DNA of 64,000 nucleotides, taken from Rothia mucilaginosa. GTDB taxonomy: Bacteria; Actinomycetota; Actinomycetes; Actinomycetales; Micrococcaceae. Location of the stretch: the NCBI RefSeq assembly GCF_019334805.1, contig NZ_CP079822.1, forward strand, positions 1,054,001-1,118,000. Direction: 5' to 3'. Below the pieces are notes generated by a model, which saw nothing but the letters and a program-made list of their open reading frames with translations, was not told the origin of the DNA and did no database searches. Made by a program: the position numbers and the translations under genes. Below, one piece after another: positions 1 through 64,000 of the stretch (position 1 is the stretch's first letter; every line of letters starts with the position of its first letter).

Positions 1-394
1 CGGCCACAGCATCGGTGGGGGCGAGCGCCACACCGATAATCAGCGCCACATGCCACAGGTAGACGCCCATAAATGTGTGAAGCACCCAGGCGATAACGAA
101 CGCCGTGAAAATTACGAGCACCGTGCCCGAGAGCAGAATGCCGCGCAGACGAGCGCGCGCCTCACGCCAGGAGGTGTTTCGGGTCTCCCAGAACAGCATC
201 ACGGGCAGGAAGATTTCGAGAATCACGTGCGGTGGCAGCCCGACCTCGCGCACCTCGTGCATGGCGTGAACGGGGATGAGCGCCAGCACAAGCCCCAGGA
301 AAATGAGCAGAATGGCGGGGGTTATCCGTATTTTATGGGCGAGGATATTACCCAGAAGAATTGCCAGCGATAGGGCAATGATGACTTCAAGCAA
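1..394 (-). CDS. Na+/H+ antiporter (CPA1/NhaP type), N-terminal part, cut by window edge
   Basis: The minus strand is open from a TTG at 394 to the window edge. The TTG lies 10 bases after an AAAAGGA ribosome-binding site. The translation begins LLEVIIALSLAILLGNILAH and is almost entirely hydrophobic, with several membrane segments. It reaches the motif ALAPTDAVA, the conserved TDAVA/TDPVA element of cation:proton antiporters of the CPA1 (NhaP/KefB-like) superfamily. Such proteins exchange Na+ or K+ for H+ across the inner membrane. Only about 131 residues are visible, so ion specificity and any C-terminal domain are unknown. A start codon other than ATG is needed because no ATG fits the reading frame near the Shine-Dalgarno sequence. 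Confidence 0.7.
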   Translation of the reverse strand, partial: MLEVIIALSLAILLGNILAHKIRITPAILLIFLGLVLALIPVHAMHEVREVGLPPHVILEIFLPVMLFWETRNTSWREARARLRGILLSGTVLVIFTAFVIAWVLHTFMGVYLWHVALIIGVALAPTDAVA

Positions 395-829
395 TTTGGT
401 GTGTTCCTTTTGGATGTGGCGGCTGGTTCATGGTGTGCGTCTGATAGACGGCTGATGTCCGCGAGTGTGCGGGTGCCAGGGTGCCCAAAATGTTTTGCTC
501 GTTCCCTGGGCCGTGAGGCTTCCGCGTGGGGACGAGTGCGGGCGTAGCTTCTGTATTTTACCGTTGTTCAGTGCGGGTGGGTGGATGTTTACCCTGAGCA
601 AAACCTTGCCTTATGGCCGCTCGGGATGTGAGTTTATGGGAGGCGACCTGCGTGCATCCGGCGGGTCTGCTCAGCCGGGCCTGCTCAGCCCATGAACCGC
701 CCTACTCTAACCGCTTTTCATGACGTTTTGTGTCGTTCTGACGTGAACTTGGGGTCGTACTGTGTCAGAGAACAGAAAATCCGCCCCTGTGAGTGCGCGC
801 GAACACTCAGAACGTGAGAAGATAAGGTC
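395..829. other. intergenic region between antiporter and pdxS
   Basis: These 435 bases hold no convincing gene. Short open frames here lack a ribosome-binding site and recognisable protein features. The last 110 bases must contain the pdxS promoter. The best candidate is TTCTGA (736-741) and TACTGT (758-763) with a 16-base spacer, which is a weak match. No gene for a MocR-type PdxR regulator is adjacent. Confidence 0.35.
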
Positions 830-1735
830 ATGACTGATAACAACACCGTAACCGGCAGCCCGCTTGTTAAGCGCGGCCTGGCCGACATGCTCAAGGGCGG
901 CGTCATCATGGACGTCGTCACCCCCGAACAGGCTAAGATCGCTGAAGATGCTGGCGCTGTTGCCGTCATGGCTCTCGAGCGCGTTCCCGCGGATATTCGT
1001 GCGCAGGGCGGCGTGGCTCGTATGTCTGACCCGGACATGATTGAGGGCATCATTGATGCTGTTTCGATTCCGGTCATGGCGAAGGCACGCATCGGCCACT
1101 TCGTTGAGGCTCAGATCCTGGAGACCCTGAAGGTCGACTACATTGACGAGTCCGAGGTTCTCTCCCCCGCTGACTACGTGAACCACATTGACAAGCACCA
1201 GTTCAAGGTGCCTTTCGTGTGTGGTGCTACCAACCTGGGTGAGGCTCTGCGCCGCATCACCGAGGGTGCCGCTATGATCCGTTCGAAGGGCGAGGCTGGC
1301 ACCGGTGACGTCTCTGAGGCGACCAAGCACATCCGCACCATTAAGCGTCAGATTGCTGAGCTGCAGGGCCTGTACAACACCATGCCCGACGAGCTGTACG
1401 TGAAGGCTAAGGAACTGGCTGCACCGTACGAGCTGGTTCTTGAGGTTGCTCAGACCGGTAAGCTGCCCGTCGTGATGTTCACTGCTGGTGGCGTGGCTAC
1501 CCCCGCTGACGCCGCGATGATGATGCAGCTGGGCGCTGACGGCGTGTTCGTTGGTTCCGGTATCTTCAAGTCGGGCGACCCGGTTGCTCGTGCGAAGGCT
1601 ATTGTGAAGGCTACTGCTTTCTACAATGACCCGGAGAAGGTTGCTGAGGCTTCTCGCGGCCTGGGTGAGGCTATGGTCGGCATTAACGTTGCTGACATTC
1701 CGGCACCGCACCGCCTGGCGGAGCGCGGCTGGTAA
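830..1735 (+). CDS. pdxS: pyridoxal 5'-phosphate synthase lyase subunit PdxS
   Basis: This 301-residue protein is the synthase subunit of the DXP-independent vitamin B6 pathway. It condenses ribose 5-phosphate, glyceraldehyde 3-phosphate and ammonia (channelled from PdxT) into pyridoxal 5'-phosphate in a cytoplasmic dodecamer. The (beta/alpha)8 family signature is clear. The Schiff-base lysine sits in [10 protein letters not shown] (K85), and the second active-site lysine in [10 protein letters not shown] (K153). Length and N-terminus ([15 protein letters not shown]) are standard. An AAGG ribosome-binding site precedes the ATG. pdxT follows in the same direction after 115 bases, the usual operon order. 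Confidence 0.97.
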
Positions 1736-1850
1736 TTCGTGCGCGCACCCCGTATTCGGGGTGAGTGTTTGATGAGGGGGTGGGGTTCGCTGAGGCGGGT
1801 CCCACCCTCCTTGCGTTTGTTGTGTTTGTTGTTTTGTGAAGGGAGCGGTG

Positions 1851-2489
1851 ATGGTTGAGAAGGTTCAGCCTACCGGTGTTTTGCCGGGTGAGGGTTTGAC
1901 GGTTGGTGTTTTGGCGTTGCAGGGCGGCGTGAGTGAGCATGCGGAGATGCTGGAGTCGCTGGGTGCGCAGGTGCGTTGGGTGCGTACCGGTGAGCAGCTT
2001 GAGGGTCTGGATGCGCTGGTTTTGCCGGGCGGTGAGTCGTCAACGATTGACCGTTTGACCCGTATTTTTGGTGTGCGTGAGCCGCTGATTGAGGCGATTT
2101 CTTCGGGCATGCCGACTCTGGGTACGTGTGCTGGCCTGATTATGTTGTCGGAGCGTATTGATGATCCGGCACCGGGTCAGCAGTCGCTGGGTGTTTTGGA
2201 TGTTTCGGTGGGTCGTAACGCGTTTGGTTCGCAGGTTGATTCTGCGGAGGTGCGCCTGCCGTGGCTGACCCCTGCCGGTGATGAGGTGGTTATTGATACG
2301 GCGTTTATTCGTGCGCCGATTGTAACTGGCACTGGTGAGGGTGTGCAGGTGACGGCTCGTCATGAGGGGAAGATTGTGGGTGTGCGTTCGGGCAACCTGA
2401 TTGGTATTTCTTTCCACCCGGAGGTTACGGGCGATACGACGGTGCATGAGGAACTGCTGGCTCTGGCACGCGAGGTGAAGGGCAAGTAG
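1851..2489 (+). CDS. pdxT: pyridoxal 5'-phosphate synthase glutaminase subunit PdxT
   Basis: PdxT hydrolyses glutamine and passes ammonia to PdxS. The class-I glutamine amidotransferase features are complete: the oxyanion motif PGGES (residues 59-63), the nucleophile Cys93 in GTCAG, and the His189/Glu191 pair in SFHPEV. I chose the ATG at 1851 because GGGAG lies 6 bases before it. A GTG at 1836 in the same frame lacks such a site. The pdxS-pdxT gap contains a small perfect hairpin (1746-1763, CACCCCG/CGGGGTG, loop TATT) and a GGTGGG/CCCACC pair that could modestly attenuate transcription. A strong terminator follows the gene. Confidence 0.96.
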   Translation: MVEKVQPTGVLPGEGLTVGVLALQGGVSEHAEMLESLGAQVRWVRTGEQLEGLDALVLPGGESSTIDRLTRIFGVREPLIEAISSGMPTLGTCAGLIMLSERIDDPAPGQQSLGVLDVSVGRNAFGSQVDSAEVRLPWLTPAGDEVVIDTAFIRAPIVTGTGEGVQVTARHEGKIVGVRSGNLIGISFHPEVTGDTTVHEELLALAREVKGK

Positions 2490-2520
2490 CCCCTCCCCCG
2501 AGGCCCGTTGTAGACCTGTT

Positions 2521-2567
2521 AAAGAGTTGTGGCGGTGACCGTTGTTCGGTCACCGCCACAACTCTTT
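2521..2567. terminator. strong hairpin terminator after pdxT (bidirectional)
   Basis: Two perfectly complementary 21-base arms (2521-2541 and 2547-2567) surround a TTGTT loop, with A-rich and T-rich ends, so it can serve pdxT and the convergent lipoprotein gene. The core of 17-base arms and loop recurs exactly at 5254-5292. Confidence 0.93.
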
Positions 2568-2593
2568 TTGCGTGGGCTTATGCGTGAGTGGGT

Positions 2594-3259
2594 TTATGGG
2601 CGGGCGCTGCTGGGGGTTTGGGGCTGGGTCTTCCACTGCTGGTAGGCGCTCGTGGCGAGGAATCGTGCACGGTTGCCGTCGCTGAGCGTCTTGATGTCTG
2701 CGGGGGCTGCCTCGTACCACTTTTCGTAGAGACGGATAATCATCTCGGGGTAGGCGGCTTCTTCTAGGTCGGCGCGGTGGGGGATGAATTCGTTGCGGTT
2801 CTTGATGTCTCGATACTCGCTACCGGCGAAGGGGTCGGTGACTCCGACGCTGGGGCGGGCGTTGTAGGCATCGATGCTTTGAACGTATTCGGGGAGGGTG
2901 CTCCGCCCTGCTTTGAGTGCGGCGTGGCAGTTGCTGTCGATTTCGCTGGGCTCAATGATGTGGGCGCCGTCTGCGAGGATGTTCCGGTATTGGATGTACG
3001 CGGGGTATTGTTCATCGGTGCGCGGGACGGGCTTGGCGGCTTCTGCTGATGCGACAGCTTCGGCGGAGTATGAGGAGCAGCTGACGGTGGGCGTGGTGCT
3101 TGCCGTTGCTGAGGCGCTCGCCGTGGAGGGCGAGGAGGTGCTGCTTGCCGCGGTGTTCACACCACCGCAGGCGGCAAGGAACAGGGGCAGAATTGAGAGA
3201 GCGGCACCGTATCGCAGTGCGTTATAGCGGGGGTTGGGGGTCCTAGAATTCAGGGTCAT
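2594..3259 (-). CDS. putative lipoprotein, paralogue of 4467-5228
   Basis: This 221-residue protein starts with a basic n-region and a hydrophobic stretch ending in the lipobox LAAC (Cys31), so it should be a lipid-anchored exported protein. A Ser/Thr/Ala-rich linker (about residues 33-60) follows. The C-terminal half aligns with the product of 4467-5228: DPFAGSEYRDIKNRNEF against DPYKASNYVDIREGKEYF, and APADIKTLSDGNRAR against APADVKQKSDANRAA. I do not recognise a characterised domain. The start is the ATG at 3259 with GAGGTGA before it. The gene is convergent with pdxT and has its own promoter (3303-3332), which matches that of the paralogue. Confidence 0.85.
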   Translation of the reverse strand: MTLNSRTPNPRYNALRYGAALSILPLFLAACGGVNTAASSTSSPSTASASATASTTPTVSCSSYSAEAVASAEAAKPVPRTDEQYPAYIQYRNILADGAHIIEPSEIDSNCHAALKAGRSTLPEYVQSIDAYNARPSVGVTDPFAGSEYRDIKNRNEFIPHRADLEEAAYPEMIIRLYEKWYEAAPADIKTLSDGNRARFLATSAYQQWKTQPQTPSSARP

Positions 3260-3302
3260 GATGTCACCTCATTGTGGGCTGGAACATACCGAATTGACCC
3301 TC

Positions 3303-3332
3303 ACTATACGGGCAGTTTTGATACATGGTCAA
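3303..3332 (-). promoter_or_regulatory. promoter of lipoprotein gene, shared module copy 1
   Basis: On the minus strand TTGACC (3327-3332) and TATAGT (3303-3308) are 18 bases apart. The -35 lies inside TTGACCATGTATCAAA, an imperfect TTGA-N7-TCAA palindrome found identically before the paralogous lipoprotein at 4395. The remaining upstream sequence (3333-3588) is AT-rich and shows no gene. Confidence 0.65.
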
Positions 3333-3588
3333 GAGAAAATTATGTTTATTTTTTAAAATCCAACATCTCGAAAGAAAATCGGCAAACAAGCTTGTTCAGC
3401 GTTTTGACTTGCGTAAACACGGAGCCTGTCGGACTCTTGGAGCAAACACGACACCGAAACACCTGCATCAGATATTGTTATTTGCCAGATAATCAGCAGA
3501 AGCCAACATACCCGGAGGGTCACGGTCAGGGCGCCCTTTATGCAACCTCGAACTTCGTAAGGGCATGCATCTCGACGACTCAAAGCTT

Positions 3589-4155
3589 CTACAGGAGATA
3601 GTAGATAAGTCCCCTAACGTATTCCCAGAGCAGCACCGAGAGGACGCACTGCGTAACGAATGCGGCTATAGCTGCGAGGGTTGGTATCCAGTAGCTACGC
3701 TTAGAGCATGCAATAAAAACTGCTATAAAAATAATGCATGAGATAATATCGGGACCCCAGAGAATGAATGCCTGTAGATCATATGGCCACAATATTCCAT
3801 GCATATATTCTGTAGGGACTTTACATGAACTTAAGATATTGCCTTTTAAAATTTCATAAGTCCCATACATTTTAAAAACTAAGTACAGTGAGGCGATCCA
3901 AAAAATGCCTATGCGAAGCTTTACACCCAGCCATATACTAAAAATCTGCCACAAGCTAGCTAATACAACTCCCACCACAAAGAAGGGTATGTAGTCGAAA
4001 TAGCTACCTTGCCACCCATCACATGGCGAGACAAATCCATTGAACTCTGTATACAGGCTAGTTGGGAAAATATAGAAAAATTGCAATACAATGAGAAACA
4101 AGATATACAAAATTATTTTCTCATTTACGGCGAACATCTTATATGTAGAATTCAT
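3589..4155 (-). CDS. AT-rich hypothetical membrane protein
   Basis: The start is the ATG at 4155, nine bases after AAAGGA; an upstream in-frame ATG at 4179 lacks a good site. The 188-residue product has about five hydrophobic segments, including IILYILFLIVLQFFYIF near the N-terminus, FFVVGVVLASLWQIF, and IISCIIFIAVFIA. Two extracytoplasmic-looking stretches contain Cys residues (SPCDGW, SSCKVP). I recognise no family. Base composition and codon use (many A/T third positions, isoleucine ATA codons) are unlike the GC-rich neighbours, which suggests recent acquisition. It lies between two paralogous lipoprotein genes, as if inserted into a duplicated segment. Function is unknown. Confidence 0.7.
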   Translation of the reverse strand: MNSTYKMFAVNEKIILYILFLIVLQFFYIFPTSLYTEFNGFVSPCDGWQGSYFDYIPFFVVGVVLASLWQIFSIWLGVKLRIGIFWIASLYLVFKMYGTYEILKGNILSSCKVPTEYMHGILWPYDLQAFILWGPDIISCIIFIAVFIACSKRSYWIPTLAAIAAFVTQCVLSVLLWEYVRGLIYYLL

Positions 4156-4466
4156 GATGTCATTTCCTTTCAAGAGCATAAAACACTAGTAGCGCAACAC
4201 TGAATACATAGCCTCAATGTTGTTTTTCTTATCCACTAAGTCTCAAAGCCAATACTGGGATAGGTAGGCGACCCGCAAAGCCTCCGCACTCTTACCCCGT
4301 CTACCTCATGTTTAAGCAGGTCAGAACCTTAAGACTACTGGGTTGCGCATCTTGCGTCTAGAGTGTTGGTTTTAAAATAAGGTGACATTTTCCATTGACC
4401 ATGTATCAAATATTTGGGTATGTTTAGACGCAATATATCGTTCCATCCCTCCTGTGAGGTGGTCCC
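4156..4466. other. intergenic region upstream of second lipoprotein
   Basis: These 311 bases contain no supported gene. The right half carries the lipoprotein promoter. The block from about 4365 to 4418 is similar, in inverted orientation, to 3317-3365, so both paralogues kept their upstream DNA. Confidence 0.6.
4395..4424 (+). promoter_or_regulatory. promoter of lipoprotein gene, shared module copy 2
   Basis: TTGACC (4395-4400) and TATGTT (4419-4424) are 18 bases apart. The 16-mer TTGACCATGTATCAAA is identical to the copy at 3317-3332 on the other strand, which makes it a candidate shared operator as well as a -35 region. Confidence 0.6.
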
Positions 4467-5228
4467 ATGACCCAAACCCCTGTTTTTCTTTCGTTCCGTT
4501 CTCTTTCGTTCCATTCCGGCGGTCTACGACGCAGTGCCGCACTGGCGATTCTCCCCCTGCTTCTTGCCTCCTGCGGTAGCTCCACCAGCACGGCATCAAA
4601 CACTCCCGCGCCCTCGAGCACGACCGCGGCTTCCTCCCCGTCAGCTTCAAGCGCCACCGGGTCCGCCTCCTCTTCCGCGGCGAAGAAGACCTCCACCCCC
4701 TGCCTTGAACCTGACGAAGCCACGAAAGCTGAAACCCTCAAGCAGCAGGAAGCCATCAGCGCCGACCGTGGAACAGCACTCCCCTCCTACGTCTCCGCGC
4801 GGCATGTTGTGCGCAACCAGGCGAACTTCCCCACCCGCGCCGAAGCTGAATCAGCAGGAGCCGAGTGCCTGGCGCTGTACGAGAAGAACAAGGCTGATCA
4901 CGCCTACGCCGCAGCGTGGGTGCGCGCTATCGATGACAATAACGTGGCAAGCGGAAAGGTAGCCTCCGGCCCGCGCGCTGACATCCAGAGCGCCGACCCC
5001 TACAAGGCAAGCAACTATGTCGATATTCGAGAGGGTAAGGAGTACTTCCCGACCCGCCAGGAGCTGCTCGCGGCAAACTACCCTGAGAACTACATTGTTG
5101 CTTTTGAGTTGTGTGCGCAGCAGGCGCCAGCCGATGTGAAGCAGAAGAGCGACGCGAACCGTGCGGCCGCTAAGGATACTCGTTGGTCTGAGGTGGTAAC
5201 CCTGCCCAGCCCCGACAACCCTGTCTAA
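4467..5228 (+). CDS. putative lipoprotein, paralogue of 2594-3259
   Basis: This 253-residue exported protein has a signal peptide ending in the lipobox LASC (about residue 36), then a long low-complexity Ser/Thr/Ala/Pro linker to about residue 75. The mature domain has Cys residues at about 80, 132 and 212 and the C-terminal block shared with its paralogue (YFPTRQELLAANYPENY against FIPHRADLEEAAYPEMI). No catalytic motif is visible and the function is unknown. GAGGTGG precedes the ATG. It is followed within 30 bases by a terminator hairpin identical in its core to the one behind pdxT. Confidence 0.85.
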   Translation: MTQTPVFLSFRSLSFHSGGLRRSAALAILPLLLASCGSSTSTASNTPAPSSTTAASSPSASSATGSASSSAAKKTSTPCLEPDEATKAETLKQQEAISADRGTALPSYVSARHVVRNQANFPTRAEAESAGAECLALYEKNKADHAYAAAWVRAIDDNNVASGKVASGPRADIQSADPYKASNYVDIREGKEYFPTRQELLAANYPENYIVAFELCAQQAPADVKQKSDANRAAAKDTRWSEVVTLPSPDNPV

Positions 5229-5253
5229 TCTGAGTCTGTCTCATCTTAAAAAT

Positions 5254-5292
5254 AGTTGTGGCGGTGACCGTTGTTCGGTCACCGCCACAACT
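5254..5292. terminator. hairpin terminator, duplicate of the pdxT terminator
   Basis: Perfect 17-base arms (5254-5270 and 5276-5292) enclose TTGTT. The sequence is identical to the central 39 bases of 2521-2567, in the same loop orientation. It separates the lipoprotein gene from the convergent small membrane-protein gene. Confidence 0.85.
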
Positions 5293-5307
5293 GTTATAGG
5301 GTGCAGG

Positions 5308-5655
5308 TTAGGGTAGGAGCGCCAACCCAAACTCAATAATGATTAGCGCGACAGCACACGCGAAGAGTACCCCACGCGGCACATTGAACTTCTGCCAGAG
5401 CCTATACAGCTGGCTGGGAATCAACCAAATAACGCACGCCCGAAAGGCAAGCGTCGTCAGGGGGCCACCCCACTGAATAATCATCAGGGCAAGAGCAAAA
5501 CCCACGCCGAGCACATCCAGGATGCGCCGGTGCTTTCGCACCTGCTCCCTCTCCTTCTGATAGCTGGGGTTGTTTAGCAACCTTGGTGGTGCTTTTTTCA
5601 GCTGACCCACAATGACCAAAACCACTAGCAGGAACACAGAAATATAGAAGAACAT
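5308..5655 (-). CDS. small hypothetical membrane protein (115 aa)
   Basis: The product starts with a strongly hydrophobic segment (ISVFLLVVLVIVG). A basic, probably cytoplasmic stretch follows (residues 19-45, many K and R), then two or three further hydrophobic segments, including VLFACAVALIIIEFGLALL at the C-terminus. The ATG at 5655 follows AAAGGCGG. I recognise no family. The gene stands alone between two terminators, so it is transcribed independently. Its codon use is intermediate. It could be a small membrane-stress or toxin-like protein, but nothing in the sequence shows that. Confidence 0.65.
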   Translation of the reverse strand: MFFYISVFLLVVLVIVGQLKKAPPRLLNNPSYQKEREQVRKHRRILDVLGVGFALALMIIQWGGPLTTLAFRACVIWLIPSQLYRLWQKFNVPRGVLFACAVALIIIEFGLALLP

Positions 5656-5860
5656 GGGAACCGCCTTTCACGTTGGGGTTCGCTCGCTACGCCGGTTACG
5701 AGCTGATGGCGCACCATCATTGGTGAAAACTTCTCAAAAACAAGTAGTGTGCAACACGTGTATAACGTATTGTGGGTTACTTTACGGCAAACATGAACCC
5801 TATTCAAGAGGTAAACACTCCCCCCCCCGAAAAATTTTGAAAAATTTTTTTAAAAGATAT

Positions 5861-5891
5861 GGGCGCCGGGAACCTTAGGTTCCCGGCGCCC
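5861..5891 (-). terminator. terminator of M18 aminopeptidase gene
   Basis: The 14-base arms 5861-5874 and 5878-5891 pair perfectly around TTA. On the minus strand the hairpin is followed by a T-rich run (complement of the A-rich 5829-5858), as expected for intrinsic termination of the gene at 5927-7234. Confidence 0.9.
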
Positions 5892-5926
5892 ACACCCCAG
5901 CTACTCATACATCAGCGGGGTTCAAT

Positions 5927-7234
5927 TTAGAGGCGGAAGAAGCCTTCCACCGCGCGCGTCATGTACGCCATATCGTCCACATGGCACATCTCGCGCATCG
6001 AATGCATCGACAGCAGACCAATGCCCACATCCACGGTGCGCATACCCAGACGGGTCGCCGTAATCGGGCCAATCGTCGAACCACACGGCATATTGTTATT
6101 CGACACGAACTCCTGATACGGCACACCAGCCTTCGCACACGCCGCCGCAAACACGCCAGCACCCACCGAATCCGTCGCGTAACGCTGGTTCGCGTTAATC
6201 TTCAGCAACGGACCACCACCGGGCAGCGGCTGCACGGTCGGGTCGTGGTGACCCTGATAGTTCGGGTGCACCAGGTGACCGGCGTCAGCCGACAGGCAGA
6301 ACGACGCCGCCACCGAACGGCGGTACTCCTCTGTGCTCTCACCGCGCGCAGCGGACAGGCGCACCAAAATATCCTCCAGGAACGGGCCCGCCGCACCACT
6401 ACGCGACTCCGAACCAAGCTCCTCATGGTCAAACGCCGCAAGCATCACAGTCTCGGTAGCGTGCTCATCCGCGTTATCGGCAACGTAACGCTCCAGGGCG
6501 GTCAAACCAGCGTGCACCGAGGATAGATTATCCAGGCGACCGGAAGCGAACAGCTCCTGATCGGCACCAAAACGGCGCGGCGGCTGCGAATCAGCGAACA
6601 GCAGGTCGTAACCCACAATGCTCTGCGGGTCGACCGGCTCGCCGTCAATCACGTGCTTCGCCATGTAGCCGAGCACATCATTCTCCGCCGGATCCACGCC
6701 CCACACGGGGTACATGTTGAACTGCTTGTCCAGCACCAGTTCGTTACGCTTGTGGTCCAGGTGCGGCGCCAGCTGCGGGATGCGCGCAATCGGGCCGGTG
6801 CGCACCAGGCGGTCCTTCAACTCCCCGCCCTCAAGGACGGTGAGGCGGCCCGCCACGCACAGCTCGCGGTCCAGGAAGGAGTTCAGCAGTGCACCACCGT
6901 AGTTCTCCACGGCAATCTGGTGCCAGCCCTTCGTGGTGATGGAGGAGGAGGGCTTGACCTTCAGGGAGGGCGAGTCGGTGTGCGCACCCAGCACGCGGTA
7001 GCCGCTTGCCTTCTGCGCCTTCGCGCCGCCAGCCCAGGCGATAATCGCACCGTCGCGGACGACGAAGTGGCGGCCGGTTGCGATCTGCGGGTCCCATGCT
7101 TCGGTCTCTACAAGCTCGGTGAAGCCTGCTGCTTGCAGGCGGCGCGCTACCGTGCGCGCGGCGAGGTAAGAGACCGGCGACTCCACCACGAATGCGGCGA
7201 GGTCTTCAATATTTTTTACAGCATCAACAGTCAT
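5927..7234 (-). CDS. M18 family aminopeptidase
   Basis: This 435-residue cytoplasmic enzyme belongs to the M18 (aspartyl aminopeptidase) metallopeptidases, which remove N-terminal residues from peptides with a two-metal centre. Visible family features are the first metal ligand in GAHTDSPSLK (His85), the bridging Asp in SGRLDNLSS (D235), the catalytic and ligand acidic residues in DHEELGS (269-275), a further Asp/His in SADAGHLVHP, and the C-terminal His in LLSMHSMREM. Length is normal. The ATG at 7234 follows AAGGTAGGG. A strong terminator lies downstream. Substrate preference for Asp/Glu is family knowledge only. Confidence 0.94.
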   Translation of the reverse strand: MTVDAVKNIEDLAAFVVESPVSYLAARTVARRLQAAGFTELVETEAWDPQIATGRHFVVRDGAIIAWAGGAKAQKASGYRVLGAHTDSPSLKVKPSSSITTKGWHQIAVENYGGALLNSFLDRELCVAGRLTVLEGGELKDRLVRTGPIARIPQLAPHLDHKRNELVLDKQFNMYPVWGVDPAENDVLGYMAKHVIDGEPVDPQSIVGYDLLFADSQPPRRFGADQELFASGRLDNLSSVHAGLTALERYVADNADEHATETVMLAAFDHEELGSESRSGAAGPFLEDILVRLSAARGESTEEYRRSVAASFCLSADAGHLVHPNYQGHHDPTVQPLPGGGPLLKINANQRYATDSVGAGVFAAACAKAGVPYQEFVSNNNMPCGSTIGPITATRLGMRTVDVGIGLLSMHSMREMCHVDDMAYMTRAVEGFFRL

Positions 7235-7378
7235 GGTTTAACCCTACCTTTTCTTGGGTGTTGACGGGGTGACCGGGGCTGGTAGTCCACGCGGCGTGGA
7301 GTAATAGCCCTGGTGAGGCTCGCATGGAGCGGGGTGGGCGGGCTGGGGTAGCTGGGGTAGAGCAACCCGCCAAATAGA

Positions 7379-8359
7379 CTATTTATCAACCTTGAGCGGT
7401 TGTGTTTCACGTGAAACCTCACCGCGGCGAGCGCGCGCGTTGAAGATCAGGCAGGCGAGCACCACGTACACACCTTCCAGCGCGATGCCCTGCAGCGCAT
7501 CCATGGGGGTCACGCCCTCGGAGGCGAACGGATCCAGACCAGCCACCATGGACAGCAGCATCAGAATCACGTTATTTGCCACGTGCAGGCTGATGGAGGC
7601 TTCCAGACCGCCGGTGTACCAGCAGAGGAAACCCGCGTAAATACCCATCGCGAGAATCGTGCTCTGACCCCAGGGGTCGTAGGCGTGGGAGAGCATGAAC
7701 AGCACGGCGGGCAGCACAATCGGCAGCCAGGGGGTGCGGAGCCAGCGGCCCAGCATCTGCATCATGAAGCCGCGGTAGGCGAGCTCTTCGGCGTAGCACT
7801 GCACGGGCACTAGGAGCAGCATCATCGCCACATAAACCCGAAATTCAACCTGTGGAGGTTGAAAATAGCGGTATTCGGGCAGGCTCTCACCGCTCAACGC
7901 CAGCATCACGGCGTAGTAGATGCCGTAGACAGCGAAGCTCAAACCCAGGTACGGAAGCAGTAGCGAGCGGCGCAGACGACCCGCCACCGAATGGATCAGA
8001 CCCCAGGGCTTCGGACCCACGACCAGGCGTGCCAGAAAGAGCGAAGGCACAATCGCGATAAGGGAAAGGAACGTCAGCGCGAACAGCGCCGGGTGTTCCA
8101 TAATGACGGCGCGGTTCGTAGCTACATCCTGGAGGGAAAGTCCCGAACCCATAATCGTCGCAGCCAGGGCAACTGAAATGATCAGGTTAAGGCCAATAAA
8201 TACGGCGACACCGAGCAGACCTTCCAGCAGGGGTGAGAACCAGCGGGATTTCGGGTCGGCGTGAGAGAGACGGTGGTAGGCAAGACCTGCAACAGGCGCA
8301 GGAGCAGCGGGGGTTCCGGCGGCTACCTGCGGGGGTGCGGGAGGCGGTGTAGTGTTCAT
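7379..8359 (-). CDS. CPBP family intramembrane metalloprotease
   Basis: This 326-residue membrane protein has about seven or eight hydrophobic segments and the CPBP (Abi/CAAX protease-like) motifs. These are EELAYRGF (E191, E192, R196), then HAYDPW and HVANN, which carry the metal-binding histidines. Families of this type cleave prenylated or other membrane proteins, and some confer bacteriocin self-immunity; the substrate here is unknown. The N-terminus is proline/alanine-rich and cytoplasmic. The start appears leaderless: TAGGAT lies six bases before the ATG. Remarkably, the last codons contain a consensus parS centromere site (7403-7418). Confidence 0.88.
   Translation of the reverse strand: MNTTPPPAPPQVAAGTPAAPAPVAGLAYHRLSHADPKSRWFSPLLEGLLGVAVFIGLNLIISVALAATIMGSGLSLQDVATNRAVIMEHPALFALTFLSLIAIVPSLFLARLVVGPKPWGLIHSVAGRLRRSLLLPYLGLSFAVYGIYYAVMLALSGESLPEYRYFQPPQVEFRVYVAMMLLLVPVQCYAEELAYRGFMMQMLGRWLRTPWLPIVLPAVLFMLSHAYDPWGQSTILAMGIYAGFLCWYTGGLEASISLHVANNVILMLLSMVAGLDPFASEGVTPMDALQGIALEGVYVVLACLIFNARARRGEVSRETQPLKVDK
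7403..7418. promoter_or_regulatory. parS site (ParB-binding centromere), inside CPBP gene
   Basis: TGTTTCACGTGAAACC matches the bacterial parS consensus TGTTTCACGTGAAACA at 15 of 16 positions and contains the full 14-bp palindrome GTTTCACGTGAAAC. It encodes part of the C-terminal VSRET of the protease. ParB spreads from such sites to load SMC and segregate the origin, so this locus is probably in the origin-proximal part of the chromosome. Confidence 0.85.
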
Positions 8360-8365
8360 TCTTTA

Positions 8366-8371
8366 ATCCTA
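8366..8371 (-). promoter_or_regulatory. -10 box of leaderless CPBP protease transcript
   Basis: TAGGAT on the minus strand ends six bases before the ATG, and no Shine-Dalgarno sequence is present. The transcription start would coincide with the start codon. Confidence 0.55.
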
Positions 8372-8601
8372 GCCTCCGCGGGGTCGATGGTGACCGGGCA
8401 TACGGAAACCTTCAAGTGCCGATTGATACGGAATGTTCCAAAACCATTGAAAAAGCCGTGAATAAGGCTAAAAACCTACCATTCACGGGGTTCATTTTCT
8501 GAACCTATGCCATAATTTGTAGCGATAATACGCTCATATACATAGTCGCTGATGACCGCTCTTCCGGGGTGTTTTTTCAGCACCAGAAAGGCTGCTTTCT
8601 T

Positions 8602-10770
8602 ATGGCACTCGTCTTCAATCCGCCGCCCAACTGGCCCGCTCCTCCTGCTGGATGGGCCCCCACTCCTACGTGGCGCCCCGACCCCGCGTGGGGTCCCGTT
8701 CCTGAAGGCTGGCAGCTGTGGGTCGAAGAGCCCGAGCCCGAACCCATTCAGGTTGAAGAGGCTACTATTGAGCCGCTGATTCCCGAGGAGCCCGCTGCCG
8801 AGGCGGCTCCCGCTGAGCAGGTTACTGAGCCTGTAGTTGCTGAGCCCGCTGTTGAGGCTGAGCAGCCCGCCGAAGCTGCAGCACCGCTGACCGTTGAGGA
8901 CGTTGACCTGGAGCAGCTCGCCGCTGAGCTCGAAGGTGAGCAGGTCGTCGAGGTTCCGGAGGCGGCAGCACCCCAGGCTGAGGCATCCCACGTTGAGGCA
9001 CAGCAGGTAGAGGCGCCCCACGTTGAGGCGTCCCAGGCTGAGTCCGCTGAGGAGTCCTCCGAGCCCAAGCCGATGCGTCACCTGACTCAGGTTCCGCTGA
9101 CCGGCACCGCTCTGCCCGAGCAGGTTCTCGCATCCCAGTCTTCCGCAGTTGAAGAGCCTGCAGATGCAGAGCCCGCTGCTGAGGCTCCCGTAGCGCCGGT
9201 TGTCGAGCCTGTTGTTGCTGAGCAGGCTGCTTCCGAGCAGCCCGTTGAGGCGCACGTTGTTGAGGCTCCGGTTGCTGAGCCCGCGCTATCCAAGCCCGCT
9301 GTTTCCGAGCCCGCCGCTTCTGAGCCGGTCGTTTCCGAACCTGTTGCAGAGCCCGTTGTTGTTGAGCCCGTCGCCGAGGTTGCCCCCGAGGCACCGGCGG
9401 CAGCTGAACCGGTATCTGAGCCCATCGTTGAGGCTCCCGCGGCTGAGGCACCCGCTGCTGAGGCGCCCCACACTATTGAGAGCTCCCCGCTCGTTGAGTT
9501 CCACACCCCCGAGACTGAGCGCACCGTCAACCTGTCCGAGCGTACCGTGAACCTCTCGGAACAGCCCGGTCAGAACATGCAGCCCGGCCAGAACGCGCAG
9601 GGCGGCCAGAACGCACAGTTCATCCCGGCGGGTCAGGCACCGAACGGTTTCCAGCCGAACCAGGCTGATGGTTTCCAGGGCCAGAACTTCCAGGGTGGCA
9701 ACTACCAGGACCAGGGTTTCCAGGGTCAGAACGCTCAGGGCGGTCAGTACCAGGGCAACCCCTACCAGGGTCAGCCGTACAACGCTCAGCAGCCCTACCA
9801 GGGTCAGGTGTCTGATCAGGACCAGGCAACCGTGGCGCTCAGCAACCCTTACATGACCGAGCCCGGCAACCAGGGCAATGGCGAGGACGGCTCCGAGAAG
9901 AAGGGCCTGCTCTCCGGCACCAAGCTGTGGGGTGTTATCGGTGGTGCGTTGGCTCTGCTGATTGTCATCATCCTGGCGATTGTCATGCTGATTCCGCGCG
10001 GTAGCTCGAACCCCACCTCCAATTCTGCGGCGGCATCGAGCGCGGCGGCTACTTCCGCTGAGGCATCCTCCGCGGCGGCTTCGTCTGAGGCTTCTTCCGC
10101 AGCTCCCGCATCCGAGAGCGCGGCGGCCGGTACTTCCGCTTCTTCCGCAGCACCCATCGCTGCTGCTGAAGCGAAGATGCCCGAGGGCGAGTTCAAGGAA
10201 TACAAGAAGACCGTCGCCGACAACAAGGACACCATCGACATTGAGAAGATCAAGGGCGATGTGTCCGCAGGCCTGCTCTACTACGAGTTCAAGCCCGCAG
10301 ACGGTGTGGTTAACGCTTTCATCACCAGCCGTGACGATAAGGGCAACATCACCTCGGGTGTGAGCGTTCTCGACTCCAGCCGCGACGGCAAGGAGATCAA
10401 GGGCACCGCGTGGATTGACGCGAGCAGCCACTCCACCCCCACCCGCAAGCTGGATCTGACCGGTAAGGGCGAGTGGACCATCCGCGTCTACGATGCAGAC
10501 TCCGCACCCCACTACAAGAAGGGTGAGAAGTTCCAGAGCACCATGAACTACTACGCTTTCACCTACGAAGGCACCGAGGCAACCATGGAGTTCCAGACCA
10601 GCGGCCCGACCACCCGCGGCTTCACCGTTCTGAACGCGACCAAGAACGACCCGTTCTTCTCCTCGACCATCCCGACCGTGAAGAGCAACATACAGTGGGT
10701 TCAGAGCAACAAGAGCTACCTGCAGGTTCGTACCGACTCCGCTATTACCTGGAGCATCGGCACTAACTAG
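8602..10770 (+). CDS. Glu/Ala/Pro-rich single-pass membrane protein with C-terminal exported domain
   Basis: I chose the ATG at 8602 (MALVFNPPPNWPAPPAGW) because AAAGG precedes it and this Pro/Trp-rich opening is typical of actinobacterial membrane proteins. The 722-residue product has four parts. Residues 1-40 are the PPxW/PxGW module. Residues 45-310 are a very long acidic E/A/P/V repeat region (variants of VAEPVVEP). Residues 320-420 are a Gln/Gly/Asn-rich region (FQGQN, YQGQ repeats). One membrane helix lies near residues 447-470, followed by a Ser/Ala linker and a compact exported domain to the end. No enzyme motif is seen. The repeats make length variation between strains likely. The role is unknown, possibly envelope-associated. 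Confidence 0.85.
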   Translation: MALVFNPPPNWPAPPAGWAPTPTWRPDPAWGPVPEGWQLWVEEPEPEPIQVEEATIEPLIPEEPAAEAAPAEQVTEPVVAEPAVEAEQPAEAAAPLTVEDVDLEQLAAELEGEQVVEVPEAAAPQAEASHVEAQQVEAPHVEASQAESAEESSEPKPMRHLTQVPLTGTALPEQVLASQSSAVEEPADAEPAAEAPVAPVVEPVVAEQAASEQPVEAHVVEAPVAEPALSKPAVSEPAASEPVVSEPVAEPVVVEPVAEVAPEAPAAAEPVSEPIVEAPAAEAPAAEAPHTIESSPLVEFHTPETERTVNLSERTVNLSEQPGQNMQPGQNAQGGQNAQFIPAGQAPNGFQPNQADGFQGQNFQGGNYQDQGFQGQNAQGGQYQGNPYQGQPYNAQQPYQGQVSDQDQATVALSNPYMTEPGNQGNGEDGSEKKGLLSGTKLWGVIGGALALLIVIILAIVMLIPRGSSNPTSNSAAASSAAATSAEASSAAASSEASSAAPASESAAAGTSASSAAPIAAAEAKMPEGEFKEYKKTVADNKDTIDIEKIKGDVSAGLLYYEFKPADGVVNAFITSRDDKGNITSGVSVLDSSRDGKEIKGTAWIDASSHSTPTRKLDLTGKGEWTIRVYDADSAPHYKKGEKFQSTMNYYAFTYEGTEATMEFQTSGPTTRGFTVLNATKNDPFFSSTIPTVKSNIQWVQSNKSYLQVRTDSAITWSIGTN

Positions 10771-10801
10771 TAGCTTGGCTAACTAGGTCAGCAGGCTGGG
10801 T

Positions 10802-10848
10802 ATAAAAGTATCCCCCGCGCCCGTGATGGGTGCGGGGGATACTTTTAT
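10802..10848. terminator. bidirectional terminator
   Basis: Perfect 17-base arms (10802-10818, 10832-10848) with AAAA/TTTT ends separate the convergent membrane-protein and GT87 genes. Confidence 0.92.
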
Positions 10849-10935
10849 GCTCAGCGGTTATGTCCGGCGGGGTTTACGCCCTGCTGGAGGCGCCCGCCGC
10901 CGCAAGCGGGCAGCAACCATGAGCGGGCGGTTTCT

Positions 10936-12417
10936 TTAGCGGGAGTACTTCGCCTCCGCCAGTTCGGCGCCCGCGGCGTGTGCCGTACGTTCCACCAGCT
11001 GACGATTCGCCAGGTACACAAAGAACGTCACCAGGATAAACAGGTACATCAGCTGGTACGGCATGGTGCCAGCCATCAGGCCCAGGGAGCCTTCGGGCAC
11101 CATCAGAATCTGATCCGCGTTGAAGTGCGGGGAGAACGCCAACACAATCCAGAACGGTGAAATGTACATACCCACCAGCGCCGCAGTCGCCAAGATAACA
11201 GCCAGCGTGAAAACAAAGGAGCTGACCCGCTGGTACATGAGCGGGAAGATTTCCATGACCACGGCGGCGAGCATCAGCGGGTACCAGGTGTTGTGGTGCG
11301 ACCAGCTAATCGGCGAAATCTGCAGCATCATGAACGCGGTCAGCGCCAGCTGCGCCATGAGCGCGCGGGCACGAATCAGCGGAACCAGCAGAACCGCCGT
11401 AACCAGCACAATCAGCAGGGTCAACGCCACCTGCACCACCGACAGGGCGGTAGCCGTCAGGTGATGCTGCAGGCCCGCGTGGGTCAGTGTACCCATAATC
11501 GACACGTTATCGAAGTAGCTGAACCAGCCCACACGCGAAGTGTCACGCACCGCGTGGAACCAGAACGTCAGCGACTCCTCCCGGATCACCAGGAAGCCGA
11601 TACCCACGGTCGCGGCGAAGCTCGCGCCCAGGGTCGCAATGCCCTTCCAGTCCTTACGCATGAGCAGCAGCAGACCGAACGCGAGCGGGGTCAGCTTAAT
11701 ACCCGCCGCAATACCCAGCAGCACACCGCGCGGAACGCGGGTTGCCGGGCGCATAAAATCGGCGAGAATCAGCATCAGAATGATGGCGTTAATCTGCCCA
11801 AAATGCGTGGTCAAACGCCACGGGCCGCACATCCAAATCAGCGCCGCAATCAGCGACACCATACCCCAATGGCCCAGGTGCTTCTGCAACGGCAGACGCC
11901 ACGAGCGGCTACGGGCGTAGGAGTACAGCAGGTACGCGCACCAGTAGCAGAGCGCGCAAATAATGGCGGTAATCAGCAGCATGCTCTGCGGCTCGGTGAG
12001 GAACGCGAGCGGGTAGAAGAGCAGCGCCGCAAACGGCGGGTAGGTGAACGGCAGGCCGCGCGTGCGGAAAGTGTACAGCTGGTAGCCGTCCGGGCCATCC
12101 GCCAGGGAGACAGCACCCAGGCGGTACACGTAAATATCGTCAGCCGCCGCGTGCGTCACGTAGTCGAAGGCGTAGAGGGCAACCAGGATGAACAGCAGGT
12201 GCGCCCAGAGAGCACCGCTGCGCATACCGGGGATGCGGTCAAAGAAACCTGGACGCGCAGGTTTTGTGGGCTCTGCGGCAGGCTCCGCGCTTTCTACAGC
12301 GCTTTCAGCAGCCGGTTCTGCAACCGGTGCAGGTTCAGCAGTAGAGCCAGCCGAAGCCCATGGGATTATAGGCGCTACCGCCTCGGCGTTCTTCTCACGA
12401 TTCTTGTCGTGGCTCAC
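10936..12417 (-). CDS. GT87 (DUF2029) family polyprenyl-phosphate-mannose-dependent mannosyltransferase, copy 2
   Basis: This 493-residue polytopic membrane protein has a Pro/Ala/Glu-rich cytoplasmic N-terminus (to about residue 60) and about ten hydrophobic segments. Conserved family blocks are FTYPPFAALLFYPLAFL, FGQINAIILMLILADF, AAGIKLTPLAFGLLLL and SPISWSHHNTWY. The GT87 family includes alpha-1,2-mannosyltransferases such as PimE, which use polyprenyl-phosphomannose outside the membrane to extend lipoglycans; the acceptor here is inferred. It starts at a GTG overlapping the stop of the upstream paralogue (GTGA, 12414-12417), so the two are translationally coupled. The two proteins align throughout except at the ends. 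Confidence 0.88.
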   Translation of the reverse strand: MSHDKNREKNAEAVAPIIPWASAGSTAEPAPVAEPAAESAVESAEPAAEPTKPARPGFFDRIPGMRSGALWAHLLFILVALYAFDYVTHAAADDIYVYRLGAVSLADGPDGYQLYTFRTRGLPFTYPPFAALLFYPLAFLTEPQSMLLITAIICALCYWCAYLLYSYARSRSWRLPLQKHLGHWGMVSLIAALIWMCGPWRLTTHFGQINAIILMLILADFMRPATRVPRGVLLGIAAGIKLTPLAFGLLLLMRKDWKGIATLGASFAATVGIGFLVIREESLTFWFHAVRDTSRVGWFSYFDNVSIMGTLTHAGLQHHLTATALSVVQVALTLLIVLVTAVLLVPLIRARALMAQLALTAFMMLQISPISWSHHNTWYPLMLAAVVMEIFPLMYQRVSSFVFTLAVILATAALVGMYISPFWIVLAFSPHFNADQILMVPEGSLGLMAGTMPYQLMYLFILVTFFVYLANRQLVERTAHAAGAELAEAKYSR

Positions 12418-13802
12418 GCGGTTGCCTCACGGGAAGCGGCGGCGCGCACAGACTCGGCGCTCTCGGTCACCAGTGCACGGGCGCCCCACCAGCCCAGAGG
12501 CGCGTCGCTACGCACGGAACCGTACTGCACGGGCTCAACCTTCGCGCCACGCACCGGCGCGCTCAGGGCGGCAACCGACCAGAGCGTCATCGTCACCCAC
12601 AGGCAGAACGCGGGAATAGCCGAAACCGCCAACGCGCCCGGGGCCAGCTGCTCCAAACCATCAGCGCTACCGTGGAACCAGGACGCAATCCTAATCGGCG
12701 ACAGGTACAGGCCCAACACCGCAACCACCGCGAACACGGTCGCTGTCACCCGCAGCCACGCCGGCTGAACCGCAAAATAGGTGGGGAACGCATCCATGAT
12801 GAACACGGCAGCCAGCAGGGGCAGCAGCACGTTGTGGTGCGACCAGCTAATCGGCGACAGCGCCACCATCAGGGAGGCGGTCACCGCCACCTGCGCCAGC
12901 GCGGCACCGCGGCGTTCCAGCTGGTACAGCAGTGCGGCAGTCAGCACAATCGTGACCAGCGCCAGGGCGTAGTAGACGGGCTTCGCGGCGCTCTCAGAGA
13001 GACCAAAGTGCAGCAGCCAACCCTGAATCGAGACGTTATCCACAAAGTTCAGTCCACCCACACGGGAGGGGTTCGTCAGCGCAGAGAACCAGAACTCCGG
13101 CGCGTCCTTAGGCATCAGAATGAAACCCAGCGCAATGGTGCCGAAGAACGTTGCACCCAGGGTCGCGATGCCCTTCCAGTCGCGGCGGACCAGCAGAATC
13201 AGACCAAACACGAGCGGGGTCAGCTTCACGCCGCCCGCAATACCAATCAGCACGCCGCGCGGCACGCGGGTCGCCGGGCGCACAAAATCGGCAAGAATCA
13301 GCGCCGTAATGAACGGGTTAATCTGAATCAGGTCCAGGGTGCGCTGCCACGGCCCCGCCGAAACCACCAGAATAGTCAGCACCGCAATCGTGCCCGCACG
13401 ACCAAAGTACTGCTGCAGGGGCAGTTCGCGACCGCGCGCATTCACATAGTTGTAAATGATCGTGGAAATCCACCACGCCACCACAGCCGAACCGACCACC
13501 ATAATGACCTTGCCGACTTCCAGCGGAATAAAAGCAAACGGCAAGAACAGCATCGCCGCGAACGGCGGGTACGTGAACGGCGGCTTGATGACGCCGTGAT
13601 CGTTCAGGGTCGGGGAGTACAGGTCCTGGGTAAAGCCCTCGTTATCGAAAATGGTCATCGCACCCAGACGGTAGATGGAGAAGTCCATACCGGAGAAGGG
13701 GTTGGTGAGCATTTTGATGACGTATCCACCGCCAACAATGAGGATGAGTGCCACAATAGCGATTTTTCCCCAGATGGGGGTGGTGGAGTCAGTCCTTGTC
13801 AC
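12414..13802 (-). CDS. GT87 (DUF2029) family mannosyltransferase, copy 1
   Basis: This is the first gene of a two-gene operon of membrane glycosyltransferases: 462 residues, about ten to eleven membrane segments. It shares FTYPPFAAMLFLPFAF, LIQINPFITALILADFVRP, AGGVKLTPLVFGLILL and SPISWSHHNVLLP with the downstream gene. The acidic residue early in the chain (SGMDFSIYRLGA) corresponds to the conserved Asp region of the GT-C fold. Translation starts at GTG 13802 after AAGGAC. It probably adds mannose to a cell-envelope lipoglycan. Tandem duplication with divergence suggests the two have different acceptors or act as a heteromer. Confidence 0.88.
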   Translation of the reverse strand: MTRTDSTTPIWGKIAIVALILIVGGGYVIKMLTNPFSGMDFSIYRLGAMTIFDNEGFTQDLYSPTLNDHGVIKPPFTYPPFAAMLFLPFAFIPLEVGKVIMVVGSAVVAWWISTIIYNYVNARGRELPLQQYFGRAGTIAVLTILVVSAGPWQRTLDLIQINPFITALILADFVRPATRVPRGVLIGIAGGVKLTPLVFGLILLVRRDWKGIATLGATFFGTIALGFILMPKDAPEFWFSALTNPSRVGGLNFVDNVSIQGWLLHFGLSESAAKPVYYALALVTIVLTAALLYQLERRGAALAQVAVTASLMVALSPISWSHHNVLLPLLAAVFIMDAFPTYFAVQPAWLRVTATVFAVVAVLGLYLSPIRIASWFHGSADGLEQLAPGALAVSAIPAFCLWVTMTLWSVAALSAPVRGAKVEPVQYGSVRSDAPLGWWGARALVTESAESVRAAASREATA

Positions 13803-14141
13803 GAGGTGCTTGTCCTTACCTTGGTGCCGGCGGATGCGCGCGAGGGGTGGGCGGGCATCTGATTTTGGAATCCTAATAGTTTATCGCGCGCACCTGTGAA
13901 GGGTGCATCGGGGAGAAGAATCCCAGGGGCAGATTCACAGGGGCAGATTCGCTCGGGTACGCAATCGGGTGCACAAGCAGAACTATCACACTACAAGCCG
14001 CCTTCATATGCACGTCATGTCTTCAAAATTGGTACTAACCGGGCAATATAATGGGCTTATTGGCACCCGCCCCAACGCAGGGGCTGACGGTGCCCCGCAC
14101 ACCGACGTCCACGAACAACCAGCAGTGAAAGCAGTGATCAC
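13803..14141. other. divergent intergenic region before nitrite reductase fusion
   Basis: These 339 bases hold no gene. There is a direct repeat AGGGGCAGATTC (two copies, about 13924-13950) and a perfect TATAAT at 14047-14052 that could be the -10 of the nitrite reductase gene, about 90 bases before its GTG. TAGGAT on the minus strand (13870-13875) may serve the mannosyltransferase operon. I saw no clear NsrR or FNR box. Confidence 0.4.
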
Positions 14142-17042
14142 GTGAGTGAACATCTCGGCACCCCACCCGAAGGTGAGAACACGAGCGGCAAGCCCGCAGG
14201 CGTAAACGTCTCCGGAGGCGGCTCCTCCGGCCTGAGCATTGGCGCGCGCCCGGCTGATGTGCCCGGCGCGAACCTCACCCCCGAAGAGATTGCACGCCGC
14301 GCATCCGGTCGCGGTACGTGGCATCGTCGCGCCTCCAAGCCCGTCTCCCACTGGATGTTTACCCTTGTCGGCGTACTTCTGCTGCACAGGTTTATCCCGA
14401 ATAGCGGCTGGCTGATGGTGCACATTGTCACCCTCGGCCTGATTACGAACTCGATCCTGATTTGGTCGCAGCACTTCACCGAAGCGCTCATGAAAATCAA
14501 GATTCCTGACGAGCACCGCGGAACCCAGGTGCGCCGAATCTTCATTCTGAACGCCGGTATTCTCGTGCTCATGATCGGCATGGTCGGTCAGCTGAGCGTG
14601 CCCGGCCTCTACGCCGCCACGGTGGTGGGCGCCCTCATTGTCGGTTCTATGGTCGCCTGGCACGGCATCTACCTGCTGAAGCAGGTGCGTCAGGCTCTGC
14701 CGTCGCGGTTCGGTGTGACCATTCGCTTCTACATTGTTGCGGCGCTGTTGCTGCCCCTCGGCGCGGCGTTTGGCGCCATGATTGCCTACCCGAACCTCTC
14801 CGGCACCCTGCATTCGCAGTTCCTGCTGGCGCACGAGGCGGTGAACGTGCTCGGCTTCGTCGGTATTACCGCGGTGGGTACGCTGGTGACGTTCTGGCCG
14901 ACCATGCTGCGCACGAAGATGGTCGATAAGGCGCTCACTCACAGCCTGCGCGCCCTGTACCTCATGTGCGGCGGCCTGGCGTTGACCGTTATCGGCGCGG
15001 CTATGGGGACGCGCCCGCTCGCTGCTGCGGGTCTGGTCGTCTACCTGGTTGCCCTGCTGATTGTCGCCTGGGTGATGGTGCGTACCCTGCAAACCAAGCG
15101 CCCGAACGAGTACCCGCCCATGAGCGTGGGTATGGGCTTCCTCTGGCTGATTGTTGGTGTAGCAGCGACCGCGTACATGGTGGCAACCACCCCGTTCGCA
15201 CAGCTGGACATGCGCGCCGTGACCCCCGTCTTCGTGGTCGGCTTCCTGCTGCAGCTGTTGCTCGGCGCAATGAGCTACCTGCTGCCGCAGCGCATGGGTG
15301 GCGGCCCTGCGGTGGTTCGCGCCTCCAACAAGGAGTTCAGCCGTTTCGCGGCGGCACGCGTAACCGCCGTGAACCTGGCGCTGCTTATCTTCATGATGCC
15401 CAGCTCCATGGTGGGCCAGTCCATTAAGATTGCCGTCGCTATCGTGGGTGCGTTGGCGCTCATGGCGTTCATTCCGCTCATGGTGCGCGGCGTGAAGGCG
15501 TCCGTGAACACCCGCAAGGAAATGATGGCGGCACGCGCCCGCGGCGAGAAGCCCGCCTTCAACCAGGAGGCGCTGACCCCGGAGCCCGTCCCGCACGCCA
15601 AGCAGAGCTTCCAGGCGGCGTTGGCGGTTGCCATGGCGTTCCTGCTGGGCTTCGCCGTGAACCCGTCCGCGTTGAACCTGCCGTCGTTCTCCTCGGCAGG
15701 TTCCGTGGCAGCGACCGGTCAGACCACCACCGTGCAGGTGAAGGCGACCAGCAACTACCGTTTTACCCCCGCAGAGGTGGAGGTGCCCGCCGGTAACCGC
15801 CTGGTCGTCGAGGTCACCAACGACGACGAGGGCATGACCCACGACCTGACCTTCGACAACGGCGCAACCACCGGCACCATCAACCCCGGCGAAACGAAAA
15901 CCGTTGACGCCGGCGTCATTACCGCCGACCAGGAAGGCTACTGCTCCGTGGCGGGTCACCGCTCCCTGGGCATGGTGTTCAAGGTGAAGGCGACCGGCGC
16001 CTCCGCAAACCAGGTGGCGCAGGGCGGCCACAACCACGGTTCTACGGGCGGCCACAACCACGCCGCGTCGGGTAGCACCCCGACCCTCATGACCGTTGCA
16101 AACAGCAGGATTGACATGTCCGCAGCGCCCGGCAGCGGCTACAAGTACCGCGACCCGAACATCCCGGCACCGAACACCGCCACGCAGGTGAACGGCAAGA
16201 CCGTCCGCAAGGTCACCCTGGAAGTTGAGGAAGTCGACCGCGAGGTGGCGCCCGGCGTGACCGTTCACATGTGGACGTTCAACGGGCAGAACATGGCACC
16301 GATTCTGCGCGGCAAGGTCGGCGATATTTTTGAAATTACACTCATCAATAACGGCACGATGGGCCACTCGCTGGACTTCCACGCGGGCATGGTGTCCCCC
16401 GATAACACGATGAAGACCATCGCCCCCGGTGAGCGTCTCGTCTACCGTTTTGAGGCGAAGGGTGCCGGTATCTGGCTGTACCACTGCGGCACCGCCCCGC
16501 TGAGCCTGCACATGACCCAGGGCATGTACGGCGCGGTCATCATTGACCCGGCGGACCTTGACCCGGTCGATCATGAGTACGTGATGGTTCAGGGCGAGGC
16601 GTACCTGCACGACACCGGCAAGACCGCCTCCGACGGTAACAAGCTGGCGGAGAACTCGCCGGATCTGATCGCGGCAGGCACCCCCACGCTGACCATGTTC
16701 AACGGCCACGCAACCCAGTACAAGGCGAAGCCGCTGCAGGTGAAGAAGGGCGAGCGTATCCGTGTTTGGGTGATGGCTGCGGGCCCGAACCACGGCACGA
16801 GCTTCCACGTGGTCGGTTCGCAATTCGACACCGTCTACAAGGAGGGCGGCTACCTGATGCGCCGCGGCGCGGATGCGTTCGGCAGCCGTGACGGCCACAG
16901 CCAGGCACTCGATTTGGCGCCCGCTCAGGGCGGCTTCGTGGAGATGCAGTTCTTGGAGTCTGGCACTTACACGTTCGTGAACCATTCCTTCGCGGAGATG
17001 GAGCGCGGCGCCGCCGGCAAGATCGTGGTCACTGATCGCTAG
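14142..17042 (+). CDS. membrane domain-cupredoxin-copper nitrite reductase (NirK-like) fusion
   Basis: This is a 966-residue tripartite protein. Residues about 65-455 contain roughly 11 membrane segments with conserved histidines (MVHIVTLGL, LLAHEAVNV). Residues 525-620 form a plastocyanin-like cupredoxin with type-1 copper ligands (THDL, YCSVAGHRSLGM). A His-rich linker (GGHNHGSTGGHNH) follows. Residues about 690-966 are a two-domain multicopper oxidase with NirK-like ligands: GHSLDFH, LYHCGTAPLSLHMTQGM and TSFHVVG. The pattern fits a copper nitrite reductase reducing nitrite to NO outside the membrane, with the other two parts relaying electrons. The GTG start at 14142 lacks a strong Shine-Dalgarno sequence. 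A terminator follows. Substrate is inferred; other multicopper oxidase activity is possible. Confidence 0.85.
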   Translation: MSEHLGTPPEGENTSGKPAGVNVSGGGSSGLSIGARPADVPGANLTPEEIARRASGRGTWHRRASKPVSHWMFTLVGVLLLHRFIPNSGWLMVHIVTLGLITNSILIWSQHFTEALMKIKIPDEHRGTQVRRIFILNAGILVLMIGMVGQLSVPGLYAATVVGALIVGSMVAWHGIYLLKQVRQALPSRFGVTIRFYIVAALLLPLGAAFGAMIAYPNLSGTLHSQFLLAHEAVNVLGFVGITAVGTLVTFWPTMLRTKMVDKALTHSLRALYLMCGGLALTVIGAAMGTRPLAAAGLVVYLVALLIVAWVMVRTLQTKRPNEYPPMSVGMGFLWLIVGVAATAYMVATTPFAQLDMRAVTPVFVVGFLLQLLLGAMSYLLPQRMGGGPAVVRASNKEFSRFAAARVTAVNLALLIFMMPSSMVGQSIKIAVAIVGALALMAFIPLMVRGVKASVNTRKEMMAARARGEKPAFNQEALTPEPVPHAKQSFQAALAVAMAFLLGFAVNPSALNLPSFSSAGSVAATGQTTTVQVKATSNYRFTPAEVEVPAGNRLVVEVTNDDEGMTHDLTFDNGATTGTINPGETKTVDAGVITADQEGYCSVAGHRSLGMVFKVKATGASANQVAQGGHNHGSTGGHNHAASGSTPTLMTVANSRIDMSAAPGSGYKYRDPNIPAPNTATQVNGKTVRKVTLEVEEVDREVAPGVTVHMWTFNGQNMAPILRGKVGDIFEITLINNGTMGHSLDFHAGMVSPDNTMKTIAPGERLVYRFEAKGAGIWLYHCGTAPLSLHMTQGMYGAVIIDPADLDPVDHEYVMVQGEAYLHDTGKTASDGNKLAENSPDLIAAGTPTLTMFNGHATQYKAKPLQVKKGERIRVWVMAAGPNHGTSFHVVGSQFDTVYKEGGYLMRRGADAFGSRDGHSQALDLAPAQGGFVEMQFLESGTYTFVNHSFAEMERGAAGKIVVTDR

Positions 17043-17098
17043 TAGTGGCTACCCGCTAAACCCTCACGCTAGGCGCTTCTAGCGCCCCGTGAGAGGTA

Positions 17099-17143
17099 GA
17101 CCCCGCCCGGTGCATCCTGTGAATGGATGCGCCGGGCGGGGTC
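17099..17143 (+). terminator. terminator after nitrite reductase gene
   Basis: Nineteen-base arms (17099-17117, 17125-17143) pair with one G-U and are followed by TTTCT. A smaller hairpin (17062-17094) precedes it. Confidence 0.9.
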
Positions 17144-17319
17144 TTTCTGCGCTGTCTTGCTGTGCCGCCTTTCTGCCCCGCACAGGCTCCTACAGAGCCG
17201 ATACAGAGCCAGCCCAGAGCCCCTGCACACGCCCCGGCAGGAGCCTGCACGCGCATCGGCGAACTATGCTTTTAGCCTCATGGGCGAACTTTTCTTAGCC
17301 AGGAGCGGGCATGGTGCGC

Positions 17320-17325
17320 TAGTCT
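17320..17325 (+). promoter_or_regulatory. -10 box of leaderless transglycosylase transcript
   Basis: TAGTCT ends six bases before the ATG at 17332. There is no proper Shine-Dalgarno sequence, so translation probably begins at the transcript's 5' end. Confidence 0.5.
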
Positions 17326-17331
17326 ATAGGA

Positions 17332-18228
17332 ATGGCAGATAGCACTTCGAGCGCCTCTTCCGAGCGCAGCGCTACGGGCGCCAACAACCACACCCCCGCT
17401 TCGGCGGACGCACAGACTTCTCCTCGGCAGCGTAAAGCTTTCCCGCTTCGCTTTCTCGCCGGGGCACTTGCGCATTGGCAGATTATTGCCTCTGCGGTTC
17501 TTCTGGGTGGCGGTGTTGCCGGCCTGGCAGCCACCTATGACGACTATTGCGGTATGACGGAGCTTTCGTATGTTCCGGCGGCTCTCCGCTCCGATTTTGA
17601 GGAGGGCTCTAAGGTGGCGGGTTTCCGTCCGGGCGTGCTGGCGGCGCAGATTGAGACTGAGAGCCACTGGCGTGTGGGCCTTGTGTCTCACCAGGGCGCT
17701 AAGGGTATTGCACAGTTCACTGATGATGCGTGGAGCGGCGGCCACTACAGCTTCGGCAATGGCGGTAACGTTCTGAACCCGCACGATGCGATTGCGGCGC
17801 AGGCGCGCTACTTGGCTGAGTTGCGTACTCGTTTAGCGAAGTACGCCTCCAATGAGGATGAGCTGCAGGATGTGGTTCTTGCCGGTTATAACGCGGGTCC
17901 GGGTTCTGTGGAGAAGTACGGCGGTGTTCCCCCGTACGAGGAGACTCAGAATTATGTGAAGACAATTCGCGAGCTGGCGAATTCGAAGTACAAGCTGACT
18001 TGCTCCCCCGATTACCAGTTCAAGCAGGCGAAGTTGAGCTTCGTGAATGGTGTGACTCCGGCGATGGCTGGTGTTCATCCAGATGGTACAGCTCTGTCCC
18101 CGGAGGAGTCGGCATCGGCTGCGGCGGAGGCGTCTGCTTCGGCTTCTGCGAGTGCTTCGGCTCGTGCATCTGCGAGCGGTTCTGCGGGTTCTTCGGTGAA
18201 GCCTTCGGCGACGAGTTCCGGCCGCTAG
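17332..18228 (+). CDS. exported lytic transglycosylase (SLT domain)
   Basis: The 298-residue protein has a cytoplasmic Ser/Ala-rich start, a signal-anchor helix (about residues 45-65) and a goose-lysozyme/SLT-type domain (about 80-225). The catalytic glutamate is in QIETESHW (E110). Further family motifs are HQGAKGIAQF, NPHDAIAAQARYL and LAGYNAGPGSVEKYGG. Such enzymes cleave peptidoglycan between MurNAc and GlcNAc, forming 1,6-anhydroMurNAc, during growth or turnover. The C-terminal 60 residues are a low-complexity Ala/Ser tail. The gene is monocistronic, flanked by terminators on both sides. Confidence 0.9.
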   Translation: MADSTSSASSERSATGANNHTPASADAQTSPRQRKAFPLRFLAGALAHWQIIASAVLLGGGVAGLAATYDDYCGMTELSYVPAALRSDFEEGSKVAGFRPGVLAAQIETESHWRVGLVSHQGAKGIAQFTDDAWSGGHYSFGNGGNVLNPHDAIAAQARYLAELRTRLAKYASNEDELQDVVLAGYNAGPGSVEKYGGVPPYEETQNYVKTIRELANSKYKLTCSPDYQFKQAKLSFVNGVTPAMAGVHPDGTALSPEESASAAAEASASASASASARASASGSAGSSVKPSATSSGR

Positions 18229-18354
18229 ATTCGGCTTTCTAGGTAGCCCACTAGGCTATATAGCCGCCTGGGAATATTCCTTTTTATCTATAGTGAGCGG
18301 CTGATACCGACCACCACTACCCTACTATTCACTCTTATATTTACTCTTAACAGC

Positions 18355-18394
18355 GCGAGGCGCCGACCCCCATTCTCGGGGTTCGGCGCCTCGC
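18355..18394. terminator. terminator between transglycosylase and P450 genes
   Basis: Arms 18355-18371 and 18378-18394 form a stable GC stem followed by ACTTTTT. It serves the plus-strand gene and possibly the convergent P450 gene. Confidence 0.88.
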
Positions 18395-18416
18395 ACTTTT
18401 TATGGCTGGATCGTGC

Positions 18417-19628
18417 CTAGTTGAAGATGGCGCGCACGACCGAGTAGCCGGAGACCGGGTACACGGCGTTCACGGTTGCGGGCTTCTCGCTCTCGTCCGC
18501 GATCTCGATGGACTCGGTGCCGCGCAGCAGCTCCTCGAGCAGGATGCGCAGTTCCAGGCGTGCCAGGGGCGCGCCGGGGCAGACGTGGATGCCGTCGCCG
18601 TACACGAGGTTGCGGGACTGGTCGCGGTGCGGGTTGTAGGTGAGGGCGTCTTCGAAGGCGTCCTCGTCGCGGTTGGCGCTTGCCCAGTTGATGGTCACGC
18701 GGGAGCCAGCGGGCAGGGTGCGGCCGCCGAGTTCGGTGTCCTGAGTGGTGATGCGGCGGTTGGTGACGAGGGTGTCTTCGAGTCGCATGATTTCTTCGAC
18801 GGCGAGGGCGATTTCGCTACGGTCGTCGAGTGCGTTGCCGTCGGCGAGGGAGGCGCGCAGGCGGTCCTGCTCGGCGCGGTTGCGTGCCAGGAAGTTGACG
18901 AATACGCCCACGGTTGCGGAGACGGTGGACAGCTCGCCCACGGTCCAGTTGCGGATGAGGCTGACGATTTCTTCGTCGGTCATGGTGCGGGGCTCTTCGC
19001 CGGGCAGCTGCACGGTGTCGGTAAGCAGTTCGGCGGTAATGTCCTTGGGGTTGCCTGCTGCGGCGTCCTCGCGGCGTTCGTCGAGCAGCTGGCGGATGTA
19101 GCCGTCGAATTCGAGGGCGACCTTCGCGATTTCTTCGCGGTCACGGCGCAGGGTGGCGACGCGGTTCTTTTCGATCCATTCGGTGAGGGGCTGCTCGAGG
19201 CATGCGGGCCAGCCCATGAAGGCGTTCTGTACGCGCATTGCGTAGGCCTGGCCGAAGCCCTGCATGACGTCTACTTCTTCGCCACGGGGCAGTTCTGCGA
19301 TGAGGGTCTTCACGGCGTCACGGATGACGGGTGCAAACTTTTCGAGGCGTTCGGGGGTGAAGTACTTGTCGTTGACGGCGCGGAAGGTAGTGTGTTCGGG
19401 TGCGTCCATACCGTTGGGGACGGCGATGTGGCGGGTGGAGACGACGTTGGAGTAGATTTCGGGGTGGTCGAGTACGTGCTGTACGTCGGCGTTTTTGAAG
19501 ACGGAGTAGCCCATGAATTCGTCGTGGGCGACGGGGCAACGGCGGCGCATTGCGTCGTAGGCAGCTACCTGGTCCTTCTGGACCTCTTCGCTTCGGAGGT
19601 CCCAGTCGTTGTGTACGTTCTCAGTCAT
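18417..19628 (-). CDS. cytochrome P450
   Basis: This is a 403-residue soluble bacterial P450. The haem-ligand loop is YGDGIHVCPGAPLARLE (Cys350), the K-helix motif is EEIMR, and the region after it (VTNRRITTQD) is typical. In the I-helix the usual AG(D/E)T(T/S) is replaced by NWTVGELSTVSAT, so the oxygen-activation residues differ from the classical set. The substrate is unknown. There is no ferredoxin or reductase gene beside it, so redox partners must come from elsewhere. The gene stands alone, and its start ATG is preceded by a modest GGGTGA. Confidence 0.92.
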   Translation of the reverse strand: MTENVHNDWDLRSEEVQKDQVAAYDAMRRRCPVAHDEFMGYSVFKNADVQHVLDHPEIYSNVVSTRHIAVPNGMDAPEHTTFRAVNDKYFTPERLEKFAPVIRDAVKTLIAELPRGEEVDVMQGFGQAYAMRVQNAFMGWPACLEQPLTEWIEKNRVATLRRDREEIAKVALEFDGYIRQLLDERREDAAAGNPKDITAELLTDTVQLPGEEPRTMTDEEIVSLIRNWTVGELSTVSATVGVFVNFLARNRAEQDRLRASLADGNALDDRSEIALAVEEIMRLEDTLVTNRRITTQDTELGGRTLPAGSRVTINWASANRDEDAFEDALTYNPHRDQSRNLVYGDGIHVCPGAPLARLELRILLEELLRGTESIEIADESEKPATVNAVYPVSGYSVVRAIFN

Positions 19629-19847
19629 TGTTCACCCGTGTTCGTTATAGAGTTGTGGCGTGCTGGATGCGGGCGTCCGGGCGATGCGCGTGGGGCAGGG
19701 TCGGGCGTGCATTTCAGCACGTGAATCCATTACTTGTTCTTCGACCGTATCACTTAAGGGGTGGTGGCGCAGGGTAGGGGTTCCTTGCTTCTCATTCAAC
19801 GAACAGCGCGGTCGGGGCAGCACTACAACCCATCACGCTGACTCACT

Positions 19848-20063
19848 CTATAGGCCGCGATAGACTTCTCGCCGATGACCGACTCGGAAAACTTCAACAA
19901 CAACCGCCCCGTTATCAATGGTGTACAGAATGCGGTAATTCCCTACTCGTGCCCTGTACCCTTCTTCACCCTGTAGCTTCTTGAATGGAACCTGCACAAG
20001 AACTATCCTCGGAGCTAACGGACAAACCCCAGAAAGGAACCAGTCATGACTGTCACCACTCAC
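19848..20063 (-). pseudogene. truncated RelE/ParE-family toxin, inverted relative to its antitoxin
   Basis: The last 45 codons encode a classic RelE C-terminus (KKLQGEEGYRARVGNYRILY and FRVGHRREVYR). The first 40 or so residues that RelE needs (helices and the first strand) are missing. The open frame instead runs into the complement of the antitoxin start, with a possible GTG at 20063 that gives an unrelated N-terminus. The toxin normally lies downstream of the antitoxin on the same strand; here it lies upstream and reversed. I interpret it as a remnant left by inversion and deletion. An alternative is a short expressed protein without toxin activity. Confidence 0.75.
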
Positions 20064-20327
20064 CGGACTCGTTCCAATGTCACGACTCTTAAAGAACTCC
20101 GCGACAACCTCGGAACCAAAGTCAACGAAGCCGTGTTCTCCGGCGAACGTCCCCTCATCAGCCGCAACGGTAAGACTGTTGCCGCGCTCATCTCCTACGA
20201 AGATTTGAAGCTGCTGGAAGAGTACGAAGAGCTCCTCGACATTGAGGCTCTGCGCAAGGCGCGCGCCGAAGATGACGGCTACCGCATCGGCCTCGACGAG
20301 TTCCTCGCAGAGAACCCTGCAGACTAG
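20046..20327 (+). CDS. Phd/YefM family antitoxin
   Basis: The 93-residue protein has the Phd/YefM pattern: TTLKELRDNLGTKVNEAVFSG as the N-terminal DNA-binding fold, LISRNGKTVAALISYEDLKLL as the conserved beta-hairpin/helix, and an acidic C-terminal tail (LDIEALRKARAEDDG) that would wrap the toxin. Antitoxins of this family neutralise RelE/YoeB/Doc toxins and repress their own operon. AGAAAGGA precedes the ATG. Its start overlaps, by 18 bases on the opposite strand, the frame of a truncated RelE. No intact toxin follows, so it is probably orphaned. Confidence 0.9.
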   Translation: MTVTTHRTRSNVTTLKELRDNLGTKVNEAVFSGERPLISRNGKTVAALISYEDLKLLEEYEELLDIEALRKARAEDDGYRIGLDEFLAENPAD

Positions 20328-20346
20328 TCTTTCAACGCATAGAGCA

Positions 20347-20385
20347 AGGCAGGCGGCGCCTCCACCGGGGAGGTGCCGCCCGCCT
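20347..20385. terminator. hairpin between antitoxin and sugar transporter genes
   Basis: Seventeen-base arms with two imperfect pairs (20347-20363, 20369-20385) lie between convergent genes. The following T-run is weak, so efficiency is uncertain. Confidence 0.55.
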
Positions 20386-20411
20386 CATGCGTACCTGAAA
20401 AACCGCCGGGT

Positions 20412-21854
20412 TTAGCGCCCGCGTGCGGAGGGGTAGATGCTACCGTCCATCACGCCGCGCTCCACCTGTTCCAGGCTCACGCCGCGAGTCTCCGGCAGGT
20501 TGCGGAACATCAGCAGCGCAATAATCACGTTCACCACGGCAAAGCCGATGAAGGAGCCGGTCAGACCGACCGCACCCAGAATCACGGGGAACGCCAGCGA
20601 CAGCATACCGTTCATCATCCAGCCGCTAAACGCCGAAATGCCCATACCCGCCGCACGCACACGCAGCGGGAACAGCTCGCTCATAATCACCCACGTCGAC
20701 ACGTTCAGGCAGGTCTGCATCGCGCCCACAAAGCAGACGATGAGCACCAGCAGAATCCAGGGGCGCGCCGCGTTATCGGCGGGCAGCAGCATGGATGCGC
20801 CCGCAATCAGCACGTGGAAAAACGCGGTCGAACTATAGCCGGTAATGACCATGACGCGGCGCGGTACACGCTCCATCAGACGCAGCGACAGGATGGAGCC
20901 GAGCACCGCAATCGTGCCCGGTGCAATGTTCGCAATGAGCGCCGCGGATTCGCTGAAACCGGCTTCCTTGAGCACCTTAATGCCGTAGTACATGATCGAG
21001 TTGATGCCGGTCAGCTGCTGACCTGCGCCGACCAGAATACCGACGAGCAGGATGCGCATGAACCAGCCGCGCACGCCCGCACTGTCCTTAGCCGCCGCGG
21101 TGTTCTGGGCGGTCGCCTCCACCTGCAGGGTGCGTTCAATGTCGGCAATCTCAGCCTCGGCACGCTCGGTGGAGCGGATGCGCTTCATAACCTCCAGCGC
21201 CTGCTCACGCTTGCCGACGCGCAGCAGCCAGCGCGGCGATTCGGGCACACGCAGCATGCCGACGAACAGGCCGATGGCGGGCAGGGTGCAGATGGCGAAC
21301 ATCCAGCGCCACACGCCGTCGTGTTCGCCCCACAGGTTGCCGATGAGGGCGTTCACGATGAACGCGGCAAGCTGACCGCCCACGACCATGAGTTCGTTGC
21401 GGCCGGAGAGGGAGCCTCGAATTTCGTAGGGTGCGAGCTCTGCAAGGAATACGGGTACCACGGCGGAGGCGCCACCGACCGCCAGGCCGAGCAGGGTTCG
21501 TCCGGTGATGAGCACGGCGACGTTGGGTGCGAAGACGCAGGTCAGGGCGCCGAAGAAGAAGATGGTGGACAGCCCAATGATGGTGGTTCGGCGGCCGTAC
21601 CGGTCGGAGATGCGACCGCAGGTGAGCGCGCCAATAGCCGCCGCGAAGGCGAGGGATCCGGTGACCCAGCCTTGGGCGGTGGAGTCCATGCCGAGTTCGC
21701 GGCTCATGGGTTCGAGCGCGCCGTTAATCACTCCGGTGTCGTAGCCGAAGAGCAGACCGCCGAAGGTGGCGATGAGTGCAATGATGCCGAGGTATCGGCT
21801 GTGCTTCCCGGTGCCCAGCGGGGGCAGGGTGGAGGCGGTGCTCTGTGCGCTCAT
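20412..21854 (-). CDS. sugar porter family MFS transporter
   Basis: This 480-residue protein has 12 membrane segments and the sugar-porter signatures. They are FGGLLFGYDTGVINGAL in helix 1, GRISDRYGRR between helices 2 and 3, PESPRWLL at the end of helix 6, GQQLTGINSIMYYG in helix 7, and LPETRG near the C-terminus. Members import hexoses, pentoses or inositol with protons; helix 7 QQLTGINS is compatible with glucose/xylose/inositol carriers. The substrate cannot be fixed from sequence alone. AAAGGACACC precedes the ATG. It lies downstream of the aldo/keto reductase gene on the same strand with an inverted repeat between them. Confidence 0.92.
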   Translation of the reverse strand: MSAQSTASTLPPLGTGKHSRYLGIIALIATFGGLLFGYDTGVINGALEPMSRELGMDSTAQGWVTGSLAFAAAIGALTCGRISDRYGRRTTIIGLSTIFFFGALTCVFAPNVAVLITGRTLLGLAVGGASAVVPVFLAELAPYEIRGSLSGRNELMVVGGQLAAFIVNALIGNLWGEHDGVWRWMFAICTLPAIGLFVGMLRVPESPRWLLRVGKREQALEVMKRIRSTERAEAEIADIERTLQVEATAQNTAAAKDSAGVRGWFMRILLVGILVGAGQQLTGINSIMYYGIKVLKEAGFSESAALIANIAPGTIAVLGSILSLRLMERVPRRVMVITGYSSTAFFHVLIAGASMLLPADNAARPWILLVLIVCFVGAMQTCLNVSTWVIMSELFPLRVRAAGMGISAFSGWMMNGMLSLAFPVILGAVGLTGSFIGFAVVNVIIALLMFRNLPETRGVSLEQVERGVMDGSIYPSARGR

Positions 21855-21926
21855 GGTGTCCTTTGATGCCGAGGGGGTAGGTGAGATTACACCGACATTG
21901 GTGGTTCTTCAGCCCTGTCAGTGGGG

Positions 21927-21962
21927 TAGGTGAGGTGCGTCAGGTTAGACGCACCTCACCTA
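21927..21962. repeat. perfect inverted repeat between aldo/keto reductase and MFS genes
   Basis: Fifteen-base arms (21927-21941, 21948-21962) surround a six-base loop. No T-run follows on the minus strand, so it could be a weak terminator for the reductase or an operator for the transporter. TAGGTGAG occurs again as a direct repeat at 21878-21885. Confidence 0.6.
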
Positions 21963-22086
21963 ATCCTAGCGAAAACGTTCGGCGGGTGATATTTATTTCT
22001 CACCGCGGACATTTTTCAGCATATTTTACGGCCGCCTGGTGCGACCGTCTGAGCGCCCCTTTGAGAGGGAGCCCGCGTTTAGACGT

Positions 22087-23088
22087 TTAGAACAGCGCGA
22101 TCTTCTCGGGTGCCGGGAAGATAGCGTCCAGGGCGGCGAGGTCCTCAGCGTCAAAGCGCAGGCAGGCTGCCTGCGCGTTGGCGCGTACCTGTCCGGCGCT
22201 GGTCGCACCGGCAATGACGGAGGTGACCGGCGACTGCTGCGCGAGCCAGGAGAACGCCGCCTGCACCTCGGTGATGCCGCGCTCGGTGCAGAAGCTGTGG
22301 AAGGCTTCGAGCTGGTCCCAGTTGGCGGCGTCGAGCACGTTCTTCTTGGAGTGGGACAGGCGCGAACCGGCGGGAATGTTGTCGCGGCGGTACTTGCCGG
22401 TCAGCAGGCCGTTAGCGAGCGGGAAGTACGGCAGCACACCCATGCCGAAGTGTCGTGCGGCGGGCAGGATTTCGAGTTCTGCGCGGCGGTCGAGCAGGTT
22501 GTAGTGGTTTTCAGCGACGATGAACCGTTCGGTGCCGAGTTCGCGGGCGCAATGTTCGGCGTGGGCGAGCTGCCAGCCGGAGAAGTTGGAGTGGCCCAGG
22601 TAGCGGACCTTACCGTCGCGTACGAGCTGGTCGAGGGCGCTGAGGGTTTCTTCGATGGGGGTGTTCGGGTCGGGGCTGTGGTAGAAGTACAGGTCGATGT
22701 AGTCGGTGCCGAGGCGGCGGAGGGACCCTTCGACGGCGCGCATGATGTAGCGGCGGGATCCGCGGGCGTTGCGGTCGTTGCCGTTGAGGTCACCGACGGG
22801 CAGACCGAATTTGGTGACGATGGTCAGTTCGTCGCGGTCGAGGCCGAGCTGGGTGAGGGCGGTGCCGAACATGGTTTCTGAGAGGCCGGGTTCGGCGCCG
22901 TAGAGGTCGGCGATGTCGAAGAAGCTGATGCCGGCGTCGACTGCGGCGGCGATGACTTCGTTGGTGCCTTCTTGGGTGCGGGTGGGGGTGCCGGGGCGGC
23001 CGAGGTTGTTGCAGCCGATGCCGACGCTGGGTACGACGAGGCCGGAGTTGCCGAGCCTGCGGTAGACGGGAGATTCAATACGTTCCAT
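22087..23088 (-). CDS. aldo/keto reductase
   Basis: This 333-residue NADPH-dependent oxidoreductase has a (beta/alpha)8 fold. The catalytic tetrad is visible: Asp and Tyr in FFDIADLYG, Lys in VTKFG and His in LGHSNFSGW. The substrate-side signature RYLGHSNFSGWQLAHA and the C-terminal cofactor region VIAGATSAGQVRANA match the AKR family related to the YajO/Tas and potassium-channel beta-subunit group. The natural substrate is unknown. The ATG at 23088 is preceded by TAGAGT and seven bases, so the mRNA is probably leaderless. Confidence 0.92.
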   Translation of the reverse strand: MERIESPVYRRLGNSGLVVPSVGIGCNNLGRPGTPTRTQEGTNEVIAAAVDAGISFFDIADLYGAEPGLSETMFGTALTQLGLDRDELTIVTKFGLPVGDLNGNDRNARGSRRYIMRAVEGSLRRLGTDYIDLYFYHSPDPNTPIEETLSALDQLVRDGKVRYLGHSNFSGWQLAHAEHCARELGTERFIVAENHYNLLDRRAELEILPAARHFGMGVLPYFPLANGLLTGKYRRDNIPAGSRLSHSKKNVLDAANWDQLEAFHSFCTERGITEVQAAFSWLAQQSPVTSVIAGATSAGQVRANAQAACLRFDAEDLAALDAIFPAPEKIALF

Positions 23089-23095
23089 GCTTTTA

Positions 23096-23101
23096 ACTCT
23101 A
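23096..23101 (-). promoter_or_regulatory. -10 box of leaderless aldo/keto reductase transcript
   Basis: TAGAGT on the minus strand ends seven bases before the ATG. No Shine-Dalgarno sequence is present. Confidence 0.55.
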
Positions 23102-23124
23102 CGTTGTGTGGGTATGTTGCGAGG

Positions 23125-24879
23125 TTATTTCCCTTCCAGTTGGGAGGCGAAGAGCTTCCTGAAGCGTGATGTAGGGTCGGTCGTTAGGTCTTGGTAGGTT
23201 CCTTGCTCCACAACACACCCACCATCCAACACCACCACAGAATCAACACCACGCAACGTCCACGCACGATGAGACACCAACACCACCAAACGCCCCACAG
23301 CAGCCACCTTCAACCGAGCAAAAATCTCCTCCTCAGTCTCAGCATCCACAGCACTGGTCGGCTCATCCAAAACCCACACCGGCGCATCCCGAAGAACCAC
23401 ACGCGCCAACGCCAAACGCTGCCACTGACCACCCGAAAGACCAACACCACCAAACGACTCACCCAACTGAGCATCCAAACCACCCTCAAGACCACGCACA
23501 AAATCATCAGCACAAGCCACCGACAAAGCCGACCACAAATCAGCATCACCAAGACGCTCAACCGCCTCCTGCGACAAACCCAGAAGAAGATTTTCACGCA
23601 CAGTCAGTTCATAACGGCCGTAGTCTTGACTCACCACACCCACATTTGCCAATAAATCATCAGGCGATATGTCCTGTACCGACTTACCTCCAATGAGAAT
23701 GTCTCCACTGGAGGGCTTCAGCATACCCATAAGTGCATTTACTAGGGTTGTCTTTCCTGATCCACTGGGCCCGACAATACCAATCATCTGCCCGGGACCA
23801 AAAGTGAGATTGATGTTTTTAAGAGCTAAAGAATCAGCTTTTGGATACTGGATAGCAAGATTCCTGATGGAAACGCTGGAGATTTCAGGGTAGATATCGG
23901 CAATCGGATTTTTCTGCCCGGGCTGTGCGCTAGAAATAAACTTTCGATATATATCAATGGCGTTTGACCCCGCTGCCATCGAGCTAAGGTCGCTTCCCAT
24001 CGAGCCAAGCGAGACTATAGCCGAGGTAATACCTATAACAGCTCCAGCAAGAACACCGGGAGGCGGCGACGAGGTGGCTAGAAGAATAAGGGCTAAAGCT
24101 AGCAATGCAGCGCTTATAAAACCAACAATTGTATGTATTCTGAGGATGTAACGAGCTAGGCCAATTTCCTCCTCACCAGATTTTTTCCGTTCTTGATTAG
24201 CGCGATGCGCAAAGAATGAACGAGCGTTAAGAATTGCAAGCTCACGAGCAGTAGTTATTTGTGCAATCTGGTTAGTGCTATGCCATGCGTTGTAGCTATA
24301 TGAATATATTTTTTCCATTGCCTCAGCATTTTTACTCGAATAGAGATGTGACATCAAGGCAACAGGAATCATGCCTGCAAGCATGCAGAGTGAAGCATAT
24401 ACATTGATCTTTCCTACGGAATAACTAAGGGCTCCCGTTGAAAAAATAATGAATATCAGAGCACCCATAGTAGAAACTTGAGACCCCAGGCTCCCCCCTG
24501 TCACAGCATCATGAGCTGCCCTTGATGAGCGAGCATAATCACCACTCGCGATTTCCTGAGAAGAACAAGTCGCCAAACGAGAAGATACATTCTGAATACC
24601 TGTACTTGACATTCGAGAATTTAGAATCATACGCAGAGAGTCTGATGCTTGTCCCAGGGCAATGTATCCTGCCAGCACAAAACTAACCCCCAGAGCTAGT
24701 GGGAGCACCTCATCCTGGCTCTGACCCAAATGCTCAACAAGCCTAGTGACAGCCTCCATCTGCAAAGCGGGGAATAGCGATAGGCACACAACAGACGCTA
24801 GATAGGAGACGGTCCATACGGGGTGATTTCTGAAAGCATAAACCACGGACCAAACAGTATTAGCCATAATCTTACGCAT
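23125..24879 (-). CDS. ABC exporter half-transporter (membrane + ATPase), second gene
   Basis: The 584-residue protein has a six-helix ABC exporter membrane domain (about residues 1-310) and a nucleotide-binding domain. Walker A is GPSGSGKTT, the Q-loop VVSQDYG, the signature LSGGQWQRLALAR, Walker B VWVLDEPTSAVD, and the switch His is in LVSHR. It starts inside the end of the upstream ABC gene (ATGCGTAA overlap), so the two are coupled and probably form a heterodimer. The membrane half is AT-richer and unlike its partner's. The 3' 460 bases of ATPase sequence are about 99% identical to those of the partner. Cargo is unknown; peptide, lipid or drug export are options. Confidence 0.9.
   Translation of the reverse strand: MRKIMANTVWSVVYAFRNHPVWTVSYLASVVCLSLFPALQMEAVTRLVEHLGQSQDEVLPLALGVSFVLAGYIALGQASDSLRMILNSRMSSTGIQNVSSRLATCSSQEIASGDYARSSRAAHDAVTGGSLGSQVSTMGALIFIIFSTGALSYSVGKINVYASLCMLAGMIPVALMSHLYSSKNAEAMEKIYSYSYNAWHSTNQIAQITTARELAILNARSFFAHRANQERKKSGEEEIGLARYILRIHTIVGFISAALLALALILLATSSPPPGVLAGAVIGITSAIVSLGSMGSDLSSMAAGSNAIDIYRKFISSAQPGQKNPIADIYPEISSVSIRNLAIQYPKADSLALKNINLTFGPGQMIGIVGPSGSGKTTLVNALMGMLKPSSGDILIGGKSVQDISPDDLLANVGVVSQDYGRYELTVRENLLLGLSQEAVERLGDADLWSALSVACADDFVRGLEGGLDAQLGESFGGVGLSGGQWQRLALARVVLRDAPVWVLDEPTSAVDAETEEEIFARLKVAAVGRLVVLVSHRAWTLRGVDSVVVLDGGCVVEQGTYQDLTTDPTSRFRKLFASQLEGK
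23193..23652. repeat. homogenised ATPase-domain repeat, copy 1
   Basis: These 460 bases match 24982-25441 with only about five differences and no gaps, at a constant offset of 1789 bases. Similarity stops abruptly on both sides although the genes are paralogous throughout. Confidence 0.93.
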
Positions 24880-26689
24880 CTTTATAGCCCCTTTCAGTAG
24901 AAGTTTTGCGCCCTGCAGAATCTTCAGAGATCTGATTTTTGAAAATTTCCATAAACTTTCCCTCTGCCTTCAGTAGCTCCCGGTAGGTTCCTTGCTCCAC
25001 CACACACCCACCATCCAACACCACCACAGAATCAACACCACGCAACGTCCACGCACGATGAGACACCAACACCACCAAACGCCCCACAGCAGCCACCTTC
25101 AACCGAGCAAAAATCTCCTCCTCAGTCTCAGCATCCACAGCACTGGTCGGCTCATCCAAAACCCACACCGGCGCATCCCGAAGAACCACACGCGCCAACG
25201 CCAAACGCTGCCACTGACCACCCGAAAGACCAACACCACCAAACGACTCACCCAACTGAGCATCCAAACCACCCTCAAGACCACGCACAAAATCATCAGC
25301 ACAAGCCACCGACAAAGCCGACCACAAATCAGCATCATCAAGACGCTCAACCGCCTCCTGCGGCAAACCCAGAAGAAGATTTTCACGCACAGTCAGTTCA
25401 TAACGGCCGTAGTCTTGACTCACCAAACCAACATTTGCCAACATGTTGTATTTACTCTCAGAAGAAGCACCCTTATACGTTATGCTCCCCTGGGCAATTG
25501 GTGTAATTCCAAGAATTGCATTTATTAGTGTTGTTTTTCCCGCGCCCGAGGCACCAACTACTGCAATCATTTGATTATTCATCAGCTCAAGATTAATATC
25601 TTTAAGCGCAAAAGACGACGCGCCCTCATACTGAACGGATACATCTTTGCATATAATTTTTGAAATATTTTCATGGTTAGGGTTAGAAGTTTTTATCTCA
25701 GAAGCATGCTCGTAAGTATCAGAGTCGCACACCCTTCGGAATTGCTGAACAGATAATGCTCCATTAATAATCTGACCAAATGAATATCCCACCTCTTGGG
25801 TCGCGGCAACACAGGCAATGATTCCAATCAGCGATCCGGCCACATACGATATATCGGCGCCTGAATCCACAAGGAAGTACAGGGACGCAAAAAGTAAGAC
25901 AGAGCAGAGTAGCCCTGCAACTATGGAGATGATTCCTCTAACACTTTCAAGGCTCAATTCCCTACCGGCTGCCCGGCGTCGCCAGGACGCTACGCGTTGC
26001 GAGAAAAATTGGGAGGCTCTCATGAGGTGAAGTTCTTGGGCGCGACTTTGAGCCATCAGATTGTCTAGATAGTAGTTCTCTACCCGATAGTCCTCGTACA
26101 TTAGGGTGTATATTGCGTAATCACGTTTAGCGAGGATTACCATTGCAATAGATAGAGGTAGTGAACACAGCGCCGCAAAAATTGCTGCCACAATGCTGAC
26201 GTTCGCAATATTAAAACAGAGGAGAAAAACCATCGCAAAGGAACTCACCAGTGTCATAACTGACATGGTGTGAACCTGCAATTCCTGTTTCGATATTGCC
26301 TCTCTAGCAGCACGTATATCTTCCTGTGATTTTGTGCTACCTATATCAGATAACGGAAATGTAGATAACCTGGTATTTAACATGCAGTGAACCCGATAGT
26401 TCATCTTTGATTTGAGGATAAGCATGTTACTTCTTACCCAGCGTTGAGCAATGATATTAATTCCGACGACAAGAGCAAGAGCAATAATATAAATCCATGC
26501 TGCGCCACCATATGAACCACTCAAGGCTGATACTGTATTACCGATCAGCAGGGACTGGCTCACAGGAATGCAGGCGATGACGGCTAGCGATAGGGCGGTG
26601 CTCACCAGGGTCGCGGGACAGGTTTTCCAGGCTAGGCGGAAGGACCAGAGTATAGAGGAAAATAGATTTTTCATTCTCACCACGCTCAC
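24872..26689 (-). CDS. ABC exporter half-transporter (membrane + ATPase), first gene
   Basis: This 605-residue protein has the same plan as its neighbour: a membrane domain (about 1-330) with AT-rich codons, then the ATPase with Walker A GASGAGKTT, VSQDYGRYELT, LSGGQWQRLALAR and Walker B VLDEPTSAVD. Both half-transporters carry complete catalytic motifs, so neither site looks degenerate. The start may be the GTG at 26689 or the ATG at 26674; neither has a strong ribosome-binding site. No cargo gene (peptide precursor, processing enzyme) is adjacent, and the region upstream (26690-26950) contains no gene. Confidence 0.88.
   Translation of the reverse strand: MSVVRMKNLFSSILWSFRLAWKTCPATLVSTALSLAVIACIPVSQSLLIGNTVSALSGSYGGAAWIYIIALALVVGINIIAQRWVRSNMLILKSKMNYRVHCMLNTRLSTFPLSDIGSTKSQEDIRAAREAISKQELQVHTMSVMTLVSSFAMVFLLCFNIANVSIVAAIFAALCSLPLSIAMVILAKRDYAIYTLMYEDYRVENYYLDNLMAQSRAQELHLMRASQFFSQRVASWRRRAAGRELSLESVRGIISIVAGLLCSVLLFASLYFLVDSGADISYVAGSLIGIIACVAATQEVGYSFGQIINGALSVQQFRRVCDSDTYEHASEIKTSNPNHENISKIICKDVSVQYEGASSFALKDINLELMNNQMIAVVGASGAGKTTLINAILGITPIAQGSITYKGASSESKYNMLANVGLVSQDYGRYELTVRENLLLGLPQEAVERLDDADLWSALSVACADDFVRGLEGGLDAQLGESFGGVGLSGGQWQRLALARVVLRDAPVWVLDEPTSAVDAETEEEIFARLKVAAVGRLVVLVSHRAWTLRGVDSVVVLDGGCVVEQGTYRELLKAEGKFMEIFKNQISEDSAGRKTSTERGYKDA
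24982..25441. repeat. homogenised ATPase-domain repeat, copy 2
   Basis: Partner of 23193-23652. It covers the segment from just after Walker A to past the H-loop of the ABC domain. Confidence 0.93.
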
Positions 26690-27027
26690 AAAGTCGTATT
26701 GAACTCATCTTTGAGCCCTGAAACTCCTCGATGAGCGGACATCGAAACACTACCGGTACCTCATTAGTTATTAGTTACCCTACCTCTCACTGAAAGATAA
26801 AACACACATATTCGCGCGTGTCTACGAATATTAAGCAGGTATATCTGCGATAGTGCCGGGCACCCAAGAGCCAGCCGACGCCTCTACCCGCAATACCCCC
26901 AGCCCCCTTCGTCATAGTCAGTCATATTAAGTTCATATTTCGCCTCAATGTCATGTCCAGAAATATTAGGACATCAACCGCCGCACATCTTGCACACCCT
27001 CGGAGGCGGTGGGTAGAGTGAAGGCGT
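26690..27027. other. intergenic region between ABC operon and met riboswitch
   Basis: No gene is seen in these 338 bases. The left part (26700-26950) is AT-rich and should contain the ABC operon promoter, but I could not single out a convincing one. The right end carries the met promoter. Confidence 0.4.
26990..27019 (+). promoter_or_regulatory. promoter of the metF-metE transcript
   Basis: TTGCAC (26990-26995) and TAGAGT (27014-27019) are 18 bases apart, directly before the riboswitch, so the transcript would begin just upstream of the P1 helix. Confidence 0.65.
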
Positions 27028-27144
27028 TATCTATCAAGAGCGACCGAGAGATCTGGCTCGTCGACGTCGCAGCAACCTCGCCAGTATCCCCCACCGTCAC
27101 GGTGCAGGGTGCGGACAAGGTGCTCCCGCCAGAACCGATAGAGA
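27028..27144 (+). promoter_or_regulatory. SAM riboswitch (SAM-I/IV clan, S-box-like)
   Basis: The RNA begins CTATCAAGAGCGACCGAGAG and continues with the conserved GCAGCAACCT block. It closes with GATAG (27137-27141) pairing CTATC (27031-27035) as helix P1. ATCAAGAG, the GAGAGATCTGGC region and GCAACC are the core S-box elements that bind S-adenosylmethionine. It lies upstream of metF and metE, the two genes for methionine regeneration. No strong intrinsic terminator follows. CTATCGG at 27236-27242, close to the metF ribosome-binding site, can pair with CCGATAG of the P1 3' strand, which suggests ligand-controlled access to the metF start. Confidence 0.88.
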
Positions 27145-27261
27145 AGAATACCCTTCGGCACCCCACGATGAGCCGTACCAGCAAACCGGTACAGCGCATC
27201 CCGCAGAAGAATTCACGCACCCTGCCGGTGCGTATCTATCGGGTGAACACGAAGGATGGTT

Positions 27262-28167
27262 ATGACGACAGTTCACCCGGCTCTTTCTTTTGAGCTGTTC
27301 CCTCCGCGCTCACACGCGAGCTGCGAGTCGCTACTGCACACGATTGCGGAGCTTGAGGGCACCAACCCCGACTACGTGTCGGTCACCTACGCCGGTGACG
27401 CGAAGCGCCGCCAGAAGACCTTGGCGCTGCTCGACCACCTGGTGCATGAAACCTCCCTCACCCCGCTGGCTCACCTGATTTGTGCGGGCCATTCGGTGCA
27501 CGAGCTGGAGCGTGCGGTCCGCCTGATTCTGGGTCTGGGCGTGCGCGGCTTCCTGGCTCTTCGCGGTGACATTCAGGAGGGTCAGGTTTCTGAACTTCCT
27601 TTCGCCCGCTACCTGGTAGAGCTCATTCGCCGCGTGGAGCGTGAAGATTTCGCTCACCTGGCTGCTGGCAAGGTGTCGATTGGTGTGGCGGCGTACCCGC
27701 AGAAGCACCCCGAGTCCGCATCCCTGCTGCAGGACATTGAGATTCTGCTGTCCAAGCAGCGTGCCGGCGCGGATTTCGCGATCACTCAGGTGTTCTTTGA
27801 GGATGAGCGCTACAGCGCCCTGGTCGATTCGGCACGCCTGGCGGGCGTGGACATTCCGATTATTCCGGGCATCATGCCGGTGACCTCGCTGAAGCGCCTG
27901 CAGAACCTCTGCCAGATGGCGGGCATGGAAGTCCCGACGGACCTCGCCTACGCCCTAGAGACAGCAACCAGTGACGCTGAGCTGCACCGCATCGGTGTTG
28001 AGTACGCGTTGAACCAGTGCCGCGCCGTGATGGATGCGGGCGCACCGGGTCTGCACTTCTTCACCTTCAACGAGCATGCGGCGGTTCTGGACGTTCTGGA
28101 CCAGCTGGACCTGCCCCGATACAGCAACCGTTTCTCCCAGCCCCTGAGCGAGCTGGAATTCGCCTAA
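27262..28167 (+). CDS. metF: 5,10-methylenetetrahydrofolate reductase
   Basis: MetF reduces 5,10-methylene-THF to 5-methyl-THF with FAD, supplying the methyl group for methionine synthesis. The protein is a (beta/alpha)8 barrel of normal length (301 residues). Family motifs are SFELFPPRS (N-terminal Glu/Phe), PDYVSVTYAG, LAHLICAGHS, LALRGD and DFAITQVFF, with PIIPGIMPV near the C-terminal side. I prefer the ATG at 27262, five bases after GAAGGA; an in-frame ATG at 27256 overlaps the ribosome-binding site. It is preceded by a SAM riboswitch and followed by metE 148 bases downstream, which together make a methionine operon. Confidence 0.95.
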   Translation: MTTVHPALSFELFPPRSHASCESLLHTIAELEGTNPDYVSVTYAGDAKRRQKTLALLDHLVHETSLTPLAHLICAGHSVHELERAVRLILGLGVRGFLALRGDIQEGQVSELPFARYLVELIRRVEREDFAHLAAGKVSIGVAAYPQKHPESASLLQDIEILLSKQRAGADFAITQVFFEDERYSALVDSARLAGVDIPIIPGIMPVTSLKRLQNLCQMAGMEVPTDLAYALETATSDAELHRIGVEYALNQCRAVMDAGAPGLHFFTFNEHAAVLDVLDQLDLPRYSNRFSQPLSELEFA

Positions 28168-28315
28168 ACGCGACCCCCTCCACCCGGCGCGGATGCGCCA
28201 CCTAAGTTTCCCCCAAAGTACCCCGGGAGCATCCCGCGGATCTCGGCCCCATCGACGGGGCCGGCAGGGCCCGCTGATTCTCCCAGTTCTATCCCCAGTA
28301 AAGGAAAAAATTATT

Positions 28316-30643
28316 ATGTCGAACACCGCATTCCCCGCCGCCACCATTGTTGGCTACCCCCGCGTGGGCCGCTTCCGCGAGCTGAAGAAGGCTCAGGAGG
28401 CTTTCTGGAAGGGCAAGGCAACCCTGCAGGAGCTGCAGGACACCGCCGCTGACGTGCAGCGCACCTACTTCGAGCGCGTGACCGCTGCGGGCCTGAAGGC
28501 TGATAACTACTCGATTCCGGCAACCTTCTCCTACTACGACCAGGTGCTCGACGTGGTTCGCCTGTTCACCCTGGTTCCCGAACGTCTGGCTGAGGCTAAG
28601 GACGGCCGCGGCCTGCTGGATCTGCCCGGCTACTTCGCACTGGCGCGCGGTACCGAGACCCTGCCTCCGCTGGAGATGACTAAGTGGTTCGACACCAACT
28701 ACCACTACCTGGTGCCCGAGATCGGTGCCGGCACCGAGATTAAGCTGAACCTTGAGGCTATTGACGAGCAGCTCGAGGTCGCAAAGCAGGCTGGCGTGAA
28801 GGTCCGCCCGCAGATTGTTGGCCCGCTGACCCTGCTGCTGGGCGCTAAGGCTGAGCAGGGTTCCGCTGAGGACTTCTCCCCCGTCGACCGTCTGGACGAG
28901 TTCGTTGCCGCATACGCTCAGGTGCTGGAGCAGCTGGCTGAGCGCGGTGTTGAGTGGGTTCAGCTGGATGAGCCGGGCCTGACCGTGGACCGTGCCGACA
29001 ACGCGAAGGTCGCTGAACTTGCCGAGCGCACCTACCGCACCCTGGCTGCCGGCGAGAAGCGCCCGCAGATTCTGGTGACCAGCCCCTACGGTTCCCTGCG
29101 TGAGAACCTGCCGGCACTGCTGGGTACCGGCATTGAGGCTCTGCACCTTGACCTGGTGCACGGCGTGTACTCGAAGGCTGAGTTGGAGTCTGTTTCTGCC
29201 GCTGGCGTGCACCTGGTTGCCGGTGTTGTGAACGGCCGTAACGTGTGGCGTGCCGATGTTCGCGCGGCACTGAAGACTCTGGAGGCGCTGCCCGGCGCAT
29301 TCGAGGGTGCCGTGTCGGTTTCCTCTTCGACCTCCCTGCAGCACGTGCCGCACGACCTGGAGCTGGAAGACCCCGCCGAGGTTCCCGTGGACGGCCTGGC
29401 ATTCGCTGACCAGAAGGTCGCTGAGATTGCTCTGCTGGCTCGCGGCCTGGCTGAGGGTGAGGCTGCTGTTGAGCCGGAGCTGAAGGCTGCTGATGAGGCG
29501 CTGGCTCGCTTCGCCGCTGACCCGCGCAAGCACAACGAAGAGATTCGTGCCCGCGCCGCAGCTGTGGCTCCCGAGGACTTCGACCGCCCGACCATTGATG
29601 TTCGCCGCGCGGCTCAGGCTGACCTGAACCTGCCGAAGCTGCCGACCACCACCATTGGTTCTTTCCCGCAGACCGCTGAGATTCGCCGCCACCGTGCGGA
29701 GGCTCGTGCGGGCAAGATTTCCGCTGAGGAGCTGAACGGCTTCCTGCGTGACGAGATTGCCTCGGTCATCAAGCTGCAGGAGGAGCTGGGCCTGGACGTG
29801 CTGGTTCACGGTGAGGCTGAGCGTAACGACATGGTTCAGTACTTCGCTGAGAACTTCGACGGCTTCGCAACCACCCGCCACGGCTGGGTTCAGTCCTACG
29901 GTTCGCGTTGCACCCGCCCCTCGATCCTGTTCGGTGACGTGAAGCGTCACGGTGAGGGCCTGCGCGGTGAGGCATTCACCGTTCCGTGGAGCTCCCACGC
30001 ACAGTCGCTGAGCGACAAGCCGGTCAAGGGCATGCTCACCGGCCCGGTGACGATTCTGGCGTGGTCCTTCGTGCGTGACGACCAGCCGCGCCGCGAGACC
30101 GCTAACCAGGTGGCTCTGGCTCTTGCCGACGAAATTGCTGACCTGGAGCAGGCGGGCATCCGCATCATTCAGGTGGACGAGCCGGCTCTGCGTGAGCTGC
30201 TGCCCCTGCGCCGCGATGAGCAGCCGCAGTACCTGGACTGGTCGGTGAACTCCTTCCGCCTGGCAACCAGCGGCGTGAAGGATTCCACTCAGATTCACAC
30301 CCACCTGTGCTACTCGGAGTTCAACGAGATTATCGACTCGATTAACGCTCTGAACGCTGACGTGACCAGCATCGAGGCCGCCCGCTCGCACATGGAGCTG
30401 CTGGCTGACATTCCGGAGAGCTTCGTTTCCGGTCTGGGCCCGGGCGTGTGGGACATCCACTCCCCGCGTGTTCCTTCTCAGGAGGAGATTGAGTCCCTGC
30501 TGAAGGCTGCGATTGGTTACGGCACCATTGCTGACCTGTGGGTGAACCCCGACTGTGGCCTGAAGACTCGTGATTACGAGGAGACCAAGCAGTCTCTGCG
30601 TCACCTGGTGGATGCCACCAAGGCGATCCGCGCGTCCCTCTAG
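28316..30643 (+). CDS. metE: cobalamin-independent methionine synthase
   Basis: MetE transfers the methyl group of 5-methyl-THF(Glu)n to homocysteine with a catalytic zinc. The 775-residue protein has both barrels. The N-terminal one starts ATIVGYPRVGRFRELKKA, and the C-terminal one contains PTTTIGSFPQTAEIR and the zinc ligands in HTHLCYSEF (about 661-663) and NPDCGLKTR (about 746). AAAGGAAAA precedes the ATG at 28316. The frame extends further upstream, but without a site or homology. A hairpin (GGCCCC/GGGGCC near 28244-28263) lies in the metF-metE gap and a strong terminator follows the gene. Expression should be under the SAM riboswitch. Confidence 0.97.
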   Translation: MSNTAFPAATIVGYPRVGRFRELKKAQEAFWKGKATLQELQDTAADVQRTYFERVTAAGLKADNYSIPATFSYYDQVLDVVRLFTLVPERLAEAKDGRGLLDLPGYFALARGTETLPPLEMTKWFDTNYHYLVPEIGAGTEIKLNLEAIDEQLEVAKQAGVKVRPQIVGPLTLLLGAKAEQGSAEDFSPVDRLDEFVAAYAQVLEQLAERGVEWVQLDEPGLTVDRADNAKVAELAERTYRTLAAGEKRPQILVTSPYGSLRENLPALLGTGIEALHLDLVHGVYSKAELESVSAAGVHLVAGVVNGRNVWRADVRAALKTLEALPGAFEGAVSVSSSTSLQHVPHDLELEDPAEVPVDGLAFADQKVAEIALLARGLAEGEAAVEPELKAADEALARFAADPRKHNEEIRARAAAVAPEDFDRPTIDVRRAAQADLNLPKLPTTTIGSFPQTAEIRRHRAEARAGKISAEELNGFLRDEIASVIKLQEELGLDVLVHGEAERNDMVQYFAENFDGFATTRHGWVQSYGSRCTRPSILFGDVKRHGEGLRGEAFTVPWSSHAQSLSDKPVKGMLTGPVTILAWSFVRDDQPRRETANQVALALADEIADLEQAGIRIIQVDEPALRELLPLRRDEQPQYLDWSVNSFRLATSGVKDSTQIHTHLCYSEFNEIIDSINALNADVTSIEAARSHMELLADIPESFVSGLGPGVWDIHSPRVPSQEEIESLLKAAIGYGTIADLWVNPDCGLKTRDYEETKQSLRHLVDATKAIRASL

Positions 30644-30786
30644 GAGGCGCCTATTGGTTCCGCTGCCTGCTGCGGGTTGACCGGATGATGGTTTGCTCGC
30701 GGTAACCTGCGGCAGGTGGCGGCTGTTCGGCTTCGTGCCGGTATGCGTACCGACTGTATGCCGAGCTTTTGGGGATAGATAACAGG

Positions 30787-30825
30787 CCCGCCCGTACGGT
30801 TTTTCTTCTGCACCGTGCGGGCGGG
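30787..30825 (+). terminator. terminator of the met operon
   Basis: Fourteen-base arms (30787-30800, 30812-30825) with one internal mismatch are followed by TTTTCT. The rest of the metE-M13 gap (30644-30986) holds only the downstream promoter. Confidence 0.9.
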
Positions 30826-30974
30826 TTTTCTGCATCCTTGGAGGGGCTACCGCTTTCTCTGCCACCCGCGTAGCCCGCTGAGGAGCGGCAAAATGCCCCT
30901 GAGAAGCGTCTGGTACCGGTGAGTCACCATATGGTGGCTTGTCGGTAATCGTGTGGCTTCTTACGTTAAGAACC

Positions 30975-30980
30975 TAGAAT
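30975..30980 (+). promoter_or_regulatory. -10 box of leaderless M13 peptidase transcript
   Basis: TAGAAT ends six bases before the ATG at 30987 and the start lacks a Shine-Dalgarno sequence. No clear -35 is visible. Confidence 0.5.
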
Positions 30981-30986
30981 GGAACC

Positions 30987-32969
30987 ATGACTACTAACTC
31001 TGGAATCACTAAAGAATGGGTGGATGAAACCGTCAAGCCGGGCGACGATTTCTTCCGCCACGTCAACGGTAAGTGGCTTGCTACCCACGAAATCCCGGCG
31101 GACCGCCCCAAGGACGGCGGCCTGTACACCCTCCGCGATAACGCAGAGAAGCACGTGCGTGAGCTGGTGGAGAAGATTGCGAAGGAGCAGCCGGAGTCCC
31201 GTATTGGCGCACTCTACAACTCCTTCATGGATGTTGAGAAGATTGAGGCGGACGGCCTGGAGCCGCTGCTGAAGGAAATCGCCCCGATTCTGAACTCGGC
31301 AACCCCCTCCCACCTGGCTGTGACCCTGGCGCTGCTGTCTCGTGCGGGTCTGCCGCAGCTGTTCGCCTGGTACACCAGCAACGACCCGAAGGACCCGAAG
31401 AACTACACGTTCTTCCTGTACCAGTCGGGTCTGGGTCTGCCGGATGAATCCTACTACCGTGAAGAGAAGCACGAGGCTGCATGCGCGGCGTACGTTGAGC
31501 ATATTGCCCGCATGTTTGAGCTGACCGGTCTGGCTGAGGGCTTCGGCCTGACCCCGGAGCAGGCGGCTCAGCTGGTGTTCACTCACGAGTCTGAGCTGGC
31601 TCGCCTGCACTGGAACGTTGTGGAGAACCGCGACGCCGAGGCGACCTACAACCCGTACCAGGCGACCGAGCTGGAGGAGAAGTTCCCCGGCTTCCCGTTC
31701 TCCCAGTGGCTGCTGGCGCTCGGTGCCGACCCGGAGACCCTGGGTCAGGTTATTGTGGCTCAGCCGTCCTTCTTTGAGGGTGCGGCTAAGCTGTTCACCT
31801 CCATCCCGCTGATGAGCTGGAAGCTGTGGGCTGTGTGGACTGTTCTGCGTTCACGTGCGCCGTTCATGTACGACGAACTGGTTCAGGAAAGCTTCAACTT
31901 CTACGGCAAGACCCTCTCCGGTACCCAGCAGATTCGTGAGCGCTGGAAGCGCGGCGTGGGCGCTGTCGAGAAGGCTCTGGGTGAGGAGATTGGCCAGGAG
32001 TACGTGGCTGTGCACTTCCCGCCTTCGCACAAGGAGAAGATGCTGGTTCTGGTCGGCAACCTCCTTGAGGCGTACCGCGAGTCTATTGAGTCGCTGGACT
32101 GGATGACTGAGGCAACCCGCGAGAAGGCGCTGGAGAAGCTGTCGAAGTTCGTCACCAAGATCGGTTACCCCGATAAGTGGCGTGACTTCTCCGCACTGGA
32201 GCTGGTGCCCGGTGACCTGTTTGAGAACCTGCGCCGTACTGGTGCGTTTGATGCTGACTGGCTGATTGCCCGTAAGGGTCAGCCGGTGGATAAGTCGGAG
32301 TGGCTGATGACTCCGCAGACCGTGAACGCGTACTACATGCCGCCGGCGAATGAGATTGTGTTCCCGGCAGCGATTCTGCAGCCGCCGTACTTCAACCCGG
32401 ATGCTGACGATGCGGCGAACTACGGCAATATCGGCATGATTATTGGCCACGAGATTGGTCACGGTTTTGACGATCAGGGTTCCCGCTATGACGGCGACGG
32501 CAAGCTGGAGAGCTGGTGGACCGAGGAGGATTACGCGAAGTTCAAGGAGCGTACCGCAGCGCTGGTGGAGCAGTACAACGCGTACGTTCCGGTGGGTCTG
32601 GACCCGAAGTTCCACGTGAATGGTGAGCTGACTCTGGGTGAGAACATTGGCGACCTGGCTGGCATGTCGATTGCATTGAAGGCGTACCGCCTGGCGCTGA
32701 AGAAGCAGGGCATTGAGTCGCTGGATGACGCACCGGTGATTGACGGCATGACCGGTATTCAGCGTTTCTTCTTCTCGAATGCTCGCGGCTGGTGCACGAA
32801 GTCCCGCCCGCAGCATGCTGAGGTGATGATTTCTGTGGATCCGCATTCGCCGGATGAGTTCCGTGTGAACGGTGTGGTGCGCAATATTGATGAGTTCTAT
32901 GAGGCGTTTGATGTCTCTGAGGGCGATGCACTGTACCTGGCTCCGGAGGAGCGCGTGCGCATCTGGTAG
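30987..32969 (+). CDS. M13 family zinc metallopeptidase (PepO/neprilysin-like)
   Basis: This 660-residue endopeptidase has the zinc site HEIGHGFDDQG (about residues 488-498), the third ligand in ENIGDLAGM (about 552), and the substrate-binding NAYYMPPANEIVFPAAILQ block. It has no signal peptide, so like other actinobacterial PepO enzymes it is likely cytoplasmic and degrades oligopeptides. The C-terminus ends in RVRIW, in place of the usual family C-terminal W (CRVW). It is monocistronic, with a leaderless start and a strong terminator downstream. Confidence 0.94.
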   Translation: MTTNSGITKEWVDETVKPGDDFFRHVNGKWLATHEIPADRPKDGGLYTLRDNAEKHVRELVEKIAKEQPESRIGALYNSFMDVEKIEADGLEPLLKEIAPILNSATPSHLAVTLALLSRAGLPQLFAWYTSNDPKDPKNYTFFLYQSGLGLPDESYYREEKHEAACAAYVEHIARMFELTGLAEGFGLTPEQAAQLVFTHESELARLHWNVVENRDAEATYNPYQATELEEKFPGFPFSQWLLALGADPETLGQVIVAQPSFFEGAAKLFTSIPLMSWKLWAVWTVLRSRAPFMYDELVQESFNFYGKTLSGTQQIRERWKRGVGAVEKALGEEIGQEYVAVHFPPSHKEKMLVLVGNLLEAYRESIESLDWMTEATREKALEKLSKFVTKIGYPDKWRDFSALELVPGDLFENLRRTGAFDADWLIARKGQPVDKSEWLMTPQTVNAYYMPPANEIVFPAAILQPPYFNPDADDAANYGNIGMIIGHEIGHGFDDQGSRYDGDGKLESWWTEEDYAKFKERTAALVEQYNAYVPVGLDPKFHVNGELTLGENIGDLAGMSIALKAYRLALKKQGIESLDDAPVIDGMTGIQRFFFSNARGWCTKSRPQHAEVMISVDPHSPDEFRVNGVVRNIDEFYEAFDVSEGDALYLAPEERVRIW

Positions 32970-33007
32970 CATCCCGATAAGGGTATATGCTTTATTGCGT
33001 ATATAAG

Positions 33008-33052
33008 AAAGGCGCCCGCCTCGTGGGTTTATTCCACGGGGCGGGCGCCTTT
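33008..33052. terminator. terminator after M13 peptidase gene
   Basis: Arms 33008-33026 and 33034-33052 pair with one G-U. Its 15-base GC core recurs in the copy at 33855-33892, together with the sequence that follows. Confidence 0.9.
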
Positions 33053-33088
33053 TAGATGTAGAAGCTATGCGCTTCTAGGCTGAAGCTT

Positions 33089-33829
33089 TTAGGAAGCAGA
33101 AGCCGAAGCGGTAGCCAATGCAGAAGAAGAGGAAGAAGAATTACGCATACCGGTCAGCTTCCACGCGCCGTTCTCGTACACACCGTGCAGGGTACGCTTC
33201 ACCTCATCCTTACGTTCCGATTCAGAGGGGGCCTCCTGCACGCGTTCCTTGCTTGCAATGAACTCGCCGGGGTCCATGGTCAGGCGAATATCCCAGTTGT
33301 AGGTATCGCCATCACGCTCAGGCTGCGGGGTAAGCATGGTGATGGTGACAGCCGGGTCCTGCATCCAAATCTTGCCCTGCTGCAGACCAGCGCCCAGGGA
33401 ACGTGCGTCAGGTTCGAGGAAGTTCTTCAGCTCAGAGTTATCGAGTGCACATTCACGCAGCGGCTCGGTCTTGCCGGTGCGCATGTAGTACTCAATGGCT
33501 GCACCGAAGAACGCGATGGACTGGTACAGACCCTCGACGCTGTTCTCGTTAGCAACGGCGGGCTTCACGGGCACGGGAGCGTTCTTAGAGGGCTCGGTGC
33601 GGGTTCCGGGCTGGTAGTCAGCGGGCTTGGAGGTGTAGCCCTCCAGGACTGCCACGCCGGAGTAGTCGCTACGTACGCTCTTAGATGCCGACGCAGAAGC
33701 AGACGCGCTGCCGGATGCAGAAGCAGAGCCACTGGTTGCCTGGGGCTGCGCGCCACATGCGGCGAGGAGGGTTGCACCACCGGCGGCTACAACCATACCG
33801 AGTGCGGATCGGCGGGTTACGTTCTTCAT
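33089..33829 (-). CDS. DUF6318-like lipoprotein, copy 1
   Basis: The 246-residue protein opens MKNVTRRSALG, a Tat-like twin-arginine signal, followed by a hydrophobic stretch and the lipobox LAAC (Cys25). A Ser/Ala linker leads to a mature domain with VAVLEGYTSKPADYQPGTRT, ENSVEGLYQSIAFFGAAIEYYMRTGKTEPL and a C-terminal beta-rich part (GVYENGAWKLTGM). The layout resembles actinobacterial lipoproteins of the DUF6318 type; this family name is from memory and needs an HMM check. The last residues are a Ser/Ala tail. It shares about two thirds of its residues with its tandem neighbour. Function is unknown. Confidence 0.8.
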   Translation of the reverse strand: MKNVTRRSALGMVVAAGGATLLAACGAQPQATSGSASASGSASASASASKSVRSDYSGVAVLEGYTSKPADYQPGTRTEPSKNAPVPVKPAVANENSVEGLYQSIAFFGAAIEYYMRTGKTEPLRECALDNSELKNFLEPDARSLGAGLQQGKIWMQDPAVTITMLTPQPERDGDTYNWDIRLTMDPGEFIASKERVQEAPSESERKDEVKRTLHGVYENGAWKLTGMRNSSSSSSALATASASAS

Positions 33830-33854
33830 TGGGTTCTCTCTATCTACGGTGGTA

Positions 33855-33892
33855 GCGCCCGCCTCGTGGTTTTCAAGCCACGGGGCGGGCGC
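33855..33892 (-). terminator. terminator between tandem lipoprotein genes, duplicate
   Basis: Arms 33855-33869 and 33878-33892 repeat the core of the hairpin at 33008-33052, and the following 60 bases also match. It was therefore copied with the gene and separates the two lipoprotein transcripts. Confidence 0.85.
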
Positions 33893-33933
33893 CTTTTAGG
33901 TGTAGAAGCTATACACTTCTAGGCTGCTGAATT

Positions 33934-34656
33934 TTAGGAAGCAGAAGCCGATGCAGAAGCCTCAGATTCAGACTTCATGCCAGTCAGCTTCCATGCACCG
34001 TTCTCGTAAACACCGCGCAGGGTACGCTCGACGACGTTCTCACGACCGCTTTCAGGAACCTCCAGAACCTTATCCTTGGATGCCATGAATTCACCACGGG
34101 TCACGGTGAAGCGGGTATTCCAGGTGTATGCCTTACCGTCACGGGTGGGCTGTGCGGTAAGCATAGTGATGGTGACAGTCGGGTCGTGCATCCAAACTTC
34201 GCCCTTGACCAGCTTTTCGCCAAGAGTGCCGTCTTCCGGCTCGAGCATTGACTTGATTTCGCTCTTGTCCATAGCGCTTTCACGCAGCGGCTCGGTCTTG
34301 CCGGTGCGCATGTAGTATTCCATGGCTGCACCGAAGAAGGCGATGGACTGGTACAGGCCCTCTACGCTGTTCTCATTAGCGACGGCGGGCTTGGTCGGCA
34401 CGGGCACGTTCTTGGACGGCTCGGTGCGGGTTGCCAGCTGGTAGTCAGCAGGCTTGGAGGTGTAACCGTCCAGGACTGCAACGCCGGAGTAATCGGCGCG
34501 TGCGTTGTTAACTTCGGCGTTCGAGGTAGATGCGCTACCGGATGCAGATGCAGAGCCACTGGAAGCCTGGGACTGCGAACCGCATGCAGCCAGGAGGGTT
34601 GCGCCACCGGCAGCGGCAAACAGGCCGAGTGCGGATCGGCGGGTTACGTTCTTCAT
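33934..34656 (-). CDS. DUF6318-like lipoprotein, copy 2
   Basis: This is the paralogue of 33089-33829: 240 residues, the same MKNVTRRSALG Tat-like signal and LAAC lipobox, the same ENSVEGLYQSIAFFGAAMEYYMRTGKTEPL core and GVYENGAWKLTGM end. Differences cluster in the linker and in the middle (DKSEIKSMLEPEDGTLGEKLV against DNSELKNFLEPDARSLGAGLQ). The exported lipid-anchored location is inferred from the lipobox. The gene and its terminator form a repeat unit of roughly 845 bases. Neither copy shows enzyme motifs. Copy 2 is the first in transcription order, with TTTTTCTCTCT-like pyrimidines before its start. Confidence 0.8.
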   Translation of the reverse strand: MKNVTRRSALGLFAAAGGATLLAACGSQSQASSGSASASGSASTSNAEVNNARADYSGVAVLDGYTSKPADYQLATRTEPSKNVPVPTKPAVANENSVEGLYQSIAFFGAAMEYYMRTGKTEPLRESAMDKSEIKSMLEPEDGTLGEKLVKGEVWMHDPTVTITMLTAQPTRDGKAYTWNTRFTVTRGEFMASKDKVLEVPESGRENVVERTLRGVYENGAWKLTGMKSESEASASASAS

Positions 34657-34783
34657 TTTTTCTCTCTATCTGTGGTGTGGTTCCGCACCGTGGTGCGGGT
34701 GATGCCTGGGGCATCTAACGGGAAGACGGCACTACACGAATGTAGCGCCGTCTTCCAGTATATGTTTTGTGGCTTGGGATTCT

Positions 34784-35023
34784 TTAGCCGCCGTAATAGT
34801 AGTAGTGGCTGTAGGAGCTGCCGTAGTAGTCGCTGATGACAACGCGGCCGCGGCGGCCGTAACGGTTGGAGTAGTAGCCGTTGTGGAGGGTGCGGCGCAC
34901 GGTCGGGCGGTAGGTGGTTGCCTGTGCGGGGGTGAGCAGTGCGCCGAGGGCGGTTGCTGCGCCTGCGCCTGCGGCGGCGAGTGCTGCGCGGCGGGTGAGG
35001 CGTGCGGGCTTCTTGGTGGCCAT
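34784..35023 (-). CDS. small Tat-exported Tyr/Gly-rich protein (79 aa)
   Basis: The start is the ATG at 35023 after GAAAGG; an upstream in-frame ATG has no site. The product begins MATKKPARLTRRAALAAAGA, a textbook twin-arginine signal, with predicted cleavage after TPAQA (about residue 36). The mature peptide is only about 43 residues, rich in Tyr, Arg, Ser and Gly, ending YYGSSYSHYYYYGG. Such short Tyr-rich exported peptides could be crosslinked or adhesive surface material, but nothing proves this. Tat export suggests folding or cofactor binding before export, which is odd for so short a chain. Confidence 0.75.
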   Translation of the reverse strand: MATKKPARLTRRAALAAAGAGAATALGALLTPAQATTYRPTVRRTLHNGYYSNRYGRRGRVVISDYYGSSYSHYYYYGG

Positions 35024-35259
35024 GATGTGCCTTTCGGGGTCGGTGTTTCTGTGAAGTGACAGGTGCGTGCACGGCGTGCGGCTGTGCATCGACCATTTCT
35101 TATTGTAAGCCTCAACGTTAATGTTTTTACGTGCAGAGTACACCTTCTAGTTGAGGCTTAAACCATGCGGGCTAGTCCACGTTTTTCCGGCAGAAAAATT
35201 ACGGAAATATTGGTTGAGAAGCACGCCGTGCGCGCGCTAAATACGGGCTGAATCGCGGG

Positions 35260-35922
35260 CTACATGTCCACTTCGGCGAGGCCGGTGATTTCCTTGTCCT
35301 TAATGTGCGGGATGGTGGAGTTCCAGTTCATCCACGCCTTAACCTGGGCGGCTTCTTCGGGGTTGTTCATGTCTGGCCAGCGGTCGTTTTCCATCTTGAA
35401 TCGGGTCATTGCGAGGAGGTAGTAACCGTCATCGCCGGGGCTGAAATTCGTAATTGTCTTGCCTGATTTTGTTTTAAAAGTAACGCTGTCTGACTCGTCG
35501 CTATCAGAGGCCTGGCTGTATGAGACTGCGTCGATTGCGTTGAGCGGGTAGAAGACCGTATCTAGAAATGATTCGCCCCTTTCGATTCCTTCCGGCGAGA
35601 TTTCGGTGTAATCCTCAACGGGTCCGTAGAAGAAGCAGATAGCGATGCACATGGCGCAGAACGCTGCGATGTCGTAGAAAAGGTGGAATCCCATGTCGCC
35701 GAGTAGGTGCATTAGGAACATTCCGGTAGGAAATATGAGAGCTACAAAGCTGGCCAGAATGATGATGCGAAGCTTGCCTCGGATGATGTATATGTTTTCG
35801 GCGCGTAGCTTCTTGTCGTGGTGGCGGCTCATTTCATGGGCGATAACGGAGCGGCAGATTTTGTACATCAGCCCAAGGCATAGTACGCCCCATACGGCAG
35901 TCATGGTGTAGGTAATTATCAT
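35260..35922 (-). CDS. family A array protein 1 (membrane + PH-like domain)
   Basis: This is the first member of the 35-47 kb array, alone on the minus strand. It has 220 residues: an N-terminal membrane segment, a basic loop (SRHHDKKLRAENIYIIRGK), two more membrane segments, then a cytoplasmic beta-rich domain beginning TEISPEGIERGESF. It has YPLNAIDAVSYSQ, FKTKSGKTI, and the family block MTRFKMENDRWPDMNNP, and ends EITGLAEVDM. The order and motifs are those of the six full-length plus-strand paralogues, but this is the most diverged copy. I recognise no characterised family. The strand pattern resembles bacterial PH-like domains, which is inference. Confidence 0.75.
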   Translation of the reverse strand: MIITYTMTAVWGVLCLGLMYKICRSVIAHEMSRHHDKKLRAENIYIIRGKLRIIILASFVALIFPTGMFLMHLLGDMGFHLFYDIAAFCAMCIAICFFYGPVEDYTEISPEGIERGESFLDTVFYPLNAIDAVSYSQASDSDESDSVTFKTKSGKTITNFSPGDDGYYLLAMTRFKMENDRWPDMNNPEEAAQVKAWMNWNSTIPHIKDKEITGLAEVDM

Positions 35923-36002
35923 GGCCGTTCACTAACCTTTCTGTTTATCGGTGACCCGCAGCCTTCCGGCAACAGCGCGGAGGGTGCGGGTTCGTTCTCA
36001 GA

Positions 36003-36186
36003 GTAGCCGAGGAAATCGGGTGGTTAGGCACGGATTCGGGCTATCTGCGAAGTGGTTGCCGAGTCTTCACCCGAGCATTGCGTCGAGTTAACCTCCCGTC
36101 CAGATAGGGTGCGATAGGCTAAGAACGTGCCCGCCACCACTGGGGCGGGCGCGATTCACCAACCACCGCACAAGGACGTACATACT
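36003..36186 (+). promoter_or_regulatory. array promoter/leader block, copy 1
   Basis: This block contains AAATCGGGTGGTTA, GGTTGCCGAGTCTTCA, a GAGTTAAC element and GTGCGATAGGCTAAG (probable -10 TAGGCT, 36115-36120). A short GC hairpin (GCCCGCC/GGCGGGC) follows, then the leader ATTCACCAACCAC at 36154. The same order recurs at 37975-38154, and the first half again at 41317-41402. Confidence 0.7.
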
Positions 36187-36945
36187 ATGAACGCTGCTGA
36201 AACCGGAACCCTTTGGGGACTTATTGTCGCCCTGATACCGGGCTACCGTATTAAGCTCGGCAAACCCACCCTAAACAAGAGGCAGAAGAGGCCCATCCTG
36301 GCATATATCTTCTTCTGGTTTGTAACTATCCTCGGGTTTGTTGCATGGCCAGCATTCATAGCTTCTTATAGTCTTCTGACCGCTCCCGAATATGCGTCTC
36401 AGCGTACTGAAGCGATTGCCGCTCTTCTGATTGGTGTTTTAGGTATAGGCCTGCTGGGGGCCATCCCTCTAAACCACTGCTACGCCTTCTACCTCGAGCT
36501 GCGTGAGGATTGTGTGCGGTGGCGTAATTGGCGGTGGAAGGAACGCGCTTTCACCTACCCCTCGATTACGTTCGCCCATGTGGAAAACAACAGCAAGAAC
36601 GGCTTCTTGCGCATTGGTAGCACTGAGATGGGTAAGCGTACTTGCAGCTTCGACCCGTACCAGTTTGATGCAACCATCCTTATGGCGCAGGTGCTGTACC
36701 GTGACGATCACGGGCGCTGGGCTGAGGAGGACGGCATGGATGTGATGAGTGTAGTGGGGATGTATGGCTCCTCGCAGGACATTTATGCCCAGTTCTATGA
36801 CTTGTGTGAGACGAAGTACGTTGTTGGGCAGACGAAGAGTGAGCGTCAGAAGCGCCGCCGTAGGGTTGCCCGTAATGAGGCGCGTAGGCTGGAGCGTCAG
36901 CGGGCGCGTGAGGCAAAGAAGGCCCCGAATTCTCATGAGAAATGA
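36187..36945 (+). CDS. family B array protein 1 (membrane + WRNWR domain)
   Basis: The ATG at 36187 follows ACAAGGA and the shared leader. The 252-residue product has a short N-terminus (GYRIKLGKP), two membrane segments (about 40-60 and 75-100) and a cytoplasmic domain starting DCVRWRNWRWKERAFTYPSI. This continues LRIGSTEMGKRT and LYRDDHGRWAEEDG and ends in a highly basic tail (RQKRRRRVARNEARRLERQR). It is paralogous to 45269-45943. The LYRxxxGxW block corresponds in position to the RFRxExxRWPD block of family A, so A and B may be distant relatives. Function is unknown. Confidence 0.72.
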   Translation: MNAAETGTLWGLIVALIPGYRIKLGKPTLNKRQKRPILAYIFFWFVTILGFVAWPAFIASYSLLTAPEYASQRTEAIAALLIGVLGIGLLGAIPLNHCYAFYLELREDCVRWRNWRWKERAFTYPSITFAHVENNSKNGFLRIGSTEMGKRTCSFDPYQFDATILMAQVLYRDDHGRWAEEDGMDVMSVVGMYGSSQDIYAQFYDLCETKYVVGQTKSERQKRRRRVARNEARRLERQRAREAKKAPNSHEK

Positions 36946-36953
36946 GGTGAGTG

Positions 36954-37334
36954 ATGGAATCTCATAACAAATGGTCAGAAAGAATAACAATGCTTTTTCT
37001 GACGATGTGCGTTGGATATATCTTTTTTATTATTCCCATAAATCTACGTGATGACAGTGACGGTTTCACCGCTACCTGCACCGTAACTAAGGCGTACACG
37101 CAGGAGCGTCGCGGAACGGACCTGGGCGGCATGACTGACATTGGTTTGAAGGGGGTCTTTGAGACTGAGGAGTGTGGCACGCTCACGATGTACGAAGCAC
37201 CCGAGGGATGGAAGATTCCTGCATATGTTAAGACCGCGCAGCCCGGGAAAAAGTACCTGTTCCATGTGTCTAATCGTTCAAATAGGAAAGATAGAGATTT
37301 TGATATGACCCGCTTTGAAGAAATCAAAGAATAA
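36954..37334 (+). CDS. family C array protein 1 (single TM, RFEEIKE tail)
   Basis: The ATG at 36954 is preceded by GAGGTGA. The 126-residue product has one membrane segment (ITMLFLTMCVGYIFFIIPI) and an outside domain starting LRDDSDGFTATCTVTKAYT. This continues GVFETEECGTLTM, PGKKYLFHVSNRS and ends TRFEEIKE. Two Cys (in TATCTV and EECGT) are conserved in the family and probably form a disulphide. The gene starts eight bases after family B copy 1 and is in the same transcript. Three other copies and a 15-codon relic lie in the array. No known family is recognised. Confidence 0.75.
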   Translation: MESHNKWSERITMLFLTMCVGYIFFIIPINLRDDSDGFTATCTVTKAYTQERRGTDLGGMTDIGLKGVFETEECGTLTMYEAPEGWKIPAYVKTAQPGKKYLFHVSNRSNRKDRDFDMTRFEEIKE

Positions 37335-37403
37335 TGATTCCAAGAGGCAGATTGAATATAGATTCATCTGGCCTGCGACCACTTCTAAGGTGAGTGTTTC
37401 AAT

Positions 37404-37832
37404 ATGTTTATCATAGACTGCATAAAAGATTTTATAAAAGGATTCCTAGAGGAGTTCTTCGGTGATAGGCGCCCAAGCAGTATCATAATCATGACAAGCA
37501 TCGTAGCAATTATCATTTATGTCCTCGTACGCTTTCCATATGAATTACGAGATGACAGTGATGGTATCACTGCTACTTGCACCGTAACGAAGGCATACAC
37601 CAGGCCTCGAGGCGGCACGATTGGAGAGTTGAATGATAATGCTCCGGTGGGCGTCTTCGAAACAGAAGAATGCGGCACTCTCACGATGATTACCTCTCCG
37701 GAAGGTCGGAAGATTCCTGAGTATGTTGCAACAGCTCAGCCTGGCAAAAAATACCTATTCCATGTATTAAATTCGTCCACAAAAAAGGAACGGGATTTTG
37801 AGACAACCCGCTTTGAAGAAATCAAAGAATAA
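37404..37832 (+). CDS. family C array protein 2
   Basis: This 142-residue paralogue of 36954-37334 has a different N-terminus (MFIIDCIKDFIKGFLEEFFG) before the membrane segment (SIIIMTSIVAIIIYVLV). The shared domain follows: LRDDSDGITATCTVTKAYT, VGVFETEECGTLTM, AQPGKKYLFHV and TTRFEEIKE. The exported domain is more than 60% identical to copy 1, whereas the membrane part differs. AAGGTGAG precedes the ATG. It is AT-richer than the housekeeping genes. A perfect terminator follows and ends the first transcription unit of the array. Confidence 0.75.
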   Translation: MFIIDCIKDFIKGFLEEFFGDRRPSSIIIMTSIVAIIIYVLVRFPYELRDDSDGITATCTVTKAYTRPRGGTIGELNDNAPVGVFETEECGTLTMITSPEGRKIPEYVATAQPGKKYLFHVLNSSTKKERDFETTRFEEIKE

Positions 37833-37852
37833 CCAGCTCATGAGCTAAAAAT

Positions 37853-37899
37853 AGAGCCTCGGGTGGTGCGAGTCGAAGACTCGCACCACCCGAGGCTCT
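37853..37899 (+). terminator. perfect hairpin terminator in array
   Basis: Twenty-two-base arms (37853-37874, 37878-37899) pair perfectly around GAA. T-run is poor (CTCTATA), but the stem is very strong. Confidence 0.85.
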
Positions 37900-37974
37900 C
37901 TATACGGCATCTGCGGCCTATTTCGCTTTGTCCGCGTCTTCAACGATGCAGGGGCATGCTCCCCCAAAGCAGCT

Positions 37975-38154
37975 CAGAAAATCGGGTGGTTACGCACGGT
38001 TCTTGGCCCTCTGATGAATGGTTGCCGAGTCTTCATCTTAGCCTTGCACCCAGTTAACCTTCTGGTCAGATACCGTGCGATAGGCTAAGGGTGTGCCCGC
38101 CACCTCGCCGTAGCGAGCACGATTCACCAACCACCACACAAGGACGTACACACC
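37975..38154 (+). promoter_or_regulatory. array promoter/leader block, copy 2
   Basis: This repeats the elements of 36003-36186: AAATCGGGTGGTTA, GGTTGCCGAGTCTTCA, AGTTAACCTT, GTGCGATAGGCTAAG, TGCCCGCCACC, ATTCACCAACCACCACACAA and GGACGTACA before an ATG. That ATG opens only a 15-codon remnant. Confidence 0.75.
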
Positions 38155-38202
38155 ATGAGCACAGTTTTTGAGACGACCCGCTTTGAAGACATCACAGAAT
38201 AA
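38155..38202 (+). pseudogene. 15-codon relic of a family C gene
   Basis: The ATG placed by the array leader reads MSTVFETTRFEDITE and stops. The last 11 residues match the family C C-terminus (ETTRFEEIKE). The body of the gene is missing, so the start of one unit is joined to the last codons of another. This is a deletion scar of array recombination; it may still be translated as a leader peptide. Confidence 0.75.
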
Positions 38203-38234
38203 CAACCTGCAGCCCAGAAAGAAGGTGAAGAGTA

Positions 38235-38765
38235 GTGAAAAAGAACTCCCCGAGGAAAAAGAACGTTTCAAAGAAAAGGAACATCTCGAAGAAAAAGAGT
38301 TACCCAGAGGCAAATTACATTACCGAAACTGGGGCTATAAAGAAAACCAACAAAAAGAGATACACCAAGAAAAAGAAGAATAAAGTCGACTTCAAAGAAT
38401 ATCTTCGCGACATAGCAAAAGATGTATGGGATGCACGCGGCGCCATCATAACCATAGCAGTCATGCTAGGGTTCTTCGCGTCCATACATTTCATGACCAA
38501 CTACAACCCGGGCAATGAATCCGCTATCTGCACTGTCACCTCCGTCGAAATCATTGAGCACGAGGACCCCTATTGGACCTCCGGTGAATTCGAAACGGAA
38601 GAGTGCGGAATCATCACATCGAGCAAATCCCCTGATGGTATACCCATTCGCAAATACCTCCAGAACTTTGAGACGGGCAAGAAATACAGGGCGTACAAGT
38701 CCTTCGATACCCGTAACGATGAATACGACTTCAGCGTCCTCCGCTTTGAAGAGATCAAAGAATAA
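38235..38765 (+). CDS. family C array protein 3, Lys-rich N-terminus
   Basis: GTG 38235 follows GAAGGTGA. The 176-residue product starts with about 50 residues extremely rich in Lys (KKNSPRKKNVSKKRNISKKK, then KRYTKKKKNK). An acidic/aromatic segment and one membrane helix (about 68-87) come next, and then the exported domain. The two family Cys (SAICTV, EECGI), SGEFETEECGIIT, TGKKYRAY and LRFEEIKE are kept, but it is the most diverged intact copy. The basic cytoplasmic tail could bind RNA, DNA or phospholipid headgroups; this is speculation. Codon use is A-rich at the 5' end. Confidence 0.72.
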   Translation: MKKNSPRKKNVSKKRNISKKKSYPEANYITETGAIKKTNKKRYTKKKKNKVDFKEYLRDIAKDVWDARGAIITIAVMLGFFASIHFMTNYNPGNESAICTVTSVEIIEHEDPYWTSGEFETEECGIITSSKSPDGIPIRKYLQNFETGKKYRAYKSFDTRNDEYDFSVLRFEEIKE

Positions 38766-38792
38766 CCCCACCTCCGCAGAAAGGAATCCACC

Positions 38793-39695
38793 ATGGAAGA
38801 TATCGGCGACTTTATCATCGGCTTTTTTGAAGGGGCCATCGCGTCCTCACCAACACTGCGGCGAATATTCCTGTGGATTCTTTTTTCTATATCCATTCTT
38901 CTATCGTTTGTCCCCGTCATGACGGGCGAGTACGCGTGGAGCATCCTATCCATCTCCACGATGCTGTTTTCCGTCGTGATGATTGACGGCACGCGTGAGC
39001 ACGGTGTGCAGGATGCAAAGAACGGCGGCGCGTACCATTACTTTCTGCTGACGGTGGGCACGTTCTGCGTTGCCGCGATTGTTCTGCTCGCTGCTCTCTC
39101 CCTGGCGGGTGTCCCGCCGGTTGCCTCCACCCCGCAGGTGGACGGTATCAATTTCGCGCCCTGGTATGTGGTGGTGTCCGCGCTGGTTCTGCTGCTGTTC
39201 TTCTACAATGCCGCGCAGCCGAGCGAGGAGATCCCTAACCTGCACCGTATGGAGCGCATCAACCGGTATGTGCGCACCGTGGTGCTGGGTGTGAGCGCCC
39301 TGATGGTGCTCTTCTGCCTGGTTATTCCGGTGGTTTCGTTCGCTGCTGCCGGTTATGAGCCTGTGGGTGTTTCAGTGGTGCTGTGCCTGGTGCCGGTTTT
39401 CCTGATTTTTGTGCGCCGCACCCTGTTCAAGCTGTGGGCGGCGACCTTTGAGGAGGGCACTGCCGGGTATGGCGTGTTGCGTGGCTTCTGCGTAGCCCTG
39501 GTGGGTTTGGGCGGATGTTTGGCGGCGGCCCGTCTTGCCGTGGATGTTGTGCAGTCCGGTAGTGGGTTGTCGCTGGTGTACGTGGTGCCGGTGATCGCCT
39601 CGTACCTGCTGGTGAAGAGGTACCTGACCGTGGGTGTTGCTATCCCCGAGAAGGAAGATGAGGAGGACCCGGAGGCAGAACCTACAGCAAGCTAA
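38793..39695 (+). CDS. family D array protein 1 (polytopic)
   Basis: AGAAAGGA precedes the ATG. The 300-residue protein has about eight membrane segments, a loop with NFAPWYVV, and the cytoplasmic motif PSEEIPNLHRMERINR. It ends in an acidic tail (PEKEDEEDPEAE). It is paralogous to 45960-46832, with DEIPDLLRMEQMNRR and a similar acidic end (PEEEDEDSSS). It follows family C copy 3 by 27 bases and is probably cotranscribed. No transport or enzymatic motif is recognised. It may be the membrane partner of the smaller A, B and C proteins, but that is inference from location only. Confidence 0.75.
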   Translation: MEDIGDFIIGFFEGAIASSPTLRRIFLWILFSISILLSFVPVMTGEYAWSILSISTMLFSVVMIDGTREHGVQDAKNGGAYHYFLLTVGTFCVAAIVLLAALSLAGVPPVASTPQVDGINFAPWYVVVSALVLLLFFYNAAQPSEEIPNLHRMERINRYVRTVVLGVSALMVLFCLVIPVVSFAAAGYEPVGVSVVLCLVPVFLIFVRRTLFKLWAATFEEGTAGYGVLRGFCVALVGLGGCLAAARLAVDVVQSGSGLSLVYVVPVIASYLLVKRYLTVGVAIPEKEDEEDPEAEPTAS

Positions 39696-39761
39696 ACCGT
39701 GGAACCCCGCGAGTTGAGGAGCCTTGTGCGCCAAGCGCACGGTCTAGGACGATTCGCACAC

Positions 39762-39844
39762 CGGGGTATCCTTGGGGGAAGGTACGCCACCTGCGGGTGG
39801 TGCGCTTCCGGATATTCACCAACCACACGAAACGAGAACCCGTC
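39762..39844 (+). promoter_or_regulatory. array promoter/leader type 2, copy 1
   Basis: GGTATCCTTGGGG (probable -10 TATCCT, 39767-39772) is followed by GTACGCCACCTGCGGGTGGT, a short CACC/GGTG hairpin, CGCTTCCGGATATTCACCAA and CCACACGAAACGAGAA before the ATG. The same block occurs at 41472-41553. A shorter version (TATCCT plus leader) lies at 42985-43067. Confidence 0.68.
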
Positions 39845-40504
39845 ATGCGCATTTTCCTGATTATTATCTGGGGCATTATGGCCTTCATCTCGGTAACCGG
39901 GACGCTCTATATCATTATCAACTATGAGATTCAGCGATGGAAGGATATGGAGCGCCGCCGCCAAGGCGCGTATATCCGACGGGTTAATCAGGCCGAGGCT
40001 CTTCTAACAATATTTACCCCTGGGTTCCCGTGCCTTTTTCTTTACCTTCATCTTGTTGACGAGGGTTCTGCGGGTATCTTCTATGAATCAATTGCATTAC
40101 TTGGGTCAATTGGGCTCATGATGTATGCCTGGTACGTACACGTTGCCTACGTGAAGATTTCCCCTGAAGGTATTGAGCAGCGTATGTGGTCAGCACGCAC
40201 GACCGTCTATCCCTTCAACGCTATTGACGGCATTGAATACTACGAAGCAACCTCTACAGATGACCAGGATCTTGTGTCTTTCTACAGTAAATCCGGAAAA
40301 CTCATTGCCGCCTTCTGCCCGATTATTCACAAGAATTATCGTCTAATGGCGATTGTGCGGTTCAGGATTGAGAACGAGCGTTGGCCTGATATGGATAATC
40401 CGAGTGATATTGCTCGGGTGGATGCTCTAGATAGTGGCCCTGATACAGTCCCGTACTTCAGGGGAAAAGAGAAAGTCACCGGCCTCGCCGACGTTGATAT
40501 GTAG
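39845..40504 (+). CDS. family A array protein 2
   Basis: This 219-residue protein starts MRIFLIIIWG after the shared leader (ACGAAACGAGAA as ribosome-binding region). It has membrane segment 1 (about 3-25), a basic cytoplasmic loop (QRWKDMERRRQGAYIRRVNQ), membrane segments 2 and 3 (about 54-70 and 82-105) and the PH-like domain from KISPEGIEQRMWSARTTVYP. The block AIVRFRIENERWPDMDNP and the end KVTGLADVDM follow. It is nearly identical to 44585-45244 except in residues about 65-90, where FLYLHLVDEGSAGIFYES stands against YLFAHLIDEGSPGAFYEL. The variable stretch should face outside by the positive-inside rule. Function is unknown. Confidence 0.78.
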   Translation: MRIFLIIIWGIMAFISVTGTLYIIINYEIQRWKDMERRRQGAYIRRVNQAEALLTIFTPGFPCLFLYLHLVDEGSAGIFYESIALLGSIGLMMYAWYVHVAYVKISPEGIEQRMWSARTTVYPFNAIDGIEYYEATSTDDQDLVSFYSKSGKLIAAFCPIIHKNYRLMAIVRFRIENERWPDMDNPSDIARVDALDSGPDTVPYFRGKEKVTGLADVDM

Positions 40505-40581
40505 CACCGCGCGACAGCCGATACGATAGCCCTAAACACCGAACTCTATTCACCAACCACACGAAACGAGAAACCACCACC

Positions 40582-41241
40582 ATGCGCACTTTCCTGATTA
40601 TCTTCTGGGGTGTCTTCGCTGTATTCACTACAGTTGCGACGTTTTACGTCATCATCAATTACGAGGTGCAACGTTGGAAAGATAAAAAGCGGCGGCGCGA
40701 GGGTATTTATATTCGACGAGTTAATCAGGCTGAAGCTCTCTTGATGATATTTACTCCCGCCTTTCCGTGCCTTATGTTTGTAGGTCACATATACGGTCCT
40801 AAATCATTAGATATAGCGACTGAAATAGCGGCCTTATTACTATCGGCTATGTTCATTTCTTTCTTGCGTTATGTGCATGTCGCTTATGTGAAGCTTTCTC
40901 CCGAAGGTATCGAGCAGCGTGTCTGGTCAGCTAACCCAACGGTCTACCCGATAGGTGCGATTGATAGCGTTACCTATTACGAGACTGTGGATGTTGAAGA
41001 CCAGGATATGGTGGGCTTCTATACCCGGTCAGGTAAACAGATTGCTGCCTTCGGTCCGACCACCCACAATAACTATCGAATCTTGGCGATTGTGCGGTTT
41101 AGGATTGAGAACGAGCGTTGGCCTGATATGGATAATCCGGGTGATGTGGCGCAGGTGGACGCGCTTGATAAGAGGGGTATGACAATTTCTTATTTCAGGG
41201 ATTTGGAGAAGGTCTCCGGTCTTGCCGACGTCGACATGTAG
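40582..41241 (+). CDS. family A array protein 3
   Basis: This 219-residue paralogue, directly downstream of copy 2 (77 bases), starts MRTFLIIFWG after the ATTCACCAACCAC leader. It shares the basic loop (RWKDKKRRREGIYIRRVNQ), HVAYVKLSPEGIEQRVWSAN, RFRIENERWPDMDNPGD and the end KVSGLADVDM. Its N-terminal third is closest to 43068-43730. The central segment (MFVGHIYGPKSLDIATEI) is unlike copies 2 and 7. This mosaic similarity points to exchange of segments between copies. A terminator follows. Confidence 0.78.
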   Translation: MRTFLIIFWGVFAVFTTVATFYVIINYEVQRWKDKKRRREGIYIRRVNQAEALLMIFTPAFPCLMFVGHIYGPKSLDIATEIAALLLSAMFISFLRYVHVAYVKLSPEGIEQRVWSANPTVYPIGAIDSVTYYETVDVEDQDMVGFYTRSGKQIAAFGPTTHNNYRILAIVRFRIENERWPDMDNPGDVAQVDALDKRGMTISYFRDLEKVSGLADVDM

Positions 41242-41251
41242 CACCGCATAG

Positions 41252-41298
41252 AGAAAGCCCCTGGGCTGAGAGATTACCTCTCAGCCGAGGGGCTTTCT
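41252..41298 (+). terminator. terminator after family A copy 3
   Basis: Twenty-one-base arms (41252-41272, 41278-41298) with minor mismatches end in CTTTCTGC. It separates the A2-A3 unit from the next. Confidence 0.85.
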
Positions 41299-41316
41299 GC
41301 GTACACCAGGGTCAGC

Positions 41317-41553
41317 CAAGAAACTCGGGCGGATACGGGTCCAATCCCACCCGCCGGTGAATGGTCGCCCAGTCTTCACCCAAGCCTTGCACCGAGTTAA
41401 CTTTTTAGCCACCTAACCCATAGACCATCAAAGTGCTCGACATTTCCACTTGTCAGAGCTTTCAAGCACATAGAGTATCCTTGGGAAATGTACGCCACCT
41501 GCAAGTGGTGCGCTTCCGGATATTCACCAACCACATACGAAATGAGGACTTTC
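41317..41553 (+). promoter_or_regulatory. composite array promoter/leader block, copy 3
   Basis: The first part (41317-41402: ACTCGGGCGGATACGG, GTCTTCACCCAAGCCTTGCA, GAGTTAAC) matches the type 1 blocks. The second part (41472-41553: GTATCCTTGGG, GTACGCCACCTGC, GTGGTGCGCTTCCGGATATT, CACCAACCAC) matches the type 2 leader at 39762. It looks like a junction of the two. Confidence 0.68.
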
Positions 41554-42024
41554 ATGTCTGAAAACACCCCGCAGCCGGCTGCACCGCAGCAGCCGCAGTT
41601 CACCCAGCAAGCACCCGCCGTACAGCCTGCATACGGCGCACCCGTCGAGGCTCCGAAGAAGAAGTGGGCGGCAGTAACCGCGCTGGTCTTGGGCATTATT
41701 TCCGCCCTGACCGGCATTTTTGTGATCGGTTCGTTCCTGACCATCCCGACCATTATTTTCGCGGTGATTGCTCTGATCATGGTCAAGAATGGCACCGGCA
41801 AGGGTAAGGGCATGGCGATTACCGCTCTTGCGCTGGTTCTGGTGGCGTACATCGCTACGTTTGCTTTCTTCCAGATTCGTGCCGCGAACCTTGAGAAGTC
41901 TAACCGAGAGGCCCGTGAGGTTATCCAGAAGTGCGAGAACCACGAGCCCGGCTACTACATCATTGAGAAGGATGGTAAGCGTTACTGCAACGCTGGCGGC
42001 TGGGTCTACGAGATGGATAAGTAA
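41554..42024 (+). CDS. DUF4190-like membrane protein
   Basis: The ATG at 41554 follows GAGGAC. The 156-residue protein has a Pro/Gln-rich N-terminus (about residues 1-35) and two membrane segments with the DUF4190 pattern (ALVLGIISALTGIF, IIFAVIALIMVKNG, KGKGMAITALALVL). A short exported tail carries two Cys (QKCENHEPGYY and RYCNAGGW). DUF4190 proteins are common in actinobacteria and have no known activity. It is the only array gene belonging to a recognised family. It uses the same leader as family A genes, so it is probably co-regulated with them. Confidence 0.78.
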   Translation: MSENTPQPAAPQQPQFTQQAPAVQPAYGAPVEAPKKKWAAVTALVLGIISALTGIFVIGSFLTIPTIIFAVIALIMVKNGTGKGKGMAITALALVLVAYIATFAFFQIRAANLEKSNREAREVIQKCENHEPGYYIIEKDGKRYCNAGGWVYEMDK

Positions 42025-42126
42025 ACCGGCTTATTTGGTTCCATGATTAGCCGTCACTGATGGAGGGGCGTTCGTTCACGCGGCAGTCGCCGTGCCTGCG
42101 AGTGCCCCTCAACCGTATCTCCCGTG

Positions 42127-42237
42127 GGTGCTTCAGCATCTGACGGCGAGTATGCCCCGGAACACCTGCAGCGCATCCTTGATGCGCACTCCACTACCAC
42201 CACCGACTCCAACCCGACCGAAGGAGCGAATAGCTAA
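42127..42237 (+). pseudogene. relic of a family B C-terminus
   Basis: In one frame this reads ASDGEYAPEHLQRILDAHST and continues to TAA at 42235-42237. It matches the end of family B copy 2 (EAGEYRQIPEHLQRILDRAA). No start or body is present. The ribosome-binding site of the next family A gene lies inside this remnant. It marks the place of a lost B gene directly upstream of an A gene. Confidence 0.65.
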
Positions 42238-42238
42238 A

Positions 42239-42898
42239 ATGATGTCTCAAGAATCTGCTATTACCTTTTGGGGCGTATGCTCCATCATCACAACTATTTT
42301 CACGATTCTCACCCTTGCCGCTTACATCATCAATCGACGCCGCGACGAGAAGAAGAAGCGTGAAGGCATCTACATTAGTCGTCTGCGAGCGCTACTGGTG
42401 TACGTTATTGTCTTTATCCCGGGCTTCCCGATTATCCGCTATTTTTTGTCGCTCAATGGCCCCGAGACTAACCCCTATGCAGAGGGTATTTACATCTTCA
42501 TGACTGCTTTCCTCTTGTTCTACCTGTGGCACGTCAACGCCACGTACATGAAGATTTCTTCTGAGGGTATTAATATGCACACCCCCGTTCGCGGGTCGAG
42601 GATCTGCCCCATCGGCGCGATTGATAGCGTTGTTTATAGCGAGTCCAAGGATGAAGATACCCCAAGCCGGATGTGGTTTCTCACTAAGTCGCGTGCACGT
42701 ATTAACCCGTTGAACCCGAATTATGATGAGTACTATCTCTTGGTCATTACTCGGTTCAGGATTGAGTATGGTCGCTGGCCTGACCTGGATAATCCGGCTG
42801 ACGTGGATAAGGTGAACCAGCTGGATAACCGTTATGAAGTCATTCCGTATTTCATGAATAATCAAGAGATTTCGGGTCTTGCTGACGTCGATATGTAG
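42239..42898 (+). CDS. family A array protein 4
   Basis: This 219-residue diverged member starts MMSQESAITFWG after GAAGGAGC; the second ATG, 3 bases on, is an alternative start. The plan is unchanged: membrane segment 1, basic loop (NRRRDEKKKREGIYISRL), two membrane segments around a loop (LSLNGPETNPYAEG), then YMKISSEGINMHTPVRG. The blocks CPIGAIDSVVYSES and ITRFRIEYGRWPDLDNP and the end EISGLADVDM follow. It lacks the common array leader and relies on sequence derived from a family B relic. Function is unknown. Confidence 0.76.
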   Translation: MMSQESAITFWGVCSIITTIFTILTLAAYIINRRRDEKKKREGIYISRLRALLVYVIVFIPGFPIIRYFLSLNGPETNPYAEGIYIFMTAFLLFYLWHVNATYMKISSEGINMHTPVRGSRICPIGAIDSVVYSESKDEDTPSRMWFLTKSRARINPLNPNYDEYYLLVITRFRIEYGRWPDLDNPADVDKVNQLDNRYEVIPYFMNNQEISGLADVDM

Positions 42899-42915
42899 CC
42901 CCCGGTTTGCGGGCT

Positions 42916-42965
42916 GAAAGCTCCCGGGGATGCGCGGCTCACCCCCGCGCTACCCCGGGGCTTTC
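42916..42965 (+). terminator. GC-rich hairpin after family A copy 4
   Basis: GAAAGC-CCCGGGG and CCCCGGGGCTTTC arms, with an inner GCGCGG/CGCGC pairing, form a long stem. No T-run is present, so termination is likely but not certain. Confidence 0.6.
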
Positions 42966-43067
42966 GGGGCTCATGCGCTGGTATCCTCAGCACGTAGGCA
43001 CCGCCGCCTAATTTGGGTGGGGTGCATACCCTTCCTATTCACCAACCACACGAAACGAGAACCCGCC

Positions 43068-43730
43068 ATGCGCACTTTCCTGATTATCTTCTGGGGTATC
43101 TTTGCTACGTTCACAACAGTTGCGACGTTTTACGTCATCATCAATTACGAGGTGCAGCGCTGGAAAGATAAGCAACGGCTACGTGAGGGTATTTATATCC
43201 GACGGGTTACGCGGCTCAAAGCTCTCATGACGATATTTACCCCCGTTTTTCCGTGCCTTATGTTTGCAGGTCATATATTTTTTGACCCTGAATCAGCAAG
43301 GATAACGATTGACATAACGGCCTTGTTAGTATCAGTACCATTTGCCGCATACTTGCGCTATGTGCATGTCGCCTACGTGAAGACCTCCGCCGAGGGCATC
43401 GAGCAACGTATCTGGTTCTCCAACCCGACCCGCTACCCCTTCAACGCGATCAACCGCGTCGTGTTCTACAAGGCATCGAATTATGAAGACGATGACATGG
43501 TGGGGTTCTACGCCAAGTCAGGCACCCAGATTGCCCTGTTTAGCCCGATGCCTCATAAAAATTACCGACTTCTGGCGATTGTACGGTTCAGGATTGAGAA
43601 CGAACGTTGGCCTGACATGGACAACCCGGATGATGTGGCGCAGGTGGACCGTTTGGATTGTGCCGGGAAGACGATGCGCTACTTTGAAAATTTGGGGAAG
43701 GTTACTGGCCTTGCCGACGTCTACATGTAA
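43068..43730 (+). CDS. family A array protein 5
   Basis: This 220-residue member starts MRTFLIIFWG after the full leader (CACCAACCACACGAAACGAG). The first 45 residues are nearly those of copy 3. The central segment (MFAGHIFFDPESARITIDI) is its own. The C-terminal domain has YVKTSAEGIEQRIWFSNPTR, YPFNAINRVVFYKA, IVRFRIENERWPDMDNP and ends KVTGLADVYM. The terminal VYM instead of VDM is shared with copy 7. Possible promoter TATCCT lies 80 bases upstream. The mosaic pattern again suggests recombination among copies. Confidence 0.78.
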   Translation: MRTFLIIFWGIFATFTTVATFYVIINYEVQRWKDKQRLREGIYIRRVTRLKALMTIFTPVFPCLMFAGHIFFDPESARITIDITALLVSVPFAAYLRYVHVAYVKTSAEGIEQRIWFSNPTRYPFNAINRVVFYKASNYEDDDMVGFYAKSGTQIALFSPMPHKNYRLLAIVRFRIENERWPDMDNPDDVAQVDRLDCAGKTMRYFENLGKVTGLADVYM

Positions 43731-43820
43731 CCCTCCCAATAAGCGCCGGCTACCCCCTGCATCCGAAGAGCCGCAACCGGCACGAACACCACCAACACCG
43801 CGAAAGAGGAGAACGGCATC

Positions 43821-44510
43821 ATGCACACCTTTTTCCTTCTACTCTGGGGCACCTGCACCCTCGCATCAATCATCGGCGCCATCATTGTCGTTATCCTGCA
43901 TAATAGGCACCTGCGCCAGGACATGCAGCTACGCGACGAAGGCATCTACATTACGCGCGTGCCCCGCCGTGAAGCACTCATAAGCCTCCTCACGCCCACA
44001 CTCCCGGCAGGTTTCTTCGCGTTCTACCTCTACACGCAGGCAGAGCTCGGCATCCTCTTCAACCTCCTGATGTTCATCCTGCTGCTGGTCTTCCTCTACC
44101 ACCTTCTGCACGTTCACCTGGTGTACACGAAAATCACGCCCGACACTGTGGAACAGAAACTCTCACCGTTCGCTACCGTGACCCCCTACCCGATTAGGGC
44201 TATCGACCAGGTTTTCTACTTCCAGGGTAAGACGGAGGCGGAGGATTGGGATGGGGAAGCGACCGACAGCGCCACCTTCTACACCAAGAAAGGCAAGCAA
44301 ATCGCCAAGCTAGACCCCGTTGGAAGGAACCACCGGCTGCTGGCAATCGTACGGTTCAGGCTCGAGTTCGACCGCTGGCCCGATATGCGGAACCCGCAAG
44401 ATCTGGCGTGGGTTGATACATGGGATAACCTCGAGTGGACCCGACCCCTGTTCAGGAAGCTGTACAGAAGACGCAACAAAATCACCGGCCTAGCGGATAT
44501 CAAGATGTAG
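43821..44510 (+). CDS. family A array protein 6
   Basis: This 229-residue member is more diverged and GC-richer than its neighbours, which suggests an older copy. It starts MHTFFLLLWG after AAAGAGGAG. The loop is basic (HNRHLRQDMQLRDEGIYITR). The membrane pair differs (AGFFAFYLYTQAELGILFNL). The PH-like part has TKITPDTVEQKLSP, YPIRAIDQVFYFQG and FYTKKGKQIAKLDP, then AIVRFRLEFDRWPDMRNP and a basic insertion (LYRRRNK) before the end ITGLADIKM. The all-family C-terminal signature is therefore GLA(D/E)(V/I)xM. Confidence 0.76.
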   Translation: MHTFFLLLWGTCTLASIIGAIIVVILHNRHLRQDMQLRDEGIYITRVPRREALISLLTPTLPAGFFAFYLYTQAELGILFNLLMFILLLVFLYHLLHVHLVYTKITPDTVEQKLSPFATVTPYPIRAIDQVFYFQGKTEAEDWDGEATDSATFYTKKGKQIAKLDPVGRNHRLLAIVRFRLEFDRWPDMRNPQDLAWVDTWDNLEWTRPLFRKLYRRRNKITGLADIKM

Positions 44511-44584
44511 CGCCGCACGGCAGCCGATACGATAGACCCAAACGCCGAACCCTATTCACCAACCACACGAAACGAGAACCAACC

Positions 44585-45244
44585 ATGCGTATTTTCCTCA
44601 TCATCATATGGGGCGTTATGGCCTTCATCTCGGTAACCGGGACGCTCTACATCATCATCAATTACGAGATTCAGCGCTGGAAGGATATGGAGCGCCGCCG
44701 CCAAGGCGCGTACATCCGGCGAGTCAATCAGGCAGAGGCTCTCCTGACAATATTTACTCCTGGATTTCCGTGCCTCTATCTCTTTGCTCATCTTATAGAC
44801 GAGGGGTCTCCAGGTGCCTTTTATGAACTCCTTGGGATATTTCTGTCAATCGGATTCATGATGTATGCCTGGTATGTGCATGTTGCCTATGTGAAGATCT
44901 CCCCTGAAGGTATTGAGCAGCGCATGTGGTCAGCACGCACGACCGTCTATCCCTTCAACGCTATTGACGGCATTGAATACTATGAGGCAACCTCTACAGA
45001 CGACCAGGATCTTGTGTCTTTCTACAGTAAATCCGGAAAACTAATTGCCGCCTTCTGCCCGATTATTCACAAGAATTATCGTCTAATGGCGATTGTGCGG
45101 TTCAGGATTGATAATGACCGCTGGCCTGATATGAATAATCCGAGTGATATTGCTCGGGTGGATGCTCTAGATAGTGGCCCTGATACAGTCCCGTACTTCA
45201 GGGAAAAAGAGAAAGTCACCGGCCTCGCCGACGTCTACATGTAA
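44585..45244 (+). CDS. family A array protein 7
   Basis: This 219-residue protein is almost identical to copy 2 (39845-40504), also at DNA level and in its leader. Differences concentrate in residues about 65-90 (YLFAHLIDEGSPGAFYEL) and a few at the C-terminus (DNDRWPDMNNP, VYM). The two genes are 4.7 kb apart, so the pair shows either recent duplication with rapid change of one segment or ongoing gene conversion that spares it. The next gene (family B copy 2) starts 24 bases downstream. Confidence 0.78.
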   Translation: MRIFLIIIWGVMAFISVTGTLYIIINYEIQRWKDMERRRQGAYIRRVNQAEALLTIFTPGFPCLYLFAHLIDEGSPGAFYELLGIFLSIGFMMYAWYVHVAYVKISPEGIEQRMWSARTTVYPFNAIDGIEYYEATSTDDQDLVSFYSKSGKLIAAFCPIIHKNYRLMAIVRFRIDNDRWPDMNNPSDIARVDALDSGPDTVPYFREKEKVTGLADVYM

Positions 45245-45268
45245 CCAACCACCACACTAGGACACCCC

Positions 45269-45943
45269 ATGCTCAGGAAATTCCTTGCCGAAACCGTCAC
45301 CAACGGCTCCATAGGACTCAACCGCCCCAAAGGCTATATTCCTCTGGGACAGCGGCAGAAAAAGCCGCTGCTGGCTGTGTTAATTTTGGACGCTTGTACA
45401 GTGGTTGTTTGTCTTCTGTGTCCTCTACTTTTCAGAGCAGAGAGCCTTGTTGACTACATTCCAGCCTACATATTTACAAACATAGTTGGAATGCATTTCT
45501 GGTTTATGTCCATCCATGTTCACTCTTTCTACATCCAGCAGAATGCAACCTCCGTGAAATGGCGGAACTGGCGATTCAAAACCCGCGAGTTCGACTACAG
45601 CAGCATCACCAAAATACACATGCAGGTCAACGGCAAAGGCGGACACCTACTCATCAGCAGTAGCCAGATGGGACGCTACCGTCTGGGTTTCAGCCCCGTC
45701 TTCTTTGACGCAACCTACATCTACCACATGATTCTCTTCCGCGAGCGCTACGGCGTTTGGCCACCCAAGTACATCCCTGAGCTCTTCGTAGAGTTCGGTG
45801 ATTACGAGGACATGGACGCTCTGATTAAGGTCATCTGTTATGCCCGCACGTATGAGATTGGTTCCCCCGAGGCTGGGGAGTACCGACAGATCCCGGAACA
45901 CCTGCAGCGCATCCTCGACCGCGCCGCGGCAGAGTCCAAATAG
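45269..45943 (+). CDS. family B array protein 2
   Basis: This 224-residue paralogue of 36187-36945 has an N-terminal LNRPKGYIPLGQRQKKPLL, two membrane segments, and the domain ATSVKWRNWRFKTREFDYSS. It continues LLISSSQMGRYRLGF and ILFRERYGVWPPKYIPEL, and ends EHLQRILDRAAAESK. It lacks the long basic tail of copy 1. A partial leader (ACCAACCACCACACTAGGA) precedes the ATG. It lies between family A copy 7 and family D copy 2 and is probably cotranscribed with both. Its last 20 residues match the relic at 42127-42237. Confidence 0.74.
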   Translation: MLRKFLAETVTNGSIGLNRPKGYIPLGQRQKKPLLAVLILDACTVVVCLLCPLLFRAESLVDYIPAYIFTNIVGMHFWFMSIHVHSFYIQQNATSVKWRNWRFKTREFDYSSITKIHMQVNGKGGHLLISSSQMGRYRLGFSPVFFDATYIYHMILFRERYGVWPPKYIPELFVEFGDYEDMDALIKVICYARTYEIGSPEAGEYRQIPEHLQRILDRAAAESK

Positions 45944-45959
45944 TTGAAAGGGAAATAGC

Positions 45960-46832
45960 ATGAACGCTATCTCTGAAACCTTCAGAATCCTATGGCTAAT
46001 CTTCCTGTGGTTCTGCTTTAGCTTCATAGCTCTTGCATCTCTAGTGATGGCCGTTATTGGGGTATGGCCTTGGGGTGCGCTGTTCTTCGTTTTAAGCCCT
46101 CTGAATCTTGCTTACATAGATATGATTAACGCTGAAAATATTGGCTATAAAGCGACCGGAGGCCTCTTCCACCGCTTCTTTATTTTCGTTTACTCCATCA
46201 ACGCGGTGGGCTTGATTGTTCTGACGGTTCTGACGGCTTTCGGTGTACTCCAGGGGGACCCGGCTCCGTGGACCCCTGAGACGAACTTTGCTTCCTGGTA
46301 CATGGTTGGCGGGCTAATCATCGTCGCCTTCCTCATCTACCGCATCGAGCCTAATGATGAGATTCCTGACCTGCTGCGCATGGAGCAGATGAATAGGCGC
46401 TCAACCCGTGTGGGCGTTGTGTCGGCGGCTATTTTCACGGTTCTGTGCCTCGTGGTTCCTCTGACCAGTTTCATGACTGCAGGCTATGATCCGGTGGCTC
46501 TGGCGGTTGCGCTTTTCCTGGCCCCTGGGTTCCTGCGTGTTGTGCGTGAGGGCCTCTTCTACCTGCAGGGCACCCGCTTTGAGGAGGGATCTGAGGGGTA
46601 CCGTACCCTGCGTGCCGTGTGTATTGGCGTGGCTGGTTTGGCTGGGTGTATTGCGCTCGGGTATGTGGGCTATTCGCTGGTTCGTCTGGAGTTGCTGCCT
46701 GCGCTGTTCTTTGCTGCCTCGGTAGCGATGAATGGGTGGTCGGTGAAGAAGTACATCACCGTGGGTATCACCATTCCCGAGGAGGAAGACGAGGATTCCT
46801 CTTCCAATGCCGCTGTTCAGGAGGCGGAGTAA
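45960..46832 (+). CDS. family D array protein 2 (polytopic)
   Basis: GAAAGGGAAATAGC precedes the ATG. This 290-residue, about eight-segment membrane protein is paralogous to 38793-39695: NFASWYMVGG, NDEIPDLLRMEQMNRR, TRFEEGSEGYRTLRAVC and the acidic end EEEDEDSSSNAA. The best conserved parts are the loop before segment 4, the DEIPxLxRME motif and the FEEG(T/S) loop. It follows family B copy 2 by 16 bases, whereas copy 1 follows a family C gene, so families are reshuffled between units. Function is unknown. Confidence 0.75.
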   Translation: MNAISETFRILWLIFLWFCFSFIALASLVMAVIGVWPWGALFFVLSPLNLAYIDMINAENIGYKATGGLFHRFFIFVYSINAVGLIVLTVLTAFGVLQGDPAPWTPETNFASWYMVGGLIIVAFLIYRIEPNDEIPDLLRMEQMNRRSTRVGVVSAAIFTVLCLVVPLTSFMTAGYDPVALAVALFLAPGFLRVVREGLFYLQGTRFEEGSEGYRTLRAVCIGVAGLAGCIALGYVGYSLVRLELLPALFFAASVAMNGWSVKKYITVGITIPEEEDEDSSSNAAVQEAE

Positions 46833-46835
46833 AAC

Positions 46836-47000
46836 ATGCTAGATACCATCTTTAGTATCTTCTGGGGAATTATTTTGGTGCTGTCCATTGCTTCTATCCC
46901 CTACATTATTATTAGGTACGAGATTAATCGACGCCAAGATAAGAAAAAGGAAGCACAGGGAATTTTTAATAAGATTGATTTAAAGAAGTGGGACATTTAA
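46836..47000 (+). CDS. truncated family A protein (54 aa)
   Basis: This small gene encodes MLDTIFSIFWGIILVLSIAS and then YIIIRYEINRRQDKKKEAQG before ending KWDI. It corresponds to membrane segment 1 and the basic loop of family A; the other membrane segments and the PH-like domain are missing. A GGAGG site overlaps the end of the preceding gene. Either it is a degraded copy or a deliberately short form, for example a dominant-negative partner. The reading frame is clean, so expression is possible. Confidence 0.68.
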   Translation: MLDTIFSIFWGIILVLSIASIPYIIIRYEINRRQDKKKEAQGIFNKIDLKKWDI

Positions 47001-47041
47001 TGAGATTACCTTTTTCCACTAAGTTATAAATAGGGGAGCCG

Positions 47042-47418
47042 ATGGAAATTAATTATGCTCGCCGCCAAATAATAGGGTTGACCCTTTTGATAATGCTTGC
47101 TGTATACATGTTTTTGTTGTTCCTCAACATTTACGTGATGACAGTGATGGCATTACCGCAACCTGTACCGTGACTAAGGCATATTCGGTACCGCGCGGAG
47201 GAACAGTAAGCGGCATGAATGATATTAGACCCAAAGGTCTTTTTGAGACGGAAGAGTGCGGCACGCTCACAATGATTACTCCTCCGGAAGGTCGCAAGAT
47301 TCCCGAGTATGTTGAGAGCGTCAAGCCTGGCAAAAAATACCTATTCCATGTGTCGAATCGTTCAACTAATAAAGAGCGGGATTTTACTACGACCCGCTTT
47401 GAAGAAATCAAAGAATAA
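47042..47418 (+). pseudogene. frameshifted family C gene (copy 4)
   Basis: An ATG at 47042 after AGGGGAG opens a membrane segment (GLTLLIMLAVYMFLLFLNI). Near 47126-47133 the frame shifts by one base relative to the family domain, which continues LRDDSDGITATCTVTKAYSV in the other frame and runs to RFEEIKE at 47418. The original frame stops soon after. A second start (GTG 47170) could give only the domain without a membrane anchor. It could be a true pseudogene, a sequencing error, or phase variation; no long homopolymer is present at the junction. Confidence 0.75.
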
Positions 47419-47438
47419 CAACCTCATAAATTAAAAAC

Positions 47439-47483
47439 AAAGCCCCCGCGGCCGAGAGTCATTCTCTCAGCCGCGGGGGCTTT
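47439..47483. terminator. bidirectional terminator at the right end of the array
   Basis: Twenty-base arms (47439-47458, 47464-47483), with one mismatch and AAA/TTT ends, separate the array from the convergent surface-protein gene. Confidence 0.92.
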
Positions 47484-47514
47484 ATCGTATCAGCGTGTCC
47501 TCACGCGGCGAGCG

Positions 47515-50500
47515 CTAAGAAGCGCGGCGGCGGGAACGCAGCACCATCACAGTGCCGGCACCGAGCACCAGTGCGCCGCCCACAGCCACAGACACCGCAC
47601 CAAAACCAGTACGCGCCAGGCCGCCCTGCTGAGCGCCACCAGACGAAGCAGACACACCAGACTGACCCAGGGAGCCGCCACCGGTACCACCGCCGGAGAC
47701 ACCGCCCGGGTACACGCCGCCAGCAGAACCATCAGCCGAACCGTCAGAGGAGCCCTGAGCGTTCACGCCACCAGCGGCACCAGAAGCACCAGTCTGACCG
47801 GACTGACCAGACTGTGCGGTACCAGACTGTGCGGAGCCGGGCTGGTTAGCACCAGCGGTACCGCCCGGGGTTGCCGAATCCACACGGCGCACGCCACTAA
47901 AGTCGTCCGCAGCCGCGTTCGGGTCCTTCGGCACGGCAGTCTCAAACGAGCACGCATCCGACGCCTTCTTACCCACAGCAACCGCAAGTTGCTGCACCGG
48001 GCTGTTCACCTCAGTACCATCAGCCAGAGTCGCGGAATAGTGCACGTCAAACATGTACTGGCCGGGCTCAGAGAACACCCAGTTCGCGTGTGCGTGCGTC
48101 GCGTAATCAATGTCGATCGTGGTCTTGCCGGTCGTCGAGTCCAGCAGCACATCCGCACCATTCAGCGACTCAGTGAACATGCCGAAGCGTGCACCCTCAG
48201 GCATGACCTTCGGCACCACGTGCAGGCGCACGGGGCCGCGCAGCTGCGAGTAGTCAATGTCCTGCGTGTTGTAGCCGGGCCAGGGCAGGCCGCTCTGCTG
48301 GGTCTGCGGCAGGCCGTAGAAGGCGGTGCCGACCGGGCCCATGAAGTTCAGCTTCTCGTCAGCCATACGTTCGGTGCGAACACGGCGGGCGTTCTCGCTG
48401 ACAGTCCACACGACCGAATCGAGCGGGCGCACGGTCGAATCAGCGTCAATGATGCCGCTGTCGTCACGCAGACCCACGGACAGCTGGCGGTCCTTCAGGG
48501 TCGCCTGAATGTCCAGGTGGCCGTGCGAGATCTTGGTGCGACCGTCAATCTGGCCGGGCACGCACTGGTTACCGGGGGTTCCGGGGGTGGACGGCTGCGC
48601 AGACGGCGCCGGGCTAGTCGGAGCAGGTGCGCTCGGGGTCGGGTTCGCGGGCGCCGGAGTCGTCGGTGCCGGAGTGGAGGGTGCCGGAGCAGGTACGCTC
48701 GGCTCTGCGGAGGCGGTCGGCACCGCAGGCACGGTCGGAACCTCGCTGGGGGACACCGACGGAACGGTGCTGGGCTCAGCGGTCGGAGCCTCGGAGGGAG
48801 CCTCGCTCGGCTCAGCAGAAGGCTCGGCAGAGGGCGCGACGGTAGGCTCAGCGCTCGGCGACGGATCCACCGGAGCAGGCTTCGGCGCATCGCTAATGGG
48901 TGCGCTATCGGGAGCCAGCGCACCGTGCGCGGTGTACTTGGTGCCCGGCTCGTAGTTCGCCGCAACCTCAGTGGTGGAGGCGGAAGCGTTCATATCCGGG
49001 TGGGTCAGCATCTTCACGCGCAGAGCCGTGCCCTTGTAGAACGACTCGTCACGGAAGGTAAAGCGCGCCACACCATCCTCGACGGAGCCTTCCAGGTCGA
49101 GGTACGGGTAGACCGGGTCATCCTGGGCGTAGAAGCCGCCACGCATGAAGCCGCGCACCTTCGGGTCCTTGAAGCGGACCTCAACGGTGCTGAAGCCGTT
49201 GCCGTTTGGGGTGACGGTCACGTCGTAGTCCATGCTGGTCGGCGTGTACTGCTGGGTGCTGAGTACGGTGTTCGCATGATCCGGGATTTCTTCGGGCCAG
49301 GAACCGTTACCGTCGTCGCTGTACACGCTCTCAGCCTTACCGGGTTCGTAGGTGAGCTTGTGCGAGATCCAGCGGGACGCCTCCGCGCTATTCTCGTCGG
49401 AGGTGTCGGGGGTGAAGACCGCCTGCAGCTGGGAGCCCTCGCTACCGAGCATTTCAGACCAGGTGGCGGTACCGTTCACGACCGGCAGGTCGGTCAGGAA
49501 GTAGCCGTTGTTGTACAGGGTCAGGGTGCCCTTGAGGTTCTTGTTCGCGGCGGTGAAGGTGATGTCGCTGAGCTTGTCGTCGGCATCCTTGTTCTTAGCC
49601 GGGTCGGCGTCCAGGCGGTGCGGTGCCACGGACAGCATGTACTTTGCGGCGTCCAGGTCACCGACGGGTGCCGCGTTGTAGCGGTCGACGGTGGGCACGG
49701 CGGTGGGGGTGCCGTCACCGAGCACGGGCTGCATGCCGCCAACCTGCCAGACCAGCTTCGACGGCTTGGAGCTGATGATGCGGCCGTCGGTGGAGCGTGC
49801 CACGGTGCGGTAGGTGACCACGTAGCGGCCGGGGCGGGTGAAGGTCGTGGTGTTGTGGGTGTGGCTACCCTTGTCGAGCAGCCAGGAGTGCCAGCCGGTG
49901 GAGCTGCTGGAGAGCATGCGGTACACGTCGGCGGGGGCGTCGTCCGGGTTGTAGCGGAAGAGCTCCATACGGCCGGGGCCCTCAACGGAGAGAATGTCGG
50001 TAGCGAACACGCCGTCACGGAAACGCTCGGTGGGCACCTTCGTGGATGCGCCCAGACCAGCCCAGATAGGGTCCTGGTTGCCGTAGGTCAGGTGCGGTGC
50101 CATGTAGAGGGTCTGACCCGGTTCGCCGAGGAACGCCAGGGAGGGGGAGGTGCCCAGAGTCATGGTGTACTGCGACTTGCCGTCCCTGGTGCTGTAGCCC
50201 TTGCCAACCCAGTTGACGGTCTTGTCCAGTTCGTAGGTGTCTGCGCCGGTCTTGTAGGGGTTCGCCTCGTTCATGAGGACGAAGGTGCCGTTCTGCTCGT
50301 CCCAGTATGCCTTGGGGGCGTCAACGTGGCCCTTGGTGGTGACGATTTTGCCGTCGTCGGGGCCTGCTGCGGCGGGCAGGGAGGGGGCAGCGCCGGCGAG
50401 CGCGAGCAACGCTGCGGCGGAGAGGAATGCGGCTGCGCGGCGGAGGGCGGGCTTGCCGCCGGGGATGAAGAGTGCGGGTGTGTGTGTGGTGACCCGTCGT

Positions 50501-50523
50501 TGGGTCTGCTTCTGAGAGTTCAT
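47515..50523 (-). CDS. sortase-anchored surface protein with two choice-of-anchor M (anchored-repeat) domains
   Basis: I chose the ATG at 50523 (MNSQKQTQRR) after GAAAGG. The 1002-residue precursor has a long signal peptide ending near SLPAAA. The two repeat domains have signature blocks SHTHNTTTFTRPGRYVVTYR and THAHANWVFSEPGQYMFDVH. A Pro/Ser/Glu/Thr-rich spacer (PSAEPSEAPSEAPT type) lies between them. A Gly/Ser/Gln-rich stalk leads to a C-terminal LARTG signal, hydrophobic segment and RSRRRAS tail for sortase attachment. These domains occur with a dedicated metal ABC transporter in actinobacteria, encoded divergently here. The His-containing blocks suggest metal or ligand capture at the surface, which is inferred. 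Confidence 0.88.
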   Translation of the reverse strand: MNSQKQTQRRVTTHTPALFIPGGKPALRRAAAFLSAAALLALAGAAPSLPAAAGPDDGKIVTTKGHVDAPKAYWDEQNGTFVLMNEANPYKTGADTYELDKTVNWVGKGYSTRDGKSQYTMTLGTSPSLAFLGEPGQTLYMAPHLTYGNQDPIWAGLGASTKVPTERFRDGVFATDILSVEGPGRMELFRYNPDDAPADVYRMLSSSSTGWHSWLLDKGSHTHNTTTFTRPGRYVVTYRTVARSTDGRIISSKPSKLVWQVGGMQPVLGDGTPTAVPTVDRYNAAPVGDLDAAKYMLSVAPHRLDADPAKNKDADDKLSDITFTAANKNLKGTLTLYNNGYFLTDLPVVNGTATWSEMLGSEGSQLQAVFTPDTSDENSAEASRWISHKLTYEPGKAESVYSDDGNGSWPEEIPDHANTVLSTQQYTPTSMDYDVTVTPNGNGFSTVEVRFKDPKVRGFMRGGFYAQDDPVYPYLDLEGSVEDGVARFTFRDESFYKGTALRVKMLTHPDMNASASTTEVAANYEPGTKYTAHGALAPDSAPISDAPKPAPVDPSPSAEPTVAPSAEPSAEPSEAPSEAPTAEPSTVPSVSPSEVPTVPAVPTASAEPSVPAPAPSTPAPTTPAPANPTPSAPAPTSPAPSAQPSTPGTPGNQCVPGQIDGRTKISHGHLDIQATLKDRQLSVGLRDDSGIIDADSTVRPLDSVVWTVSENARRVRTERMADEKLNFMGPVGTAFYGLPQTQQSGLPWPGYNTQDIDYSQLRGPVRLHVVPKVMPEGARFGMFTESLNGADVLLDSTTGKTTIDIDYATHAHANWVFSEPGQYMFDVHYSATLADGTEVNSPVQQLAVAVGKKASDACSFETAVPKDPNAAADDFSGVRRVDSATPGGTAGANQPGSAQSGTAQSGQSGQTGASGAAGGVNAQGSSDGSADGSAGGVYPGGVSGGGTGGGSLGQSGVSASSGGAQQGGLARTGFGAVSVAVGGALVLGAGTVMVLRSRRRAS

Positions 50524-50564
50524 GACAACCTTTCTCATTTTTCTATTTCCTAGGGTAGCTCTTT

Positions 50565-50610
50565 TGCAAATAATTGTCATTTAGAACCTAAGTGAGTATA
50601 GTGATTCTCA
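50565..50610. promoter_or_regulatory. divergent promoter with Zur-like palindromes
   Basis: TGCAAATAATTGTCA (50565-50579) fits the Zur form TGANAATNATTNTCA, read on the minus strand as TGACAATTATTTGCA, with one mismatch. A second imperfect palindrome, TGAGTATAGTGATTCTCA, is at 50593-50610. The plus-strand promoter TTGTCA (50574-50579), 17 bases, TATAGT (50597-50602) overlaps both. On the minus strand ATGACA, 17 bases, TACCCT may drive the surface-protein gene. Zinc-dependent repression of both directions would fit. Confidence 0.65.
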
Positions 50611-50809
50611 GAAATACGTGTGCGCAGAGGCGCGCCCAAAAACGCACACCATACACATCCACAAAGAGAAAAACACGGCAGAGCACACCCCGGACGCAAG
50701 GGAGAAACCGGCAACAGGTCGCCGGATCTAACACCGGACCCAGTACCGGGCAAACCCCGAAAGCACCGGGCAACGCGCCAGCCAACGAGCAGTCATCCAA
50801 GGAGCCACC

Positions 50810-53161
50810 ATGCAAGGACGCACCAAACCCCTGAGCCTACTCAGCGCAACCACCCTCGGATGCACCCTCGCACTCGGGGCACCCCTCGCCCTCCCCCAGG
50901 TCGGCACCTTCACCGCCGCACAGGCACAGGAAAATCAGGCGCAGGAAAACCAGACCGGTGCCCAGGCAGGTACCGAGTCGCGCAGCTACGTCAACTACGA
51001 AGGCGACTACGTCATCGCGGGCGTACACACCGAAATGCTCAACGCATTCCTCGACGGCAACCAGTTCACCCTCGGCACCCTCGCAGACACCGGCCCCGGC
51101 CAGCAGGGACGATTCAACCCCGCCCGCACCGTCTTCCACCTGCCCGACGTCGAGGACGCACACACCAACGTCGTAGCAGGCTACGACTACATTGCCCCCG
51201 AAGGCACCGACATCTTCTACATTCCCTCCACCCGCACCCGCGGCCTGCTCTACCCCGGCCTCGGTGCGGAAGGAATCCGCCCCGGCGCGCTCAAGGACAA
51301 CACCATCAACCTTGAACTCGTGCGCAGCAGCGTACCCGAAGGCGGCCGCGCCGAAGTCTTCACCGAATCCGGTCGCGACAACCCGCGCGTCTTCAGCACC
51401 AACGACCAGCTCGCACCGCACACCATCACCGCGGGCGGCCACGAGCACCTCAGCTGGGCGTTCACCCGCAAGGGCATCTACCAGCTGACCTTCCGCGCCA
51501 CCGCAACCCTTGCGGATGGCACCCCGGTCAGCTCCGAGGCGACCTACACCATCGCCGTGGGCACCAACGCCGAGGACGGCTTCAAGCTCCTGAACGCGCA
51601 GAACGCCGCGAAGGAAGCAACCAGCGAGGCAACGAAGGAAGCGACCGAAACCCCCGAGGCGACCTCCACCGCTACCGAGAGCGCCACCAGCAGCCCCAGT
51701 GCATCTACCTCCGCAAGTGCCGAGGCGAGTGCATCTGCTGAGGCGAGCGCATCCACCGGTATTCGCCGCGTGGATGGATCCGTGAACGGTCAGAACGCCG
51801 CGCAGGTGACCGACCCGAACGGCGCGAAGGCGGCGGCAAATGGTGAGCAGGCATCCCAGGGCGGATCCGGTGTAACCGCTATCAGCGGCACCGACAACAC
51901 CAATAACGGCTCTGACAAGGGTGAAAACAAGGACAGCAACGCCACCAGCGCGAAGGGATCCAGTGTGAAGGGCTCCAACGCCCAGAACATTAGCGCCCCC
52001 AGCAACGGCGGCGGCATTACCGGCAACGGTGTGCTGTCCTCCGGTCTGCCCGGCAGCCTGAACCAGCAGTGCATCGCCACCGAGGTTCCCGCCGAAGATG
52101 CCAAGGGCTCTAAGGACTCTAAGGACGCTCAGAAGGACAACAAGCAGAGCAACCAGGCAGCCCAGGCACCGACCAGCATCCCCACCCTCGCTGTTGTCAA
52201 CACTGCCGAGCACAGCGGCCGTGAAGAAGTCACCCACGGCCACTTTGACGTAGGCCCGATCCTCAACGGCGGCAACCTCACCAGCAGCGTGAAGGACGAC
52301 CGCACCAGCCCCGCCCGCCACGTCTCCCCCGGCGCCCTCGAGTTCGTACTCAATGACGCCGCGAAGATCAACCTGCCCGCAGGCATGGAGAACATCGCCC
52401 CGGCGGGCACCCCCGTGCACATGATCGGTGCAACCCAGCAGCAGGGCGTGCCCTGGCTCGGCTGGAGCACCCAGGACCCCGAACTGCTCAAGCAGCTCGA
52501 CGGCCCCGTCACCATGAGCCTCAACGGTTTTGAGGGCCCCGGCACCATGTCCACCTTCCTCTCCGGTAACTTCGGTTCCGCAGGTCAGAAGGTCTTCGAT
52601 TCGCGTAGCGGCGGCTCCTTCCAGGTGCCCGCAAACACCCACCAGCACAGCAACTGGGTGTTCACCGCTGAGGGTCGCTACACCGTGACCATCGGCTGGA
52701 CTGCACGCCTGAAGAACGGTCAGCAGGTCAGCAGCGAATCGGTTCTGCACTTCACCGTCGGCAACCCCGATAACGCCCCGGCAAGCGATAACGCGCAGGG
52801 CGCGGCAGGCACCAAGCAGGACGGCGGCAACGCTAACAGCGCTAACGGCGCCAACAACGGCGGCGAGAAGAGCACCGCAAAGAACCCCGTCAACGGCACC
52901 GTCGACGAAGCCACCGGCATCGTCACCAAGCCCGACGGATCCAAGGTGCGCATCGTCGGTAAGACCGCCTCCGGTGAGGATTGTGCCCTGACCAGCCAGG
53001 AACTCGCCAACGCACAGAAGGCAGCTGCGGCGGGTAAGCTGCCGAACACCGGTGTGGTCATCGACCCGTTCATGGTCAGCACCTCCATTCTGGCGCTGGC
53101 ACTCGGTGCCATGATTCTGCGTTCGGCACGCCGAAAGGGCCGCAGCGGTGGCACCGCATAG
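50810..53161 (+). CDS. LPxTG surface protein with two choice-of-anchor M domains, metal transporter-associated
   Basis: AAGGAG precedes the ATG. The 783-residue precursor has a signal peptide (cleavage near AQAQE, about residue 40) and a first domain (about 60-250) with HEHLSWAFTRKGIYQLTFRA. A Thr/Ser/Ala/Glu low-complexity and Asn/Gly-rich stretch follows. The second domain (about 465-640) has HQHSNWVFTAEGRYTVTIGW. The C-terminus carries the sorting signal LPNTG, a hydrophobic helix and RRKGR. It is the first gene of the transporter operon, so it probably presents a metal-binding or ligand-binding surface to the binding protein. The 286-base leader region upstream has the candidate Zur sites. 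Confidence 0.9.
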   Translation: MQGRTKPLSLLSATTLGCTLALGAPLALPQVGTFTAAQAQENQAQENQTGAQAGTESRSYVNYEGDYVIAGVHTEMLNAFLDGNQFTLGTLADTGPGQQGRFNPARTVFHLPDVEDAHTNVVAGYDYIAPEGTDIFYIPSTRTRGLLYPGLGAEGIRPGALKDNTINLELVRSSVPEGGRAEVFTESGRDNPRVFSTNDQLAPHTITAGGHEHLSWAFTRKGIYQLTFRATATLADGTPVSSEATYTIAVGTNAEDGFKLLNAQNAAKEATSEATKEATETPEATSTATESATSSPSASTSASAEASASAEASASTGIRRVDGSVNGQNAAQVTDPNGAKAAANGEQASQGGSGVTAISGTDNTNNGSDKGENKDSNATSAKGSSVKGSNAQNISAPSNGGGITGNGVLSSGLPGSLNQQCIATEVPAEDAKGSKDSKDAQKDNKQSNQAAQAPTSIPTLAVVNTAEHSGREEVTHGHFDVGPILNGGNLTSSVKDDRTSPARHVSPGALEFVLNDAAKINLPAGMENIAPAGTPVHMIGATQQQGVPWLGWSTQDPELLKQLDGPVTMSLNGFEGPGTMSTFLSGNFGSAGQKVFDSRSGGSFQVPANTHQHSNWVFTAEGRYTVTIGWTARLKNGQQVSSESVLHFTVGNPDNAPASDNAQGAAGTKQDGGNANSANGANNGGEKSTAKNPVNGTVDEATGIVTKPDGSKVRIVGKTASGEDCALTSQELANAQKAAAAGKLPNTGVVIDPFMVSTSILALALGAMILRSARRKGRSGGTA

Positions 53162-54899
53162 CGGGCATACCGAAAACCGCGCGCAAGCATATAGTCGGCG
53201 TACCGCCCTCACCCTCGCCTCCCGCATTGCGGTGGGTGCGGGGGTGGGGGCTGGTGCCTTCGCACTGAGCGGATGCGCCAGCACCGTGAACGCTTCCTCC
53301 GACCGGATGCGCGTGGTCGCCACGACCCCGATCCTGGCGGACTTGGCGCAGCAGATTGCAGGAGAGCGCGCCAGCGTGCACTCCCTGGTGCCTGCCGGTG
53401 CTGACCCGCACTCGTATGAGCCGAGCCTGCGCGATATCCGCGATGTCGCCTACGCCCGCTGCGCCCTGACGAACGGTCTGCTGCTGGAGCAGCGTAAGCT
53501 CAGCAAAATGGTTGAGGCGAACCTGCCCGCAGGCGTTGTGTCCGTGGCGGTTGCGGAGAAGATTGAGCAGTACGGCGGCAAGCTCGAAGCCATTGTTGAG
53601 GATGCCTCCCTGGACTCCATCTGGCTGGGTTTGCGTGTTGAAGAGGGCGGGCAAAACGAGTCCGCCCCCGCCGATTCTTCGGATGCGGGAATGCGCTTTG
53701 AGGTGCAGAGCGTGCGGGCGCGCACCTCTACCGATTCGTCGAATGCACAGTTGGCGGCGTTCATTACGCAGACCTTCGGCGCGGTGGAGATGCTGTGCGA
53801 TTCGCATGCGCGCGGCGTGAACCTCACCCGTGAGGGGGACACCGCAATCCGTACCGGCGATATGGGTTCGCTGGAGCTTCCGTTGCAGGCGCATACGCAC
53901 CTGTCGTGGGCGTTTAGTGATGCCGGCGAGTACGCCATCGAGCTGAGCGCCACCGCGGTCAATGCGCCGGAGTCGGTGCGTTCTTCGCGCGGCACCCTGT
54001 ACTGCGCGGTCGGTCGTGACCCGCAGGAGCTGGTGGACCGTCTGGCGAAGGAACAGAACATTTCTGCCGCCGAGATCAAGGTTCTTTCTGCAGGTCACGC
54101 CGATATTACGGCACGTACCGGCGACGGCAGGCTCGTGCTTCGCGCGGATTCCTCCCAGGGCGCCGTAGAGTACGAACTGAACCGCACCGTGGTGGCGGTC
54201 CCCTCCCGCACCCTGCAGGAGGTGCCCGCCGGCGGCAGCTACCGTTTCCTGCGTTCGGGTGCTTCGGAGCATCGCGGTCAGGTGTACCTGCTGGCGCAGG
54301 CCGTTCTGGGCAAGCACGTGCACGGCGAGATTGACCCGCACATTTGGCATTCGGTGCCGAACGCGAAGGCGAGCGTGCAGGTCATCCGTGACGCACTCAC
54401 CTCCGCCGACCCGGAGGGTGCGAGCGAGTACGCGACCCGCACCGAGCAGGTCATGAAGGAGCTTGATGCCCTGGACGCTCAGCTGCGTCAGGTGTACGGA
54501 GGCCTGCCGGAGTCGGCACGCAACCTGGTCACCACGCACGACGGCTACCGCTACCTGGCGAGCACCTACGGGTTGCACATTGCCGGTTTTGTGAGCGCCA
54601 GTGCCAGCGGCGAACCGAGTATTCAGCAGCGTCAGCGCCTGCGTCGCACGGTCGAGGATTTGAAGGTTCCAGCGATTTATCTGGACAAGTCCACGGCGAT
54701 GCGTTCACCGGTTCTCACGGAGCTTGCTCGGGAGGCTCAGGTGCGTACTGGGGTGCTCTATTCGGACACCCTGGATGCGCAGGCTCCTCACTACGCGCAG
54801 ATGATGTTGGCGAATGCTCACACGATTGCACTGTGCTCTGGCAATGGCTCTGGCGGCGATTCTTCGGGTGCTAGTTGCTCGGACGCCAACTCCTCGTAA
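53148..54899 (+). CDS. zinc/manganese ABC transporter substrate-binding lipoprotein with inserted surface repeat domain
   Basis: GTG 53148 overlaps the end of the upstream gene. The 583-residue precursor has a lipobox LSGC (about residue 43) and the cluster-9 metal-binding fold. Ligand candidates are His in PAGADPHSYEPS, His in GEIDPHIWHS, His in VTTHDGYRYLA and Asp in DTLDAQAPHY. The third ligand being His, not Glu, resembles zinc-specific ZnuA more than manganese-specific PsaA. Between the first and second ligand a choice-of-anchor M domain (HTHLSWAFSDAGEYAIEL, about residues 140-370) is inserted. This architecture is the 'anchored repeat-type' binding protein. It delivers metal to the permease encoded downstream. 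Confidence 0.92.
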   Translation: MAPHSGHTENRAQAYSRRTALTLASRIAVGAGVGAGAFALSGCASTVNASSDRMRVVATTPILADLAQQIAGERASVHSLVPAGADPHSYEPSLRDIRDVAYARCALTNGLLLEQRKLSKMVEANLPAGVVSVAVAEKIEQYGGKLEAIVEDASLDSIWLGLRVEEGGQNESAPADSSDAGMRFEVQSVRARTSTDSSNAQLAAFITQTFGAVEMLCDSHARGVNLTREGDTAIRTGDMGSLELPLQAHTHLSWAFSDAGEYAIELSATAVNAPESVRSSRGTLYCAVGRDPQELVDRLAKEQNISAAEIKVLSAGHADITARTGDGRLVLRADSSQGAVEYELNRTVVAVPSRTLQEVPAGGSYRFLRSGASEHRGQVYLLAQAVLGKHVHGEIDPHIWHSVPNAKASVQVIRDALTSADPEGASEYATRTEQVMKELDALDAQLRQVYGGLPESARNLVTTHDGYRYLASTYGLHIAGFVSASASGEPSIQQRQRLRRTVEDLKVPAIYLDKSTAMRSPVLTELAREAQVRTGVLYSDTLDAQAPHYAQMMLANAHTIALCSGNGSGGDSSGASCSDANSS

Positions 54900-54993
54900 C
54901 CTGGTTTTTAAGCTACCCACAAGCTCATATAGCCGTACCAGCATATAGATAATCTTTCACACACCACCTAGGTCATGATTCAAGGAAGTCCTC

Positions 54994-56091
54994 ATGATGA
55001 ACTCAACCACCCGCTCTTCTCGTAGCCTGTCCGCCCTGGCTCTGGGCGCTAGCCTCATGCTCGCACCCCTGGGCGTGGCACACGCGGAAACCACCCCGAC
55101 AACTGCCGAGAGCGCCTCCGCTCAGCCGAGCGACAGCAACCTCAGCCGCGGCGAGCGCGCCCTCACCCAGACCCTGTCGGCGGAGCAGCCGGTCGCATCC
55201 GGCCGCACCGAAATTTCTGCCGGTCACGTGGATATGGGTCCTCGTTTCAACAACGGCAAGTTTGAGCTCATGCTCCACGACGACCACGGCGAAACCCCCG
55301 TCTGGCGCAGCCTGGACGAGGTCATCTACCGCGGCAGCGATAAGGCCATCCTGGAGGTGCCGAACGACCCGCGCTACTCCTTCGTGGGTGCGCCCGCCGG
55401 CTCTAAGGTGTACGTGATTCCGCAGACCGAAACTAAGGGCGTAATCTGGCCGGGTTGGAACACTCAGGATCCGCAGCTGGTGTCCAAGCTGAACCGCGGC
55501 GTGAACCTGACCCTGGAGCAGGTGAGCGGCCCCGGCACGTTCAGCCTGTACCTGGAGAACGGCAACTTCTCGGCACCGCAGGTGCTGTGGTCCTCGACCA
55601 AGAGTGAGCCGCAGAAGCTGTGGGTGGAGAAGAACACTCACACCCACGCGAACTGGGTGTTCACCGCCCCGGGCGAGTACCTGCTGAAGGTTACCGCGAG
55701 CGCTGAGCTGTCTGACGGTTCGACCGTGTCTGATACCCGCTACCTGAAGTTTGCGGTGGGTGATTCTGCGAGCGCCGATACCCTGTACGCGATGGAGGCG
55801 CAGGCCCGCGGTTCCTCGGGTTCGGCTTCTTCTGCTTCCTCCGATGCTTCGTCTACCTCTGCTTCTCAGGCTGCCGGTACCCAGGCGTCTGGTGCACAGG
55901 CATCCGGTTCTTCTTCTGCCGCCGCAGCGAGTGACCAGAGCGGTTTCCGTGCTGAGTTCACGATTTCCTGGAGTCCTATTGTCGCTGGCATCGTGGTCGT
56001 GGTGGGCGTGGGCGCGTTCATCGCCTCCCGTCGCCGCCGTTCCTCCGCTCAGCGTGAGGCACTGGACGAAGTGCGCGGTGACCGTTCGTGA
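54994..56091 (+). CDS. membrane-anchored choice-of-anchor M domain protein
   Basis: CAAGGAAG precedes two adjacent ATGs (54994, 54997). The 365-residue protein has a signal peptide (cleavage near AHAE, residue 32) and one repeat domain (about 65-255) with HTHANWVFTAPGEYLLKVTA. A Ser/Ala linker, a C-terminal membrane helix (IVAGIVVVVGVGAFIA) and RRRRSS complete it. There is no LPxTG, so it stays in the membrane, unlike the two sortase-anchored relatives. It may hold the domain next to the permease while the others reach the wall, forming a relay; that is inference. Its stop overlaps the ATPase start (GTGA). Confidence 0.88.
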   Translation: MMNSTTRSSRSLSALALGASLMLAPLGVAHAETTPTTAESASAQPSDSNLSRGERALTQTLSAEQPVASGRTEISAGHVDMGPRFNNGKFELMLHDDHGETPVWRSLDEVIYRGSDKAILEVPNDPRYSFVGAPAGSKVYVIPQTETKGVIWPGWNTQDPQLVSKLNRGVNLTLEQVSGPGTFSLYLENGNFSAPQVLWSSTKSEPQKLWVEKNTHTHANWVFTAPGEYLLKVTASAELSDGSTVSDTRYLKFAVGDSASADTLYAMEAQARGSSGSASSASSDASSTSASQAAGTQASGAQASGSSSAAAASDQSGFRAEFTISWSPIVAGIVVVVGVGAFIASRRRRSSAQREALDEVRGDRS

Positions 56092-56963
56092 GCGCGTCGG
56101 TAACAGCGGGTACTGAACCTGTTCTAGAGATTTCGAACCTGTACGCGGGCTACGCGCGCCGTTCCATCCTCAAAGATTTGTCCCTGACCCTGGAGCGCGG
56201 CGAGTTTACGGGTCTGATTGGTGCTAATGGTGCCGGTAAGACCACGCTGCTGCGCACTATTTTGGGTCTGATTCGCCCCGCCTCCGGGCAGGTTCGGGTG
56301 CTGGGTGAATCGCCCCGCGCGGCGCGTGCGCACATCGGTTACGTGCCGCAGAAGCACCAATTCCAGTGGGATTTTCCGCTGACCGTCAAGGATACGGTGA
56401 TGACCGGTCGCGTGCGCGAGATTGGGTTCTTCCGCCGCCCGGCGAAGAAAGATTGGGTGCAGGTCTTTTCGGCGATGGAACGCACCGATGTCCTGCACCT
56501 GCAGGATGCCTCTATCGCAGAGCTCTCCGGCGGTCAGCGCCAGCGAGTGCTACTTGCGCGCGCCCTGGCGGCCGGCCCCTCCCTGCTGCTGCTGGACGAG
56601 CCGTTCACGGGCGTGGATGCGCCCACCCAGACCACTCTGACCCGCCTGTACCGCGAGCTAGCGGACGAGGGCATCACGATTCTGATGTCTACGCACGACA
56701 TGTTGGCGGCGCGCGAGTCCTGCTCGCGTCTGTGCGGTGTGCGCGGCAATATTCATCTGGATGGTCCGGCGGACTCCTTTAGCCTGGAGCAGCTGCACAC
56801 GTGGTTGCACGGTCACGATATTGAGGAGGCGCAGGGCCACGCCCGCACGGGCTTCACCTGTGCCGGTGGTGCGTTGGATGAGTACGGCCACGAACTGCCG
56901 GATTCCTGCGCTTCTGATTCTGCCCCCGCTGATACTGTTGCTTCTACCGGGGGTGCCCGTTGA
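56088..56963 (+). CDS. metal ABC transporter ATP-binding protein (anchored repeat type)
   Basis: This 291-residue ATPase has Walker A GANGAGKTT (about residues 44-52), Q-loop YVPQKHQFQWDFP, signature LSGGQRQRVLLARALA, Walker B LLLLDEPFTGVD and switch His in STHDM. The Q-loop QKHQFxWDFP is typical of zinc/manganese (ZnuC/MntB-like) importers. The C-terminus is longer than usual, with His-rich positions (HTWLHGHDIEEAQGHA) that may sense metal. GTG start and stop overlaps on both sides (GTGA, TTGA) show tight translational coupling. Confidence 0.93.
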   Translation: MSASVTAGTEPVLEISNLYAGYARRSILKDLSLTLERGEFTGLIGANGAGKTTLLRTILGLIRPASGQVRVLGESPRAARAHIGYVPQKHQFQWDFPLTVKDTVMTGRVREIGFFRRPAKKDWVQVFSAMERTDVLHLQDASIAELSGGQRQRVLLARALAAGPSLLLLDEPFTGVDAPTQTTLTRLYRELADEGITILMSTHDMLAARESCSRLCGVRGNIHLDGPADSFSLEQLHTWLHGHDIEEAQGHARTGFTCAGGALDEYGHELPDSCASDSAPADTVASTGGAR

Positions 56964-57814
56964 TTACTCCTATCGATTTTCTTGCCGACCTGTTCAACCC
57001 GTCCCTGGCCTTCCTTCCGCGCGCCCTGGCGGCTGTGCTACTCGCGTCGGTGGTGACGGGCGTGGTGGGCTGCCACGTGCTGATGCGCGGCATGGTCTTC
57101 ATTGGCGATGCGGTGGCGCACTCGGTGTTCCCGGGCCTTGCGGTGGCGTTCGTGCTGGGCGGCAACCTGATGGTGGGCGGCCTGACCGCGGGCGTGGTGA
57201 CGGCTATTCTGGTGGCTATTTTTAGTCAGAATCAGCGGTTGCGCGAGGATTCGGTCATCGGTATTTTCTTCGCCGCCTCTTTTGCGTTGGGTATTGTGAT
57301 TATTTCTTTGGCACCGGGCTATTCGGGGTCGGTGCAGGATTTCTTGTTCGGCTCGATTGTGGGTGTTTCGAATGAGGACATCACCAACGCCGCGATTATG
57401 GGCGCCGTGATTCTGCTGGTGCTGTGGCTGTTCCACCGGCAGATTGTGACGGTCAGCCTGGACCGCGAGAGCGCCCGCGCGATGGGCCTGCCGGTGCTTG
57501 CCCTGGACATTGTGCTGTACGTTCTGGTGACCATTTCTGTGGTGCTGGGTCTGCAGACGCTCGGTAATGTGCTGGTGCTGGCGCTTCTGGTGATTCCGGC
57601 GTCGGCAGCCCGCCTGGCGTGCCGCCGTCTGGGGTCGATGATGGTGTTCTCGCCGGTGTTTGGCGGTATCTGCTCGATTGTTGGCCTGTACCTGTCGTGG
57701 GCGTTTAACCTACCGACTGGTGGCACGATTGTGCTGTCGATGGTGGCGGCTTTTGTGCTGGTGTGGGCGGTGACGGCGGTTCGTTCGCGAGCGCGTGCCC
57801 AGCTGAAGAGCTAA
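56960..57814 (+). CDS. metal ABC transporter permease (anchored repeat type)
   Basis: The start is a TTG overlapping the preceding stop (TTGA). The 284-residue ABC-3 family permease has eight or nine membrane segments, GCHVLMRGMVFIGDAVAHSVF near the N-terminus, the coupling motif ALGIVIISLAPGY and IPASAARLACRRLGSM near the end. Such permeases import Zn2+ or Mn2+. Together with the ATPase, the ZnuA-like binding protein and three repeat proteins it completes the transporter. A terminator lies 70 bases downstream. Confidence 0.94.
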   Translation: MITPIDFLADLFNPSLAFLPRALAAVLLASVVTGVVGCHVLMRGMVFIGDAVAHSVFPGLAVAFVLGGNLMVGGLTAGVVTAILVAIFSQNQRLREDSVIGIFFAASFALGIVIISLAPGYSGSVQDFLFGSIVGVSNEDITNAAIMGAVILLVLWLFHRQIVTVSLDRESARAMGLPVLALDIVLYVLVTISVVLGLQTLGNVLVLALLVIPASAARLACRRLGSMMVFSPVFGGICSIVGLYLSWAFNLPTGGTIVLSMVAAFVLVWAVTAVRSRARAQLKS

Positions 57815-57883
57815 ATCCAGTTGAAGAGCTAAGCCCAGCTCAACCTCGACTCAACCCAACTTTTCTCGGCTAAACGCACGAGT

Positions 57884-57930
57884 AAACGCACGAGGCGCAT
57901 CCCTGTTTTGGGGGTGCGCCTCGTGCGTTT
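57884..57930 (+). terminator. terminator of metal transporter operon
   Basis: Twenty-base arms (57884-57903, 57911-57930) with one G-U pair are followed by TTTTTT. It is among the strongest terminators in the window. Confidence 0.95.
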
Positions 57931-58128
57931 TTTACAGGTCTTAAATACCCAAAGTGAATCATGTTCATGTTTAAAGAACCAAAAGATACACTCCGCGTAA
58001 TAAAAGCGCATAATTCAACACGTCGGGTTTAATGAAAATACAACCTATCAAATATTTCTTATGGGTTGATACATGTAGTGATAAAGCAGTCACTGCACCC
58101 TCATTAGAGCTTCAAAGAAGGAGTCATC

Positions 58129-59199
58129 ATGAAGGCATATGTATACCACGGCCCCGACCAGAAGGGCGCCTGGGAGGAAGTCCCGAACCCCACCATTCTT
58201 GAGCCCACGGACGTTATTGCCCGTGTCGACACCACCACCATTTGCGGTACTGACCTGCACATCCTGAAGGGTGACTGCCCCGAGGTGGACCACGGACGCA
58301 TCCTCGGCCACGAGGCTGTCGGTACCATTACCGAGGTTGGCTCCGCGGTGACTGACTTGAAGGTCGGCGACCGCATCATCATCCCCGCCGTGACCAGCTG
58401 CGGTAAGTGCTCCTACTGTAAGGCGAACCAGCCTTCGCACTGCCAGACCGTTGGTGGTGTCGGCTGGATTTTCGGTTACATGATTGACGGCACCCAGGCA
58501 GAGTACGTGCGTGTTCCCTACGCAGAGACCTCGGTTCACCTGGTTCCGGAGGGCCTGACCGATGAGGACGTCCTCTTCCTCACCGACGCACTGCCCACCG
58601 GCTTCGAGATCGGTATTCTGAACGGCAACACTAAGCCCGGCGACACCGTCGCTGTCGTGGGTGCGGGCCCCGTGGGTCTGGGTGCGATTATGACCGCTAA
58701 CCTCTGCGGTGCCGGCCGCGTCATCACCATCGACTTCGACGAGAACCGCATGAACAAGGCGCTGGAGCTGGGCGCAACCGATAAGGTCAACGCGGGCGAC
58801 CCGGACTTCATCGAGAAGATTAAGGCTCTCTCCCCCGACGGCCTGGGCGTGGACGTGGCAATTGAGGCTGTGGGTGTTCCGCAGACCTTCGAGACCTGCA
58901 CCAAGATTGTTCGCCCCTACGGCAATATCGCTAACGCTGGCGTGCACGGCAAGCCCGTTGAGTTGCCCCTGAACACCATGTGGATCTCTAACGTTCGCAT
59001 CAACATGGGTCTGGTCAACTGCAACACCGTCGGTAACCTGCTGAACATGGTCCGCTCGGGTCGCCTGAACGCTAAGGCTATGGCAACCCACCGTTTCACC
59101 TTCGACCAGTTCGAGGAAGCCTACGACCTGTTCACCCACGCTGCTGAGCACAACGTGGTGAAGGTTGTTATCTCCCGCAACCCCGAGGTTGCGGCATAG
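58129..59199 (+). CDS. zinc-dependent alcohol dehydrogenase family protein
   Basis: This 356-residue MDR-superfamily enzyme has a catalytic zinc site at Cys in TTICGTDLH, His/Glu in GHEAVG, and a structural zinc loop CGKCSYCKANQPSHC. The Rossmann motif is VVGAGPVGLGA and NAD is likely (Asp in TIDFDENR). It resembles tetrameric bacterial alcohol dehydrogenases for ethanol, other short alcohols or butanediol; the substrate is not shown by sequence. GAAGGAG precedes the ATG. The 198 bases upstream are AT-rich and hold the promoter. Being zinc-dependent, it may be linked physiologically to the zinc transporter next door. Confidence 0.92.
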   Translation: MKAYVYHGPDQKGAWEEVPNPTILEPTDVIARVDTTTICGTDLHILKGDCPEVDHGRILGHEAVGTITEVGSAVTDLKVGDRIIIPAVTSCGKCSYCKANQPSHCQTVGGVGWIFGYMIDGTQAEYVRVPYAETSVHLVPEGLTDEDVLFLTDALPTGFEIGILNGNTKPGDTVAVVGAGPVGLGAIMTANLCGAGRVITIDFDENRMNKALELGATDKVNAGDPDFIEKIKALSPDGLGVDVAIEAVGVPQTFETCTKIVRPYGNIANAGVHGKPVELPLNTMWISNVRINMGLVNCNTVGNLLNMVRSGRLNAKAMATHRFTFDQFEEAYDLFTHAAEHNVVKVVISRNPEVAA

Positions 59200-59292
59200 A
59201 CTGCGGTAGGCTCATATACCGCTCATACTGAAACCCCGAACATTCGTTAGAGGTTTCGGTGGGATGTCTTCATGACACTGCGAACATCCCCA

Positions 59293-59342
59293 CGATTCGC
59301 CTCCGGGTGGGAGAGGGTAGGTCCCACCCGGAGCGCGAATCG
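59293..59342 (+). terminator. hairpin downstream of alcohol dehydrogenase gene
   Basis: Arms 59293-59312 and 59322-59342 pair with a single bulge. The stem is strong but lacks a T-run. Confidence 0.6.
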
Positions 59343-59617
59343 TCCTCCCCTACCCCGAGATGTAGTTATTTTCTGATGATGTAAGAAATCTGAAGATGTA
59401 GAGATGCGCCAGCTCGGGGTTTTCTGTTCCCTCAGCCCCCTCTCCGGTGGGCTCTGGGGCGGTTCCTCAAGCGTGATGCACCCTCTGCCGGGCGCTCTGC
59501 CAACCTGCTTCGGCGGGTTCTTCTGCCAGGCAACCTCTACTGGTGGAGGGGCGCATCATTTGGCTCTTCTTGGTCGGGCGGTACCTCCGATTCTGCTCCT
59601 CCTTGAAGGGAAAGGAA

Positions 59618-59667
59618 AAGGGTCGCACGCTTACGATTCAATGGCGATTCGTAGGCTGCGACCCTCT
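59618..59667 (-). terminator. terminator of membrane-protein gene 59705-61027
   Basis: AGGGTCGCA pairs with TGCGACCCT, with a second inner pairing (TTACGA/TCGTAG). On the minus strand it is followed by TTTTCCTTTCCC. Confidence 0.75.
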
Positions 59668-59704
59668 TCTCATGCCCAGATTTTCTGTGCTCAGGGCGGG
59701 CTAT

Positions 59705-61027
59705 TTAGTTTTTAGGCTTCTCAGTACTGGGTTTCTCACCGGCGTTCTTTTCACCGGCGCTCTCATGGTCGACGGCATCTTCTGGGATGCGGGTGAACGC
59801 CTCCGTGGGGTCGTCTGCCCCAGCTGCGGCAGAAGAGTCGGTAGCACCTCCGGTGACGGGTTCGGTGGGTGCATCAGCCGGATCCTCGGCAGGTGCTTCA
59901 ACGGGCACCTCCGCAACGATGGGCTCTTCTGAGGCGGGTACTTCCGCGGCCTTCTGCGCATCCTGAGCCTCTGCAGGCTGCTCAGAAACACTCTGCCCAG
60001 AAACAGGCTGCTCGGTAGCTACAGGTTCACCGTGCGCTTCCTTCTTCGCATCCTTGTGCGCGTCCTTATGTTCGAGCGTGTAGATGATGCGCGGTTCCAG
60101 CCGCTCAAACCCGATCTTGGAGCGCACCCAGTTCACGAAGCGGTCGATTCGGTCCTCCGGGTCCTCCGCCTCGCGAGTCTTCACCACGCGGTAGTTGTGT
60201 GGCAGCATCACGCTATCGCTGAGCACGCGTGGGTACTCGTCAATCTCCTGAATACCCGCCATGTACATGTTCTCGCGGAATTGCTGGGCGAACTCCTGCT
60301 GGCCGAGGAACAGCTGGTCGGCGTAGGTTTTAGCCGCCAGGCGCTCGCTGTAGGCGTCCTTGGAATCGCGGGCGCCCTTCTTAGAGCCGTAAATATCCCA
60401 GAAGTAAAAGTACACGTTGTTCGCGATAATGGCGGAGATAATGCGGTTCTGCAGGTACACGAGGGAACCCACCGCAATCGCGCCAACAATCAGGAGCACC
60501 ACGGCAAGCGGGGAGAGCGCAAAGTCAGGCAGATTGCCGCGGTGGTTCGGGAACAGGCCAATCAGGTAGGCGATGGTGACCACGACGATGGGCACACCGA
60601 TGAACACCACGGCGAGCGGCACCCAAATGTACAGCAGGCCGCGCAGAATCAGGCGGTAGTAGAACACCGAGTCGCCAATGGGGATGGGCGTGGGCTTCAC
60701 GGAAGAGTGCGCACGCTTCATGAGCAGGCTGAAGATGCGGTTGCTGTCGATACCAACTTTACGCAGCTTCGATTCGAGGGACGCACGCTTGAGGAAGACC
60801 CGATAGTTTTCGAGGACGACACGCTGGTCGGAGGTGAGCTTTTCGGGGTCGGGTAGCGCACTGATGTCCAAGCCGGCTTCGGTGAGGAGCTTGCTCCACA
60901 GTTCCAGTCGCGCCAATTCGGAGGGTTTTGCCGCCGCCTGCGCCTGGTAGTTTTTGTAGGAGATGAAGATGGTGCTGGCACCGATGAGTAGCGTAATAAA
61001 GGGTGCTATCCAGTCTTTGAGTCCCAT
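59705..61027 (-). CDS. hypothetical membrane protein with acidic C-terminal tail
   Basis: This 440-residue protein has an N-terminal helix (APFITLLIGASTIFISY), a cytoplasmic region (about 25-120), two further membrane segments (about 135-160 and 173-195), and a conserved-looking soluble part with YFYFWDIYGSKKGAR and EFAQQFRENMYMAG. The last 120 residues are a low-complexity Glu/Ala/Pro tail (similar in style to 8602-10770). AAGGAGG precedes the ATG. I recognise no family. The tail suggests a flexible, possibly scaffolding role. It is monocistronic between two terminators. Confidence 0.78.
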   Translation of the reverse strand: MGLKDWIAPFITLLIGASTIFISYKNYQAQAAAKPSELARLELWSKLLTEAGLDISALPDPEKLTSDQRVVLENYRVFLKRASLESKLRKVGIDSNRIFSLLMKRAHSSVKPTPIPIGDSVFYYRLILRGLLYIWVPLAVVFIGVPIVVVTIAYLIGLFPNHRGNLPDFALSPLAVVLLIVGAIAVGSLVYLQNRIISAIIANNVYFYFWDIYGSKKGARDSKDAYSERLAAKTYADQLFLGQQEFAQQFRENMYMAGIQEIDEYPRVLSDSVMLPHNYRVVKTREAEDPEDRIDRFVNWVRSKIGFERLEPRIIYTLEHKDAHKDAKKEAHGEPVATEQPVSGQSVSEQPAEAQDAQKAAEVPASEEPIVAEVPVEAPAEDPADAPTEPVTGGATDSSAAAGADDPTEAFTRIPEDAVDHESAGEKNAGEKPSTEKPKN

Positions 61028-61180
61028 GGTGGCGTTCCTCCTTGAGTGTGTGGAGCCGCTGGTTCCTCGGTCTTTTCATCGCGTCTTTTCAGGACGTCTT
61101 TTCGGGCGCGAGCCCGCTGTTTTTACCGTACCACCGGTACCTGTGCTGAACCTTTATACGCGCAGGTGGGTGCGTAAGAA

Positions 61181-61227
61181 TAAGCCCCGCCTCCCGATGC
61201 TACGGTAGCGTCAGGAGGCGGGGCTTA
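61181..61227. terminator. terminator downstream of MFS efflux gene
   Basis: Fourteen-base perfect arms (61181-61194, 61214-61227) enclose a 19-base loop that can fold further (GCTACGGTAGC). Confidence 0.8.
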
Positions 61228-61263
61228 CGTACCCGAATTAGTGCGCTGGGTTAGCGCGGCAGG

Positions 61264-62829
61264 TTAGTGTTCTGCGGGCTTCATTTCGCGCGGTGCCTTG
61301 CGGATCATGAAGTAGCTAATGACGGCCATAACACCCATGAGCACGGCGCTGAATGCGGAGCTCAGCACCACGCCGGAGTCGAAGGCAGCGAATGCGGAGG
61401 AGAGCAGCTGGTTCGCCTGCTCGCCACCCACCTGGCTTGCGACCGTCACGGCACCGCCGAGGGTTTCGTGGGCGTGGTCGGCGAGAGTCTCATCCAGGCC
61501 GTCGGGTACAACCACATTTGCGCGGTAGACGGCGGTGAGCATGCCACCAATGATGACGGTGCCGAGCACCGTACCTGTCTCGTAGGAGGTCTCCGAGATC
61601 GCGGATGCCGCACCAGCCTTACGCGGCGGCACGCTGGAGAGCATCAGGTCGTTCGAAATGGTCTGCGCAATACCGATGCCGGTACCGAGCACAATGAAGA
61701 TCAGGATAATCACCAAGTCGTTGTGCGCACCCAGGAAGGCGAGCACCGCGAACGCGGCAGCGTGGAGCGCCAGACCGAAAGACACCACCTGCGCCGGGTG
61801 GAAGTGCACCGCCACGCGCGCAATCACCAGACCGGCGATAATGATCGCCAGGGTACCGGGAATCAGCAGCATACCGGCGTACATGGGCGGCAGACCGGAG
61901 ACCAACTGCAGGTGCTGGGAGGCGAAGTAGATGAAGCCAACGTCCACCATCATGGAGATGAGGTTTGCGGTAATCGCGCCGGTGAACACGGTGTTGCGGA
62001 AGAGGCGCACATCCAGCATGGGCTGAATATCGTTCTTCTCGCGGTTGAGCTGACGCAGCACGAACAGGACAATGAAGCACAGGCCGGCAAGGATGGTGCT
62101 GATAGCCACCGCATCGAACCCGGTTTCGGAGGTGTGAGTCAGACCGAAGGTAATGCCGGTCATGCCGGTCATAATCAGCAGGATGCTCAGCGGATCCACC
62201 GGGCTGGGGTTCGGGTCCTTCGACTCGGGAACCATAATCGGGGCGAGAATCAGCAGAGGAATCAGAATCGGCACAGCGAGCAGGAACACCGAACCCCAGT
62301 CGAAGTGCTCCAGCAGGAAACCACCCACAATCGGGCCCAGCGCCGCACCCGCCGAGAAGCCCGAAGCCCACACGGCAATAGCGATGCGGCGCTCGGTCGC
62401 ATCCACAAAGATATTGCGAATAATCGACAGGGTTGCCGGCATGAGCATGGCGCCAAAAATGCCAAGCAGGGCGCGGGCAACCACGAGCATCAGCGCGGAG
62501 GGCGCGAATGCCGCGAGCGCAGAGATTGCCGCGAAGCCGGTCGAACCGATGAGCAGCAGCTTGCGGCGACCGATGCGGTCACCGATAGCGCCCATGGGCA
62601 CGAGCAGGGCGGAGAGCACCAGGGAGTAGGAGTCAACGATCCACAGCTGCTCCGCGGAGGAGGGGCTCAGCGCCTTAGCGATTGCGGGCACCGCGAAGGC
62701 AAGCACTGTGTTGTCGATGGAGACCAGGAGCACCGGGAGCATGAGCACACCGAGTGCCGCCCAGCGCTTGGTCTTCTGGTCGGGGGCGTGAATGGGCAGA
62801 GCCGTGGTGTGCGGATTGTGATTCGTCAT
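61264..62829 (-). CDS. DHA2 family (EmrB/QacA-like) MFS drug efflux transporter
   Basis: This 521-residue protein has 14 membrane segments. It shows motif A (GAIGDRIGRRKLLLIG), the helix 1 Asp in LLVSIDNTVLAFAVPAI, motif C-like GFSAGAALGPIVGGFLL and the SETSYETGTVLGTVIIGG block of QacA-type pumps. It exports cationic antiseptics, dyes or other lipophilic compounds with protons. It is divergent from a TetR regulator with an operator in between, as in qacA-qacR. The exact substrates are unknown. Confidence 0.93.
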   Translation of the reverse strand: MTNHNPHTTALPIHAPDQKTKRWAALGVLMLPVLLVSIDNTVLAFAVPAIAKALSPSSAEQLWIVDSYSLVLSALLVPMGAIGDRIGRRKLLLIGSTGFAAISALAAFAPSALMLVVARALLGIFGAMLMPATLSIIRNIFVDATERRIAIAVWASGFSAGAALGPIVGGFLLEHFDWGSVFLLAVPILIPLLILAPIMVPESKDPNPSPVDPLSILLIMTGMTGITFGLTHTSETGFDAVAISTILAGLCFIVLFVLRQLNREKNDIQPMLDVRLFRNTVFTGAITANLISMMVDVGFIYFASQHLQLVSGLPPMYAGMLLIPGTLAIIIAGLVIARVAVHFHPAQVVSFGLALHAAAFAVLAFLGAHNDLVIILIFIVLGTGIGIAQTISNDLMLSSVPPRKAGAASAISETSYETGTVLGTVIIGGMLTAVYRANVVVPDGLDETLADHAHETLGGAVTVASQVGGEQANQLLSSAFAAFDSGVVLSSAFSAVLMGVMAVISYFMIRKAPREMKPAEH

Positions 62830-62991
62830 GGGTTGTTTTCGTGCGTCTATAAGGTGTCGGCTGATGCGGCGGACGCGGCGGCATCAGCTCGGCCTGTCTT
62901 TTGGGCCAGGTCTTTTAGTAAGTCTTTTGGTGAGGTTTTGGGGCTTGCCCGGAGGTTTTAAGGGATCCGGGAGGGTCCACAAACGAAGATT

Positions 62992-63017
62992 AACTATACC
63001 AACTGGACGGTATAGTT
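62992..63017. promoter_or_regulatory. TetR operator between efflux pump and regulator genes
   Basis: AACTATACC (62992-63000) and GGTATAGTT (63009-63017) form a perfect palindrome with an eight-base spacer. It overlaps the expected -35 position of the regulator gene (TGGACG, about 63004-63009) and lies upstream of the pump gene. Confidence 0.8.
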
Positions 63018-63026
63018 TCAAGCGGT

Positions 63027-63032
63027 TAGACT
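63027..63032 (+). promoter_or_regulatory. -10 box of leaderless TetR transcript
   Basis: TAGACT ends seven bases before the ATG at 63040. There is no Shine-Dalgarno sequence. Confidence 0.6.
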
Positions 63033-63039
63033 GGTACAC

Positions 63040-63618
63040 ATGACCACCCCCAACCACCGAAAACAACGCGCCACCAACCCCCGCGAACACATCCTCGACA
63101 CCTACGTCGACCTGCTGATTCGCTCGGGAGAACGCGCCGCGACCCTCGACGCCGTCGCCACCGCCGCCAAGGTTTCCAAGGGCGGGCTGCTCTACCACTT
63201 CTCCTCCAAGAAGGCACTGCTTGAGGCGCTCGCAGAACGCACCCTCGCCCTGGCTGAAGAGGACTTCGCAGCAATGGAGCAGGCACCCGAGGGGGCAAGC
63301 GCCTACTACATCAATTCCTCCACGCCCGATAATTCGCCGTTCGACCGTTCCCTGATCGCCCTGAGTCGCCTGGCGCAGAGCAATAACGAACTTGCCCAAC
63401 AGACCATGGCACGCGTGCAGGACGGCTGGCACGCGCTCGTCCTCGCGGAGATTGGTGACGAGCAGATTGCCCGCGCCGTACTGCTTCTGGGTGACGGCAT
63501 GTACTACAACGCGGCCTTCGGGGGTGGTGCCACCAACCCGCAGACCGCAGACATGCTCAAGTCCGACCGCGCGGCGCTGGAACGCGCCCTGCAGGTTCTC
63601 AAAGCGGCGGCTCATTAA
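63040..63618 (+). CDS. TetR/AcrR family transcriptional regulator
   Basis: This 192-residue repressor has an N-terminal helix-turn-helix (ATLDAVATAAKVSKGGLLYHF, about residues 34-54, with SSKKALLEAL following). A variable all-helical ligand-binding domain follows, ending in the GDGMYYNAAFGG and LERALQVLK region. YHF at the recognition helix end is canonical. It presumably represses the divergent MFS pump and itself through the palindrome at 62992-63017, and is released by pump substrates. Translation is probably leaderless. Confidence 0.93.
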   Translation: MTTPNHRKQRATNPREHILDTYVDLLIRSGERAATLDAVATAAKVSKGGLLYHFSSKKALLEALAERTLALAEEDFAAMEQAPEGASAYYINSSTPDNSPFDRSLIALSRLAQSNNELAQQTMARVQDGWHALVLAEIGDEQIARAVLLLGDGMYYNAAFGGGATNPQTADMLKSDRAALERALQVLKAAAH

Positions 63619-63755
63619 AACCGCACAAGCCACCCGACACAGCGGTTAAAGCCACAAGCTAAAACCGCCGCCTCACACCGTATTCTCCAGCACCGGCAAG
63701 CCCCCAGACCTTAAACTGGGAGGGTACGTACCCGCTCTTCAACCAAGGAGTTCCC

Positions 63756-64000
63756 ATGATTTTTATTGCCGTAAAGTTCCCTGTCAAGCCCGAATACGCT
63801 GACCAGTGGATCGAGAAGACCCGCGCTTTCACCGAGGCAACCCGCGCCGAGGAAGGCAACAAGTTCTTCGAGTGGTCCCGCAGCGTTGAGGACCCGAACG
63901 AGTTCGTTCTGCTCGAGGCTTTCAACGACGACGCAGCTGGCCCGCACGTGAACTCTGACCACTTCCAGCAGGCTATGAAGGACATGCGTCCGCTGCTGAC
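63756..64000 (+). CDS. antibiotic biosynthesis monooxygenase (ABM) domain protein, cut by window edge
   Basis: AAGGAG lies five bases before the ATG at 63756. The visible 81 residues show the ABM/YgiN-like ferredoxin fold: IFIAVKFPVKPEYADQWIEK, TRAEEGNKFFEWSRSVEDPN, EFVLLEAFNDDAAGPHVNSD and HFQQAMKDM. Small proteins of this family are quinol monooxygenases, haem-degrading enzymes or unknown; the conserved His in HVNSDHF is typical of the YgiN type. The C-terminus lies beyond the window. The gap before it (63619-63755) shows only a weak possible -10 (TAAACT, 63713-63718). Confidence 0.85.
   Translation, partial: MIFIAVKFPVKPEYADQWIEKTRAFTEATRAEEGNKFFEWSRSVEDPNEFVLLEAFNDDAAGPHVNSDHFQQAMKDMRPLL

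What the first reader, a model, noticed from the sequence alone, without database searches (positions are those of the whole stretch)
35260..47418. An array of four unknown membrane-protein families, a candidate undescribed system
About 12 kb contain 14 intact genes of four paralogous families (A: 7, B: 2, C: 3, D: 2), one DUF4190-like gene, and at least four truncated, frameshifted or relic copies. Family A has membrane segments plus a PH-like domain ending in GLADVxM-like residues. Family C ends invariably in RFEEIKE. Families appear in different orders in different units (B-C-C, C-D, A-A, A-A-A-B-D-A'). The dense duplication, shared regulation and decay resemble arrays of immunity, exclusion or self-recognition genes, not metabolic genes. 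No known toxin or effector is visible nearby.
Basis: partly seen in the sequence, partly recalled or inferred. Interest (0 to 1): 0.92.

Follow-up and report, generated by a model that had tools for sequence, protein, structure and literature searches.

The report
Orphan toxin-immunity gene array in Rothia
A mouth bacterium (Rothia) carries a 12-kb run of decaying and recombining membrane-protein genes that most likely shield it from envelope-attacking toxins made by its close relatives, although no such toxin gene was found in its own genome.

Summary
The array is real: 14 intact genes (A 7, B 2, C 3, D 2), one DUF4190-like gene and four relics. A 13-base leader has seven exact matches in the 2.28-Mb genome, every one inside this array. 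No family model fits A-D.

The answer came from sister genomes. At the same flanked site G009 carries a type VII-like secretion cluster (EssC-like ATPase, WXG100) and a 2,036-residue RHS toxin followed 17 bp later by a family D gene. In DUF6531-selected Rothia loci, C (5), A/B (3) or D (1) genes follow 9 of 16 RHS ORFs; 2 of the 16 have no usable 3' end. Toxins with ribonuclease or lipase tips have other families there. The window genome and G034 lack the toxin and that ATPase.

Best reading: an orphan immunity array against RHS toxins of competing Rothia, working like staphylococcal tsaI/esaG arrays or Listeria orphan lrhI. The kind is known; the families, and the setting without toxin or machinery, appear new. 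Neutralisation is inferred, not shown; toxin-linked relatives of window A and C are distant.

The parts
35260..35922 (-). A1, family A membrane protein
   Evidence: G009 gene 59% identical
36154..36166 (+). array leader copy 1 (before B1)
36187..36945 (+). B1, family B membrane protein
36951..37334 (+). C1, family C (one TM segment plus small domain, ends RFEEIKE)
37404..37832 (+). C2, family C; model: TM helix plus OB-fold-like domain (mean pLDDT 77)
38122..38134 (+). array leader copy 2 (before the C relic)
38155..38202 (+). C relic: a start followed by the last codons of a C gene
38235..38765 (+). C3, family C with long N-terminus
38793..39695 (+). D1, family D polytopic membrane protein
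   Evidence: G009 gene 88% identical
39814..39826 (+). array leader copy 3 (before A2)
39845..40504 (+). A2, family A
40548..40560 (+). array leader copy 4 (before A3)
40582..41241 (+). A3, family A; model: long N-terminal helix, helical hairpin, PH-like domain (mean pLDDT 89)
41522..41534 (+). array leader copy 5 (before the DUF4190-like gene)
41554..42024 (+). E, DUF4190-like small membrane protein; in G009 its relative lies beside the WXG100 gene
42127..42238 (+). B relic (3' end only)
42239..42898 (+). A4, family A
43037..43049 (+). array leader copy 6 (before A5)
43068..43730 (+). A5, family A
43821..44510 (+). A6, family A
44554..44566 (+). array leader copy 7 (before A7)
44585..45244 (+). 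A7, family A
45269..45943 (+). B2, family B
45960..46832 (+). D2, family D; 70% identical to the gene directly behind the G009 RHS toxin
46836..47000 (+). A relic (54-residue N-terminal piece)
47043..47418 (+). C relic with broken reading frame
33089..33829 (-). neighbouring DUF6318 lipoprotein; the same family follows a lipase-tipped RHS toxin in G010
33934..34656 (-). second neighbouring DUF6318 lipoprotein

Best explanation
The array is a library of orphan immunity genes. Families A/B, C and D are membrane immunity proteins, each matched to a class of C-terminal 'tips' of RHS polymorphic toxins secreted by a type VII-like system in other Rothia. Shown: homologues of C, A/B and D lie directly behind toxin tips; toxins with the same N-terminus carry swapped tips; no such toxin and no orthologue of the linked EssC-like ATPase was found in the window genome; A genes of two genomes are mosaics. 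Inferred: a rival's toxin tip acts at the membrane or cell envelope, and the immunity protein, sitting in that membrane, binds the tip (or its receptor) and blocks it; a broad, shuffling set of such proteins lets an unarmed strain survive among armed ones.
For: G009, with 93.8% and 96.6% identical DNA flanks, has at this locus an EssC-like FtsK/SpoIIIE plus FHA ATPase, a WXG100-like protein just under the Pfam cut-off and a 2,036-aa RHS toxin, followed 17 bp later by a D gene. Of 16 RHS ORFs of at least 240 aa in DUF6531-selected loci the next gene is C in 5, A/B in 3, D in 1, barstar-like in 2, DUF6318 in 1, other in 4 (two of those four have no usable 3' end); upstream control: A/B in 1 of 16, WXG100 in 5 of 16. 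Tip clusters agree with next-gene family: groups of 11, 3 and 2 all precede C; the 2 ribonuclease tips (PF00545) precede barstar-like genes. Over 35 genomes of the genus C goes with DUF6531 (9 of 11 genomes with it, 7 of 24 without, one-sided p 0.005), and DUF6531 with the full-length EssC (p 6e-5). G000 and G034: no match to the G009 toxin. Its first 300 residues match 1,010 database clusters; among the 21 listed with 100% identity there, tips fall into 4 types. Eight A genes of two genomes: incompatibility 0.197, shuffled 0.251 +/- 0.004, 0 of 500.
Against: No neutralisation was tested. The toxin-linked A/B genes are distant from window A/B (22-26% identity), and D is linked to a toxin once. 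The 7 toxin-linked C copies are only 12-33% identical to window C2; the C copies 60-66% identical to it and the close A copies were not seen behind a toxin, so for window-type A and C the link is by family, not by close orthologue. Several A-superfamily genes lie with no RHS found in the fetched 20 kb (L030-L033, L035-L037). Two usable DUF6531-selected toxins are followed by membrane proteins outside A-D. On the four window A genes alone the recombination test is negative (425 of 500 shuffles as low or lower). No toxin remnant was found in the window. The 35 genomes are not independent, and 2 of the 7 'C without DUF6531' genomes still hold RHS fragments beside C.
Confidence: 0.85

Rival explanations
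1. A-D are accessory or chaperone-like parts of the secretion system, or anchors for the toxin, left behind after the system was lost, rather than immunity proteins.
For: They sit around the secretion locus in G009 and near it in G010, and the DUF4190-like gene lies beside WXG100.
Against: Next-gene family follows tip type; tip-plus-C pairs occur with no machinery gene found in the fetched 11-20 kb (L142, L149, L154); C copy number varies from 1 to 15 among the genomes that have it, unlike machinery genes. G005 has 6 C copies in a run with no DUF6531 and no full EssC.
Confidence: 0.07
2. A phage-exclusion or prophage-derived membrane defence array.
For: Membrane protein arrays with decay can be exclusion genes; PADLOC has no fitting model for the proteins scanned, so an undescribed system was possible.
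Against: Pattern scans of viral contigs found no relative of A, B, C or D (these scans reach close relatives only); PHROGs gives nothing for the A, B and C proteins tried and only weak hits for D (best E 0.007); linkage to RHS toxins instead.
Confidence: 0.03
3. A bacteriocin or antimicrobial-peptide resistance array, not tied to RHS toxins.
For: A-superfamily genes also occur with no RHS found nearby (L030-L033, L035-L037); small membrane proteins are typical bacteriocin immunity proteins (general knowledge).
Against: Direct tip-immunity neighbours for C, A/B and D. Peptide bacteriocins were not looked for.
Confidence: 0.05

Closest known systems
Staphylococcus aureus TspA/TsaI (DUF443) and EsaD/EsaG immunity arrays (PMC9484751: abstract, outline, passages; PMC7456083: passages)
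   Same: Strings of non-identical paralogous immunity genes for T7SS toxins; [quoted passage not shown] esaG genes recombine.
   Different: There the toxin and T7SS are in the genome and an array holds one family. Here several families are mixed, no toxin or linked EssC was found, and no DUF443 match was listed for the 10 proteins scanned.
Listeria LrhA/LrhI (PMC10327511: abstract, outline and the section on the essC8 Rhs toxin)
   Same: DUF6531 plus RHS toxin with a WXG100 gene beside EssC; candidate immunity protein with one TM segment and an outer domain; orphan copies in genomes of other essC types. Family C has the same plan.
   Different: Listeria is in Bacillota and its orphan copies are described singly; no sequence comparison with LrhI was made here.
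rhs-CT/rhsI of Rothia mucilaginosa DY-18 (PMC3667864: passages) and RdnE/RdnI of R. dentocariosa (PMC12483513: passages)
   Same: Rhs genes with a following immunity gene are already reported in R. mucilaginosa; a Rothia effector/immunity pair has been tested.
   Different: The passages seen do not describe membrane immunity arrays or a type VII link; RdnE is a DNA nuclease.
TslA/TilA lipase toxin and lipoprotein immunity (PMC10730906: passages)
   Same: Parallel for the DUF6318 lipoprotein behind a lipase-tipped RHS toxin in G010.
   Different: An immunity role of DUF6318 rests on one toxin neighbour here.
T6SS orphan immunity arrays (Vibrio cholerae PMC5361080, gut Bacteroidales PMC12247911: search listing with start of abstract only) and the pore-forming Rhs toxin Tse5 (PMC10684867: abstract and outline)
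   Same: Orphan or displaced immunity genes kept without the toxin; an Rhs tip that forms pores.
   Different: Other secretion system and other families.

Membership tests
Immunity genes of RHS polymorphic toxins | Gene directly 3' of the toxin tip | tested here: met
   For homologues: 9 of 16 DUF6531-selected RHS ORFs (2 of 16 without usable 3' end); upstream control 1 of 16. The window's own copies have no toxin beside them.
Immunity genes of RHS polymorphic toxins | Immunity family matches tip type | tested here: met
   Of 36 tips, groups of 11, 3 and 2 all precede C, 2 ribonuclease tips precede barstar-like genes, 5 of another type precede other genes; the A/B and D tips are singletons. 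8 of the 11 and 2 of the 3 come from loci fetched because they hold C.
Immunity genes of RHS polymorphic toxins | Neutralises the cognate toxin | not testable with these tools
   Needs co-expression or a competition assay.
Orphan immunity array | Genome lacks the cognate toxin and its delivery system | tested here: met
   No match to the G009 toxin or to DUF6531 in G000 and G034; best EssC match in G000 181 bits over about 245 residues, against 1,395 to 3,295 bits in the 9 genomes with a full-length match. G000 has one WXG100 elsewhere and an unlinked FtsK/SpoIIIE-like ATPase, so another type VII-like system is not excluded.
TsaI (DUF443) family | Match to the DUF443 Pfam model | tested here: not met
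   hmmscan of 10 array proteins (2 of 7 A, both B, 3 C, both D, E) at E<=1 lists no DUF443.
Bacterial PH-domain (bPH) membrane proteins, for A/B | PH fold in the C-terminal half | tested here: inconclusive
OB-fold proteins, for C | OB-fold domain | tested here: inconclusive
DUF4190 (gene E) | Score above the Pfam cut-off | tested here: inconclusive
   22 bits, E 1.4e-4, cut-off 35; 23.6 bits in the genome search.
Phage-encoded exclusion proteins | Homologues in phage contigs | tested here: not met
   Pattern scans of viral contigs: 15, 80, 103 and 278 candidate stretches for A, C, D and B, none confirmed.

The most novel reading that the evidence does not exclude
R. mucilaginosa lineages can lose their type VII-RHS weapon yet keep and shuffle a mixed library of membrane immunity proteins of three or more apparently unrelated families at the vacated locus, under a leader with no other exact copy in the genome: a dedicated, recombining 'defence without attack' island against envelope-acting RHS toxins of their own species complex.
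Probability: 0.45. Interest if true: 0.75.

Novelty: new variant of a known kind. Interest (0 to 1): 0.58.

Why it matters
It gives a likely function to uncharacterised protein families of a common oral bacterium; A matches 1,094 and C 303 database protein clusters in the searches made. It also points to an arms race in Actinobacteria that mirrors the one known in Bacillota, with an armed and an unarmed form of one locus between near-identical flanks, so that the value of orphan immunity can be tested in natural strains.

Tried and rejected
Known-family route: Pfam, NCBIfam and PADLOC gave only sub-cut-off matches for the A-D proteins scanned (10 proteins: 2 of 7 A, both B, 3 C, both D, E); PHROGs only weak D hits (4 proteins); PDB by sequence nothing convincing. 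Phage exclusion: no viral relatives found. Toxin remnants in the window: none found; the only significant tblastn matches of tips come from one RHS-C fused reading frame matching window C genes. Promoter consensus scan: no excess (11 found, 11.4 expected); terminator-like sites were in excess (24 against 12.1) and were not pursued. Recombination among the four window A genes alone: negative. Fold searches of A and C: no match strong enough to name a family. The WXG100 neighbourhoods of G001 (L051) and of G000 itself (L052) showed no link to A-D. The one genome-contig scan with A returned a single locus, R. mucilaginosa 141_RMUC. 'Barstar-like' is my label for genes behind ribonuclease tips; Pfam gave no Barstar hit for the one protein scanned. 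Not in print: searches listed no paper on Rothia membrane immunity arrays or a Rothia type VII-RHS link; I saw listings only, apart from the papers named under Closest known systems, and most subscription papers are not held.
Full report
THE OBSERVATION. The window is bases 1,054,001-1,118,000 of a 2.28-Mb single-contig genome. Between 35,260 and 47,418 lie 14 intact genes: A 7, B 2, C 3, D 2, one weak DUF4190-like gene and four relics. Direct repeats cover the array. The leader ATTCACCAACCAC has 7 exact matches in the genome, all on one strand and all in this array; the reversed control pattern has none. In the window 0.06 matches are expected. Its 24-base extension stands before A2, A3, A5 and A7. 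Pfam, NCBIfam and PADLOC gave only sub-cut-off matches for the 10 proteins scanned (2 of 7 A, both B, 3 C, both D, E).

WHO HAS THEM. A matches 1,094 database protein clusters at E<=0.01; in the 120 listed, the names given are R. mucilaginosa or uncultured Rothia. Among 59 related genomes (24 genera) A is found in 6 and C in 16, in both cases in one genus only. A was not searched again in other genera with the deeper profile.

WHAT SISTER GENOMES SHOW. In G034 the same flanks (92.6% and 95.3% DNA identity) enclose a different set: 6 A, 1 B, 1 C, 1 D. In G009 (flanks 93.8% and 96.6%) the array is split by a cluster: a coiled-coil-like lipoprotein, a weak periplasmic-binding-like protein, a 1,462-residue ATPase with FtsK/SpoIIIE and FHA domains, a protein kinase, a WXG100-like protein (25.4 bits, cut-off 27.3) and a 2,036-residue RHS/DUF6531 toxin. 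The cluster lies between the D1 and E orthologues, where the window has A2 and A3. The toxin is followed 17 bp later by a D gene that is 70% identical to D2. Next to it an RHS fragment begins with leader-like sequence and the first residues of an A gene, a recombination scar, and is followed by a C gene. Since related gene sets occur in other Rothia (G010, G028, G031, G033, G002, G018, G016), loss in G000 and G034 is more likely than gain in G009; this is a parsimony inference without a tree.

DOWNSTREAM CENSUS. I took RHS ORFs of at least 240 residues and the same-strand ORF starting between 80 bases before and 300 bases after their end; where several qualified, one with a family label was preferred, in the upstream control too. 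Of 36 such RHS ORFs, 17 are followed by C, 3 by A/B, 1 by D, 2 by barstar-like, 1 by DUF6318, 1 by RHS, 9 by other and 2 by nothing. 16 of them lie in loci fetched because they hold C (10 followed by C). The fairer set is 13 of the 24 DUF6531 places (the rest end at a contig edge, were not fetched, are short fragments, lie in other genera, or lie in a C-selected locus): 16 ORFs, C 5, A/B 3, D 1, barstar-like 2, DUF6318 1, other 4. Of the 4 others one is the front part of a broken toxin and one ends in a run of N, so 14 are usable and 9 of these are followed by A-D. Three of these loci (L028, L034, L049) were first fetched with A or WXG100 hits but are also DUF6531 hits. Upstream control: 1 of 16 A/B, 5 of 16 WXG100.

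TIP SPECIFICITY. Clustering the last 190 residues of the 36 gives groups that agree with the next gene: 11, 3 and 2 tips all before C; 2 before barstar-like genes; 5 before other genes; two more pairs are uninformative, and 9 are single, among them the A/B and D tips. 8 of the 11 and 2 of the 3 come from C-selected loci. The two tips before barstar-like genes match ribonuclease PF00545 above its cut-off and are followed by tandem paralogue arrays; the lipase-like tip is followed by DUF6318 lipoproteins. So in this genus RHS toxins with recognisable enzymatic tips also have arrays of paralogues behind them. Tips before A/B, C and D are glycine-rich with a hydrophobic stretch, and the four scanned (L049, L028, L050, L094) have no Pfam family above cut-off. 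Membrane attack is an inference; hydrophobic stretches also occur before the ribonuclease tips, so they may serve delivery.

CO-OCCURRENCE. In 35 genomes of the genus C and DUF6531 co-occur (9 both, 7 C only, 2 DUF6531 only, 17 neither, one-sided Fisher p 0.005); DUF6531 and full-length EssC co-occur (8, 3, 1, 23; p 6e-5). Genomes are related, so these p values are optimistic, and 3 of the 9 EssC genes contain a stop. C without DUF6531 is seen in G000, G005, G008, G012, G029, G030 and G034; G012 and G029 still hold RHS fragments beside C.

ARMED RELATIVES. The first 300 residues of the G009 toxin match 1,010 database clusters at E<=1e-10; in the 120 listed, the organism names given are R. mucilaginosa or Rothia sp., one on a 2.37-Mb contig. 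The 120 tips fall into 17 clusters at 60% identity (5 on looser linkage); the 21 listed with 100% identity over those 300 residues fall into 4 tip clusters; 40 tips match the D-linked one. These are polymorphic toxins of one species complex. Rhs genes with a following immunity gene were already noted in R. mucilaginosa DY-18 (PMC3667864, passages).

DIVERSIFICATION. Eight A genes of the window and G034 show mosaic structure: A3 against one G034 copy is 38-58% identical per 60-base block in the first half and 68-95% in the second; the incompatibility test lies below all 500 shuffles, but not for the four window genes alone (425 of 500). Variability in the 120 listed A proteins peaks at residues 11-20, 71-90, 131-140 and 191-210, which fits, but does not prove, recognition surfaces.

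HOW IT WORKS. Most likely each A/B, C or D protein sits in the membrane and blocks a class of RHS tips delivered by armed Rothia, as TsaI does for TspA and as proposed for LrhI (passages). Shown: genetic linkage of the families to tips, tip swapping, and no toxin or linked ATPase found in this genome. Inferred: target at the envelope, binding, protection, joint regulation by the leader.

VERDICT. Ordinary in kind, new in families and setting: an orphan, multi-family membrane immunity array in an oral actinobacterium.

Noticed in passing
window 33089-34656; G000:C1:270231-279240, 139301-147082, 2027004-2032156: DUF6318 lipoproteins: 38 matches in this genome, many in tandem; one follows a lipase-tipped RHS toxin in G010, so they may be a second, lipoprotein-type immunity repertoire.
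   Followed up: partly
L090:7568-14466 and L091:8539-15948 (G010): Ribonuclease-tipped RHS toxins followed by long tandem arrays of barstar-like paralogues, with short tip-like pieces before some of them.
   Followed up: partly
L038:10475-12499 (G009), L097:14907-16898 (G031): A protein kinase with HxDxKPEN and DFG motifs travels with the EssC-like FHA ATPase, where Bacillota have the pseudokinase EssB/YukC (from a paper title).
   Followed up: partly
L038:13226-15727 (G009): RHS fragment whose frame begins with leader-like sequence and the first residues of a family A gene: a toxin-immunity recombination scar.
   Followed up: partly
G010:C1:124176-124188: In G010 the array leader occurs once, about 270 bp before a DUF6318 match.
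   Followed up: no
L049:16562-16816, L050:9922-10185, L095:6443-6766: Further small membrane proteins in RHS loci, possibly more immunity families.
   Followed up: no
L035:8581-11847 (G000:C1 about 1,829,000-1,832,350): Three distant A-superfamily genes elsewhere in the window's genome, with no RHS found in the fetched 20 kb.
   Followed up: no
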